Shown here one piece after another: positions 1-64,000 of a stretch of DNA of 64,000 nucleotides. A program made the position numbers and the translations under genes. Numbering within the stretch: position 1 is the first letter of the stretch; the number at the start of each line of letters is the position of its first letter. The stretch is from NCBI GenBank assembly GCA_034387635.1, contig JAOANU010000013.1:310001-374000 (forward strand), written 5' to 3'. The DNA is from Rhodosporidiobolus odoratus. Taxonomy: Eukaryota; Basidiomycota; Microbotryomycetes; Sporidiobolales; Sporidiobolaceae. The notes below the pieces were generated by a model. That model made no database searches. It worked only from the letters and a program-made list of their open reading frames with translations, and was not told the origin of the DNA.

Positions 1-3000
1 GTCCGTCAGCGGATGAAGGAGAAGAGGGCCCGGGGGATGGTGGACGAACCGATGGGCTTGCCGAGACCGAAAGAGTACAGAAGGGAAGACTGCTGCTTGG
101 GTGAGTTGGCATCTGAGGTGTTTTGCGGGCGGGGGCAAGAGAGGGAAAGGCCGCATTGACGAGCAAAGCCCAAATAGAGGCGGAACCAAAGGGGGGAAGA
201 AAAGCAGAGTCAGCAGCTGCACACCCAGACACGTGGAAATGGAAAGGAGAGATGACAGAGTGAAATAAGGGGGAACCGGAAGAAGAAAAAGAAGAAAAAG
301 AGGAAAACAGAAAAAAAAAAACGCACTATACGCCTCCCTAATCAACGAATTGATCCCCAACCTACAAACCCAAAGCATGTCCATCCCTTGATCCCCCGTA
401 AACAACTCGGCACAGACATACAGATTCTCATTAACCTTCCTGGCCTGATCCATCAAGTACTCTCCAACATGAATCGGAGTCGAATGGCTGTTGTCCAACC
501 TGAATCCGTCAAACACTGCGGCCAGAGACGAGACATACCGGGACATGTGAGACCACAACCAAGGGTTGGCGGCGGGTGAAGAACCGTAACGGAGTTTGAC
601 GCAGTCGCCCCAGACGATCAGGTCTCGACGGAGGTAGGTTCGAGAGGCGGGAGAGGCAAAGTCGACGAGGGGATCGGCGGCCCAAATCCAACCGTTGTTG
701 GCGAGGGTTAGGGCGGTTTTGGGGTGTTCGGAGGTGGTCGAGTTGGAGGGGAGGTAGGTGAAGAGGGGTTCGACAAGGGGGGATCTGCGGAAAGGGGAAG
801 ATTGGCGATAGGGAGAACGACCGAGAGGGGCGGTGCGCGTAGGAAGAACGGGCAAGTGGTTGAGGGTAGCATAGCAGGGACGGGAGCAAGAAAGGGGTGC
901 AACACGGGACAGGATTGGGAAGGTCAGTCATGCTTCCCATCGTCGAAGAGAAAGAAAGAAAGCAAACGACGTACTTTTCGGTAACCTCCCCCAACTTGGG
1001 CCCACCCTCCTCCAATCTAGTATACCTGATCCTCCCCCTCGTATTCTCCAAAATAGCCTTTAAATCCTCATCCCACATCTTGTACCTCTCAACATTCAAC
1101 ACATCCAACAACCTCTTAGTCTCTTCCGCGGCATCCTCTGCCAAAGTCTCGGAGGAGGAAAGGTAAGACTTGAGGAAAGTCACTGCGGCGGAAGTGGAGA
1201 GGTGGGCCGGATGACGCTCTGAAGAAAGGTGAGTCCATCCAGCTGGGAACGCGAGCGAGGCGAATCGGGCGGCCCTATCCTCAATCGAGAGACGCTTGAG
1301 TTCCTCGCCATCAATCCCTTCAGCTCCTTCCACCTTCTTCAGGTTTTTGGCCCCCCAAGCTTCTTTGACAGAGTTCTTCTCGCGCTCGACGTCGATCGAG
1401 TAGAACTCCCAGAGTTTGAGGGTGGGGAGGAGGGAGTGTTCGATGTGGTGCATGATTTTGGAGAGGTCGTCTTCCGAGGTGAGGTTGGTCGGAAGGTTGA
1501 GGGAGGCGAGGGAGGAGGAGAGGGAGAGGAAGGCGCGGTCGAGGAGGACGGCGGAGGTCAGGTGAGGGGCGGTGTGAGGGGAGTAGCCTGGACAGTCGGA
1601 GATGAGAGAGAGAGAGAAAACGAAGATAAGGAGAAGAGCAGCGTCAATGTCGACAGCAAGGGATAGAAGAAAGAGGCAAGGGAAGTTTGGGCAACTTACC
1701 CGCCTCAGGGTGTTCCTCCAACCACTTTGAGTTATTGGCAGTATGGTTAAGAACCACATCAATCATACCGGCCATGCCAAACTTTTCTTTGATCTCCTTC
1801 AACTTCCTCCTCATCCCCTCCTCCTTCTCCTTCGTCTCGCCCTTCAACTCCTCAGGGAACAAATCGTCCGCATACTCATTCTGATCAAAAATACTATACG
1901 GACTGTCACTCTCTCCCCTAGTTTGAAGTGGGGTGTAATGAATCATGTTGTAGCCCCTCTGAGAAATCCCTTCGAGGTGAGCGTCCCACTCGTCGAGATT
2001 TCCCATCCATTTCGCAATGACAGTCTGGATGACCAAACCATCGAGTTCGAGGTTGGCCGAGTCTTTCTGGACGACGCCACCTTTGCCGAGGGGGAGAACC
2101 GAGTGCGTGGTGGGGTCTAGGATGGAGGAACGCTTGGGCAGCACGACGAGAGGGTCGACGATGAAGTAGCCGGGAGCCGAGTGGACGCGCGTGTCGGAAG
2201 CGGAAAGGTACGAGACGTGGTACGAGAAGGCTCCGGCTTTAGTGATCTGTTTCGTCCGGGGGGAGCGTAGGAAGATAAGAAGGAAGGAAGCAGAAGAGAG
2301 CAAGCAAGGGTTAGTTGGGACTCCCCTGGCGGACAGTTTGCGCGCGCCGACGGCCTTTGTGAGGAGCCTAGATGCTCTCGATGCGACTACAAGAGACAGC
2401 GTCGCCTGCGTGCGATCTGGCTTTTCCAGTCGCGTACCGCGGTCGAAGCCAGGCCCACCAAGACCAAACGCCTGCGAGGCCGGGAGCAGTGGCTAGCTCC
2501 GTCGCGCTCTTTTCGCAGCACCTCGAGACGACACTTTGACCAGAGAAGTAGAAAATTTAAAGCGAAACGTACAGGAAGGTCCACCTCGAAGGGTTTTGAA
2601 AAGTCCTGCGGCAAGCTAGTTTTCGGGAAAAAAAAAGCACGGAGTAAACCGAGTCAGCCCTCGAACGCAGAACGTGGTGAACAGGCAAAGTCAAATGAGA
2701 AGAGAACGCACACGACCTCACCAAACTTGTCCCTCTCAAACTCGTCGGTGGGGTTTAGAGGAAAATTGGTCCTGAGAACGCCTTGACGGGACGCGGCTGT
2801 GCCGGGGTCGATGGTGATACGGAGGACGTAGGGTTTGACGGGAGGAGGGAGGCGGAGGAGCTAGACGGCGTGGGGAAAAGAGAGACAAGGGAGGGCGAGG
2901 TGAGCGCGTCACTCGGAGGGGAGGGGTGGCAGGGGAAAGGAAGGAAGCGCACCTGTTTACCCTCTTGGGGAGAACCGTCGTCGGCGAGGGTGACGGCGTA

Positions 3001-3183
3001 GACGACGAGTTCGCCCTGTGCGATTTCGATTGGCTTTGCGGTGAGGGTTGCGGCGGGAGTTTTGGGTTTGTTTTGGGTCGAAGTGGGGGAGGGAGAGGTC
3101 GACTTGGCGGTAGAAGGAGTGGGGACAGGAGTGGGTTTGGTAGGGGGTTGAGAGACCTTGCGAGCTGTCTTCTTGGGGGGCAT
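1..3183 (-). CDS. GDB1: Glycogen debranching enzyme, N-terminal part (cut by window edge)
   Basis: Bifunctional cytosolic enzyme (4-alpha-glucanotransferase plus amylo-1,6-glucosidase) that removes branch stubs during glycogen breakdown. Only the N-terminal ~700 residues are present; the glucosidase half lies beyond position 1. Exons on the minus strand: 2953-3183, 2717-2860, 2573-2605, 1700-2246, 975-1587, 327-784, 50-112; all phases join. Visible family features: YVLRITIDPG and SAPGYFIVDP in the N-terminal region, GYNMIHYTPLQ, the GH13 motif DVVLNHTANNS, FRLDNSHSTP (nucleophile Asp region), CAELFTG (acid/base Glu region) and GKPIG at the edge. ATG 3183 (MPPKKTARK) is the best start, although the frame is open further upstream. 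Donor GTTCGT at 44-49 and branch-like CTGAC near 7-13 indicate the window ends inside an intron. Family assignment is firm; the 33-nt exon 2573-2605 and donor GTCGTG after 2717 are the weakest calls. Confidence 0.93.
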
Positions 3184-3485
3184 CTTGACACTGTCCAAGC
3201 TAGAAGGGGAAGAGAGAGAGAGAGAGAGAGAGAGAAGCGAGAAATCGAGCAAGAAAAGCGATCGAGGGTGACGCGCGACGCGCGAAGACCAGACGACGCA
3301 GTGCACTGTCAAACTAGAGAAGAAGCGTAGCAGTCAACTCCAAGGGTGGTCCCCTCATACTCTCCTGTGCAGGAATCACTCTACGACCCTCCGTATTACC
3401 CCCGCCTCCTTCTCCTTCGCCAAATTCTAAACCGAGCCAACTTGAAGTGCTCCCCCCTTTACTCTGTTCCTTCACGGCCCGCGGC
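3184..3485. promoter_or_regulatory. Shared divergent promoter of GDB1 and GatA, with GA/CT microsatellite
   Basis: Only 302 bp separate the two divergent start codons. A pure GA dinucleotide run lies at about 3210-3235, in the 5' leader of the debranching-enzyme gene (CT-rich on its sense strand, as is common in fungal leaders). No TATA box was recognised. The promoter role is inferred from position. Confidence 0.5.
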
Positions 3486-5291
3486 ATGGCTCAGCCTCCA
3501 CTCCCACAACGTATAGCAACTCAACTCAAACGGGCAACCGACTTGCAACCTAGACTCAACGCCTTCACTCACCTCACTTCCCTCACAGGCGAGTCTAACC
3601 TCTCCACCTACAACCTCCACACCCGCTTGACTGACCCCACTCGTCCATCTACAGCACTCGAAGCTCAGCATGCAGCCGCTCAGCACTTCGACCACTCAGA
3701 TTCCAGCCGAGGACAGGGTAAGAGCATGAGGTTGACCCACAAGACGATCGCCGTCAAGGATTGTTTTGCGACGCTGCCTTCACGACCGCATGAAAACCTC
3801 GATCCAGACGGACAATCAAAGCACGCCCCTACGACGTGCGGGTCAAACATGCTCAAAGGTACGGCTCGTTCCTCCCTTCTTTTCTTTTACCGGCCGAGTC
3901 TCAACGCTGACTTCCTCTTTGTATTCTCAGACTATGCTTCTCCCTTCGAGGCGACTGTCGTTCGAAGATTGCGAGAACATGGAGCCTTGATCCTGGGCAA
4001 GACAAACATGGACGAGTTCGGCATGGGGTGCGTCTTCGTTTTCTTTCTTCTCCGAACCACCTTACCCCCGACCTTCCTTCCTTCCCTACTGCCTCCCTCC
4101 CTTTCCTGCCGTTGTGGAGCTGACTCTTCTGCGGAATCCGCACCTCGTACCCGCGCCCCCCCTTCTTTTCCCCGCCCTCTCCAGATCATCAACCACAAAC
4201 TCCTACTTTGGTCCTACCCTGAACCCCTCCGGCCCGCACGGAATAGAAGCCTCCCTCCGTTCTCGATCACCGGGCTCAAGCTCAGGGTCAGCAGAGGACG
4301 CGATTGACGACCGAAGAGTACCCGGAGGAAGTTCAGGAGGAAGCGCAGCGGCTGTAGCTGCTGGTCTATGCGATTTGTCCGTTTCTGTTCATCTTCCTCC
4401 GTCCTCCTCCTCTGGCTCTGTTCCCCACCTCCTTAACCTTTTAGCCTTCTGACCTTCATGGATTCGGTATGGTGATTCAGTGCTCTAGCAACCGACACCG
4501 GCGGTTCAACCCGACTTCCAGCCTCGTATTGCTCCATAGTAGGCTTCAAACCTTCTTATGGATTGCTGTCGAGGTTTGGAGTGGTGGCGTATGCTAGTAG
4601 TTTGGATACGGTTGGGGTTATGGCAAAGACTGTGGCGGGGGTCACGGAAGTTTTTGGTGCGTGATTTGCTTTCTCTCTTTGCTTCGGTATCCTTTCCTTC
4701 CTTCCTTCCTTGGAGGAAAGGAGTTCCGCAGGGCGGCGTTGACGTGACTCTCTCTGCCTCTCTGACTACAGACGTCCTTAACACCCCTTACCCCGATCCT
4801 CGAGACCCAACTTCCGCCCCTTCTACCGCTCGGCGCCAAGCCCGAAAACTACACCAGCCGTTGCTGGATCGGTTAAGAAGGAAAGAGAAAGAGAAAGAGG
4901 GTGGGAGAAAGCTGTTAGAGGGGATTAGGATTGGGGTAGTAGCCGTATGTTACCTCTCTCTACCTACCATTCCTCCAGCTATTGAATCACCTCACTCCCT
5001 CCCTCCCCTCACTCCCTCACTCCTCCCTCACTCACTCCTGCCTCCCTCACTCCTCCCTCCCTCCCTCCCTCCCTCCTCCCTGCTTCATGACTGCTTAGGA
5101 TCTCTTCCCCCACCCCCCCTCCTCCTCCTCTCCCATCCGTCTCGCCCTCCGCACCTTGAAACAAGATCTAGGAGCCACCCTAGTCCCCGTCAGGTTGAAG
5201 AGTGCTCCGTTGGGTTTGGGAGCGTATTATGTTTTGGCGAGTGCCGAGGCGGGGAGTAATTTGGGGAGGTTTAGGGGGGTTGAATTTGGTG

Positions 5292-5333
<42 letters not shown>

Positions 5334-6266
5334 AAACTCTCTCTCTCGCCAACTCTCTCTCCCTCTGGTCTGGTGGCGCGCTAGGCTAGGCTAGTTTTTC
5401 CCCCTTCCCTCCTCCTCCTCCCACGCGTCGATCTTGACGTCTTGTATTGTTATTGTATCTGGCTAACCCTTATTCTCTTACTTGCTTGCCTCCCTTGTCT
5501 CGTCTCGGAAATGCGCGACGACGGATATCAACAGGCTTCCGAGCTGAAGCTGAAGACGGAGATGACCAGGGCGCGGGACCGGCGGAAAAGTCACAATTGC
5601 CGCTGTTTGCTGAGACGAGAAGTCGAGGGTTTGGGAAAGAAGTTAGAAAGAGGATTCTGTTGGGAACTTTTGCTTTGAGCGCCGAGTACGCCCCTTTCTT
5701 CGCCTCCTTCCTCCTCCTCACTATCTCTCACACCTCCCGCTCGGGTCTTGTAAGCTTGATATTGATTGGGTATGAAACCCCTGCACTTCGTTCCGCGTTG
5801 CAGGGCATTCGACAATTATTACCTACAAGCTCAACGAATTCGACTCATGATTCAGAGAGAAACGGATTCCCTTTTTACGACAGCAAACCCTCTTCGTTTC
5901 TCCTCCTCCTCCTCTAGCCAGACCAAAACAGAAGAAGGCGGAGGGGGAGTCGACTTCCTGATCCACCCCTCCAGCCTCTCAACCGCTCCTCTCTTGTCTT
6001 CCTACACCTCTCCTTCCCCCTCCTCCTCCTCCCCCGCTCCCACCAGCGGTAGCAACTACATCCAAGACCTCCTCTCCCTCCCCGCCTCCCTAGCCGGTCT
6101 TCCCGCCCTCCAAATCCCCGTAGGAAAAGATGAAGGAGATGGATGGCCGCTTGGGATGACGTTGGTGGGGCAGTGGGGAGCGGATGAGGGGGTTTTGGAA
6201 GTGGGGGAGAGGTTGGAGAGAACTTTGGGATCGGGGGTGGAGCATGGGACGCGGGTGAAGCTGTAG
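3486..6266 (+). CDS. HER2: Glutamyl-tRNA(Gln) amidotransferase subunit A, mitochondrial (GatA/HER2)
   Basis: Amidase subunit of the mitochondrial GatFAB-type complex that converts Glu-tRNA(Gln) to Gln-tRNA(Gln). Exons 3486-3858, 3931-4027, 4185-4376, 4481-4656, 4772-4944, 5099-5288, 5535-5685, 5804-6266; phases close to a 604-aa protein. Amidase-signature landmarks: catalytic Lys in [19 protein letters not shown], the glycine/serine segment [16 protein letters not shown], and [13 protein letters not shown] carrying the Ser-cisSer pair; later [18 protein letters not shown] and [12 protein letters not shown] 3486 is the first in-frame Met; upstream in-frame sequence has no ATG. The N-terminus is only weakly presequence-like. 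Ser/Pro-rich insertions (e.g. [11 protein letters not shown] and the stretch after QRETDS) make it longer than bacterial GatA. Could be confused with another amidase, but the GatA-specific FGPTLNP and YGLLSRFG segments support this call. Confidence 0.92.
5294..5331 (+). repeat. (CT)n microsatellite in a GatA intron
   Basis: About 19 CT units directly follow the donor GTGAGT of the intron 5289-5534, forming an unusually placed polypyrimidine run at the 5' end of the intron. Confidence 0.9.
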
Positions 6267-6643
6267 AGTATCCGCGCGCGGGTTTGGGTTCCTCAGGTGC
6301 CGGTTCCTGGTCGAGCTCTGCCTCGATCTTTAGGCGTAGGCTGCGGGTGGAACTGTTGGCCCTCTTGTCGTGCTGCTCCTTGCGCTCGACCTGGAAGACA
6401 ACCGGAATCTGGGAGTGTTTGTTTGAGAGTGTCGCTTTCGTGTCGGCTGTGCGCCCGTTGGACGATCGGACATTGGCGCCTCTTGGTCTCTCTGTACCAC
6501 TTGCTGTCGCTTGTACGCTCGTTTGCTGCTAGGGTGGTGTAGCTGGGCGCAGCCGGTCTTCTCCCGTGCAGGCTTACTCTGCAAGTCCTCGGCTCCGATT
6601 CCCTTTTACAACCTCGTCCTCCTTCCTCCCATACTATCACCAA
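6267..6643. other. Intergenic, GatA 3' end to EFR3 start
   Basis: Open frames cross this 377-bp stretch in several phases, but none has a convincing start, motif or exon partner. Presumed 3' UTR of GatA and promoter of the next gene. Confidence 0.4.
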
Positions 6644-9600
6644 ATGGGTCTCTCACCTCTGAGCCACCACCTCTCCTTGATCAAAGACTGTTACCCCCCA
6701 CCGTCCTCCTCAACGGCTGGCACTCCAATCCCACCCCCACTCTCCAACCCCCTCTCCAAACTAATCTTCTACTCCCTCTCCCGTCCACAAAAATTACCAA
6801 AACTCCTAAACGCCCTTTTGAATCGTCTTCCTCCACCCGCCTCCTCCTCCTCCTCGAGTACGACGTCGATCAGTGGGAAAAAGAGGCAAGAAGTAGGCGT
6901 CACCCTCGAGATTCTCAAAGAAGTGGTGGATCAGTGGGGTGCGAGTGCGAGGGAGGATGCGTCGGGCTTGATCAGAGGGGTCGTGGCGGGGGAGGCGCTC
7001 AAAGGAGCTGAGATTGGGTTGAGCAGGGGAGCGGGAGGTCCAAGTGGGGGAAACCAAGACGGAGACGTCGAGTTGGCGCAAAGGAGCGCGGCATTGGTAA
7101 GTCTTGCTTGCTTACTTCCGCCTTTCCCATGCACTCCTTTCCCGTCTGATGAAGAGAGGACGGGCATTGCCAGGGCGGATTTTTCGGTTTCTCCTCGCTG
7201 TCGCTTACTGAAATACGTGTGCGCAGGTCGCTTCGGTTGCGACCTACCTCTGTCCACCTTTCTTCGCTGAGGCTTCCTCGCTACAATCTGTAGGCAACGG
7301 GGACGGGATGGGTCAGGTGTATTTTCGATGCTTGAAGTTGGTGGGCGAAATGGCTGGGTCGAGAAATCCTGCGTGCGTTCCCTTTGCGTTGTACCTCTTT
7401 CCCTTGCGTGTTACCTTAAACAGCCCCTAATCGTACATACAGGCTGCGCCGAATCGCCCTCGTCACGATGTCTGCGATCGCCAGATCCGAGTTTCTCGTT
7501 GCGGCGCCGTCTATGCGGGACTACGAGCTGCAGGTCGACGAGCTTCTGCCAATCTTGCTGCGGAATCTGGTAGACGAGGCGGGGGATCTGCACGAGCTGA
7601 GGCAAGAGTACGACTTGTTCTCCATTTTCTTCCATATTTCGAACCAGGAAAGCTAAACACGTTCGCGCTTTCGCCCCTACCTCCTCCCACCGTGCAGACT
7701 ATCCCGACTCCACTCGACTGCTCCAACCCCACTCTCCCCTTCGCTCTCCGCTCGTAAACCGCCCTCGTTCCACTCGACCTCAACCTCGAAAAACTCGACT
7801 GCAGCCCAATCCTCAGCAAATCTCGCCCTCCTCTCCCTCGCGCCTCTCACCTCCCTCTTCGCCCTCTGTCCCTCCCCTCTCGCAACCTCCTACCTCTTCT
7901 CACACTTGTCTCAATTCCTCGACACCTACTCAAACGGGGTTTTGTGGCACGCCCCAAGTCAGGAGTTTGTGTTGTTCTTGCTCAGGGATGTGGTTCGAGG
8001 CGCGGGAGGTGGTGGTGGGGGTGGGCAGAGGGTTGGAGAGTGGGTTTTGCGGAGATTGGAGTCGAAGGATGAGAAGGAAGGAAGCGGAAGAGGGCGTGGG
8101 CACGAGATGGTTACGCTGCTTTTTGTTTTGAAGCACCTCTTTGACGAGACGGATCGGGCCCAGCAAGGGTCGCTGATCGGGGAAAGTGAAGGAGTACGAG
8201 TTGAAGCAATGGGCGGACGCAGGCTCGTCAACCCTCAAGCGGCTTTACGAGTTCTCCTCAATCTTCTCGGTTCAATACCTTCTCAAGCTCGGTCAAGCAT
8301 CGCCGACGATCACGACGCTCGAAACGATTCATCAATCGCCGGTTTGCTTCTCAAGCCTGCTTATGCGGCTCTTACCGCCCTTGCCGATTCTTGCACCGAT
8401 TCCTCCTCCTTGAATGGCATCGACTCCGACGTTCTCTCGGCACTTGTCCAGCAAACCACATTGCACCTCCGATCACTACTCGTTCAGCAGACTTCCTCAT
8501 CGCCTTTGCAGGTTAGCGGGAATGGGCAAAGAGACGTGGCGGCGAATAGGGTGATCAAAGCTTTGGGGATACTGGTCGCCGCTGGCGATCCAGGTGGCGC
8601 GACCCCGAACGTGGTAGAGCAAAACGGTTCACCGGGCATGGGGCACGAAGACCTCAGTGGTGAGTGTGTGGTTGGGAATGGAAATGGGAAGGGTTACGCG
8701 GACAGAGATCAGGAGGGGGCAGGGCGAAACCGATTGAGAAACGGATCGGAGAGCGATACGCCTCCTCTGCTGTCAGCTTCACCTCCGTTTGCTCCACCCG
8801 TCGCCTTCATCCCGACCGCAAACGGGCACTCCTCTCATCAAGCGAGCGACTCGAACGGGACGATTCGCCTACCCGGCCTCGTGCTCGGCGCACCTGTTAA
8901 TCTCGTCAATGGGGACGATACTCTCCGAGCTCCGGTATCTTCCAACGGTTCCGCTTCTTCATCGCGTCCTCCCATTCCCTCGGCCATCCTAACCCCAGCA
9001 TCACCTTCAACCCCTCAAGCCTCTTCTTCTTTCCCCTCTTTCCCTCCTTCGGCAGTACCTCTCATAACTCCCACCACCAACACCACGACCACCGCTGGAT
9101 CCCACTCTCCCACCCCACCCGACTATACACGCTCATCAGCACGCACGCGCAACCACCATCAACTTCGGATTAATCCGACAGCGTTCGCTGGGTCTTTGTT
9201 CATTCTTTCTTACCCTTCTTCTCCGACGTTGAGACAGGCTTATGGGAAGGTATTGAGGAGGTTTGTCGCCGGGCAAGTATGTGTGGGTACCGTCATCGAG
9301 GTCGAGATGCAGGGGGCAGGAGAAGAGAGGTCAAGAGAGGGGGATTGGTGGAAGGCTTTTTTTGAGCATGTGAGGAGGTTGGCAGGGGGTGATTTCGCTC
9401 GCGCTGTTGATGAGAGCGAGGTTCGGAAGGGGGCTGAGATTGAGGGAGATGATGGTGAAGAAACAATGGCATCGGCACCGATGGGAACAGGGACAGAGGG
9501 GCTGTTGTTGCCCACGGCACAGGATTATTCCCTACTTCTCTCACTCCTCTCGGCGCTTTTCCCGCCTACTTCGTCCGCCCTTGCCGGCATTCCTCCCTCG

Positions 9601-10855
9601 CCTTCTTTATCTTTACTGCTCGAAGCCCTTCCCGCTTTCCTTTCCCTCCAATCCTCTCTCGCGGAGAAGTGGGAACAGACTGAGCGAAAAAACGGGAAGG
9701 GGGATCTAGTCAGAGCTCAGGCTTGTAGAGAGCTGGGAGTGACGGGGGTTTTGGGAATGGCGAGGGTTTGGGGAGTGGGAGAGGTAGAGGTGATGGCTAG
9801 GGAGGTACGTTCTCGTCTTTCCCCTCTCGGTTTCGGCTGTCTTCCGTCCTGTCACTCGGCTTGTGGCGGAATGGTGTATCTGAGGGGAGTTACTGATTCG
9901 ATATAAATGTGTGCACGGTGCAGGCTCTCGACAGGATGCGACCGCTGGTCACTCCTTCTCCTCCTCCTACCTCTTTCTCCTCTTCGTCGTCAGAACCAGT
10001 ACCGCTCCAAGAACCTCACTCAGGGTTTGCGGCTCGACCTACTTTCCCCTCTTCGTCGCCACCGCTTGATCCGGACAGGGTTATAGAGTCATTCTTAGCG
10101 AACGCGTGGGTGAGGAGAGCTGGGAAGGAGATAGGGATTGAGGGGGAGGCGTTGAGGGAGGTTCTGACGGGCAGTGGTGCGCATTGCTTTTCTATGCGCT
10201 GCACGCTGTTCACTGATCTGACCGTATGCCATCATGACCTACAGCGCTCTCCGCTAACGAGCCTTCCGTGTCACTTTCCGGCCTCTCACTCTCCTCATCC
10301 CTGAACCGACCAACCCGAGCATCGCATTCCTACGTCAACCTCTCCCTGTCCGCCTCCGCCTCCCCTTCCTCACCTCCGCCTCCTTTCCCCAACCTCAATC
10401 CCCGAACTCGCCGCATCTCCTCCGCCTCCCACTCCTCTCCACTTGGTAGCGACCGATTCTCTGGGCTCAACTCCCTAAACGGGAACGGTTCCCCAGCCTC
10501 CAGATCTGTATCTCGACACGTTTCCCTTTCCCCTTCCTACGTCTCTCACCGTACCACTCAGACAACTTCTTCCTCCCTCCGGGCCCCCTCCCTGGCAGAC
10601 CTGCAAGCCTCCCTGTGTACTTTTTCCTCGCACCCTGGCACGAGGACAGGAACAGCGAGTGGTGGGAGGAGTATAGCTTCGAGCGTTGAGACTGGTGCGA
10701 CAGGGGCGACGAGAAGGAGACGAAGGACAGAGAAGTTGGGGAGGGAGATCGTGTTGGAAAATATCGGGAAGGCCAAGGGGTCTGGAGGGGGGAGGAGGAG
10801 GAGTGGGACGGGTGCGAGTGCGACTAGTAGCACTGAGGGTACTGGGGCAGAGTGA
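6644..10855 (+). CDS. EFR3: EFR3-like plasma-membrane scaffold protein
   Basis: Efr3 is a helical-repeat (ARM/HEAT-like) protein that anchors the phosphatidylinositol 4-kinase Stt4 complex at the plasma membrane. Exons 6644-7096, 7227-7372, 7443-7607, 7698-9804, 9924-10176, 10245-10855; phases close to 1244 aa. Support: N-terminal HLSLIKDCYPP followed by LIFYSLSRPQKLPKL and VGVTLEILKEVVDQWG match the order of conserved segments in fungal Efr3 (SRPxKLxKV then VTLxILKxLI); helical blocks FRCLKLVGEMAGSRNPA and QVDELLPILLRNLVDEAG follow. The middle (about 470-760) is low-complexity Ser/Pro-rich and the C-terminal tail is basic and Ser-rich. ATG 6644 is the first in-frame ATG. Identification rests on the first ~150 residues and overall architecture, so it is less certain than neighbouring calls. 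Confidence 0.68.
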
Positions 10856-11311
10856 GTGTCATTGGCAGGGGCTGAAATTGACGGGGCGATGAGGAGAGAT
10901 ACCCTTACTTTGCCCTTACTTTCGTATCTCTTGTTGGTTTAGGTTTTTTTTTTTTCTCTTTTTTTTTCTTCATCTGTTCTTTTCCGTACCACTTGTTCTT
11001 GGCAGTACTTGTTGCTTTCTATCTTCCTTCATCGGTCGCCGGCCGTCCATCGAGTGCGGCGTGCATGATCTCGATTGAGAAAACGTCGCACATACGCTTT
11101 TCTCTTTCCTTGCCATAAGCATGTCGAACCATTGGATGAGCCGCTCCGAGCCGGGTCCGGCTGTAGGTGCTTCTTTTATGGCATCCGCTGTGCATCCGCG
11201 TGCAATGTCGTTCCCCCCACTTTGTGCGAGGCCTTCGCCGGCTTGCCTTTCCTCTTCTCTCCTTTCTTGCTCACCTCGACCTCACCGAGAGCAACGTAGA
11301 CTGATACACGG
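10856..11311. other. Intergenic, EFR3 3' end and promoter of the methylcitrate dehydratase gene
   Basis: Two T-rich runs near 10945-10970 resemble fungal 3' UTR or terminator sequence. No coding exon or RNA gene recognised. Confidence 0.45.
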
Positions 11312-14005
11312 ATGCTATCCACCCGTCTATCCACCAGCTTGACTCGCTCGTTCGCCCGCACCTCGTCTCTTCGCGCTTTTAGCTCCGTCTCCACTCGTAC
11401 AAACTTGGCTCGTCCCTCCTCCTTCTCGCCCCTCAACTACACCCCAAACGCATTCAGTAATCACATGGGAGCTACCAGGCAGTCTCACGGTATGGGCGAG
11501 TCCACCGTACGTCTTCCTCGTTGCGTTCTCGCTCGCGGCGACTTGTCGTGTCCCCCCCCCCCCACTTTCTCTGGGCAGAGTCGCTGAACACACTCAACTG
11601 ATGTATGTGATGGTCGTAGGTCCGCCCAGAGTCCGACAAGGTCATGCAAGACATCGCCGACTATGTCCACAACTACGAGGTCCGTCCGACCCCTCTCTTT
11701 CCCTTCCTTCCGTTCCTCCAGCCTCCCTTCTGACTCTCCTCCTCACCCGCTTTTCTTCGCCGCAGATCAAGTCAGACCTGGCCTACTCCACTGCCCGCCT
11801 CTGTCTCCTCGACACGCTCGGCTGCGGCCTTGAAGGTCTTCGCGTCAGTGAAGAGTGCCGCAAGTTGATGGAACCGGTTGTGGAGGGGACTACGGTACCC
11901 AACGGGACCAAGGTTCCGGGAACGGCGTTCCAGGTCGATCCCATGTGAGTGCTTCTCCTGCTTTGCACTGTTTGCTTGCTGGCCGACATTGACATCTTTG
12001 CTCTCTCGCTCGGCCTCGGCGAACTAACCTCTTCGCAATAGCCGGGGCGCCTTTGCGATCGGCACGCAGATCAGGTGGCTGGATTTCAACGAGTACGTCT
12101 CTATGGCTGCACTTTGTTCAGTTTCGCAGGAACTGGCCTGACCTTTTTTTTTTCCCAGCTGTACTTTCACTTTTTCCTCCTGACCAGACCTTCCGCCTGA
12201 ATGTCCCTGCTGATATCCACCCGGTTTAGGCTTCCTCGCCGCGGAATGGGGTCACCCATCGGACAACCTCGGCGCCATCCTCGCCGTGGCCGACTACCTC
12301 TCACGCACCGGTCAACCGCTCACGGTCAAGGACATCCTCACCGCCATGATCAAAGCCCACGAAATCCAAGGCTGCATGGCCCTCGAGAACTCGTTCAACA
12401 AAGTCGGACTTGACCACGTCATTCTCGTCAAACTCGCCTCTGCCGCCGTAGTCTCTCAACTTCTAGGCCTTACTCGAGACCAAACCGTCGATATCATCTC
12501 GCAAGTCTTCGTCGACGGACAGAGTCTGCGCACGTTCCGTCATGCGCCCAACACCGGATCGAGGAAGAGTTGGAGTGCGGGAGATGCGTGCATGAGAGCG
12601 GTTCATTTGGCGTTGCAGGTTAAGAGGGGACAGATGGGTATTCCAACGGTATTGACTGCCAAGACTTGGGGCTTCTATGATGTGCTGTTCAAGGGCAAGG
12701 AATTCCAGTTCCAGAGGGAGTATGGGTCGTAGTAAGTCTTTTTTCTGCTCTTCGTTCATTGGCATTCTGCATCCGTTCACCGCTTCTTCCTTCCGGTACG
12801 TCGCATATTGACATCTCCACTGACGGCCTACAGCATTATGGAGAACGTCCTCTTCAAGATCTCCTTCCCCGCCGAATTCCGTACGCCCTCTTCCCCTTCT
12901 TCATGCGCGATACCCCAGACCTCGTGTGTTGACTTCTCCATTCGCAGACGCACAAACTGCCGCCGAAGCGGCGCTCATCCTACACTCTAAGCTCAAGGAG
13001 CTTGGCAAGTCGAGCGACGACATCAAGGAGGTCAAGATCAGGACGCAGGAAGCTGCGGTACGTTCTTTCTTGCTTCCAGGCCTTTCTATTCTCTCTTGCG
13101 TCTCTCGCTATGCGACAAGACTAATTTGAAACGATCGGGTCGAATGCGCAGATTCGCATTATCGACAAGTCTGGACCGCTGCACAACTTCGCGGACAGGG
13201 ATCACACCCTGCAGTACATGGTCGCTGTACCTCGTGCGTCCCTTCGCTTCCTTTCCGCTCGTGCCTGCAGTATCAATCCTGGGTGCCGGCGCTTCCTACT
13301 TGCCTCCACCTTCCCTCTTTCTTCCTTTCTTCCTCTCTGCTATCGCCAAAATCGGCGTGCTTGCTCGTGTCGTCGCGCTGCTCGGCAATCGCGCTGTCTG
13401 ACCGCCCTCTGCTTTGATGCAGTCATCTTTGGTCGTCTCACCACCGAAGACTACGGCGATGCGGTCGCGGCTGACCCCAGGATCGACGCTCTAAGGGAGA
13501 AGGTACAGTCTCCGCTCTACCCCGGATCAACTATCGAGTATCGACTGAGTTTCTTGCTCCACGATCTTCGCAGATGTACTGCCGCGAAGACCCTACCTTC
13601 ACCGCCGACTACCACGACCCCTCGAAGCGGTTCATTTCCAACGGCTTGACGATCACCCTTGATGATGGGACCGTCCTTGATGAGGTGGCTTTGGACTACC
13701 CTGTTGGACACAAGAGGAGGCGCGAAGAGGGCGTGCCATTGTTGATGGACAAGTTCAAGAGGCATGTTGGAGGTTGGTTGGGTGAGGAGCAGGTCGAAAA
13801 GTACGTTCACCTTCTTTTTCCCATTCTGATGCAGTGCAGCCTGGTCTCACTGGCAGGGCACGCTACTGCTGTCACGCCAAGCAGGGCTACTGGGGGACTC
13901 AGGCTGATCCTGCCCATACACAGGATCTTGTCCCTCACCTCGGACCAAGCCGCGCTCGAAAAGATGCCAGTCAAGGACTTTACCGACTTGTTTGTCAAGG
14001 CGTAG
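11312..14005 (+). CDS. PDH1: 2-methylcitrate dehydratase, mitochondrial (PrpD family)
   Basis: Dehydrates 2-methylcitrate in the methylcitrate cycle that detoxifies and uses propionyl-CoA. Twelve exons: 11312-11506, 11620-11679, 11766-11944, 12042-12092, 12159-12160, 12230-12731, 12834-12880, 12948-13057, 13152-13233, 13423-13502, 13574-13800, 13924-14005; phases close to 538 aa. The N-terminus is a typical mitochondrial presequence ([20 protein letters not shown]). PrpD landmarks: [81 protein letters not shown] and [14 protein letters not shown]. The reading frame between WLDFN and FLAAEWGH is restored only by a 2-nt exon (CT, 12159-12160). Family assignment is very secure. Confidence 0.95.
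12159..12160 (+). other. Apparent 2-nt microexon in PDH1
   Basis: The upstream intron 12093-12158 starts GTACGT, has CTGAC 18 nt before its end and ends TTTTTCCCAG. The downstream intron 12161-12229 starts GTACTT, contains GCTGAT near its end and finishes GTTTAG. Using the 2-nt exon gives ...[15 protein letters not shown], matching the PrpD family (NDTWLAAEWGH). Splicing straight from 12092 to 12230 would put the strongly conserved downstream segment out of frame. Confidence 0.75.
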
Positions 14006-14702
14006 AGAAGTGTAGCACTTTCAGCTCGAATTCAGCATCTTTACGCCTGGACCCCCACTTTGTCTTTCCTCGTCTTATCCGCTGAGATTGAAAAAAGGGG
14101 TTGTACAGACTTGAAGCCAAGGAGTGTGGGGCCAGGTAAATCTGCAAGTATTGGGGAGGAGATGCTGTCAGCTTACGTGCAGGATGACGTCAAGCTGGGG
14201 ACACCACACATCGGCGGTCAAATTGTTTCTTTCCTTCTCTTCAACTTGAGAAGGTCAAAATCAGCCGTCCCTGGGACTTAAGAGATTAATGACAGGCTGG
14301 CAGTGTGTTGACGGAGCTCAACTAAGCATGCAGCTCCCGCAGGAACCAAGTGTGCATGCCCCTATGCCCGGCAGGTCTGGAAGCGGATAATTTCTTCAGA
14401 TTCCTGCCTTCTTCTTCCCAGCTCCGGTGTCATACCACCAGCTCTCTCTTCCAGTGGTCCTCGAGTAATTCCTGTTATTGAGCTGCCAAAGCTGGTATCG
14501 TGATGCGCCTGCTTAGGACCGTCCCTTTGTATTCAGATGGGTTGCAGGCTTCGGTTGCCGTCTTTTTTTTGGTACGATGTCTTTCAGTGTTTACGTCCTG
14601 CTGATATGGGACCAGCCCTGCATTGATAGCTCCCCACCGCGCAATTGGGAGCCGCTTAGTCGTTGCTGTACATGGCCTGGTCTACATATGTACCTCACGC
14701 TT
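14006..14702. other. Intergenic, convergent 3' ends
   Basis: Lies between PDH1 (plus) and the first small membrane-protein gene (minus). No gene, RNA or repeat recognised. Confidence 0.5.
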
Positions 14703-15628
14703 CTAGGTTGTCCCCCTCGCCTCGCGCCCCCAAGAATGCGACCGCACAATGATATATGTGATCTGCCAAAGGTGACTCAGTGCCAGATAAGTGAGAGAAA
14801 TGATCCAGGAAGACTCACCCACACCATGAACAGTATGAACGCAGCAATACCCGTACTTATGTATGCCCAGACAAAGCCCAGCTCTTGCGTTTTGGCAGCT
14901 GCTACCACGAACTATTGACCCCAAGCCAGATTTTCGAGGACAGTACGAGTCAGATAGTGTTAGTCTGCCTAAAAAAGGGTTGGAACCGGGACTCACAGCT
15001 AATGTAGCTAGTCCCAGCAAGATTATGCTGACAACTACGAGACCCACCCTGAGTGGGTAAGGCCTTCTCTCATCCGCAGGATGGAAGGGCAGTGCAAAGG
15101 GGTCATCAATTTGGCCTGTGTGCGTGCTTTGGCGTGAGGGTCTTTGTGAGGAACGGCGACTACGAGGCGGATCAGGCTAAAAGCCGTTCTCGGGGTCGCT
15201 ACCACTTGCGTAGATGCGATGTGGCTGGTCATCACTGACTTCATCGTCATACGTGGCCGAAGGCTCGGGAGTGCGGGTACTTTGACGGTTGTGAGACGCT
15301 GAGCGAGACAGCGGACGCCTCGCATGCTCTTCAAAGTCGCCGTTCGAACGTCTACTAAATCCAGCGATCTGAGCCAGCCATCAAATGCATCAAATCGATC
15401 AGCAGGGCGCTCCGTTCAAAGTGGAAGAGGAAAGCGTACCTGCTGCCCACTGCACTCTTGCAGCTCGTATCGTTCATTACGGCCGTGCTCCACTGATCTG
15501 TACAGGTGCACACGCCGCGAGCCCCTTCGCGTGTCGCTTAAGCCATTGCCTTCGTCCGAGGACGCAGAAGAAGGGGTGCCAAAGTGGCCTGCAGAACTTT
15601 GCGAGAGTCGAATTTTGCGAGAAGAGCG
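14703..15628 (-). pseudogene. Two-helix membrane-protein family, copy 1 (doubtful or decaying)
   Basis: Same plan as the neighbouring copies: an N-terminal basic/Ser-rich exon (about 15440-15628, with SSASSDEGNGL and YRSVEHGRNERYELQE), then exons 14997-15176, 14819-14911 and 14703-14762. The last three encode GLVVVSIILLGLATLA (helix 1), a short loop with AAAKTQELGF, AYISTGIAAFILFMVW (helix 2) and a tail ending WGREARGTT. Introns are phase 0 as in the other copies. Two problems: no in-frame ATG precedes exon 1, and the frame upstream of 15176 meets TAG (15177-15179) unless that TAG is the acceptor of a ~263-nt first intron, far longer than in its relatives. It is either a gene with an unrecognised short first exon or a recently damaged copy. 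Confidence 0.5.
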
Positions 15629-16193
15629 TGCGTGCACGTTGGGTATGGAGTGTCTGGTGACTTGAAGGGTGGTAACGTGAAGCAAGAGCAGGAGAGAGTC
15701 CAGTGCAAGTCCGCCGGGTCAGAGATGAGGAGAGCAAGCCGACGAGTCCGCGGAAACTAGAGAGATCGAATGGCAGTGCTGGAGGTCACATGCCAAGGAT
15801 CGTCGGCGCACTGCAGTACATGTGTGCCCTTCACATATGTTCCTTCTTACTGAGCCATGAACGCCTCTGCTGGGTACTGGACCCACCTCAATGCGATTCT
15901 TGCTCACTTGAGAAGGTCATTCTGGCAATGTTGTTGAAGCTGCTGAATGAGCATGCTCAGAGGGATCGGGCTTGAGCTGGACATGAGTACACTTTCACAA
16001 AGCTGAGTTCTCGTAGCTGGAACAAGGAAAGACTGGAAGAGAGCGACCCCTGACAGCAGAGATGCAGAAACTGCTTCTTTACCTGAACAAAGCTGCACTG
16101 TGGTCTATGTCCTTACAACCGCTATACAGGACCTTGCATTCAGCGTTGACCCCTCACCACTACTCTCTACAGCCGTGATCACCTCCCGCCTTA
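15629..16193. other. Spacer between family copies 1 and 2
   Basis: A minus-strand ATG at about 15986 opens a short frame (begins MSSSSPIPLSMLIQQL) ending at a possible GTGAGC donor, but no partner exon was found. No other feature seen. Confidence 0.35.
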
Positions 16194-17040
16194 TCAGGCG
16201 GTTTTCCCGTAAAATGCCATGGCCACCTGCAACGTTGGCAAACCATTCGATCAGCTTGGGTCTGGCAAGGACACATAGGAGAACACTCACACTGAGCAAT
16301 AGAAAGAATCCACAAACACCCGTACCAACGTACCACAGATAGTTACTTGTATCAAAGCCTTTCACGAGTAACTGCAGTTGTCAGAAAAAGGTATGTTAGT
16401 GCACAAGCCCATCACAGGTAAGGAAGTACTAGATAGCTCACTCCAATACCGATCAGCAGGAAGATGGGCCCCAGGATCCAACCTGCGCATGAAATGCGCC
16501 CCTTGTTCCTGCGAGCTCTGCGCTGTTCGGATGAGAGGCTAGTTGCCTGATTGCTGGGCCTGCCAGCCCACCCGTGCTCTGCATGAAACGGCTGATTCTC
16601 GGTATCAGATGGCGAGAACGGGCCCTCTGTGCCGTAGCTGTTCTCGTTGAGGTGCGTAACGGAGTGACGAGACGAAAGATGTAAAGGAGCAGGCTGCCGA
16701 GGTTGCCTGTGGCGGGGTGGCTCGGGATGCTCTGTGCCGGACTACAAGGTCGGCAGTATCAGCTGACCCATAGTGTCGGTGAAGTAGTCTCTGAACGCAC
16801 CGAATCGGAGGCAAAGTTGTCCATCTCAAATTCTTCTGCTGCACGATGTCCCGACCTGGCCGCCGGGTGTTGCGGACCGGCTCCCAGACTTCTGTAAGCT
16901 GACTTGCCTGTGCCGGCTGACCTCGCACGCCTCGCTGAACCGTGCACCAACCTGCGGCCAACTTCCGAATCCGGGTCGGAAGAATTGCTGGTTGCGGAGG
17001 GAGCGTAGCGAGACCTGCGGTTTGCGCGGCGAGAAGGCAT
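16194..17040 (-). CDS. Two-helix membrane-protein family, copy 2 (217 aa, function unknown)
   Basis: Not a family I recognise. Exons on the minus strand: 16801-17040 (80 aa), 16442-16741 (100 aa), 16291-16371 (27 aa), 16194-16226 (10 aa plus stop); all introns phase 0 with clean GT/AG and branch sequences. Exon 1 starts MPSRRANRRSRYAPS, is rich in Ser/Arg/Asp and ends with the family motif as SAYRSLGAG...EFEMDNF. Exon 2 is hydrophilic and ends with helix 1 (GWILGPIFLLIGIG). Exon 3 has a short polar loop (KGFDTSNYLWY) then helix 2 (VGTGVCGFFLLLS). Exon 4 is a short tail ending FYGKTA. Predicted topology: both termini on the same side, long disordered N-terminus cytosolic (positive-inside inference). 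Confidence 0.72.
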
Positions 17041-17542
17041 GCGGGACGAAGCTTAAGTGAGTTGGTGGTGAGAAGTGAAGCAGACTTTCAGGTGCACAGC
17101 GTGTCCCTGGAGGATCAGGAGGTTGCGAAGGGACGGAAGAGGAGCGCAACAGCCCGGCTGTGCGGGTCAGCGGACCACGCTGAATCGCGCCCCAATTCTC
17201 GCCAAGAGCAAGAGAGGAGCGCACAACCCGTCCGCTGAGCTTGTGCGAGTCCGACTGCGCAAGTGAAAGCAGAACTCGACCCAAATCGGACTTGGAAAGA
17301 TCAAATAGGGTGACGCCCAAGTACAGCCTGGTATCTCTGCAGGCATCAAGTATACCATCTCAATGCAAGAGCACACAGGAGCACAAGCAAGCTTCCTTTC
17401 CTCTAGAATGAGTGGCTTTTGAATTGCGCAGACATCAAAAACCAGAGTCTACAGCCACAATCTTCCCTTTTGTAGTGCTCGTAAATGGCAACATCAGCAA
17501 GACTAGCTACGCCTTAAGGAGCAGACGAAATCATCAGCCGTG

Positions 17543-18379
17543 TCACCGGCCGTAGCGCTTGAATACGCAGATCCGGATAGAGAGGCCGATCTGTTCATAT
17601 GTGAGGAGAATTGGTTCAATCAGTCAGGGATTCGAGGAAAGATGTGAAGTATACTTACCGCTGCAAGTACACCAAGCCCAGGTACCGCCGAGGCGTACAG
17701 AAGCCACATCTTATCTTCGTTGTGAGCCCAAGGCACAAAAAACTGTGATGAGAAACCCAGAGTTGTCCGGGTCAGCGCTGAAGTAGCTTGCAAGGTCGAG
17801 AGACGCACAGCGACGAATATAATGGCGCTGATTACGCCAATTGTGCCGGGCAAGCCTTGGTCCTCCTTGAAGGAAAAGGCTTTATGAGAGGCGGCTTGAC
17901 GTGTGCCAGCGTTCGCTGGTCGGGGTCTGCTAGGCGCCGCGTCATGGCGACGACGAGCTGGTGGTTCCTCCTCCGTAGCGGAGGACATGCCGGCCTCGTC
18001 GTCGCGATGGTGACGCGTTCTGGGAGGATTGATAGGCTGAATGTGCCCGCCTTGGCGATCTCCTGGACGCGGCGGAGCGGGCTTAGCAAGACACAGCGGT
18101 ACGAAATAGGTCAGCTGCAATTAGACATGTTGAGGTATCAGATGCCATACTCACCGTGATTCCCAAGTCGTCGAGAGGGATTTCCTCTCCACCGCCCTGC
18201 TCTCTTCCCCCCCTGTGGCCTAATGCTCTGTAGCTCTTCACAGTACCACGTCGAGACCCGCTCTGACGACGGGGCGAAGGTTCAAGGCCGTCGATTGAAT
18301 CGGCGTCCGATGAAGAGCGGGAGTCTTCGCTGCCGAAATTGGAGTACCGGTGTTTGCGGTCGGCTCGTCGCGAAGGCAT
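17543..18379 (-). CDS. Two-helix membrane-protein family, copy 3 (220 aa, function unknown)
   Basis: Exons on the minus strand: 18155-18379 (75 aa), 17809-18114 (102 aa), 17659-17742 (28 aa), 17543-17590 (15 aa plus stop), all phase 0. Start MPSRRADRKHRYSNFGSEDS is nearly the same as copy 2; the motif appears as KSYRALGHR...EEIPLDDLG. Exon 2 is basic and Pro/Arg-rich and ends GLPGTIGVISAIIFVA (helix 1); exon 3 reads FFVPWAHNEDKMWLLYASAV and continues into helix 2; the tail ends IRICVFKRYGR. Sequence between the conserved start and the helices cannot be aligned with copy 2, although exon sizes match closely (75/102/28/15 against 80/100/27/10). About 500 bp separate it from copy 2 in tandem. 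Confidence 0.75.
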
Positions 18380-19418
18380 GGCGGTGATCACGAAGCAAAA
18401 GGAAAGCGAGAGAGCGAAGCGCTCGTTGAATTGCCGAGGTGGATGGTCCGCGGCGGTTCTTTCCCGTCATCCTCTTTGGGAGAAAGCTGTGCAAGGTCAG
18501 ATGACGGTAGTCCGAGTGGGGGTCGAAGGATGCAGAAGCTGCAGATTGCTTGCCGACTGGAGTGGAGGTACTGGAGGCTCGACGCAAGCTACGAGTGCGT
18601 GCTGAGGCCTCGGTTGCGGCGCACAGTGCTGCAACTCGTTGAGAAGTCGAGAAATGGGGGAGAAGAGCGCCGCGACCATGCGCAGTTCAGCGGTAGGGGC
18701 CCATACCGTGTGCCCGAAAGTGCCCGAAGGGGACTAGCAGTATGCTTGAGCTATACCCTGAAACGCGGTAGATAGGCAGGATCGAGTGAAGCGGAGGGCG
18801 CAAGGCAGGACAGAAATAGTCAGCTGCGAAGTGGGAGGAAAGGTCGACATTAAGTCGAAAGGCAAGCCGGCATGAGCTGTCAGATCCATGCCTATGCCTG
18901 GCCCTGCTCCCCCTGCAAACTGCCCCGTGGGCTCTGAGGCAGTCTGCGTTCGAACGTCAGGTCCCATTTCGTCCATTTTCCCCCCTACTGCTGACTTCCC
19001 TGCGCTGGCTGTTTCGCCCGACGGGGTCAGTGCGGTACTAGTGGATGTTGTGGTTGGATGGCTGGCCTGAAGCTTGAGGGTGGTGGAACGGGCCAAAGGT
19101 GCTGTTGATGGATGAGACAAGCGTCCGAGTCTGTGAGGGAGAAGCGGTCGCGACTTAGGCGAGCAGGTGCGCCAGCCTCTCTTACTAGCGTCGCATTCAG
19201 AAGTGTAGCTAGCCGACTCGCCGCAGCGGTCAGCGGGTGTAGCAGGCGAACGAAAAGGAAGAATCAGGTGAGGTTCTGCGAATGCCAACTGGTGGAGGGC
19301 TTGATGAAAGTGCGGTATGGAGGTAGGGATAGGAATGTACTTGGTGTATCGTAAGACACATAGTCGACGAAAGGAACTACAGACAAGGCGAGGTAAGAGG
19401 GAAACAGGGAAGAAGCGT
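18380..19418. other. Spacer with one long minus-strand open frame
   Basis: A minus-strand frame stays open from 19453 to 18734, overlapping the last codons of BUD6, with Thr/Ser/Gly-rich content and no recognisable domain. It has no convincing start, so I do not call it a gene. It could be BUD6 3' UTR or a short species-specific exon. Confidence 0.35.
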
Positions 19419-22400
19419 CTAACCCGAAAACATGGCCTTGAGCGTCGCCTCACTCTTCTTCTGCCTCATCCGCTCAGCCTCCTCAATCCCTCCGCTCTTC
19501 TTCAACTTGCCCTCTCCGACAAACGCCCCCAATTCCTGCTTAAACTCGTCCGTCTGCCCCGCCGCCAACTGCTTCTCCCTCTCCCTCTCCGCCCTTTCGA
19601 TCGCTTCGAGTCGTTTACTCGGATCGGGTTGAAGCGCCCGAACTTCCATCAAAACCGTATTGAGACCTTCGTGCGAGTCGACCCCACCGCCTAGCTCCCT
19701 CAACCTCACGCCAGTCCCACCTCCCGTCCCCGATGCCGATCCAACCGAAGACGACGAAGTAGAAGGTTTGAGCTGTTTCGCCACGGCCTGGATATTGCTC
19801 AGAACCTTCTGAGTGTCCTCCAGATCCTCTTCCAACTCTCCCAACAACGTCTCCTGAGTCTCAACCGCCTTCTGTTCCCCTAAGATCCGACTCAACTCGA
19901 CACTCCACATCTGACTCCAACTGGGTTTGACTTCCTTCAACCACGTTTCGAGTTTGTTGCGCTGATCGACGGCTTTGCGGAGTAGAGAGGCAGTTTCGCT
20001 CAGTTGTTGAGGACGAGGTTTGACCCCCCTGACGGTATCGGCTCGGAGTTGTTCGATCGTATCCTGCAACTCATCCACTCGCACCACCAAATCGGTCGAT
20101 TCCCCATCCAATTTAACAGTCCCGGCCTCAACAAAGGCTCGATCCGTAGAGAGTTTACTTTGAGCTAAGCCGTGAAGGTGCGAGGTTTGGACTCGGAGCG
20201 AGGCGAATTGCGATTTGGTTGAAGAGGTGAAATCGATGTAGACTTGGCGGAGGATTCCGATTTCTCGTCGAAGGTTTTGGACTTCGGAGTGTTGAGATTG
20301 GAGGGTGGTGACAATGGGACCGATCGACGTGGAGGTGGTAGGGGAAAAGGTTTCACCGCTGGTGGGAGGGGGAGGGGGAGGTACTGCCGAGGGCGCAGTG
20401 GCGGTAGCGGGCGAGAGATCCTTCTTCTCCGCTCCTTCGTCTGCCTTCTTTCCCTTGTCGCCGTCCTCGCTGCTTGTAAGCGGGAGGAGACTAGTCGTGC
20501 TCCCCGCCCTCCTCATCCTCAATACCATCTCCGCCGCGTTCTCAAACTGCTTCTGACTCGGGCTAGGGCGCATTCCAACGCTGCCACTTGTTGGACTAAG
20601 CCCACCTGCGTCGGGAGAGAGGAGGGAAGAGGTGTTGAGGTGAGAGGTGGAGAGACGGCGCATGGCTGTTACGGTTGCGCGGAGCTCTTTAATTTCTTGC
20701 GAGAGAGTTGAGAGACCCGAGTCGATGTGGTGCTTGACTTGTTCGACGGCTGAGGACGAGACAGTCAAGACACCGCGTCATGGAAAGGGCGAGAACAGAG
20801 GGGCGGCGTGCAGGAGTGAATAGAGGTGAAGGGTCGAGGAAAGACGAAAAAAGGGTCAGACGTCAGAACCAGCTCGTTCGGATTGCTTTGGCGTGGCATA
20901 ATGTGATCAAGTCGAAGGAGAAGGAAGAAAACAAGCGAAAAAAGAGAAAGCCCGAACTTACCGTCCACCTCCAAACTAACCACACTCCCCTCCCCAACCT
21001 CCTCCAACTCCTCCAACTCCCACCTAACCCCTGTCTTCTCATCACACAAATACAATTCCGGCCAACCCCCTTCCGTTACCCCTGGAGAATACCCAAACCT
21101 TTCACAGAACAATTGCCTCAATTGTTCGATACTGGTTGGAGGACTGGGGAGGTGGGCTCGACGGACTCGAGGACCGAGACGGAGGAAGATGGACAGGGGG
21201 GCGGCAGGGTCTCGCTGAGTCGGCGGGGAGGGAGAGGGAAGAATGGGGGGAGTGACAGAAGCCGATCGCGAGATGGGTAGAGGAGGAAGAGCGGGAGAAG
21301 AACCGCGAGGAGCGAGATACCCCGGGTGAGCAGGTCCGACTTTCGAACCGAAAGGAGGAGCAAGGGTGATAGAAAGGGAGGGACTGGACAGCGTCGGAGC
21401 GGAACCAGAACGTGGCATGCCGTCTTGTCCCGGGGTTGCTGAAAGTGCGGGAGGTGGAGTGACCGACGGTCGTTTTCTCCCTCCCCCTGTCCTGATCCCT
21501 GCATCCCGCCGCACCGGACTCTCATCATCCCCTGCCCCTCCATCTTCCTTGTCCTCCTCTCCCTCCTCCTCCTCTTCTTCAGCAATCGGACTCCTCTGCC
21601 CCCTCAAGTTCTGACTACTACTCCAACTTCTCGGTATCCCCGGCACAGGCGGCGCTCCCACCCCTCCTCCTGCCCCAAGAGACCTAGACGGCCTATGTTC
21701 TCTCGAACTCTGACTCCTCCTCACCCCTCCTTCCGTCCCCGTCCCCGATCCCAACCCGGACCCATTCACAGCGAAATCTCGCTCTCGGATTCGAGGTTTA
21801 TCCGCCCTGGGCGATCCATCCCCGCCAGATGATGGACTAGCTCCCCCTCCCCCACCTGCAGTGGTAGAACCAGGTTGAGGAGATGTCATTTTCTGGATCG
21901 CATAGGCCGAGTAACGCTTCGAGGCGCGACGGGAGAGGTGGTCTGACGTTTTGAGGGCTTCGAGGGAGGCGGATTGCGCTTGAGCTTGAGACTGAGATGG
22001 AGGCTGCGGTCGAGATAGAGACGGGGGAAGGGGCGCGGAAGGCTCGTCGTCGTTGATGGAAGCAGAGGAGGGTGGGCGGACGATCGTGGAGGGAGGGGGA
22101 AGGCGCGGGACCTGACTCCTGTACTGTTGTTGCTGTTGAGGCTGATTCGGGGCCTGTGGGGGGTTGGAGGAAGATGAAGCGGAGTTGGCAGTCGACGCGC
22201 TGGGAAACCCAGTAGGAAAAGTATCCGTCGTAGGCGTTCGAGGAACGGCGGGAACGGCTTCGCCCCTACTCCGAGACGGCGGCGGCGGCGAACGAGTCCT
22301 GGGCGTCCTAGTCCCACCGGTAGAGGCGACAGATTGAGGCGCCGAAACGTTACTGTCCATCGACGTGGTCGAGTTGGATCTGGGCATTGCGGGTGCCTCC

Positions 22401-23661
22401 CTTGAAATGACAGAAGGCATCAAGCCGATATCCTCGAGCGTTCCCCTTGTCGAGGAGCGAGACGAATCCCGCTCGTGTAGACTGCCTCGTTCTCGTAGAG
22501 ATCCGCCTCGCTGAGGTCCCATTCCTCCTCCCCCTCCAGAGGATCGCGACGGAAAAGCGGATTCGCTCCCGCCTCTTCGTGCCATAGACCCATTGAGGCT
22601 AGCAGACGAGGTGGTCGAGACGCTGCCATCGCTGTGCCTCCCTCGGTTGTACCCGTAAGCGCCGTTCTCCTCGTACGTGGGTGGGGGAGGCGCCGCCGCA
22701 GCTGCAGTGACGAATCGCCGCAGCTCGTCCCTACTCCTACCCGCGCTAGCCGGCGTAAGGGGTATCCCACTCTGACCCGGTGAAGCACCGATCCCAAGTC
22801 CAACATGAGCGGCTTGACCACCAGCGACAGCAGCCGCATTCGCAGCCCGTTCCCGTTCACGTCGAGCCGCTGATCCTTCGCGGTAGAGTCGCTGTTTCTC
22901 TCGCAAGCCGTGGAGGAGGCCGATGATGATTTGTCGGACTTGGGGGAGGTGGCGTTCGAGAGCTGCTTGAGAGGGAGTGTCGGAGAGGCAGGTTTCGAGA
23001 CAGATTCGGAGGTCGGATGGGACGGAGAGAAGCTCGCTACGCAGCAAGCAGGTCGTCAAGTCACGCATGGTGGAGGGTGAGTGTAGATGAGGGAGAGAGA
23101 GGACGCACTTCATTCCGATTTTTTCGCGAGCAAATGCTGCGCAAGCTACGTTGAAGTCGTTGCCGAGTTTGACATAGATGGCAGAGATGGCGTCTTCTGA
23201 TACTTCGCCTCGTGACCATTTTGCGAGACCTGTTGATGGCGGTTTCAAGCACAGAGTGGGATATGCCGGGCGAACGAGGCGGTGCGAGGAACGCAGGCGA
23301 GTTGCAGCGAGCGAGCAGAGAGGAGGTATAGCGGTAGTACGAGTGTGCAGACTGTAAGTATGCGATCATATAGCAGGTGGGAGACGCTGCGCACCTTCGA
23401 GAAGCTGTTTGGTCGCGACAAGGAGCCTGGTGATAGTGCTCTCCAAATTGCTATTGGACGCCGGCCCCGCCTGTTTGTTGCAGTCTCATCAGTTCCATCT
23501 GCGAATCAAAGTCCTTGACTGGGCAACGACGAGGCAACATTTCTTGTACAGACTGAGTGGGGAAGAGGAGCTGAATCGCATACCCTCGATCCGGTAGTCT
23601 TTCCGCTATTGGCGGAGGTGGCAGGGGAAGCTGCTCGACTGTTTGAGCTGTCGCCTGACAT
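19419..23661 (-). CDS. BUD6: Bud6/Aip3 actin- and formin-binding polarity protein
   Basis: Polarisome component that binds actin and stimulates formins at growth sites. Exons on the minus strand: 23584-23661, 23395-23470, 23109-23229, 20962-23036, 19419-20749; phases close to 1226 aa. N-terminal domain: ITRLLVATKQLLEGLAKWSR, YVKLGNDFN, VPSDLRICLE and YLP-like HLPQVRQIIIGLLHGL. A ~500-residue Ser/Pro-rich linker follows. Near residues 700-780 is the conserved FLRLGPRVRRAHL...IEQLRQLFCERFGYSPG segment. The C-terminal exon is the largely helical core/flank region with coiled-coil segments (LQSQHSEVQNLRREIGILRQ, SQMWSVELSRILGEQKAVET) that binds formin and actin in Bud6. Start MSGDSSNSRAASP was chosen because its splice to exon 2 keeps the frame. 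The intron before 23229 is longer than usual (165 nt). Confidence 0.9.
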
Positions 23662-24023
23662 TCCGCTTGTCGTCTACGTTGAAGGAGGCAAAGGTAATGA
23701 TGAGCGAGTGAGGACGTTGGAGAACGGCAAGTCGAGCTGGGAACGGTGCGCTGACGAGGGTTGAGGGTGGCAGAAGGTATAGAGACGTTTTTCAGCGCCG
23801 CCTAGCTTGCACTGTGGGTAGTTTGAAACAGCAGCGGGAGCAAACTATGCGAGAGGTTCATCGTGCGCTTTCGAATCCGAGTACGAATCTCACACTACAG
23901 CTGAAGCTTTTTCATCACGCTCAACTCGGCGAGACAGCTCTCAATAGCCGCACCCGACCCTCCACGACGACGTCCAGCTCGATCGACGTCTTTCCCACCT
24001 CCTCCTCTTTCTCTCATTCCAGC
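23662..24023. promoter_or_regulatory. Divergent promoter region of BUD6 and the cis-prenyltransferase
   Basis: About 360 bp between the chosen start codons. In-frame sequence for the plus gene extends back to about 23814 (ATG at 23847), so the true promoter may be shorter. Confidence 0.4.
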
Positions 24024-25419
24024 ATGCTCACCTTCCTCCGAGCCTACTTACCCTTTCCCTCATCAATACCTTCACCACCACCGATACACGACGATCCACC
24101 CTCCGACCCCCCGCTTCCCCTCTCAGCTTCTTTAGTTCCCTACCTCCCCTCTTTCACCCACTCCCTCCTCCGCTCTCTCCTCATCTCCAGCCTCTCCCTT
24201 TTCCCCCTCCCACAACACATAGCCTTCATTATGGACGGTAACCGTCGAAGCGCACGAGAAAGGCATCTTCCCGTCCGAGTCGGGCATGAAGAAGGCTTCG
24301 AGGCACTCAAGAGGGTCTTGAGTTTCTTGCTGAGGCTGCAAGTGCCTCATGTCACGGTGTATGCGTTCAGCATCGAGAACTTCAACAGGAGCGCGGACGA
24401 GGTGGACGCCCTGATGGGAATGGCTAGGGGGAGGTTGGTCGAGATATGCAGACATGGGTGCGTCGTCTTTTCTCCTTATTGGTCATCTGCACGCTCTGGC
24501 TAACTGCTTCCTGTCGGTTCTGCGCTTATTCTGACGCCTGTAACTTATCCCCCACCGTACTACATCGTCGGCCACGACCGCAGCGCCCTCCTTCACCAGC
24601 ACGGCGTCCGGATCCGCGTACTAGGTCGTCGAGACCTCCTTCCTCCTGATGTCCAAGCAAGTTGCCTCGAAGCCGAGAAGATGACAGAAGGGAACACTCG
24701 GTGCGCTCCCCCATCAGTAACTTTTCCTTGCCTTCCTCCCATTCCGTGCTTTCGCTCCTTCCTCCCCCTTGCTTATGATCATCCCTCTTTGCTAAAGAGA
24801 CGCGAAATACTAACGTCTTGCTTGCTGTTTACGATAGGGGTGTCCTCAACCTTTGCTGCCCCTATGCCTCTCAAGAAGAAATCGCCTCTTCAATCAAGCA
24901 TACAGTCGAGCGCTGCGAAGCCGGTGAACTGGATCCTGCGTGCGTCTCCCTTCTCCTCTAGCCCTTGCCTTCTGTTTCTGATCTCGGCCTTCGTGAACAA
25001 CAATCAACACACAGGGATATCACGGAACATGCCCTAGACGCAGCGATGTATACTTCTCAGTCTCCCCCGCTCGATATCCTCATCCGAACCAGCGGGGTCA
25101 GGCGGTTGAGCGATTTTCTCCTATGGCAGGTGCGTCTACCACTTCTCCATCTTTTCCTCTTCAGCTCTCTCCTCCTCTCCCCTTTAGCGTGGAAGAGCCA
25201 AGAGCTGAGTCGAGTTGAGTTGAGCAGGCAAACGAAAATACAACTCTCCATTTCGCCACACCCAATTGGCCAGACATCGGAGTAGCCGATATCCTCCCAC
25301 CTCTCTTGGCCTGGCAAGCGGAGAAACTCGCAGAGATAGTGGGAGGGATGGTAGGAAGGTTGTTGGGGATGTTTGGGCTCGGCAAGCTCGGCGCCGGGTT
25401 GGAGGGGTCGGGAGGTTAG
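24024..25419 (+). CDS. RER2: cis-Prenyltransferase (dehydrodolichyl diphosphate synthase)
   Basis: ER-associated enzyme extending farnesyl diphosphate with isopentenyl diphosphate to make the dolichol backbone for N-glycosylation. Exons 24024-24457, 24584-24700, 24838-24939, 25015-25129, 25228-25419; phases close to 319 aa. Motifs in order: [15 protein letters not shown] (catalytic Asp region), [64 protein letters not shown] and [20 protein letters not shown]. The N-terminus before residue 70 includes a hydrophobic stretch ([15 protein letters not shown]) typical of ER association. ATG 24024 ([11 protein letters not shown]) fits the family better than the upstream in-frame ATG 23847. RER2 and SRT1 paralogues cannot be separated from sequence alone. 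Confidence 0.92.
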
Positions 25420-26214
25420 CTGCCCCCTATGTGGACTGCATGACGCGCAACGATTGATCAGGCGCTGGACAATGGGGTTTTCTTTCGAAGTGCTCGACCG
25501 CGTACGACTCGACGCCTCTTTCCAGTCCCGCTGACACGCTTCTTTTCGCTTGCTGTGACACTCCGCGGCTTCTAGCTCGTGCACGGCCCGGCATATCTCA
25601 ACACCGCCTAGCAGCTGGCATCGAGGTCAGCCAGGAGCCCAAGGGACGGCAGACAGCGATCGTGTCGGCGCTTGTTGAGTGTGGGTTGGTGGTGGAAGGG
25701 AGTGTTCACGGAGAGACTTGCTTCTGCGTGCATCCTGTCCTGTATAGCGGATGCGTTGATACCCCTGATGCAGTGTATAGACATTGCTTTTGTGGGGCGG
25801 GAATGGCAAGCTCAGGGCTAAAAGGAGGAGAAAAGGACTGATGGCTTGAAAAGGTCGAAGGTTAGTCATTCCAAAGGGAACCCCTACACCAAAAGGATAC
25901 CCACATCGAGCTCAGTTGAATGGCAGACGTAACACAAAGCTCCTTTGCATGAGCACCCTCGCTAGGCAATGACTCAAGCTGGTCAGGAAAGGATGTGGCG
26001 AGCCTTCTCTTCTGCTGTAGCATGCTTTGTACTCGGAGCAAGCTCGTTGCTCGAGCTCCTCTATGTCTTTCAGAGGACCACGGGACGTGCTGGGAGAATC
26101 GGAGAGGACAGGATCCGATGGATAGAGACAGCCCGATATAAAAGGAAAAGTGGGTCCCCTGATAGTTACGATCAACCCCCTCTTCAAGCGCCGCATGAGA
26201 AGCAAGCGACCTGC
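25420..26214. other. Intergenic, convergent 3' ends
   Basis: Lies between the cis-prenyltransferase and family copy 4. Open frames seen here have no family resemblance or splice partners. Confidence 0.45.
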
Positions 26215-26958
26215 TTATCCGTTGAAGGCCTTCTTCTGGTACCAATGTCCCAGTATTAACTGCAAGAGCGCGAGTCATGATCATCCAGACTATCAGTCAA
26301 AATCTTCACTCACCCGCCACTGGAGGATTCGAGCGGCTGCACTCACCAGCACGAAGCCCAGGACCGTCACGCCTGAACCCCACCCGATCCTCGCAATGTT
26401 GACAGGTGCATCCGACGGGACAAAGGCGAGCGTGATAGCCTAGGAACGCAAGCCTGGTCAACTCTGGCAGATTTCTTCTGGCGCTGCAGGTGCAGCAGAT
26501 GAGACTTACAATGACACCGCCGCCCACAAGACAAGTACCTGAGCACATGATCGCCTCGTAACGTCCTCGGGTGTATTTGATTCGCGAGACTGATCCTCGA
26601 CTTGGAAGTTCTACTCGATTGGCTGTGTTTGCCAGCCGGCGCCGTGCAGAAGATCCGGGGTTCTATGAAAAAGACCAACGTGAACAAGCTGTGTCTGCCT
26701 CGAGCGGTTACAGGATGCGAAAAAAGATCTCCATCTCCATACCATGTCATCAAGCGGAATGCCCCTCTCTGGATCGTGTCCCAGCGCCCTCATACTGTAC
26801 TCCCTACCCCTTCCCTTCTTGGATCGGGTACTATTGGTCGAAGAGCGGCGAGAGGAGTCGGGTCCGAGCCTGTCGGAGGAGTCTTCATCGCTCGATTCAA
26901 CTTCGCTGCTGGAGTATGCCGGGTCAGAGTACTGGCGGTCAGGACGACTTGACGGCAT
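26215..26958 (-). CDS. Two-helix membrane-protein family, copy 4 (168 aa, function unknown)
   Basis: Exons on the minus strand: 26743-26958 (72 aa), 26510-26662 (51 aa), 26347-26439 (31 aa), 26215-26259 (14 aa plus stop), all phase 0. Start MPSSRPDRQYSDPAYSSSE; motif EYSMRALGHDPERGIPLDDM at the end of exon 1. Exon 2 is short and basic and ends in helix 1 (CSGTCLVGGGVI); exon 3 continues AITLAFVPSDAPVN (loop) then helix 2 (IGWGSGVTVLGFVL); the tail is LILGHWYQKKAFNG. It lies 8 kb from copy 3 with BUD6 and the cis-prenyltransferase between, on the same strand. Its short exon 2 shows that the hydrophilic middle is free to change length. Confidence 0.75.
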
Positions 26959-27940
26959 GCTGCGCTGGGTGGATCAGCTGTCTGCGACGGATTGGAAGGA
27001 GCGAGGGAAGAGGAGGGAAGGAGTGAAAAAAGCCTCGCCCTGCCGGATCCGCGGAGTTTTCTTGCGCTGTCAGGAGTCGGCGGCGATGATCCATGGCTCG
27101 TCCATGGCGGAGGTGCAGAGCTGTGACGAGGCTTGTGCACTCAGGCTATGTGAGACAAAGCTAGTCAGTGATGTGCACAGGGCTATGCAAGCAAGTCGGC
27201 TGTCCTAGCAATGCGGAAGGAACTCTCAAGACCTTCTCAACTCAAACTTGCGACCTTTGCACAAGCTAGCTACGTCCTTCCGTTGGTGTAGACGCAATGC
27301 AGAGCTATTCATACGCAGATCGCACAACCGGAGTGGAGGCGTTGCGGGGACATAGACGAGCAAGTGACCCCTGGTTGTGCTTACAGTGTTTACCCTTTAC
27401 ACCACAGAAGTTGGCAGACTGTGTCGTGAGCACGGCTTGGATTGATCACTGCAGTGCTGCATTTGGCGTTTTAAGCACTGAGCTGCTCGAGGTCACGCCG
27501 TTCTCTGACATCTCTCCCTATGTGAAAGGCGATGTTGCCGTTGACTTTGCTCGCTTGGACGCTGAGAGGATGAGAGGCCAATAGTGTAGTCTAGCATGCA
27601 GTCTAAACTCAGCGATAGCGTGAGAAAGAGAGCAAGCCAGGTTGCTGCCGGTTTCGCCCAACTCCTCTGACCTCATCACTACACTTCACTTCCTGTCACT
27701 TCTCCTCCTTGCCTATCCAGATTCCCCGCGCTATAACCCTAAGGTCAACACAACTGCACTGTGTAGGCGTGGTAAGGGAGCGATCCCTTACACCATGGGT
27801 GTCAAACACTCACTGTAGTAGTGGCATGAGCAGACCTTTAGCCTGGTCATTCAGGCAGGTGGCAAGGAGACAATTGAACTTTTGACACGTGGAAGTCGCA
27901 GTGAGTTTATCTCTCCAGCCTGTCATCCCAAGTACTGTAT
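26959..27940. other. Spacer between family copies 4 and 5
   Basis: A 95-codon plus-strand frame (27297-27584, ATG start) shows no recognisable domain or codon signature and may be chance. Nothing else recognised. Confidence 0.35.
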
Positions 27941-27979
27941 CAGCTCACAACCATCATGAGGAGAAACTGAGCATGACAG

Positions 27980-28730
27980 CGAGTCAGATGCAGGCCTTGT
28001 CAGACTGCATCTTGATCAGAAATAATCCTTGCACGTGCAGGCACCATACCGAAACCGCCGCCCACAATAAGTGCCCAGATGTCGGGGGTCGGGTTTGTGT
28101 AACCATAAGCTGAAATCTACATGTACCCAGGAATCAATGGTGTATGTTACTACAAGGCAGAAAGAGGCTCACACTGACGGCTACTGGAAAAACCAGAATG
28201 CAAATGCAGAGAATCCGCAATTTACCGGCCGGTTAAAAAGCTGCGCAGGATGCTGTGAGTCGTGCTGTTGCTGTTCCTTCTCGCCACTTGAGGGTCTTCC
28301 AGTATGGCGCGTTGAATGTTGCGGGTCGCTCGAGAGATCCCGCATCCCCCTAGGAAGCCAGGAAACAAATTTTTGTCGAGTTATCAAGAGGGGTCACAAA
28401 ATAAGAGTGGACCAGACACTTTATACAAGAAGGGGCTTCTGACTGGCAGTGAGAAGGTGGTGTGAGTCAGAGGATCGTTACACTCCTGCCACTCTCCGAG
28501 CTCCGTGTCTGGCTCTTGCCGGCTCCATGCCTTAGAGAGGCGCCCTGGGTTTTTGCATCACGTACTCGCTCCTGCTGCCGCGCCCTCTAAAGCGTTCTTT
28601 AGCTCAGGAGCGGCGAGAGGGGTTCCTTTCAGGAGCAAGTCCATTGATCAAATCCTCGTCACTGGCTGAGGGCGGATCCAAGGTCGCTTGATTTGACCAA
28701 CACTGAGGCGCTACTGTAACAAAGAGACAA
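27980..28730 (-). pseudogene. Two-helix membrane-protein family, copy 5 (decayed)
   Basis: Remnants in family order on the minus strand. Exon 1 (about 28500-28700) retains SASDEDLINGLAPE, close to SSSDADSIDGLEPS of copy 3, and RGRGSRSEYVMQ, close to GRGREYSMRA of copy 4, but is broken by several stop codons and has no start. Exon 2 (acceptor near 28351) runs in phase 0 to helix 1 (RILCICILVFPVAVS) with one TAA at 28233-28235. Exon 3 begins ISAYGYTNPTPDIWAL and continues through a Gly-rich helix 2. A possible last exon ends near 27980. The combination of retained exon phases and several stops indicates a dead copy. Boundaries are approximate. Confidence 0.55.
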
Positions 28731-28747
28731 GAGAACAGCGTATATTG

Positions 28748-28835
28748 CTGGTCCGTTCTCTGTGAGCGTGAGCGTGAGGTGAAGCTACAAAAGAGAACAC
28801 ACCTGGTTCGCTCTCCGTGAGCCTGAGCGTGAGGA
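28748..28835. repeat. Imperfect direct repeat of about 31 bp
   Basis: Two copies of a TGGTYCGYTCTCYGTGAGCS-type unit followed by TGAGCGTGAGG lie near 28750-28780 and 28802-28832, separated by about 20 bp and differing at a few positions. Function unknown. Confidence 0.6.
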
Positions 28836-29220
28836 GAAGAACCAAGGTTACGTCGTCAGTTCCCGGCTGACTGCCCAAGCTCAATATTGCTGCTGCTGTG
28901 GCAGTCTTAGGCTAACAACGGCTTCCGATAGGCTGAAATGTAGAGCAGTCGGCACTGTCATGACATTGACAGGCTATGTATACAACGTGCTTAGTCAGCA
29001 TTTTCCCGGGGGGCAAACAAGGGAGCAAGCGTCAAATGTCGCAGACGGGAATAAGAAGCAGAACCAGGTGGAAGAGGGTTGGCTATTGGCTGGCTTTACA
29101 CCCTTCAGTCGCACAGCAAACGGTCGCAACTACATTGAGGCGTAGGAAGATGGCCTGCCATTCCACCCCCTCCTCTCATCTCTTCCCCCTCCTAGACCTT
29201 CTCCACACCCTGATCCGTGC
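28836..29220. other. Intergenic upstream of the decayed copy and 3' of the PBDC1 gene
   Basis: No gene, RNA or repeat recognised. Confidence 0.4.
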
Positions 29221-30451
29221 CTAATCCCACCGCTTCGGATCCCTCTGATTCTCCTCAAAGATAAAGTCGTTGAGCCCGGCCTTGTTTCTTGCAATCTCGA
29301 TAGCGTAGAACTGGGTGCGGTAGCCTGTTTTTCTCGATCATCATCATCAGCATCATTGAGCGCGCGTGCGTGCGTGCATGCGTGAGCGCAGGGTGCAGGG
29401 TGCGGGTCGTAGACGGGAAGATGATAGGCAGGGGACGATGAGGTCATGGTAGAGCGGGGGGGGGGGGGGGGGGGGGTCGGAGGGAAGGGCGGTGCAGGGT
29501 GGAAGAAGCCGAGTGGGGAACAGTCAGTATGAAATCAGAGCTGAGTGGGGGCACGTCCAGGAGGCGGAAAGCCTACCAAACATCGAGTTTTGCTCCGTGT
29601 AATCGTCCTGAACGTTCTTTCGAAGCAACGTCCCAAAGTTGTACTCATCTGTTGATCACCAGATTCCAATCGTCAGTCAGTATTTTCCATGAGCGGCGCA
29701 GGAGGGGAGGGAGCAGAAGAACAAGAAACTGACCAATCTTCTTCTCAAACGGCATCATAAACTCCCTCCACCTCTTTTTCCCTTCTGGAGATTTCATCTC
29801 GTCCTCATCAAGCAACTTGAGTTTCTCTCCACCGTTGGCGAGGTATTCGGGAAAGGCGGTTGAGAAGGAAGAGTATAGTTCAGAGTCCCATCTGGGGGTG
29901 GGCGGAGGAGGAGGTTCGTGGAGCCAATGTGTGTGCGAGTGTGGGACGGAAAGAGAGGGGAATGGAAGGTTTGGGCCGAGGTTTGAGGGCGTTGCGAGAG
30001 CGTAAGGGAAGAGTGAGGGACAGCAGGAGACGATGGGCGCAAAAGAAAGAAATGGAGGAAGGGTCAGATCAGCTTCTTGATCAGGTGATCAGGGAGAGGG
30101 CTGCAAGGGACGCGAAAAGGAAAGAAGAAAACGCAAGAACAGTAGAGTACGAACTTGGTCAACCTCGGCAAAGTACTAGCCTTCAAACTCCTAATCAACT
30201 TGAAATGAGTCTCGGCTTCCTCCATACATTTCACCGCAAACTGCATTTCGATGCGTAGAAACGCGGACGAAAAGACGGCAAAGAAGGGGCGTTAGTTCGG
30301 CGTACATGGCTGGAGCTACGAGGGAGGGCTTCGTATCCTCGTCGTTTCGCGCGCTTTCAGCAGAGAAAGTAGACGGCAGCGCTGCTGGCGCTCCTTGCCC
30401 GTCGACGGCGGCGAACGAGCGACCGGAGATGATGTCGTCGATTTCTGACAT
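29221..30451 (-). CDS. PBDC1/YPL225W-family protein (eEF1A chaperone homologue)
   Basis: Exons on the minus strand: 30320-30451, 30155-30240, 29734-29891, 29577-29648, 29221-29324; phases close to 183 aa. Conserved family segments in order: FAVKCMEEAETHFKLI, LTKWDSELYSSF, LLDEDEMKSPEGKKRWREFM, YNFGTLLRKNVQDDYTEQNS, RTQFYAIEIARNKAGLNDFI. The budding-yeast homologue Ypl225w has been described as a co-translational chaperone for elongation factor eEF1A; the same role here is inferred from homology. Start MSEIDDIISGRSF at 30451 is the first ATG; the exact end of exon 1 is the least certain boundary. Intron 2 uses a GTTCGT donor. The last intron (29325-29576) is long and carries a 21-nt G/C homopolymer. 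Confidence 0.88.
29456..29476. repeat. Poly-G tract of 21 (poly-C on the sense strand of the PBDC1 gene)
   Basis: Uninterrupted G21 on the plus strand inside the last intron of the PBDC1 homologue. Long mononucleotide G runs are hard to sequence, so the exact length may be an assembly artefact. Confidence 0.85.
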
Positions 30452-31231
30452 GGTGGGGATGTGCTTATAGGGGCAACTGGCGGGAAGGTGCGTGGGAGGC
30501 GAAGAGCGTGGTCAAGAAAGGGAGCGAGTGAGCGATGGAGTGGGTGGATTGTGCCAGTTACGAAGGAGATATTGTCGAATTGATGAGAATTCGAGGAAAG
30601 TTGTGAATGAGGAAGAACGGCGTGAGCGTATGAGTCACGAGTGTAAGCAGATGGCTGTTTGACCTACGGTGGTGTCTGTAATCTGTAGCACCGGGTAAGA
30701 TGCGAGCGAGGTGAGGACGAGATGGGAAACAGTTTCAGGACGAAGTCGAAGACTGCGTCTCGAGTATCGTCGTCAGTACAGCCTTGCAGGCAAAAGCAGC
30801 CGGCGCGACGCCCTCGTACAATCACGCAAGCCATGTAAGCCTATTCTCCCAGCCTCTCGTAACGATGCAAGAATCGTTATTTTCCTATTTTCCTATTGTC
30901 CCCTTTCCCTCTCATCAAGACCACGCGAGCTTCTTACCCCAGGACCGGTACCTCATGCTACCAGTAACAGAGGCCAAATTCAGCCGTACACGCCAGGCCG
31001 CTTCACTTCACCCAAGAAAGGACGCGTCGAAGACCAAAGGGAAGGAAAGAGAAGGAGAGAAACGAGAATGCAAGAACCAGGAAAAAAAAAAAAAATGCCC
31101 CATCGACACGCCCAGTCCACTCTGCCTTGACTCTCCCGCGCCTCGTCAGCCAGCCCCCCACAACGCCACCTATCCACTCAAAAGCGCCTCTCTCGCTCGC
31201 ACGCGGGACCGACGACCACCTCCCTCGAAGC
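30452..31231. other. Intergenic, PBDC1 promoter side and NDUFS6 3' side
   Basis: Contains an A13-type run near 31081-31094. Open frames here look like shadows or UTR; no gene recognised. Confidence 0.45.
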
Positions 31232-32531
31232 TTATTCGCTAAACGTCCCGTCGAGTCCACCGGCGGGTTTGCCATGACCATGGTGATGGTGGTCTTGTTC
31301 GTATCGAATACCGCTGTTTCGCACGGTCGTTTAAAGATGATCCGAGGTAGACGGAAGTCGGGGAGGTCGACACGAAAAAGAGTGCAATCGGAAAAGGCGA
31401 GAACGAGATGGCGCCAGAATGGGGAGGGCGGGTTGGCAGAGAAGGAAGAGGAACGCGTCAGTCCTCCGGGTAGCTTTACGTTGTATTGTAAGACCCTTTC
31501 ACGCGTGCGAAAGCAGAGTAGAGGAGGAGGGGAGGAAGGGATGGAAAGGGAGACTGGGGAACGAACCAGTAAGTGCACCCATGCGGACCTTTCTTGTCCA
31601 AGTTGATAAACACACGAGGGTGTCCAAGGGCGCCACCACCTATGGTAGGTTTCATGTTCGAGTCAGTTACCGAGCCGAGAAGAAAGAAACCGAAGAGAAC
31701 GAAAAAAGCGAAGAAAAAAGCGCACCTCCATCACAAGCTGCTACCCTAGCTTGAACCATCCTGATCGGTTCGTCCTGGATCAGCTCGATAGCGGCGAGGG
31801 GCCGAGGTTGGTACGCTTCGGTGGTTTGTTCGAATCGGGGTCCGACCATGGATTCGGTACTGTGACGTGGGGCGGTGGCGGTGGGCAGCAGAGTAAGAGG
31901 GAGGGTGAGCGGACCGGCCGTTCGGAAGAAGGATAGAAGGATGGACGAGAGGTCAAGGAGGAGGAGGAGGAGAGGAAGAGAGGAAAAAAAAAACAGAGAC
32001 GGACCGCTTTGCCTGACTCTTGGACCAGACTTCATTCCGGTTGGGAGCTTGGAGGGTGGTCACTTGAGGAGGGGTGTGAGGGGCGCTGTGAATCGAGCCA
32101 GGGAACGCGGCGAGAGTGGATAAACGAGACGGAAGAGACACCCGGGGACGGGGGGAAGAAGAGGGGAGAGAGGACAGGTCAGTACAGGGTACAACGGCAC
32201 CGACTCGAGTGATGTTTGCGCGCGAACGGGCCAGCTTGATCGTGGCAGCGCCTGTGAACGGTAGAGTGGGCCGGTAGTTGGTAGGTGACCAGTCTCAGGT
32301 CCCTGGCCGGTAGTTGGTTCAGGCGGTGGCAGGGGTTTGAGGTGCTGGTCGTGTGGTGCTTGTCTTGACCTCATAGGCGGGTCGCGGGTGAGGGTGTGCG
32401 AGAGGGTTGGCATTGGCGGGGAGGGGGGGGGGTCATGAAGAAACTCACGCGGGGGTGCGGGCTACCTGGTTGTGGGCACACCTGATGTGCTGTGCGAGCC
32501 TTGACGGCGTCCTGATGGCTGATCGGAGCAT
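31232..32531 (-). CDS. Mitochondrial complex I zinc-finger subunit (NDUFS6, 13-kDa Fe-S protein 6)
   Basis: Accessory NADH:ubiquinone oxidoreductase subunit that binds zinc at the N-module/Q-module interface. Exons on the minus strand: 32482-32531, 32186-32251, 32005-32085, 31726-31859, 31567-31639, 31232-31313; phases close to 161 aa. N-terminus MLRSAIRTPSRLAQHI is a good mitochondrial presequence. Family segments: LQAPNRNEVWSKSQ, MVGPRFEQT, PLAAIELIQDEPIRMVQAR, CDGGGGALGHPRVFINLDK and the zinc ligands in ACDGG...GHP...CTYCG. The tail carries a His-rich run (DHHHHGHG) after the last Cys. The second exon (32186-32251) has little conservation and is placed by phase and splice signals only. Presence of this subunit implies a functional complex I, unlike Saccharomyces. 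Confidence 0.9.
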
Positions 32532-32674
32532 GGCAAGTTGGGATTGAGTTGAGCGATGAGGATTCAAAAGGGCAGCAACAGGTTAACAGCGACAGACAAC
32601 CCACTTATTACTCGTCGTCGTCTACCATCACTGCTGCTCTGATCAGGCTGGACAGAGATCAGCATAGACAGGAG
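32532..32674. promoter_or_regulatory. Short divergent promoter of NDUFS6 and the Rom2-like RhoGEF
   Basis: Only 143 bp lie between the two start codons, so transcription start elements must overlap or lie within leaders. No TATA box recognised. Confidence 0.5.
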
Positions 32675-35600
32675 ATGTACAGTCACCCATCCTACCCCAC
32701 TCACTTGCAACCCAACTCTTCTCAATCTCCTCCTCAATCTCCTCCTCCTCCTCCTCCTCGACATGAACCCAGCTACACCTCGACTCACCCTCAACCACCA
32801 CAACCACAAGCGCACCACCACCACCACGACCACTGTAAGCTCATCCCTCTCATCCCCTCCAACCGCAACTCGACTCAATCCCGCTTGAATCCGTTCTCCC
32901 TTCACAGCCCACCCCTCTTCCTCTTCCTCGTCCTCGTCCCTCTACCCTTCCTACCCCGCTGCCTCTTCTTCCTCTGCCTCTGCCTCTTCCTCTGCACCTC
33001 CGCCTCCGCCACCTGGCGCACGACCCGCCCACTTCACCACAACCACAGCTCCACCGCCCATTCCTCCCCCACCTCACGGCCTGAACCACCTTCGATCAAC
33101 CCCGTCCACTTACTCTTCCTACCCGTCCTCTCCAGCACCTGCACCTGCACCTGCACCTGCTCTAGCACTAGCTCAACCTCAATCTCAACCTCGACCCCAC
33201 GACGACTGGCGAGAAAGCAAATTCATCTCTGCGTTTTACGGCGGAGGAACTCCGCAAGGTGGGAGCGTCAATGGGAGCGATGCAGGACAGGGATCGCAGG
33301 TACAAGGCCAAGACTACTTTTCTCGTCCGTCGCCTCCCACCCCAGCAGCACCAGCTACGGCAAGCGGAACAGGACCGGCATACCCTTCTTATGCCGTCGC
33401 TCGCTCGGCTTCAACCTCGAATTCCTCTGCGTTCGACAGTGCTGGCACTGGATATGGACCTGGACAAGCTCAAGGTCACGGAGGAGGCTACGCTTCGAGG
33501 CCTTCACCTCCTCTTGCTGGGCAGAATTACTACTCGGCCCCTCCAACCTCGTCTACCGCCTCGACCTCGCACCCAAGTCCGCCTCGAGCATCGAGCGATT
33601 CGTACCAGTCCCATTACTCGATCTATTCGTATCACTCGAACGAGCATGAGGGTGTGGCAGGTGCGAGTAGTAGGGTATCGCCTCCTGCGGTTGGCGGTGG
33701 AGGGACGACTCTTCCTCGATCTGCGTCGCTTTCTCAGCCTAGCGCGCAATTCCAGGCCCAGGCTCAACGATCAGCCTTCTCCTCCTATACGTCTCTGCCC
33801 CCACCTTCGACCTCAACTCCCGCCTACGCGTCCTACCCTCAATATCCCAGCAGAAAGCAATCTCTCAACTCCCTCGCTGCTCACGCCCACGCGCACGCTT
33901 CATCCTCGATCTCTCCTTCGTCCTCTTCTTCCCGCTTCCCTTCACAGTCTCAATCTCAGTCAACCTCTTTCTCCGCCTCCGCCTCTTCCTCAACTCTTTC
34001 CACACAACCTACAATCCTGATGTCCCCTCCTCCTCCACACTCGCATTCTCACTCGCACTCGCACTCGCCATCCCCTTCCCCAATTCCTTCCCCTTCAACA
34101 CCCGCCTTCCCCCCTCTCCCCCTTCATCGAAACCGTTCCATCGATTCAAGTTGGTCAAACCCTACTGCCAGTCCCAGTTTGAGTATGATGAGCGTCGGTC
34201 CGCCAGCATCCTCTTCTTTCGCCTCCAGTTCCGCAGGCATCAACAGCGGATCTTGGGGGTCCACTTCTTCCTCTTCGCCCGAGATCAGTCGACAAAGTTC
34301 CTTTGCCTCGACGCTGAGTCCGCATACTTCTTTCACGTCGTCGTCGCAGTCGCAGTATGCCTCGGGCAGCGGTAGCGGCGGTGGAGGGGCGAGAGGGGGT
34401 CTAGCAACCTCTTCCAGCTCTCCCTCCTCTTCGTTCTTCAATCCCACCTTCACATCAGCAGCAGCAGCAGCAGCAGCCGCAGCCGAAGAATCTGCGGCGA
34501 AAGGCTTGGCGGCGACGGAAAGGGCCGAGGAAGAAGAGGAAGAAGAAGAACAAGACAGAGCGTACCGTAACCCGGCTTTGCTGTCCCACATGGCGGTTTA
34601 TCTGGCGGATCGATTGTCGAGATCGAGGTCGAGATTGGGCAGTAGGGGGACAGGGACGAACAGGCGGGGAGGAGGAGGAGATGGACAGGGTGGGGATCAG
34701 GGGGTTACCGGGTCGCAAGTCGTGGATGCTTTGGTCGAGGGGTTGGGGTTGGGGTTGTCCACTGCCTTTTCAGCGACGCCTACGGCGACAAGCGGTCTCG
34801 TCCCACCACCTCTTCCTGCTTCGCCCTCCCTCTCTGCCGAACCTCAACCTCAAAGTCAAGATCAAGCCCGAGAAATCGCCCTCCGAGTAGGTCAAAGCCT
34901 GGCCTCTCAACTTTGGTTACACGAGATTTCTTGGAAAGGAGATTATCTCCTTCGAGATAGTGATGATCCGTCTTTCGGACTGTGGGGACTTTCGATGGAT
35001 CTACAGGGTGGGGAGGAGCAGGTAGAGCAAGAGGAAGAAGGGGAATTGCCGACGGGTGTTGTGACGGAGTTGACGGGGTGTTTGAGTCCGCTTTGTAAGG
35101 GGTTGACCAAGGAAGCTGAGGTTGGAAGAGGGGAAGGAGAGGGAGTTCGAGGAACTTGTTATGCGGTGGGGTGTCCGAATCGGAGAGGGGCGGTACGTCC
35201 AACTCTCTCTCTCTCTCTTTCCCTCTCCCTCTGCGAGTCCGTCCTGAAGTGCTAGCCGCTCATTGGGTTCCGTCTTGACTCACAGAATGGCTTGCAGAGG
35301 GTTTCTTCGAGTTTGTCAATTTCGGGTCAATCGGGAGTCGAGGCGGTGCGTCTCTTCCCTCCTCGTTTTCCCTGCGTCGCTTCCCTTCCGTCCCCTTGTC
35401 TTCTTCGCTCACGTGTCGCTTGAGCGTACTGCAGGGTACCGAAGCCGAAAACTGGGCCACCTCAGTCCCGTCCACTCTCCTGTCAACCCTGAGCAAACGC
35501 GAAATCGCCTACCAGAACCAAATTTTCGAATTGATCCAAGGAGAAGCAGAGTATGAAGCTGACCTTGCTCTCGTCGAGAGTGGGTTTGTACGACCTCTTC

Positions 35601-38600
35601 GCGCCTCCTCCTCCTCGACCTCCTCCTCCCCCTCCTCTTTACCAGGAGGATCTCTCGACTCCTTCCTCTCCCTAACCCTTCTAAACCTCTCCCAACTTCA
35701 CCAACATTCCATCTCCCTCCTCCGATCCCTCCGAGCTAAACAAGCTGAAGCTCCCGTAGTCAGGGGGATTGGCAAGTTGGTCTTTTCGGCTGCGGTGGAA
35801 TGGGGGAGGGATTATGTGGAGTATACGGTTGGGTTTCCGATGGCGGAGTGGGAGTTGAAGGAGGGGGTCAGGAGGGGGGGGGGGGTGGATAAGGTGGTAA
35901 AGGTACGTCCTCGTTGCTGGCCACCCTCCTCTCTCTCTCTTCTCGGTGCGGCGCGTCAAGCTGTCCCTTTCGTGCTGACTTGGAGACGCTTCTTCTTCTT
36001 CTTCTTCTTCTTCTTCTTCTTCTTCTTCTTCTTCTTCTTCTTCTTTTACGCGCGCGCACGAATCGGGCAGGACTTTCGTCTCCTGCCCCCAGCCCGAAAA
36101 CGAGGTTTCGACACCTTCCATTCCCGACCCACCTTCCGTCTCCTCCGTTACTCTCTCCTGTTGGAACAGATTTTGAAAAACTGCGACGAAGACGACGTTC
36201 AAGAACAAGAGTACTTGAAAGGCGCTTTGCAGTTGGTCAGGGAGCAAGGGTTGGAAGCGGATAGGGGGATTGAGGGGACCAAGTTGAGGGTTAGGGGCAG
36301 GGAATGGGGGAGGGAGTTGAGGAGGAAGGATGGGGGGGATACGGCGGTACGTCGTCTTTTCGTGTCCTCGCTGCGACACTTTCGATTCGATTAGGGTGGG
36401 CTGGGTTGCGGTCGCTGATCTCGTCTTCTTTTTTTGCTTTGCTTTGGGGGATGTATGTCCGTGCAGGATCTCGAGTTGAATCATGAAGACCGACAGTTCT
36501 TCATGTCGGGTAAGGTGTATCGAAGACCTGAAGGGACCGGGTTTAGCGATACGTTCCAAGAGGCTCATTTGGTCTTGTTTGATCATTACCGTGCGTTTTC
36601 GTCTTTTTCCTTAGCTGCTCCTAGTTGCATATCTCGCGGGCCTTGCTGACATCCTATGCTGACTTGGCAGTGATTCTTACCAAACCGCCAAGGGATGATC
36701 GGGATGGGCAGAAGAGGTACCATATGAACCGACGGGTGCGTCGTGTTTTTCTGGTCTCGGCAAGAAATTCCGAGGACCTGACCACCTTGCCCGGGATCCG
36801 TGCAGCCTGTACCCCTCGACCTGATTCAGCTCAGAACTTCCTCTTTCTCCGAGCCTGCTATCCCTCGCTCTTCCGGATTCCACCTCCGCCCCTCCCGTTC
36901 CGCAGGCGCCAACTCTGGCTCCTCCACCGCTCTCCCTACTCTCGCCCCCGTCCCCGAAGCCTACTCCGTCACCAATGGCGGCGGTCCACCCTCCTCTTCC
37001 TCCTCTAGCCTAGTCTACCCCATCTCCTTCTACCAACTCGGTCGATTCGACGGTCTAGTCCATTTTTACGTCGATTCCCCTTCGACTCGGGTAGAATGGG
37101 AAAAGGCTCTCAAGGCTGCTATTGCGTTGAGGTTGACACGGGCGGCGGAGGCTCAGGTGGTTCGATTGGATCCGTTGGCGGATCAGACGTTTGGGACTTC
37201 GGCGATTGCGGTCGGGTCTTTACACACTTCTCCTTCTCTCCATTCTTCTACCTCGTCCTCTTTATCTTCAACCTCGACCTCCGCCTCCGCCACTTCAAAC
37301 CAATTCGGTCGTCCAACCTGTTCAGTCCCCCTCATGACAGTGGATGGAAATTGGCTCATCGTCGCAGGGTGCGCAGAAGGGTTGTTTATAGGCTGGAGAG
37401 GTCGACCGAAAACCATGCAGCAGGTGGTCCATTTGGCTGGGATCACTCAGTGTGCCGTCTTGCCCGAGTTTTCTTTCTTGTTGGTCATCGCCAATCGGGT
37501 TTTGGTGGCTTGTACGCCTCTCTCCCTTTTCCTGCTGGCGTTGTTTTCCTCTGCTTTTTTTTGCCATACCCTGCAGGTGCTGAGCTGACATGGTGTGGTC
37601 GGTTGCAGACGCCCTTGAAGCCCTGATACCGAGTAAGACGGGTAGCAAACTCGATCAAGCATCCAAAGGTCCGTCTAGTCCTTCTCTCCCTCCCTCTCCT
37701 TCCAAAGTAAATTCAACTCACTCTTTCGGCTGGACTTGGCTCGATAGCTCCCCAGCGACTCTCGGGTCAGAAGGACGTTTCGTTTTTCAAGGTGGGAAAG
37801 ATTGGGGATGCGGATCCGAGGACGTTGGTCATTTGTCCGTTTCATTCCACCGTCCTTGCGAACCCGTGACAAGACGCTGACCGCCTTCTTCCTCTTCATC
37901 TTTCGCCACCTCCCCCCTTTCGCCATCCCCGCCCCACCGCAGACGCCAAAAAATCCGGAGTCAAAGAATCCGTCTTCAAGGCTCTCGAACCCGTCTCTCA
38001 AGCTGAGAGAGCTCGAAGTGGGGGTGGATCGGGTCATCGGTTCTTGGGATTGGGTAGTGGGAGACCCGAGTGGTTCAGGACTTATAAGGAGTTTTTCATG
38101 TGCGTTTCTTGGCTTCCCTGTTCTCTTTTTGTCGCTCGCTGCCTTCTCGGCATGACGAGGATGGGAGGCGTTCATGGTTGGGACATGGTCAGGAGTTAAA
38201 GCTGACACGATGCCAATGTGCAGGCCTTCGCTTGTCACCGGGTTGCATTTCCAGCGATCAAAGCTTGCCCTCCTCGGGTCACGAGGAGTGGAGATCATGG
38301 ATCTCGAGTCTATGCGGTTAGTCCCTTCTACCACAGATCGCACTGATTCCTCGCCGGCCCCATATCTCTCGCAATGATCCTGACCCACTTTTCTTCCGAT
38401 AGGACGATGACCGTCCCCGACTTCCCGTCTTCTCGCGGCGATCGCAGCCTCGCATCCTTAGCGAAACGATGCGAAGATGCACAAACGATGGGCATGTTCA
38501 GGTTGGGCGATAGCCGGTTCTTACTCGTCTATTCCGGTGCGTCCTGTTGTCCTTTCTGTCTTTGGCATTCAGTGGCGACTTCTCGGGAGTCGAATTACAA

Positions 38601-39150
38601 CGCCCCGATGCGCTCCGGACACTGACTTTTACCTCGCATGAACAGAGTTCGCCTTTCACGTTGGACGACATGGAGAACCGACTGGAGGACCCTTCATTGA
38701 ATGGGAGTCTAAGCCTGAGTCTGTAGCTTATTGCGCGCCATACATCTGTACGTTGCCGTTGCTCCCGATAGCTCTCTTCCACCCTACTGACGACGGTGCC
38801 ACGGTCGCTGTTCTATGCGCAGTCGCCATCTCTCCTAATTTGATCGAGATCCGCAACGCTTTCACTGGTCGCCTCGTTCGTCTGTTCCTGCCTCGGTCCC
38901 ATACCTCGCCCAAGCTGACCCTCTTCTGTCTCTCTGCGTGTCCTCCATTCGTCCCTTACAGGCCCAGTTCATCACCGGTTCCCACATGCACCTAACCTAC
39001 GACGGTTCCGCCATCCCGACCCCTCCCCGAATTGGCTCATTGGACGATTCCAATTCGGACGACTTGGCCGGTCCAGTCGAGAAGAGATTGCATCTTTCGA
39101 TGAGAAAGGGTCAGTTCCATGTCTTGCATGAGGTGGTGGTGGTGGCTTAG
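32675..39150 (+). CDS. Rom2-like Rho1 guanine nucleotide exchange factor (DH-PH-CNH)
   Basis: Activator of Rho1 in the cell-wall integrity pathway, acting at the plasma membrane. Sixteen exons: 32675-32834, 32908-35192, 35286-35345, 35435-35902, 36071-36346, 36467-36590, 36671-36735, 36806-37511, 37609-37668, 37748-37834, 37943-38099, 38224-38316, 38403-38536, 38646-38747, 38823-38875, 38962-39150; phases close to 1672 aa. Order: ~600-residue Ser/Pro/Tyr-rich N-terminus; a Rom2-type region with SHMAVYLADRLS and RVGQSLASQLWLHEISW; DH domain around 850-1070 (KREIAYQNQIFELIQGEAEY, RPTFRLLRYSLLLEQILK); PH around 1080-1290 (SGKVYRRP, LVLFDHYLILTKPP); CNH from about 1316 (DGNWLIVAGCAEGLFIG, APQRLSGQKDVSFFKVGKI, FRLGDSRFLLVYSEFAFHVG, FAISPNLIEIRNAFTGRL). 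ATG 32675 is the first in-frame ATG. ROM1 and ROM2 cannot be separated. Confidence 0.93.
35991..36045 (+). repeat. (TTC)n trinucleotide repeat in a RhoGEF intron
   Basis: About 18 TTC units inside the 168-nt intron 35903-36070 that splits the DH domain, just upstream of the acceptor region. A CG-alternating stretch (ACGCGCGCGCACG) follows. Confidence 0.9.
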
Positions 39151-39630
39151 GACCCCTGACCCGCTCGCTCTCTCACGTCGTTCTTCCTCTCCATTTCTTC
39201 GCCTACTTTGCCTGATCTCGCCTGTTCGAGCACGTTCCTCTTGCCTCTAGGGAGAGGAAGCTGTACTTACTCGTAGGCTGTGTCGCTTTTCTTCGTTCTC
39301 TTCGTACCCCTTGTTTTTACCGTGTTACACCCCAAGTCGCTCTTTCTTTCCACACGCCCGGCTCTCCAGTGGTTTCTGTCTACTCTTCTGTGCAGTTCTT
39401 TTGGGTTGATTGATTATCTTACGCTACGGTGGGAATAAGCAGTCTGAACTTGTCCTAAAGTCTGCCGTGCTATTCGATTGAGATGTAAACAACACGCCTG
39501 AAAAGCTAATCCTCTACAAGATGCTCGAGTACTGCGCAACGAGACCGACGATGGTAGCAGCAGAAGAGAGTTGAAGGGGAAGCGACGCAAAATTAAAAAC
39601 AAGAAGAGATACAAGGGAAAAGAGAAACGT
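39151..39630. other. Intergenic, convergent 3' ends
   Basis: Lies between the Rom2-like gene and the FMP30-like gene. T-rich stretches suggest UTR or termination sequence; no gene recognised. Confidence 0.5.
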
Positions 39631-41801
39631 CTACAAGTCAACACTCCAATCTACCGGTGGGTATAGTAGATGGAAGGCACGGAGAAAGAGAGAGAGAGAT
39701 GAGCTCACCTTTGACAACATAAGTCTCTCCGATATTCGTCCATCCCATTCTCCCATTCAGACTATCCTCCTTCCTACTGTGCAACGGCAGGACTTTTGCG
39801 GCCTTGATCTCCCGCTTCAGTTCGGTGAGCGCTTCGAGTTCTTCGAGGGTGCTGCCTTCGAAGGTTCCAAAGTGCATGCCTGGGTTCATGATGTGCGCGA
39901 GGCGTAGAAAGGAGGAAGAGGTCGAGGTGAAGGCGAGAAGGTCAGCGGTTTGAGGGAAGGCGAATGAGCGGAGAGGGAACGCACCGATGGTATTCCGACT
40001 TCGTACATCAAGGTGTATGTCAACACCGTCGCCTGGAGATCCATGAGTTGCGCAAGGGAGGTTTTGATGACATAGCTGCAGAATCCGTGAACCAGTAGAG
40101 AAAGGAAAAGAAACATTAGCAGTGTTGCAAGCGCGACCTCAATGCGAAGAACGGATGCACCCTGAGTCCCATGGCTGAAACGAAGCCCATGGTCCCCCCA
40201 CGCCAGATGGGAACGAAAGAGAGGTCGAAAGGGCCATAATTTGCTCCGAGCGAGGCAAAAGCGGGGCAGACGGTCAAAGACCCGTAGAAGGGTCTGTATC
40301 CGGTGTCGCTGCGACAGAAACAGTAGTCAGACTAGCACGAACCACGACAGTGAGCAGACAGATGTCGTGTCTCAGGGGGCGAGAAGGAGAGAGAAAGAGA
40401 CAAACGCACCCAGCGTGATATACCGCACCTTTCCGCACCCACATTCCTTTGAGCCGCTTCTCCCGCTTCGAAACTGGTCGAACGTACCGGCTCGGGTCGA
40501 CCAGCAGAGGCTCATTTGGCGAGTCTTTGGGGGTATCCGAGGTTGACCTTCCTAATGACCGCTGCGCGGACGAGTTCTGAGATGCAGGCTGCTTGGCCCG
40601 GTCGAGGTAGTCTACCGCATGGGAGTCGGAAAAAGGTGAAAGGGAATCTGTTGGTGGGGAGGAGGGAGCGGGCAAGACAGTCGCGGACGACGACGATAGT
40701 TTCTTGACCGCTGTAGGACTGGCTGGTACGAGACGCTCGACAACCCAGCCACACCACAGAGTCGCTCGTTGGTCAAGGACGCCGCGGCCTGGGGATCGAC
40801 AGGAACATTAGTCTCTACCGCTAGGAAAGGGAGAAAACACATAGGGAAGAAAGGCTCCGGTTGCCAGGCGAGCTCTTGAGGGCCGAAGGGGGGTTGATGA
40901 GGCAGGGATATAGCTCACCGGATGTGTGCTGAGATGGTACGCAAGTCACTCGTATTACCTCGCCGTTGTGGCCCTCGATGTCTGTTTCTTCCCACCAGTC
41001 GTGTTCGAACACTCGCGACGCCGGGATACCCAAAGCGGTGAACCAAGGCTTGTTCCCTGTATCGCCGAGATAGCTGAGTAGCTGGAAGGCACTGAGCGCG
41101 ATGGGAAAAGAGCTCACCAAGCCCGACGAAATACTCTGTTTTTGGCCATCGCTCTTTTATGGCTAAGATGGTGGGCAGATCGAGGTGATCATAGCTGTAC
41201 AGCTACAGCATCAGTGGTGTGAGCGCTACCTGCAAAGGGCTACGTCGGAAGACGCGACGCGAAGGATGGGGAAAAGACGTGAAGGAGAAAAAACGCACTG
41301 GTTGTGCGAAATGAACACCATATCGACCGATGGCAAGTCCTTGACCTCACACGGTGGTGCTCTCATCCGTCTCGGACCAAAGTATCCTCCCGGGCCAGCT
41401 CGAGCGGAGAAGATGGGGTCGAAAAGCAGTTTCAGAGTCGAAGGACGAGTTGACGAGGACGATGCCGACGTTGACGGTGAAGGATCCGTCCCCGTGACAG
41501 GTATCTCGACAAAAGCTCCAGCATGTCCGATCCACGTGCCCCGTACGAAGTCACTTTCCGGATCGACCTTCCTCCGCCTTTTCACCTCTTTCCTCCCCCA
41601 ATCTGGCTTGACCACCTCAATATCCTGCACCCCTCTCCCGCTCGATGCCGCTTCCCTGAGCTCAGTCTTGGGTAAGCCGAGCCATGGACCACTGAAAAGC
41701 TCAGACAGTGCGGGAGAGGCGGCGGAAGGCCAGGGGTTGCGATACTTTTTGCCGAGGAGTGTTTGGACGTGGTGAAGCGGTTCGGGCGGCGGGAGGGGCA
41801 T
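39631..41801 (-). CDS. FMP30: FMP30/NAPE-PLD-like metallo-beta-lactamase-fold phospholipase
   Basis: N-acyl-phosphatidylethanolamine-hydrolysing phospholipase D family; the yeast homologue is a mitochondrial inner-membrane protein. Exons on the minus strand: 41299-41801, 41118-41194, 40919-41056, 40410-40788, 40161-40308, 39985-40075, 39709-39879, 39631-39650; phases close to 508 aa from ATG 41801. Motifs: KYRNPWPS, ATWIGHAG-like GTWIGHAGAFVEI, FDPIFSARAGP, the metal-binding HxHxDH as SHNHYDHLDLPT, QHTSGRGVLDQRATLWCGW, HAGDTGYRPFYG and GMHFGTFEGS. A ~80-residue insertion (PAPSSPPTDSLSPF) sits between TLWCGW and the DTGY motif. The frame is open and conserved-looking upstream of 41801 (GHFATTR) to about 41970 without an ATG, so a presequence exon is missing; ATG 42400 with a GTGAGC donor is a candidate. 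Confidence 0.88.
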
Positions 41802-42683
41802 GCGAGTGGTGGCAAAGTGGCCCTCGTGCGCGGTGTCGGAGCGAGTGGAGAATGCGAACAGTAAAGGGAGGTGGAGGATGGGGACCGTCCGCGGAGCTGC
41901 CGGCTCCAGTCCAGGTTGCGGACGAAAGGTTGCGGAGGTCGAGTCGCGAGAAAAGCAAGCTGCCGTCGAGACCTACAGTCGCGCGATTGGCGACAGGGAC
42001 GACGCCTCAGCTGCCTGTACGCGCTGTAGGCTGGACTATCGAGGACGGTAAAACTAGCGCAGTTAATGCGGCGTTGGCAACGAGGCTTGAATCAGGCTGT
42101 AGATGCGAAGACAGGTCTGGCGAAGCTCGTCCTGGCCGGATAGCTGGAACCAACGAGCCTCTGATTAAGAAGGACCTTGACCTAGAACGAGGCGTAAGCG
42201 GAACAAGAAATTGTCAGTTGTGAAAATGCTCACCACGGGCCTCGAAAGTCTACACGAACCCCACCACTATCAAGAGGTGAGCGAACCCTTGCGGCAGGAC
42301 CGGGTCTTGACGGATGCAGCCGGCGCGCGCGAGAAGCGACGAACGCGAGGAAGCCAGCTCACCAGATCCCCGGCCGGCAACGTCCAGACTCGACCTCCAT
42401 GCTGACGGGGTTGATTGCGATGCGTGATAGCAAACAGGGTATACGAAGAGGAGAGATACTGTAGGCAGAGAAAAGACAGGGCACACGATACCAGTTTTTG
42501 AGTCTTGGCGAAAAAGGCGAATTTAGAGTGAACGCGGTGTTTTGAGGTAGAGGGAGATAGAGAGAGGGTCTGTTACTTTTGTTTGTATAGCGGTCGAGAG
42601 AAGGAGAGAAGTGGGCGAGATGGGGAAGGGAGGAAAGGAAGAGAAGAGAAGAGGAGGGTATAGGAGAAAAGAGAATGGGGAAT
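41802..42683. other. Region upstream of FMP30, probably holding its missing first exon(s)
   Basis: Minus-strand frame continuous with FMP30 extends to an acceptor-like GTAG near 41977. The only minus-strand ATG in reach starts MEVESGRCRPGI at 42400. The remainder, to 42683, is presumed 3' UTR of the ornithine decarboxylase gene. Confidence 0.4.
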
Positions 42684-44347
42684 CTAAGCCCGCAAAAGCG
42701 ATCTAATCTTGCCCTCAACCTCCCTCTCAGCATCGATAGTATACCTAACATCACTCCTCCTAAATCCATTGAACTGAGACGCAGCGCAAATAGTATAAGC
42801 GCCCATGTTGTCCCACCTCAACCAATCGCCGACCTGAACCAGTTCGACGGGGAGCATGGCGTTGGACTGGACGCAGTCGATCGAGTCGCAGGTTGGACCC
42901 CAGATGGAGCAGGGGGAGAGAGGAGCGGCAGGAGGTGAGGGAGTGAAGGTCGAGGAGAAGGTGAGGATGTGAGGGTGAACGATTTGGTGGTCAAACATGG
43001 TACTGTTGAAGGACGAGTAGACGCCGTCGTTGATGTAGTCTGCAAAATTAGCATAGGTAGAGTCCGTCAGTACAAGATATAGGTGGGCAGGCGCGTCGGC
43101 TTGGCCAGGAAGTGACAGAAAGAAGGCGACAACGCACACATAGTACTCGGGACGCCCTCTTCATCCTCCAACTCTAGCCCCTCAACCTCCCTCGTCTCCT
43201 CCCTCGCCTTCCGCCTCGCAATGATGTTGGTCGCCAACTCGAACGCCTTACTAACATAATACCTCCCCGGTTCCGCAATAATCTTGACGCCCTTGCCAGC
43301 CCCTTCAAGGGGAAAGTGCTCCTCGATCGCATCGCGCAAGATAGCAGCAATGGCTTCAAAGTTCTCATCTTCGAACCCACCTCCAATATCGAGGAGGTCG
43401 AACGAGAAACCTTCTTCCGCGCCGACTTCGAACGCCCACTTGGCGCGACGGATGGCATCGCCAAAGGTGGTAGGGTCCTTACATCCACTTCCGCAGTGGA
43501 ACGAAATGCCGACCACGTCGACGTTGAGCTGCTTGGCCCTCTTCAACAACCCCCTAACTTCGGCAAGAGGGGCTCCAAACTTGAGTCCGAGACGGCAGAG
43601 ACTGCTCGAGTCGTCGGTGAGGATACGGAGGACCATCTTGGCGTTGGGGTGAAACTTCTTGACCTTGGCTAACTCGTCGGCGTTGTCGAACGTCATGGTG
43701 TCGACTCCGGACTTTTGCGCGTTGCGGATGAACGACGCCGCCTTGCAAGGGTTGGCGTAAATGATCCTCTCGGGCTTGACTCCGAGCGCCAAAACGCCCG
43801 AGATTTCGGGGTGAGAGGCGCAGTCAAAGCCGAGTCCCATAGCGGCCATCAAGCGAAGGACGTAAGGGTCCGGGTTACTCTTGACCGCGAAGAAGGGCAT
43901 GACGCGCTGACCAAGCTCGCGCATCCAGCGCTGGTGCTGAGCGTAGATGACGGCGAGGTCGGCGACGAAGAAGGCGTTCTCGCCGTGGGCTTCGCACGAG
44001 TCGAGGTCGATCTCGGACAAGGCGGCTTCGAAGTTCGACATGATGGATCCGGAGTGGACAATGGGGAGAGGGTCGGCTTCGGGGACGATGGGGGAGGGCT
44101 TGGGAACGGGAGCGAAGGAGATGGACGGGCGCCTCGCAGCAGCGTTGAAGGAGGCCTTGCGAGGGGCGGGTGCAGTGGAAGTAAAGGTGAGAGAGGAAGT
44201 GTACTTGGGCGCGGAGGTTGGGGAGAGTGAGAGTTGGTGCGCGAAGGGTGAGCGAGAGAGAGGCGAGCAGGACAGGCCACCGAAACCGAGGTCGTCCTGG
44301 TTGTTGCCGAAGGGCTTCGCGGCGGCGGGAATGGCGATGGCAGTCAT
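42684..44347 (-). CDS. SPE1: Ornithine decarboxylase
   Basis: PLP enzyme that makes putrescine, the first committed step of polyamine synthesis; cytosolic homodimer. Two exons on the minus strand: 43138-44347 and 42684-43039, joining in phase to give 521 aa. Motifs: FFAVKSNPD (PLP-binding Lys about residue 156), GFDCASHPEI, ERIIYANPCKAASFI, SFHCGSGCKDP, DIGGGFEDENFEAIA, EPGRYYVSKAFEL, MYYINDGVYSSFN and GPTCDSIDCV (catalytic Cys contributed across the dimer), plus GAYTICAASQFNGF near the C-terminus. The ~100-residue Ser/Pro/Ala-rich N-terminal extension before the barrel is longer than in animal enzymes. ATG 44347 (MTAIAIPAAAKPFG) is the first in-frame ATG. Antizyme control is known for this family but nothing here shows it. 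Confidence 0.96.
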
Positions 44348-45292
44348 AGTGTCTTTGTAAATGTCGGTAGTGGGTTGGGTGGAAAGGGAGGAGGATACTG
44401 AGGGACTGTTAAAGTCGCTTGCAGTAGGGCCTCCGGTCGATTGCCGGAAGGACTGTCGAGGACAGCAGGCCGGCCCTGCACAGCGCACCCAAATGTATTG
44501 TCAACTCTCGCGCCACCGGGGCAGAGGATACAAGCGATAGAGGGGGACAGGGGAGAATTGGAGGAGGAAAAAGTTACGCACCGTCGGCCTCTTTGGTTAA
44601 CTGCTGATGCGGCAGCTAGTCGGCGTCCCCCGTTGTGGGCGCCGAACTTGCGGGTGGTATAAGCAAATGAACAAGCGACTGGGCTTGTTCCTTTTAAGGA
44701 GGCTTTGGGAGTTGTGGGCGCGGTTGAGCCCGAGTGGTCGAGGTGAGAGAACGGAGAAGCGAAAGAACGTCGACCTTGGACGCAGGGATGATGGGCGGGT
44801 TGCTCTGAGCAAGTAGGTGAGAGGGTGGCGCAGTAATCTACGCGGTTGCTAGTCTTCTACCGAGACGAGAGCGAGGCGAGCGTTAAAAAGAGGGCGGCGT
44901 CGAGTCGAATTCCCATCGACGCGGGGCAATACAACCTATTTCAACTCCTCTATTCTGACCAAACCTAATGAGCTTATTTCGCTCATTCTCCGACTTGGCC
45001 TCTGCTCAGCTAGTCACATCGCTTAATTCGCTACGGACCGCAAGCCACCACTCCAGCGCAAGCCGCTATGCGCTCAGGCATGCTGTACGAGCCGAGAACG
45101 GGCTGTTGCGGAATCCAGCAGTAACGTAATACCAACACTTTTCTTTTCTTTCTCGAGTAGAACTAGGGGCCCAGTTCGAGAAGTTTGTCTAGCAACCGGC
45201 TAAAGCAGTCGGCACGTCAACGACGTCTCGCCTAACAGACAGTGAGGAGAAAACGCAGGCTCGATTCCAGTTTATTAGAGAAGAGAACGGGT
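44348..45292. other. Intergenic, ornithine decarboxylase promoter and eL43 3' flank
   Basis: Nearly 950 bp without a supported gene. Presumably includes a long 5' leader for the decarboxylase gene. Short frames here have no recognisable content. Confidence 0.45.
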
Positions 45293-45946
45293 TTAGACCT
45301 CAGCGAGCTCACGAAGACGGCGGACGGTGCTGCGAACACAAAGCCCAGGACGTCAGAACCATCTCCCGTTGAATGAGGCCAGTCGCGCCCAGCGTAGATC
45401 GGTACGCGGGTCGTAGAAGGACAGGCAGGGAAGAAGACGCACGAGCGAACAGTCGCGGCCGCGGTGGTCGAGACAGTCCAGGCGCCTCCGGCAGTGGTCT
45501 TCTTGCAGGCCTTGCAGTGCCAGATACCGACGGCGGTGCGCTTGACGGAGTCCTGCGTATCCATATCAGCCTTGTGTCAGTCCTCTCCTTCCATAGCAAG
45601 CTGTCTGCTGACGCCCTCCACTTCCTCGTGCCCGTCCGCCGTTCGGGCTCCGCGAAGCGCTTTCTCCCGCCCGTCGTTCGTTCCCTTCATTGCTTCACAT
45701 CCGCGTCTGCCGTCGTAAAAGTGAGAGAAGGCGGAGGGCAAACGAACCTTGCCGCAGAAGGTGCAGCTGCACACGCGCAAACCAGTCAGCACTTCCCCTT
45801 GACCCAGATACGAGAAAGGAGTGAAGAACGTACGTGTAGGTAGCGTGCTGAGTGATTTCCATCTTCTTGATGGACTTCCTCAGGGTAGCACCGTAACGGA
45901 CACCGTACTTGCCCGTCACTCCGGCCTTCTTGGTGCGCTTCGTCAT
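45293..45946 (-). CDS. RPL43: 60S ribosomal protein eL43 (L37A/L43)
   Basis: Zinc-finger protein of the large ribosomal subunit. Exons on the minus strand: 45834-45946, 45748-45766 (19 nt), 45443-45552, 45293-45329; phases close to exactly 92 aa, the usual family length. Sequence begins [20 protein letters not shown] and ends [10 protein letters not shown]. The C4 zinc site is visible as CTFC (Cys39, Cys42) and CKAC (Cys57, Cys60). The 19-nt second exon carries the first Cys pair. Donor of intron 2 is GTTCGT. Identification is unambiguous. Confidence 0.97.
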
Positions 45947-46861
45947 CTATTCATCCGTTATGCAATTGCCAGTACCAAACGCGACATGTGGTAGGAGAGT
46001 GAGTGAGGTTGGCGAGTCGGTCAGAATGGAAGGGATGTGAGATGGGCGGTAGGAGGGGTTCAAGCCGCAGGAGGGCGGGCGAGATGGATGCAGATGTCGA
46101 GCATAGGTTCAATAGGCGCATCGTACAGGTATTGCGTGTTCAGGCGGTTGAATTGAAGAGCGACGGGCCGGTATGCGATTTTTGAGGTGGATTGACGGAG
46201 GTGTGTTTGGCGAGTGTGAGAACGGGTGGGAGTACACGGTCAGCGTCTAGATAGACTTGGATGGTATAGCACGATGAGCAAACCTTCTTAGTGGACCTGG
46301 GAAGATGGGGAGGACGAGGAAACCGACAACAGGCGGATTCGACTTTCTCAGCGACTCGAGCGCGGAGATGGATTACAACCAGTTTGTATTCAGCAAAGGT
46401 AATCAGTCATGGTTAGCTATTTTCTCTCATCTCGCTTATGGATGCGTGCTGCTAAGCTGGTTAGACAGTGTAATTCTACTCATCTGGTCAACGCTACGCA
46501 AGCTGCACCTGCGAGAGATTGAGTCTTAGTCCTCCGCCGTCATCCTTTCTTGCTTTCAACTCAAACTGCCAAGTTCGCTTCAACTTCGTTAGTCTGCAGC
46601 ATAGCTTCATCAGGATAAGAAAGGTCTACGGTAAGTTACGTCACCCCGCAAATCTCCTCCCGGCGCCGTCGACGCTGCCCCCACCAACTCTCCCTTCCCC
46701 CTATCTCGGTCTGCTTCCTCACCTCCCGCAAACTCTAGGCTTTGCTAGTCCAGCCAGTAACGCTCACATAGCACTCCCTCCTCATATGCAGTCCCTCTCG
46801 CTGTTGCACAGCCAGCTCCCGTCGTTCCCTGCCCCCCTACACCTCAGATCATCGCATCAAG
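45947..46861. promoter_or_regulatory. Divergent upstream region of RPL43 and the SHB17-like gene
   Basis: 915 bp between start codons. A 75-codon plus-strand frame at 46305 (begins MGRTRKPTTGGFDF) has a possible donor after FVFSK but no recognised partner. It could be an upstream exon or chance. Confidence 0.35.
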
Positions 46862-47871
46862 ATGCCCTCGCACATGTCTGGCCCTACGAGGTTACCTCGT
46901 GTCTTCGTGGTGAGGCACGGTGAGACAGAGTGGAGTCTGTCTGGTCAACACGTCAGTTTGTTTCTGCCTCAACCTGGTTTACATTCCCGCCCTTTTCCTC
47001 TCGCTGACTCTCTCCCGTATTCCACAGACTGGCCTGACCGATCTCCCCCTCACTGATCACGGTGTAGACGTAGTCTCAAGCCTCGGCAAGCGTATCGTCG
47101 GCCCCGGAAAGATCCTCGACCCAACCCACATCAAACACGCCTTCGTCTCCCCCCGTCAACGCGCTCAAAAGACCTACAACCTCCTCTTCGACTCGATTCC
47201 CGAATCGGAACGTCCTGAAAAGACGGATGAAGATGGAGTTAGGGAATGGGATTATGGAGTTTGTGAGGGGAAGACGACTAAGGAGATTCGAGGGGAATTG
47301 GGGGAGACGTGGGATATTTGGACGGATGGGTGTCCTGAGGGGGAGAGTGCGCAGGAGATGAGTGATAGGTGCGATAGGATGATTGAGAAGATCGTGGATG
47401 TGACCAAGTACGCTCTGCTTTTCTCTCGTCTTGCCAGTCCTTTTCTCCGCGTGTCCATAGGCCGTTGAACCGAGACTCAGAGACTGACAATGGCACTACC
47501 GACTATGATTGACGATGCAGCTCTCATCACGGTAACGAGGGTAACCCGGACTGCCACGGCGACATCCTCATCGTCTCCCACGGTCACTTCAGCCGATGCT
47601 TCCTGTACGCTCTTCTTCCCTCTTCTTGTCGTCCATCTAGTACCCTTTTCGTCCATGCCTTCGCTCTGCATACCATCTTGAATGTCTGACGCGTCCCTTG
47701 ATACGTCCCCTGGCGTCCTTCGCCTCACGCAGGACCCGATGGTGCAAGTTGCCCCTTACCGACGGCCGCATCTTTGTCGCCGACGTTGGTGCTTTGCACG
47801 TGGTGGGTTTCCAGCATCGCAACTTCGACGAGCGCTCCTTGCTGGGGCTCAACCTCTACGTCGATGTCTGA
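46862..47871 (+). CDS. SHB17: SHB17-like sedoheptulose-1,7-bisphosphatase (histidine phosphatase superfamily)
   Basis: Yeast Shb17 dephosphorylates sedoheptulose 1,7-bisphosphate to feed riboneogenesis in the cytosol. Exons 46862-46951, 47028-47407, 47521-47604, 47733-47871; phases close to 230 aa. Catalytic signature VVRHGETEWSLSGQHTG (RHGE with His19), then LPLTDHG, FVSPRQRAQKTYNLLF, WDYGVCEGKTTKEIR, DIWTDGCPEGES and the second active-site His in ILIVSHGHFSRCF. Met1 and Met5 are both possible starts. The GQHTGLTDLPLT and REWDYG...EG signatures are characteristic of the Shb17-like group, but related phosphoglycerate-mutase-family phosphatases cannot be excluded. Confidence 0.85.
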
Positions 47872-48121
47872 TCGTCGTGAACGACTGACCCTTTTCATCC
47901 TCCCTGCATACCCCTCTCGCTCCTCTCGTCCCTGTTCTTGACCCGTACAAAAGCTACAAGCACGTGAAATAGACATCAGAGTAGACAATGTCGGCTCGAA
48001 AGGCTTTCTTGTGTCGTTGACGTGCTCGCTCGTTCCCCTCCGCCCGGCTCTCGCTGCACTTGTCTCTGCGCGCTTCTTCCTTCCCGTTCAAATTCTCTCT
48101 CAAGCGCCCGGCGCGCGTCCC

Positions 48122-51100
48122 ATGTTCAAGTTCTGGAAGACACCAAAGTCAAGCTCTGCAACACCCTCCGCTCCCAGTACATCCAAATCTCCGCCTCAAC
48201 CTCATCCATCAACACCACCACCACCACCACAAGATCAACCTCCCTCGACCTCGACTCGATCCGCAGAGTCCAACACTGTACTACATGGTCTTGGAATAGG
48301 ATCGGGCGATGCTACAGAGCTGGGTGGGACTGGCCAGGCGGAGAGAAAGAATTGCACAGGGACGCGAAGTTCAGAGGGTCAGGGGGTGGAACGAATCGAC
48401 TTTGCTCTTCATCCTCCTGCCGCTCTCCCATCTACCGCGACAACAACAACAGCACAATCTCGACGACCCAGCGGCGCGGCCAGTCCGGATTTCGACCCGC
48501 CTCGAGCAGGAGCAGGTACAGGAGGAAGTGGAGGGCAATCATTGGGATTGGAAAGAACTACTTCGCCAATGAGTTTCGCTGCCTCGAGCGTGACGAGCTC
48601 CAATGTGGTCTGTCAGTCACCATATGGAGCGTTTGCGGCGGCGGGGGAGAGGGATCCGAATCAAATTTACTGTGCGTTCTTCCCCTTTTTTCCTCTTTCT
48701 TCTTTCTTCCTCCCCGCTCCTTTGCTGGCCCACAGAAGGAGGCGGGTGTGCAACACTGACCTTAACCCTGTTCAGCTCCGCCAACTTGGGCCGAGATGGC
48801 GCATCAAGAATTGGTGGTCAACTTGAGTTCGAGGGAAAGGATGAGGCAGGAGATTCTGTACGTTCATCCGTTTTCCTCACCTGGAGTAGCGCCTTTCGCG
48901 ATGACAGTACAGCTACTGATACCTGAATTGCTGACTTCCCTCTACTGGGGAACAGGTGGGAAGTCGTGGCTAGTGAAGAACGGTGAGTCGCGGTTTTCTC
49001 AATTCTTTCCAATTTCGCGAAGACGCTGAATGTGCTTCGGCAAATAGATACGTTGCCGACCTCCGAAGCTTGATTGATCACTACGCCAACCCCCTCCTGC
49101 ATCCTCTGCTGTCAAACTCGCCTACCGCGCCCAGTCCTTTCCTAGGGGCCTCGCCTTCCCCTCTCCTTGGCTCAACTTCGCCTGCTTTTTCCACTTCTTC
49201 CGCCTCGCCAGTTCCCGCCGCTTCGTCTCCCAACCTTGAGCTACCCATCGCCGCTCGCTTCTCCCGCTCGACCCATTCCCTACCCTCTTCTTCCGGCAAC
49301 CGCGCGCCTTACTCGGCAACCCAGAACCTTGCCGACCTACCCGAGATCCTTGACGATTCCGATTCACCGTCTTCCTCCTCAGCCGCACCTACCCCTTCGA
49401 CCCGCTCGAAAGGGATCATGGGCGGCCTGCTCGGACGATCTTCCCTCCCTGCGGTTCCTCCGTCCGGACGAGCAGGAGGAGTACGACAAGCCTCTTCCTC
49501 CTCCTCGCTCGACGCTGCCCACCCCTCTTCCTCTCATCAATCTCAAGGCCTCGGCGGTCGTCTCGCCGCCTCCCTCGGGTTCTCCGCCCCTGCTTCCCCC
49601 CAGCCCTCATCTTCGACTCCATCCCGCCACCCCCTTCGTCCCGCACCGTCCTCCGCCAAACTACACAAAAACGCCTCGAAAGCTCCTCAAGAAGTCAAGG
49701 CCCCGCCAGTGTTGCCGGAATGTCTCAAGCAGGTTTTGGAGAGTGTGGTGGAAATGCTGAAGGGGCATGAAGAGTTGAGTAGGAGGTTGAAGGAGAGGTG
49801 GGCGAAGGATTTTCCGTTGGTTCGGTAGGTTGATGTGCTTCGCTCGTTCGTTGACGCTCTGAATTGCGGAGTGGGGAGAAATCGACGACTTATGCTTGTT
49901 TCCTCTCTCTCCTCTATGATTCGATGCAGCGGTCTCGCTGCAATATGGAGTGACCAGGTGTGCTTCCTCTTTCTCACTTGTACGCGCCGCTTGTAGTGTT
50001 CTCGCTGACTCCCTGACCGTACCCTGTGCCAGTCCTGGTTCCTCCAAACCTACACCACCTACATAGTCCACCTCGAAGATACCCTGTCCCTCCTCGACGC
50101 CCTCCTTCCATCCCCGCATTCTTCATCTCTCTCCTCCTCCCCTTTCCACAGCAAACCGAGACCCTTCCGGAAACTCGATAAAACCGATAAGAAACTCGCC
50201 AAGTTGTTGATGAGTTTGGAAGAGAGAGCGTCGGATGCGGGAGAGAGTGGATTGGGAATTTGTTTGAGTAAGCCTTTAATGAGGTTGGGGAAATTGCCGT
50301 TGATGATGCAGGCTTTGTTGTTCCATACTGGTGCGTCTGCCTTCTGTCGTGCCATCCTCTCCCTCGATCGGCTCTTTGTTTCGCCCTTCTTACTTTACTG
50401 ACCTGGGCCTTGTATTTTTCCCTGTCTCCTACACCTGCTCTATGATGCGTCTGCGTACTTCCCTCCAGACCCGACGACGCACGAGTATGAAAAGGTTCGT
50501 CTCGTATTCTGCTCACCATCGCTCTTCCCGTTGTCCCCATCTGCCGTGGCTGTTTTTGGCGCTGGCCTCAGGCTTGCCGAGTCGTGTTTCTCTCTCCATG
50601 ATACTGACGTTTGAGTGTATAGACACGGGCTATGGCTCTCGAAGTGGACGCTCTTGTCCGGTCAATTGAGGATGAGAAGATTGAGGAGGAAGAACGGGAA
50701 CGAGTGCGTCTTCCTGCTCACTGAACTCATCCTCTATACTCGCCGAGTTCAACTGATATTGCTACCCCCCTTAGACCCGCGACATCCTAGCCCGCATCGA
50801 CGGAATAAATGACAAAGCCCTCATGGCTCCTCGTTCTTCCCGAGTTGTACTCTCTGAATACCCTGCGCCTTCCGGTGCGACCTCGACTTCGCCGGATCGG
50901 AGGAGACGAAGATCGTCCATAGGTAGGAAAGAAGGAAAGAAGGATAAAGGGAGGAATGAAGCGGAGGATTGGTTGATTCAGTTTACTGATGTGGTGGTTA
51001 GGGTGCAGAAGGTGGGACAGACAAAGTGCGTTCAAGTTCTTCCGACGTGGGGGTTTGAGCTGATGGGTGTTTTGAGCGGACTCGCAGTATCCCTGGTAGC

Positions 51101-52051
51101 TTTTCAAGAGAGAAGGAGAAACAGGGTAAACAAGGGAAGACGAGGAAGACGGGAAAGTTGCGAAATACATGTGCGTTCTCCTGCTCTGCGCCCTTTCCTC
51201 TCAGCTCCATGTACTGACGACGCAAGAATCTTTCTCAGACCGCTTCATTCGCGTCGAGCATTGGGAGCTTTATAACGGATCTGACACCGGTTTGACTGAT
51301 GCGGAGGCGGTCAGACGAGATGTCTCGGAAACGGGCGAGGACGGGCGGCGGAGAGTCCTGGGTGAGGAGGGTGAGGATGAGGAGGATGAAGAGGAGGAGG
51401 ACATGGATGGGACGGAGAGTCGGATGAGGTGCGCCGTCTCTGATAGCGTCTTACCGCTCTTTTCCACGTCTCGGCGCTGACACAGATAGCGTCTGTCTCC
51501 CGTCGCACAGCTTTAGCTACGACGTCGACGAAAACTCCCATCCCACCTCAACAAGCACCGCCCGACGCGCTTTCTCCCCTGTCCAACCCACACGTCCCTC
51601 TACTACCAAAGCCCCCGCCGGTAGACGAGGTCCCCTCCGCTCTTCTCCCCTGGCCCCATCCAGCGCAAACGCCAAGTTCGGCACTCGCCTCAGGGTGGGA
51701 AGCGAAGACACCGCCGGGATGAGGGTGACTACTCCGGTACCTACCGCAGGACGAGGGAGGTTCGACGCTCCGACTGTCAGTAGTCAGCTCAAACAACAGC
51801 AACAGCAACAGCAACAGCAACAAGCTGCCGCCGGGGGCATGGGTGTAGGTGGTGGCGGCGGCGCAGGGAGGAGAGCCGCCAGTTCCCCTGCGCCGGTATC
51901 TTCTTCCGCCTTGCCTCCAAGAACGGTCCCACCGCCGACTCCGGCGATTCACTCGACGACGGCTGCGCCATTGGGAGGAGGAGGTTGGAGCTACACGAGG
52001 GATCAGTCCACGTTTGGATTGTATCAGATGTGGGCGTCGCAGGATTCCTAA
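48122..52051 (+). CDS. DH-domain RhoGEF with a large Ser-rich insert
   Basis: Guanine nucleotide exchange factor for a Rho/Cdc42-type GTPase; specific subfamily not identified. Twelve exons: 48122-48671, 48776-48857, 48956-48982, 49048-49824, 49930-49957, 50033-50330, 50469-50494, 50623-50703, 50775-51025, 51088-51170, 51239-51428, 51511-52051; phases close to 977 aa. After a ~190-residue low-complexity N-terminus comes DH helix 1 (RQEILWEVVASEERYVADLR). A ~200-residue Ser/Pro-rich insert follows, then the rest of the fold: AIWSDQSWFLQTYTTYIVHL, SKPLMRLGKLPLMMQALLFH, ALVRSIEDEKIEEEERE. A PH-like strand (WLIQFTDVVVRVQKVG) follows. The C-terminus has an acidic Glu/Asp run and a polyglutamine tract (about 51790-51825). 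Three exons are 26-28 nt. ATG 48122 (MFKFWKTPKSS) is the first good Met. Confidence 0.82.
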
Positions 52052-52745
52052 TCTTCCTCTGTCGAACCTTTCCGTCCCCTTCCCCTTTCTTCTTCCCTTT
52101 CTGCCGAGTACATACCTCCCTTCGTCTTTCTTCTCTCACCTTTCTCCTCTGTGTCCACTCGCCCGTCCACAGGCGCGCACTCACTCGTTTCACTGCTACC
52201 TTCTGTTCTTGTTGCTACTTCATCTCGCTAATCAGTAACCCTCGCAAAACATACCCGAGAGCCACCAGCTCCAGCTGCCTCTACCCTCTTTCTTCCTACC
52301 ATTTACCCCGACTTGACCCTCGTCTTCGCACAGCACTTGCATGCTGGTTCTCCTTTCGTAGTCATACCCTGCGCAATGCTGCAAATGCCCTTCGTTCTTC
52401 CTGCAATCTGTCGAAGAGGAAAATTCCCAGCACAGCGTCCATTTTCGGGCGGCGCCAGGGAGCCGTTGTGCAGCACCGACGCTGTATCGCCCAGTAGGCT
52501 TTTCAAAGAAGGCAGCGAAACATCAGTGATGCGACGACGAGCTGAAAGTATGGAGTGATTTGTTTATTGCTGCGTAGTTATGGTGAGAACAGAAGAACGG
52601 CAGAGAAGAAGAAAGACTATCGAGACGAAAGGATGACCGACCGATGAGGGGTAACTGATGGGAAAGAGGGAACATGAGGGGAAAGGAGATAGAAGGCACG
52701 ACTACTTTTTCGAGGTACTGATCAAGCATGACTGAAGATATGCGA
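52052..52745. other. Intergenic, convergent 3' ends of the RhoGEF and beta-tubulin genes
   Basis: Pyrimidine-rich after the RhoGEF stop. No gene recognised. Confidence 0.5.
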
Positions 52746-55497
52746 CTACTCCTCGACGTACTGTACACCAGGCCGGAGGTCAGTATATGAAAGCAAGAGA
52801 TGCTGAATGAAGGAACGGTACGGACCTCGCCCTCGGCACCCTCCTCTTCTTCGTAGTACTCCTCGTCCTCGACAGCAGCATCCTGGTACTGTTGGTACTC
52901 GGCGATAAGGTCGGCCATGTTGCTGCTAGCTTCGGTGAACTCTGACAACGGCACAAAGAAAGAGTCAGCGCGCGCTCTACATGCTTGGAAACGGCAACTT
53001 GCAGTAAGGGCGAACTGGAAGAGGAAGCAAGACCTAGACGCACCCATCTCGTCCATACCCTCACCGGTGTACCAGTGAAGGAAAGCGCGGCTGCGAACGG
53101 CAGAGACCAACATCGTCAGGCGGATGCTTCGAGTCAGGATGTGGGAGGTTGCTTACCGCTTGAACATGCTGTTGAACTGATCGCTGACACGCTTGAACAA
53201 GTCCTGAATCGAGGTCGAGTTGCCGATGAAGGTAACCGCCTGCCACCAAAGAAGGTAAAAGTAAGCTACATTCGGGTTTACGAGAGCTTCCTGGGAAACG
53301 CACCATCTTGGTGTCCTTGGGTGCAATGTCGCATTGAGCGGTCATGATATTCGACGGGATCCACTCTGTGCCACATAGAGGCCCCTGGTCAGCTCGTCGA
53401 CCCCCTAATAGTCGGCAAGCGGCGAGAAAGACTTACCCACAAAGTATTGAGCCGACTTCTGCTGAACCATCGTCATCTGGTCTTCAACCTCGCGCATGGA
53501 GACCTTCCCCCTAAAGATGGATGCGACAGTCAAATATTTGCCATTCCTCGGGTCCGAAGCCGCCATCATGTTCTTGGCATCAAACATCTGCTGAGTGAGC
53601 TCCGGAACGGTGACGGCGCGGAAGGATTTGGAGCCGGGCGCGGAGAGAGGTGCGTAGCCGACCATGAAGAAGTGGAGACGGGGGAAGGGGACCATGTTGA
53701 CGGCAAGTTTGCGAAGGTCGGAGTTGAGTTGACCGGGGAACTGCAGAAGAGCGAGTTGAGCGTCGGGCAAAAGGATGATTGGGGGACAGGAACATACGCG
53801 AAGGCAGGTGGTGACGCCGCTCATGACGACACTAACCTGTCATGCGCAGGGGTGGCGGCAAGAGTGCGAGAGCGTCGAGGGATTCGGGCAGTGATGGCAA
53901 GAAGGCCGTTAGCAGCCAGCTCAGGTCACTGTACCTGCTTGATAGCCTGGATGTAAGATAGCGTTGACCTACCAAATGGTTGAGGTCGCCGTAAGTCGGC
54001 ACGGAAAGCTTGAGGGTCCTAAAGCAGATGTCGTCTGGATGCGACCGTGAAGCGCGCGGAGGGTCAATTGGGGGTTTGTCCTCTGCTTCGTCGTCCGTGC
54101 ACGCGAATCCGCGTGCTGCACTCTGTGCTTTGTGGACCCAGGACATGATAGAGGTCCAACTCACAAAGGGCCTCGTTGTCGATGCAGAACGTCTCATCCG
54201 AGTTCTCCACCAACTGGTGAACCGAAAGCGTGGCGTTGTAAGGTTCGACGACCGTGTCGGAGACCTTGGGCGACGGCACGACGGAGAAGGTAGCCATCAT
54301 GCGGTCCGGGAATTCTTCGCGGATCTTGGAGATGAGGAGGGTACCCATGCCGGAACCGGTTCCACCTCCGAGGGAGTGGGTGATCTGCAGATAGCAGCAG
54401 TGAGCACGTCATACATGCTGACCAAGAGCCGGAACTCGGGAGAAGGTAAGCACCTGGAAACCTTGAAGGCAGTCGCAGCCTTCCGCCTCTTTCCTCACTA
54501 CATCCATGACACTGTCGACGAGCTCGGCACCCTCAGTGTAGTGACCTTTTGCCCAGTTGTTACCAGCGGAGGACTGCCCGAAGACGAAGTTGTCGGGACG
54601 GAAGAGGCCGCCCATGGGAGAGGCTCGAATGACCTGGAAATGGTGAAAGGTGTCAGGTCTGCAGCGCTACGGCAATTCGAGGAGGCAGTATGCGTACATC
54701 CATCGTACCCGGTTCGAGGTCGACAAGGACGGAACGCGGGACATACTTGTTGCCGGAAGCCTGCCAGAAGAGGAAAGGGGAAGTATTGGTTAGATGCTCA
54801 GAGATACGACGACTGAAGGGGACTCACCTCGTTGTAGTAGACCGAGATACGCTCGAGCTGCAAGTCCGAATCACCCTGGTACCTGGAAAGAAGGGTAGAA
54901 GGGGATCTCAGAGCGAGTGGGAAAAGACGGCTGGGAAAAAGCGGCGTACTGGCCATCCTGGGCGATACCTTTCGAGACAGGCGGTCAGTGCGGCGTCGTA
55001 GTATGTATAGGATGTGGCTGTACATACCGTGTTCCTCAGAAACCGTCTCCCTGTGGGCAAGTACAAATTAGCTACGCGGCGAAAGGGAGAAAAAGGGGGA
55101 AATGCCACGCACCAGAACTTCTGACCGCTGTTGGCCATTGGGATTCCCGATAGATATCAGCTTCTGATCTATCACAGGCGCCACATTGCGCGATCCGCCC
55201 TTCTTCATGCGTAGGAGCTCGCTACCATCTACCCCCACCAAGATACTTCCGACGCCTCTGGAACAGCAACTATGCGTCGAGCCGACTTGCGCACGCCTCT
55301 AGATTGTAGCGATGAAGCTGTACTTACATCTGGTTACCACACTGTGAACCCAGGCAAGCAAAGCGTCAGCCCATCCCTCTCCATCGTGTCCAGCACCTTC
55401 AACGCTTGTGTTCTCCGTCCACAGCACTCGAGCGAGTTTGTGACTCTGAGTATATTTTACGCACCTGTCCTGTTTGCAAATGTACTATCTCGCGCAT
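52746..55497 (-). CDS. TUB2: Beta-tubulin
   Basis: Subunit of microtubules. Seventeen exons on the minus strand: 55465-55497, 55328-55341, 55113-55127, 55028-55050, 54950-54968, 54828-54882, 54698-54760, 54454-54633, 54165-54384, 53973-54034, 53798-53836, 53437-53740, 53304-53365, 53157-53239, 53044-53090, 52826-52941, 52746-52760; phases close to 449 aa, the normal length. Starts [16 protein letters not shown] (with the MREI autoregulatory tetrapeptide), contains [19 protein letters not shown] (GTP-binding loop), and ends in an acidic tail ([14 protein letters not shown]) finishing YVEE. Residues equivalent to the usual benzimidazole-resistance positions are wild type: Phe167, Glu198, Phe200. 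Four of the first five exons are 14-23 nt and the last is 15 nt. Confidence 0.97.
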
Positions 55498-56219
55498 CGA
55501 GACTTGATGCAGTGGTAGCAGTGGGTGAAAGAGTGTCGTCCAACAACATCCTCACTCGCTCGCCTCCTACTCTCCATGTCAACAACGCCCTCCAGCTACT
55601 GCTGGCTGTTCGCTCACATACTTTCGCTCTGCTCCCATGCTATCACGACCCGACCCAAGTGTCTTGCAACGCCAGCCGCCTCGCCCCCATCCACATCCTA
55701 TCTACATGCACCTCACGCCGTCCTAGTCTCCCATGCTGCAAAGGAGCCACTAGGACTGTTAGCGCCGAGCTGGTTAGTTGAGCCTTACACTGTGTAATCT
55801 GCTTCAACTCAGGTCCTGACTTGGCATCGTATCAACAACCTTCCGCAGGCCTCTCGTCGTCCCCTCAGTCCCGGCTACTCACTGCTTGAATCGGTCTGCA
55901 AATTATGACCTGCTGTCGAATGTGTCAATCGCTGGCCGCTCTCCCGTTGATCTCGACTTCTCGCTGAGAATGTTCGCTCACCGTCGCCGAATGTCGTCGC
56001 CTGTTGGCTTACGTTGGCTTACGAGCCGCGACCCTTTCTCTGCTGGACTGAATAGAGCAGCTCCTTCTTTTCTCAACACTTCCGACGTCTGCTACGGCGG
56101 ACACTCTCCGTATGGTCCTGCAAGCGGCTCGACTGGTATTTGCCTTTAGCCTCAGCACAGCTGTTATTGTCAGGTACGCCGTTGCCTGCACTTCCTAGCA
56201 TCGAACATGCACGCACTGA
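55498..56219. other. Intergenic, beta-tubulin promoter and upstream of the orphan frame
   Basis: Contains a plus-strand ATG at about 56112 opening a short hydrophobic stretch (MVLQAARLVFAFSLSTAVIV) with a GTACGC donor after it, but it does not join the orphan frame in phase. Confidence 0.35.
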
Positions 56220-56249
56220 CGTTTTGCTATCATAACTGAACTCGTCCGA

Positions 56250-57263
56250 GTGCTCTGGGAGAAGCATCGTACCGCTCGCCTTAGCCTGCTGGACATTGAC
56301 TGGAAGTGGGAGTACATCGCACGCCGCTTCCAGCTGAATGGCGCTGAGGAGGCGTCAGATCCAGCTTGTCTCATTCGGACCCGTGCAACCATCGTCGTCC
56401 GCGTTCAGTCCTATGAGGGGGAGTGGTGTGATCTCGACTTCGCTCAGGAGCTGCCTTCTAGGACTTGCGGGGCAGCTCTGCGCTGGCTCCGTCGGGGGGT
56501 GCGCGAGGAGATGTTGGGTCTACCCACACTGTGGGGTGACTTGCCAGAGAATCCCCGCAGGCTCATCAAGGAGAAACTCTTTGACGCGGCGAAGAAGAAG
56601 GTTCCGAAGGCGGAAGACGTGATCTCGATCAGGACGGCTTTGAGCGAATTAGGCGCGCAGTGGACGGATGAACGCCTCAATTCGATCCGTCAGCGACTGC
56701 ACGACGTCGGAACGGACTACGGGATTTCCGAATTCGTCGTCAGCGGCGCCGTCAGTCTAGTCAAGTTTGGTCTCCAGTTGAACGACCCATTCTTCCAGAT
56801 TGCTCGTGCCATTCCACCCTCACTCTGGCGTAGGGCCGGCCACGTCGACTTCACAGGCCGTGTCAGCCTCAAGAACTTCCTCAAGCCGGCAAACGACCTT
56901 GTTCCCCCCTCGCAGAAAATCCGGAACGCCGCAAGTGGCATCGCCGGCACATTCATCGGCAGTTCTTCCGATATGGCCGCTGCTGACGTCTCCATCCTCT
57001 CCCTTGTCACTCACCGTCTCCGTGTTCGTCTGAAAATCAACGACATCGTCTACGACTCGCCAATCAAGACAAAGATTTGTCACGCTCTTTACAAAGAGTT
57101 TCTCAAAGCCGCCGGACCGTACTGGGACTACGAGACTATGCAGGACCTCTTCTCGGAAATGGAGCACAGGATGAGTGATCGGACGCGGCGGTTGACTCAG
57201 TGTGTAGCGCTCATGATGGAGGCGGGCATCCTCCGTTGGGTCAGGTTGGAGACGTTTGACTGA
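56250..57263 (+). CDS. Orphan protein, about 340 aa, unrecognised
   Basis: A single uninterrupted frame with a normal-looking protein composition (mixed helices, few low-complexity runs) and a stop at 57261-57263. Recognisable only as globular: DWKWEYIARRFQLNG, LWGDLPENPRRLIKEKLF, AVSLVKFGLQLNDPFFQIAR, VDFTGRVSLKNFLKP, PIKTKICHALYKEFLKAAG, MMEAGILRWVRLE. It has no family I can name. The frame is open from about 56220 but has no ATG until 56511 (MLGLPTLWGD, 250 codons), so either translation starts there or an upstream exon is missing. It lies between beta-tubulin and a retrotransposon and lacks introns, unlike all neighbours, which could mean horizontal or transposon-related origin, or a lineage-specific gene. 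Confidence 0.5.
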   Translation: MLWEKHRTARLSLLDIDWKWEYIARRFQLNGAEEASDPACLIRTRATIVVRVQSYEGEWCDLDFAQELPSRTCGAALRWLRRGVREEMLGLPTLWGDLPENPRRLIKEKLFDAAKKKVPKAEDVISIRTALSELGAQWTDERLNSIRQRLHDVGTDYGISEFVVSGAVSLVKFGLQLNDPFFQIARAIPPSLWRRAGHVDFTGRVSLKNFLKPANDLVPPSQKIRNAASGIAGTFIGSSSDMAAADVSILSLVTHRLRVRLKINDIVYDSPIKTKICHALYKEFLKAAGPYWDYETMQDLFSEMEHRMSDRTRRLTQCVALMMEAGILRWVRLETFD

Positions 57264-58438
57264 AAGGGTGGTCGAAGAATGGAGAAGAACAAGGCTCAGG
57301 TTTGCTGTGTTCCCTCTAGCCCCAAGCCTTTCATGTGTTCGCTTTTTCGATATAGACAATAGCGCTGGCGTACCCTTCCATTTGCATAATCGTCAACTCT
57401 TATCCTCCTTGTAGTGGTGTATCGTTAATCCTTGGTCTTCTCCTTCCATCTAGCCTTCTCCAAGTGGTCTCTTCTGGGTATCCTTCATGAAAGCTGGTCT
57501 TGCGCTGCATCAAGTTGTCGACCTTCCGCTGGAAGAGCTTCTCGCTTATGCAAGGGGTCAGGCAGTTCATAGGAAACAGAGGATAGACGGTCCTTTACCA
57601 GCTTTAACAGCAGCCGCAAGGGGAAAAGGTGAAAGACGCGGTCTCCGACAACAGTTGGCATCATGAACGCGGCGTGTTACAGGACAGCAGCCCACAGGCC
57701 AGCTAGATCAGCTGAGAAGATGCAAGTGAGAGTCGTGGGCCGCTGGCAGTAGGCAGTTACAGATAGCCAAGGACAAGGGATGTCAATGTTAGCTGATCAT
57801 GAGGACGGGGGATGTTGCGACCGCTGCTGGCAAGATTGGAGAAAAGAGGTGTAGCAGGAAGAGAGAAGGGGGTCCGGAGATGAACGATCTCGCTTCCTCC
57901 AGGCATCGTTAGCACAAACAGCGATGAGGTGGGGGAGATGAAAGGGGACACACCGCATTTTTCAGGTAGCTGCAACGGGCTCGTACACTGTTAAGATTGA
58001 GCTAGGTGCTGGATATTGCGTCTAGTACCGCTGAGCTCTCGCCAGGCGCTACTTGCACGACAGCCGGTGTGTAGGAAGGCCAGGAAGACTGAATCGCCTC
58101 TCTTCACCTTGCGCCTTACATCTGCTTCCGCTACCGGCTCATACTGGCTGACTGTCTGACCTGAAGACTCCCGGACCGATACTACACCCGGCAATCCGTT
58201 AGCACGCAGCCTTGCATCATTGCCGACTCCCTTTGCCACGTCCATGCCGTCCATCAATACGCGCTGTGTCAGGCGGGGGTCAGCGATGGGCACTAGAGGA
58301 GGACGCTTGCACAGGTCCAGCATGCAGTCGATGCCCCCTGTGCAATCGCTCAGGGACAAGCACGTACTCACGACTTGCTCTCGCAGTCCGACCCGCAGTG
58401 CTCTCTGCAATCCTAGTCAAATGTATGCCCTGACACAA
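57264..58438. other. Intergenic, left flank of the retrotransposon
   Basis: A minus-strand frame 57991-58410 (contains CTGGIDCMLDLCKRPPLVP and AEADVRRKVKRGDSVFLAFL) has splice-like GTGAGT/CAG signals near 58340-58375 and reads as moderately protein-like, but I recognise no family and no start. It may be part of a gene whose other end was separated by the retrotransposon. Nothing else recognised. Confidence 0.35.
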
Positions 58439-58443
58439 AGGGT
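58439..58443. repeat. Target site duplication, left copy (AGGGT)
   Basis: Identical to 63460-63464, directly outside the TG and CA ends of the LTRs; 5 bp is the usual duplication length for Ty1/copia. Confidence 0.92.
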
Positions 58444-58653
58444 TGTGGGAGAGTAGGGATTAGGAAGATTAGGAGAAGGGGGAGTTTCCTATTTGTATTA
58501 GTTGTTATCCGACCTTCACCCGGCGCACCCATTTGTAGTTCTTCACTTGTCTCCTCACTCGTAGACTCACTAGAGCTCTCATAGGTACGCTCAGTAATAT
58601 ACAGACTTGTCTCCTCACTCGTAGACTCACTAGAGCTCTCATAGACCTTTACA
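58444..58653 (+). repeat. 5' LTR (210 bp)
   Basis: Starts TGTGGGAGAG and ends CCTTTACA. Contains two identical 40-bp direct repeats (ACTTGTCTCC...CTCTCATAG) separated by a 20-bp spacer, in the 3' half of the LTR. Confidence 0.97.
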
Positions 58654-58671
58654 GGTTATGAGCCCAAGAGC
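58654..58671 (+). promoter_or_regulatory. Primer-binding site, matching the anticodon arm of initiator tRNA-Met
   Basis: GGTTATGAGCCC immediately after the LTR is complementary to the GGGCTCATAACC anticodon stem-loop of eukaryotic initiator tRNA-Met rather than to a tRNA 3' end. This is the half-tRNA priming mode known from Drosophila copia. Confidence 0.7.
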
Positions 58672-58726
58672 CACCGACTGCTCACAAGTCTAGATTACGC
58701 CCTCTTTCCCCTTCGTTCTGCCCAGC

Positions 58727-60496
58727 ATGGCCAACAGCGGGACTGGCACCACCCACATCACTACTCTTACGAGCGGCAATTTCCAACTTTGGTTGGACGA
58801 CCTCACCCAGTTCGCTACCGGTCGAGGGAAGGGGCGGTATTTGAAGAAGGAGTACAAGGAGCCAGTGAAGAAGGCTGCTGAGGATGATGAGGACTTCGAG
58901 GACAGGCAGGATGTGTATTGGACAGGGCATGCGTGGGTGATCGACACCATCAACCGGACCGTCGGCCCTTCGAACCGCCCACACTACGCCAACTCGACAT
59001 TTGCCTGGGAGGCCATTGACAAGCTCCAGCAGTACCATGGAGCGTCAAGCGCCTACACAGCCATCACCCTCTTCACCGATTTCGTCGAATTCAAACTCGA
59101 GGAAGGCGGGTCCATCGTCGAACATCTCACTTCGATGCGCTCTCTCCTGAACCGTCTGACTCCCCTCGTCTCCAAGCCTCCACCTCCGTCTACCTCTATG
59201 TTCACCAAGCCGACTTCCTCCTCTGCGACAACCGAGTCGTCCAAGTCGTCCAAGTCGTCCACCTCCGATTCACCCATCTACCCCGCTCCCTCCTCTGCAC
59301 CGACTCCGGCCGTCGCCTCCGAAGCTACTCTTCACATCTCCGAGCCTTTCCTTGCCCTCATTCTCCTCAAAATGCTCCCTCCATCGTTCAGTACCATCCG
59401 TACCCTCCTCGCTTCCAAGCTCTCTTCGCTCTCTATTCCCGCCGTCTTTGACCGCCTTCAACTCGAGATCAAGACCAACGGCTTGGACGAGGAGCCCACG
59501 AAGACTGGCGCGCACGTGGCACAGACCAGCGACCGTCCGAGGAAGGACAGTGGGCGATCGAACGGAGGTGCGGGGAACTCGCCCTCGACCGTGGTTTGCA
59601 GCTACTGTCGACGCGGTAACCACAGCGAACCGCAGTGCAACCGCAAGGCAATGGATGAGTTGAAGAAGGCAAGGGAGAAGGGTTTGATTCGGACTGACGA
59701 GAAGGGAGGTATCGTCTTTGCCAACGCTGCAACTCTCAGCCCGCCTTCGCCTCTTCCTCCTCTGATCGTTCACTCCATTACGCCGGCTCAGGAGACCCCG
59801 AAGGTGGGAGCAGCAGTGGCGCAGACGTACCAGGAGGAAGATGGGGAATTTGATGACCTTGGGTTTGTCGGAGGTTATGCCGCGGTTATGGCGCCTCGAC
59901 CCTCGCCTACCCTCCGCTTCATCCTCGATAGCGGGGCAGGAGCGCATATGGTCACCGACGAGTCCCTTCTCTCCGCCACTTGCACCATCCCTCCCGTCTC
60001 CGTTCAGATCGCCGACGGCAAGGCCATTCCGTGCTCCCGTGCCGGACGCCTTTCTATCTCCACCACCGACGGCTCTATCTTTCACCTCCGGAACGTACTC
60101 GTTGTCCCTGGTCTCCGCACTCCGCTTCTCTCTGTCCCTCGCCTTACCGCCTCCAAACACATCTCCGTCCTCTTCTCCGGTCCCGTCGCCTCCATCACCT
60201 CGTCCGACGGCTCGATCAATGCCACCGCAACGATTGAGGCGGGAGAGACAGTGTACTACTTGCAGGTGCGTCCTCTTCCTGTCCCTTCTTCCTCTATCCC
60301 AGCTCATGCCGCGTCTCTCGCCTCTTGGCACCGGTGTTTAGGGCATCTGAACTACCGTGATCTACGGCTCCTCATCAGAGGCCCGGTGGCGCAATTCGCT
60401 CTTCTGCGAGTCGTGTGCTGTAGCAAAGAGCCGCAACCGGAGTTTTCCGCCTTCCTCCTCGGTGACCAATGCCCCCGGAGAGCTCATCCACTCTGA
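58727..60496 (+). pseudogene. Retrotransposon Gag, protease and integrase N-terminus (first frame)
   Basis: Starts MANSGTGTTHITTLTSGNFQ 73 bp after the LTR. Gag carries a CX2CX4HX4C zinc knuckle (CSYCRRGNHSEPQC). The aspartic protease motif FILDSGAGAHMV follows, then WHRCLGHLNYRDLRLLI, the His part of the integrase HHCC zinc finger. The frame then loses similarity and stops at 60496, while the Cys part of the finger continues in another frame. The break lies inside the integrase domain at about 60380-60405, not at a gag/pol boundary, so it is more likely a disabling indel than programmed frameshifting. Confidence 0.85.
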
Positions 60497-61331
60497 CGTC
60501 TGCGGCCCCTTCGCTGCCTCTCTCAGTGGAAAGCGCTTCATCGTATCCTTCATCGACGACTTCTCCCGCTTCCCCAAACTCTACTTCCTCCGCCGCAAGT
60601 CCGACGTTCCCGACGCCTTTCGCCAATACCTCGCCTTTCTTTCCTCTCGTCAAATCACCCCTCGCCTCCTTCATCCAGACAATGGAGGTGAGTACATGAA
60701 CGGCGAGATGGACGAGATCCTCCTTCAGGCAGGAATGGAGATCGAGCCGACGGCGCCGGGTACGCCGCAGCAGAATGGAGTCTCCGAGCGGGTCAACAGG
60801 TCGTTGGAAGAGCAGATGATGGCACAGATGGATCAGGCAGGAGTCTCGAAGGCGTTCTGGGCCGAGGCGGCAAACCTCACCTCTTCTCAACTCGCTCTAT
60901 CCCCTCACTCTGCCCTCTCTGGCGACTCGCCTATCTCTCGCTGGCCGGCAGATCATTCCATTCCCTCCCTTGACCTTCTCCGTCCTTTCGGTTGCTCAGC
61001 CGTCGCCCGTCTTCAGCCTCAGGAAATCCGGAAGGGCGAGCCTCGGGGTCGTCGCTGCATCTACCTTGGCTTCAACGCTGGAGTCAAGGGTTTCCGCCTC
61101 TGGGATCCTGTCGCCCGCCGTGTGCGAGTTACCGCCAGCGCCGTCTTCGACAAATCAACCTTCCCAGGGCGTCTCCGCAACCGTCTTCCTTCCTTCCCTT
61201 CTGCTCGCCGACTCTCTTCCTCTTCTCCCACTCTCCCATCCCTAGCGGAACAAGAGGAGGTAGACCTTGAGGATGAGCCAGCCCGTGGACAGCAAGTGCA
61301 GCAGGGGGGGCGGCAGGGGGAGCAAGGGCGG

Positions 61332-61392
61332 CAGCAGGGGGAGCAGCAGGGGGAACAGCAGGGGGAGCAGCAGGGGGAGCAGCAGGGGGAGC
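61332..61392 (+). repeat. Tandem 12-bp repeat encoding Gln-Gln-Gly-Glu in the polyprotein
   Basis: About five units of CAGCAGGGGGAG in the linker between integrase and reverse transcriptase, with minor variants at the edges. Confidence 0.85.
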
Positions 61393-63240
61393 GTGTGGAG
61401 AAGCTAGTGGAGGAGGAACCGGTTGAGCACGCCCCGCGGCCATCTCGTGGACCTCGCCTCGATTACCGCTCGCTCAACAATAGCGGACAAAAGCGTTCTC
61501 TGACCGGCGCTGTTGCCATCCTTGCCCTTTTCCTCACCGACTTACCCGACAGCGATCACCTCTCCTCCATCCTCCGTGACCCAACCACGTTCCACGCTGT
61601 CGCCGCCGAACTCGACGATTCTCCTTCCTACCGTGCCGCCATGTCTGGTCCCGAAGCTTCCTCCTGGAAGGCTGGCATCTCCCGCGAATTCGACAACCTC
61701 GACTCCAACGAAACCTACGAGCTCACTCCGCATCCCGGCAACGGTCATGTCGTCATCCGCACTCATCTCCACCTTCGGAAAAAGCGGGGCAAGGATGGCG
61801 AGGTAACGGAGTATAAAGCTCGGTGCGTGGCAGACGGGCGGATGCAGCGAGAAGGAGTGGATTACGATGAGCTTTACGCTAGCGTCGGCAACGCCACCAC
61901 CCTCCGCGTCCTCTTCGCCGTCGCCGCCGTTCTGGGTCTCGACGTCGAGCAGTTTGACATCTCCGGGGCCTTCCTTGGCGCCAAGATCGACCGCGACGTC
62001 TACTGCCATCCTCCACCTGGTTTCGAGTTCCCGCCGGGCAAGGAAGGCTGGGTCTGGCGCTTGAAGAAATCGCTCTACGGGTTAAAGCAGTCCCCTCGCC
62101 TCTGGAAACAGAGATTCGAGCAGGCACTCCGCTCCTTTGGCTTCACGCCTTCAGCCTGCGACGAGGGTCTCTACACCGTATGCCGCGGGGACGCCTTCGC
62201 TTTCCTCTTCCTCCATGTCGACGACGGCAAACTCTTCCACAATTCCTCTTCCCTTTCTCGCTCCATCCGCCAACACCTCGAATCCCACTTCAAGGTCAAA
62301 TGGGACACTGATCCTTCCTACTACCTGGGGCTCGTTGAGCGACGCGACAAAACTCGCGGCATCGTTACTCTCTCCCAGCGCCCCTACCTTCTCTCTATTC
62401 TCGAGCGCTTCGGCATGAGCGGCTGTCGCCCCGCTACCTCTCCCTTCCATCCCGTGAAACTCGTCCCGGACGATCCGGTTGAGCGCGAGAAGGCTTTCAA
62501 GGATGGCAAGGACCTTCCCTTGGGCCGTCTAGTGGGTTGTCTTCTCTATGCAGCCTGCTGGACTCGCCCCGATATCTCGGCCTCCGTCTCCCGCTTCGCC
62601 TCCTTCGTCTCACGCCCCACCCCTGCCGCTTTTGAAGCCAGGAAACACATCCTTCGCTACATTCGTGGGACCATTGACTACGGTCTCGTCTATTCCCGCG
62701 ACTCCTCTTCCTCGCCTTCCCTCTCGTCCACCTACTCCTTTGTCGAGCGTCCGCCCCCACCCTCTACCAACATCCTCACGTACTCGGACGCTGATTGGGC
62801 TGGGGACCCTCTTTCCTTCCGCTCCACCACCGGCAATCTCTCCTTCCTTGCTGGCGCCCCATTCGATTGGCTAGCCCGTCCACAGCGCACAGTCGCAACT
62901 TCCACGCCTCACGCCAAATGTGTCGCACTCGCTGAAGCAGGTGGTCAAGTCGTCTGGCTCCGGCGCCTTCTCCTTGAACTTGGTTTCCCTCAGCCCACCA
63001 CTACCATCTACGGCAACAACCCAGGTTCCCTCGCTATGGCCAACTCCACCGGTCACCATCGCCGCACTCGTCACATTTCCATCAAATACCACTACATCAA
63101 AGAGCTCGTGGCCTCCGGGTCAGTCGCGGTCAAGTATGTTGGGACGAAGGATATGTTGGCGGATATCATGACGAAGGGGCTGGGGAGGGACGTGCACGCT
63201 CGTCTTCGTGACGCAATGGGTGTGCGTCTATTGTTCGGTC

Positions 63241-63249
63241 GAGGGGGAG
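63241..63249 (+). promoter_or_regulatory. Polypurine tract
   Basis: GAGGGGGAG directly precedes the right LTR and would prime plus-strand DNA synthesis. Confidence 0.85.
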
Positions 63250-63459
63250 TGTGGGAGAGTAGGGATTAGGAAGATTAGGAGAAGGGGGAGTTTCCTATTT
63301 GTATTAGTTGTTATCCGACCTTCACTCGGCGCACCCATTTGTAGTTCTTCACTTGTCTCCTCACTCGTAGACTCACTAGAGCTCTCATAGGTACGCTCAG
63401 TAATATACAGACTTGTCTCCTCACTCGTAGACTCACTAGAGCTCTCATAGACCTTTACA
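63250..63459 (+). repeat. 3' LTR (210 bp)
   Basis: Same length and ends as the left LTR, with one difference seen. The final ~20 nt of the pol frame lie inside it. Confidence 0.97.
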
Positions 63460-63464
63460 AGGGT
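63460..63464. repeat. Target site duplication, right copy (AGGGT)
   Basis: Matches 58439-58443 exactly. Confidence 0.92.
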
Positions 63465-64000
63465 ATGTTGGCCCGACGGCACTAGCAATGCTGCGGAAGG
63501 CTACGGGAGGCCTCGCTCAGGCGCAATACCGGCTGTCCCTCTTCAACGACAAGGCTCGCTGATACAGCTCCGCGTCGTCGCCGTCGAGCGCTTGCGACTC
63601 AGAGGCTTCCGCTGATGCCCTTGAAGCGTCTGCTCCTTTGCAATGGTCATCAAAGCATCACAAACATATCTCAAACAAAGAGCACAATATGGCATTGCTT
63701 CCCAGGTTCGGCAGGAAGAGGACATAGAGAGCTAATCCTGGAAATGAAACCAAGGTGCGCTTTGATTTTCCTGACTCCACAACAACACAAGGACCCATGG
63801 ACCCCATTCCCATTTCTTGCCTCTCTCGACACCTGTCAGTGTTCTGATAGCGTCACTCGTCCTGTTCCTTCCAATTTTCCCAAGCCTGCGCAGCGTCACT
63901 TTGGTATCTGAAAACACAAGCAGCCAACATCATCAACGGCGAAAGCGCCCGAGCACAAAAATACTCATCAGCAGCTCCAGATAAGCAAACGCAAACGCAA
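63465..64000. other. Right flank of the retrotransposon, no gene recognised
   Basis: Short open frames on both strands, none with motifs or splice partners. It would be contiguous with 58438 in an empty-site allele. Confidence 0.4.

What the first reader, a model, noticed from the sequence alone, without database searches (positions are those of the whole stretch)
14703..28730. Tandem family of unrecognised two-helix membrane proteins with a shared N-terminal motif
Seen directly: five minus-strand loci (14703-15628, 16194-17040, 17543-18379, 26215-26958, ~27980-28730) share one plan. Exon 1 begins MPS[RS]R-x-[DN]-R in the three intact copies, is Ser/Asp/Arg-rich and ends in a motif like Y-x-[MA]-R-[AS]-L-G...[IE]-x-[LM]-D-[DN]. 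Exon 2 is hydrophilic and ends in a hydrophobic helix. Exon 3 is a short polar loop plus a second helix. Exon 4 is a 6-19 residue tail. All introns are phase 0. I know of no named family with this signature. Inference: a lineage-specific cortical, membrane or cell-surface family under rapid turnover.
Basis: partly seen in the sequence, partly recalled or inferred. Interest (0 to 1): 0.85.

Follow-up and report, generated by a model that had tools for sequence, protein, structure and literature searches.

The report
Orphan two-helix membrane protein family, yeast
A red-yeast chromosome carries a small cluster of related, unnamed genes for membrane proteins with a long floppy head and two membrane helices, so far recognised in only one other species; they look like real genes, but what they do is unknown.

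Summary
Three intact four-exon, all-phase-0 genes (B 16194-17040, C 17543-18379, D 26215-26958, minus strand) and two decayed copies (A, E) lie where stated. Another intact copy, F, lies 1.8 kb beyond the window (C13:375834-376628, plus strand); a diverged candidate, G, lies 34 kb before it. Plan: disordered Ser/Asp/Arg-rich head with short motifs in fixed order, TM1, short loop, TM2, basic tail, introns at equivalent places. Exon-1 similarity beats shuffles for C, D, F and the E remnant; B is marginal; A does not, and hairpins of B/C versus D/F do not. Coding status is supported by a Rhodosporidiobolus odoratus protein (195 of 209 residues identical to C, last 60 unchanged) and D/F dN/dS of about 0.36. 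No Pfam family over cut-off; the three word-based protein searches returned only that one relative; copies found in the own genome are all on contig C13. So: an apparently lineage-restricted orphan family of Sporidiobolales. Best guess: hairpin-anchored cytosolic docking protein. Paralogs are synonymously near-saturated, so 'rapid turnover' is only partly supported. A wtf-type double start is not available in B and F; mating-locus linkage was not found.

The parts
17543..18379 (-). Copy C, intact: exons 18379-18155, 18081-17809, 17742-17659, 17590-17543; 209 aa (220 aa if the nearer acceptor is used); ortholog of R. odoratus JCM11641_007211 (P0001)
   Evidence: same length as P0001, 14 differences in 209, all in residues 1-149
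16194..17040 (-). Copy B, intact: exons 17040-16801, 16741-16442, 16371-16291, 16226-16194; 217 aa
   Evidence: 32% identical to C over 181 aligned residues
14703..15628 (-). Copy A, decayed: three phase-0 boundaries and hairpin coding pieces, but no start codon in the exon-1 frame and a stop in exon 2
   Evidence: exon 1 not above shuffles; a hairpin profile without A does not retrieve A at E up to 10 in 154 kb, so the relationship rests on position, architecture and intron places
26215..26958 (-). Copy D, intact: exons 26958-26743, 26662-26510, 26439-26347, 26259-26215; 168 aa
   Evidence: 41% identical to F over 164 aligned residues
27980..28730 (-). Copy E, decayed remnant (exon-1 motif blocks, two hydrophobic pieces, interrupted frames)
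   Evidence: exon-1 remnant reached by 0 of 2000 shuffles with the D+F profile, 4 of 2000 with B+C
19419..23365 (-). Neighbour: Bud6/AIP3 gene, upstream of copy C on the same strand
   Evidence: Pfam PF23153 and PF03915
23712..25034 (+). Neighbour between A-B-C and D-E: cis-prenyltransferase-like gene
   Evidence: Pfam PF01255

Best explanation
A real, apparently lineage-restricted family of small membrane proteins in Sporidiobolales red yeasts. Inferred mechanism: a C-terminal helical hairpin with a short loop anchors the protein with both ends in the cytosol. The long disordered head carries an ordered set of short motifs: an acidic Ser block S-D-x-[DE]-S, a basic R-R-x-S/T-like block, Y-x(0-3)-R-[AS]-L-G-[HA], and [GE]-[IF]-[PE]-[LM]-[DG]-[DN]. 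It would act as a kinase-tunable docking platform for a cytosolic partner at a membrane. Copies arose by local duplication on one chromosome, diverged to near or past synonymous saturation, and some decayed. Shown: gene structure, motif order, hydropathy, coding constraint, absence elsewhere as far as searched. Inferred: topology, docking, phosphorylation, which membrane.
For: Four intact copies share three introns at equivalent places, all phase 0. The first three motif blocks occur in the same order in all 4 intact copies and not elsewhere in 154 kb (regex written from them); exact forms of the third and fourth blocks are found genome-wide only in family members. Coding constraint: C vs R. 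odoratus 195 of 209 identical with 0 changes in the last 60 residues vs 14 in the first 149 (Fisher p 0.012). The strain JCM 11641 was annotated with BRAKER2/GeneMark-ES/Augustus and R. toruloides hints (PMC12093110, passages); that P0001 stems from that annotation is my inference from its tag. D-F dN 0.60, dS 1.66. Two hydrophobic peaks of KD 1.9-2.6 and none above 0.03 in the head; K+R before TM1 6/2/4/1, loop 1/1/1/0, tail 1/3/2/2 for B/C/D/F. AlphaFold2 on P0001 alone: head without structure, helices 152-168, 170-173 and 178-207.
Against: No expression data. The hairpins of B/C and D/F are not more alike than shuffles (233 to 538 of 2000 as high), so common descent of that half rests on architecture and intron places. 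B is only marginally like D+F in exon 1 (33 of 2000) and not retrieved by that profile at E up to 1 in 154 kb. The structure model is low confidence (mean pLDDT 56.4, pTM 0.23, one sequence). F has one K/R before TM1, so N-inside is weak there. No partner, kinase or location is known; the motif definitions are mine and the kinase reading is recalled knowledge, not a test.
Confidence: 0.45

Rival explanations
1. Selfish killer/antidote or self-recognition family working like fission-yeast wtf genes: a clustered, diverging multi-exon membrane family whose exon 1 is the most conserved part across paralogs.
For: Paralogs share exon 1 best, keep mainly the hydrophobic plan in the rest, are clustered and partly decayed. 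In wtf antidotes exon 1 is the most conserved part and the rest strikingly diverse (PMC7032740, passages). C and D have one Met in exon 2 before TM1 (residue 32 of 91 and 39 of 51), so an inner start is possible there.
Against: The wtf poison message lacks exon 1; here 0 of 4 intact copies have an in-frame ATG in intron 1, and B and F have no Met in exon 2 at all. Only two helices. Between C and its R. odoratus ortholog the hairpin, not the head, is the invariant part.
Confidence: 0.05
2. Distant, unrecognised branch of a widespread membrane family whose sequence has drifted past Pfam and word-based searches.
For: The database search needs shared 5-residue words, the profile search scored only a capped candidate list (7995), and the family is short and low in complexity, so remote relatives could be missed.
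Against: Pfam-A at E up to 10 gives nothing over cut-off for P0001, B, D or F (best 0.13, DUF3397, for B); no PDB sequence for P0001 at E up to 1.
Confidence: 0.3
3. Not genes: Ser/Arg-rich and hydrophobic reading-frame noise in intergenic DNA.
For: Small proteins, no transcripts on hand; A and E are broken.
Against: 93% identical annotated protein of the same length in another species, D-F dN/dS below 1, repeated intron places.
Confidence: 0.04

Closest known systems
Rhodosporidiobolus odoratus JCM11641_007211 (hypothetical protein, 209 aa)
   Same: Same length; 195 of 209 residues identical to copy C
   Different: Unnamed and uncharacterised itself; the searches with B+C+D, D alone and P0001 returned no counterpart of B or D; F was not used as a query there
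[quoted passage not shown]
   Same: Membrane-spanning, diverse multi-exon paralogs with exon 1 the best conserved (passages)
   Different: No start after exon 1 available in B and F, two helices only, hairpin conserved between species; sequence relation not tested
C-terminal hairpin-anchored membrane proteins in general (recalled class, no single family)
   Same: Long disordered head, two helices, short loop, basic tail
   Different: Nothing over Pfam cut-off

Membership tests
Orthologs of R. odoratus JCM11641_007211 | Full-length sequence identity and same length | tested here: met
   Copy C: 195 of 209 identical
One family A-F | Exon-1 similarity above composition shuffles between copies | tested here: inconclusive
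   Met for C, D, F and the E remnant; B marginal with D+F (33 of 2000 shuffles as high); A not (146 of 2000 with all four, 1331 with D+F)
One family A-F | Three phase-0 introns at equivalent places | tested here: met
   B, C, D, F; A by reading the frames; E not resolved
Any Pfam-A family | Score over curated cut-off | tested here: not met
   P0001, B, D, F: none
wtf-type killer/antidote | Second product starting after exon 1 | tested here: not met
   0 of 4 intact copies have an in-frame ATG in intron 1; B and F have no Met in exon 2; C and D have one before TM1, so not excluded for those two
wtf-type killer/antidote | Kills meiotic products lacking it | not testable with these tools
   needs crosses
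Secreted effector / cell-surface protein with signal peptide | N-terminal hydrophobic signal | tested here: not met
   Highest 17-residue KD mean in the head is 0.03 or lower in 4 of 4 intact copies
Mating-locus genes | Linkage to STE3 receptor or homeodomain genes | tested here: not met
   STE3 matches on C17, the one Homeobox_KN match on C20; family on C13. Linkage beyond contigs is not known, and a diverged homeodomain gene could be missed

The most novel reading that the evidence does not exclude
The cluster is a conflict locus: membrane proteins whose shared head is recognised by copies or alleles of the same family, acting in self/non-self recognition or gamete killing in red yeasts, by a route other than the wtf double transcript.
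Probability: 0.05. Interest if true: 0.8.

Novelty: new member of a known kind. Interest (0 to 1): 0.35.

Why it matters
It is a clear case of an orphan membrane-protein family with intact, decayed and outlying copies in one chromosomal neighbourhood, in a group of biotechnologically used yeasts. It has family-specific short motifs that would let members and partners be found. As a kind of thing (lineage-restricted local gene family) it is familiar.

Tried and rejected
Relatives: a profile of B+C+D (capped at 7995 candidates), D alone (159 candidates) and P0001 alone (2074 candidates) against 5.8 billion proteins gave only P0001. Other places in the own genome: weak hits on C4, C17, C1, C5 and C30, C1, 6 loci, reached at most 8.0 bits (E 0.16) with the exon-1 profile and 5.5 bits with the hairpin profile, judged chance. 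A C2 hit of the G query at E 0.6 was not followed. A start pattern for MP-S-[any]-R-x-[DN]-R: 12 places (backward control 2), 3 of them B, C, D; of the other 9, four (L042, L043, L048, L051) stop within 18 residues and were not profile-scored, and the five scored reached at most 5.5 bits. Mating-type linkage: not found. Wtf-type double start: not available in B and F. Neighbours with a Pfam match are ordinary genes or a copia element; 14 of the 30 frames submitted in those calls had no match at E 0.001. DNA-level similarity among the window copies: blastn of 14000-29500 against the window at E 1e-3 showed one short repeat only. A first run of the shuffle test gave no scores because of conflicting options (18 rows, discarded; the profile scans of that call ran) and was redone. 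In those scans B+C finds D (E 0.006) and F (0.04), D+F finds C (0.02) but not B, and the hairpin profile without A does not find A. No fold search was made because the model is low confidence. Literature: five searches (listings of 25 of 127, 0 of 0, 10 of 214, 6 of 6 and 3 of 3 papers) showed no account of this family in titles or abstract starts; two papers were opened, by passages only (PMC12093110; PMC7032740).
Full report
What was checked. The window is bases 310001-374000 of contig C13 of a 24.8-Mb, 45-contig genome. The one relative returned is from Rhodosporidiobolus odoratus, so the organism is most likely a Sporidiobolales red yeast close to that species. Seven table rows seen in PMC12093110 that I read as Rhodosporidiobolus (the held text garbles the genus) give assemblies of 22.7-25.7 Mb (passages). 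The species itself was not determined.

Gene models. The introns of these models are phase 0. R. odoratus JCM11641_007211 has 209 aa and differs from C at 14 places, all within residues 1-149; the last 60 residues, which hold both helices, are identical (Fisher p 0.012). By the methods passage of PMC12093110 that strain was annotated by BRAKER2 with GeneMark-ES and Augustus and R. toruloides proteins as hints; that this protein comes from that annotation is inferred from its tag.

Further copies. A search of the own genome with D found a 55% identical exon 1 at C13:375834, whose downstream exons follow the plan (F; exons 375834-376052, 376152-376349, 376414-376500, 376587-376628; the exon-2 acceptor could be 3 bases earlier). 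An exon-1 profile found a weak seventh candidate, G, at C13:275958 (E 0.012; 0.37 and 0.63 with the B+C and D+F profiles). It is reached by 0 of 2000 shuffles with the four-copy profile, 2 with B+C and 1 with D+F, but its later exons do not read cleanly. The copies found thus lie on C13 between about 276 and 377 kb. Single-sequence searches with P0001, B, D, F and G gave no convincing copy elsewhere (6 weak loci rejected, one not followed). Sensitivity is limited: B did not find C in that search, so diverged copies could be missed. DNA patterns for IPLDD[LM] (last codon HTG) and MRALGH match only C and D, and only D and F, in the whole genome.

Relatedness. Amino-acid identities over aligned residues: D-F 41%, B-C 32%, C-D 31%, C-F 25%, B-F 22%, B-D 20%. 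Against 2000 composition-preserving shuffles, exon 1 of C, D and F and of the E remnant stands out; B is marginal against D+F (33 reach it), and A does not (146 with the four-copy profile, 175 with B+C, 1331 with D+F). The hairpins of the B/C and D/F pairs do not stand out (233 to 538 reach them); A's hairpin is reached by 23 with B+C, 497 with D+F and 172 with all four. So the head is homologous on sequence, while the hairpin is homologous on position, architecture and intron places; for A that is the whole case. Synonymous change is saturated or uncountable except D-F (dN 0.60, dS 1.66), which shows constraint but no recent duplication. The window copies show no DNA-level match to each other by blastn at E 1e-3.

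Protein plan. In 4 of 4 intact copies the head has no hydrophobic stretch (17-residue KD mean at most 0.03) and two peaks of 1.9-2.6 lie at the end, separated by 10-15 residues, with basic residues before TM1 and in the tail, fewest before TM1 of F. AlphaFold2 on P0001 alone gives an unstructured head and helices 152-168, 170-173 and 178-207, with mean pLDDT 56.4 and pTM 0.23. Pfam-A (E up to 10) has nothing over cut-off for P0001, B, D or F, and PDB sequences nothing for P0001 at E up to 1.

Setting. C follows the Bud6/AIP3 gene; a cis-prenyltransferase gene separates the two clusters; other neighbours with a Pfam match include PrpD, an amidase, glycogen debranching enzyme, ornithine decarboxylase, a RhoGEF/CNH gene and a copia element. 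STE3 is on C17 and the one homeodomain match on C20, so the cluster is not the mating locus as assembled.

Mechanism. I favour a hairpin-anchored cytosolic docking protein: what is kept among paralogs is an ordered set of short motifs in the head, and in the rest the ability to span the membrane twice. Between orthologs, however, the hairpin is the invariant part, which suggests that each copy's hairpin has its own packing or partner. These steps are inference. The wtf comparison was tested at its defining point, a product starting after exon 1: not available in B and F, possible in C and D from one exon-2 Met each (the wtf description comes from passages of PMC7032740).

Verdict. A real, unnamed, apparently lineage-restricted family; ordinary as a kind; function open.

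Noticed in passing
window 58694-63269 (+): Copia-type LTR retrotransposon frames (gag, integrase, reverse transcriptase) in two overlapping reading frames.
   Followed up: partly
window 28748-28784 and 28803-28839: 37-base direct repeat (86% identical) just upstream of decayed copy E, made of TCACGCTCA-like units.
   Followed up: no
window 29456-29476 (C run on the minus strand): Homopolymer of 21 C, followed by CACG- and ATG-type simple repeats, in the stretch before copy E.
   Followed up: no
G000:C13:275958-276750 (+), L024: Candidate seventh, diverged copy G: exon 1 ends in GIPMDDLE before a GT donor; a hydrophobic stretch follows, later exons unclear.
   Followed up: partly
window 7657-9903 (+) and 32889-35252 (+): Long open frames of 749 and 788 aa without a Pfam match at E 0.001.
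   Followed up: no
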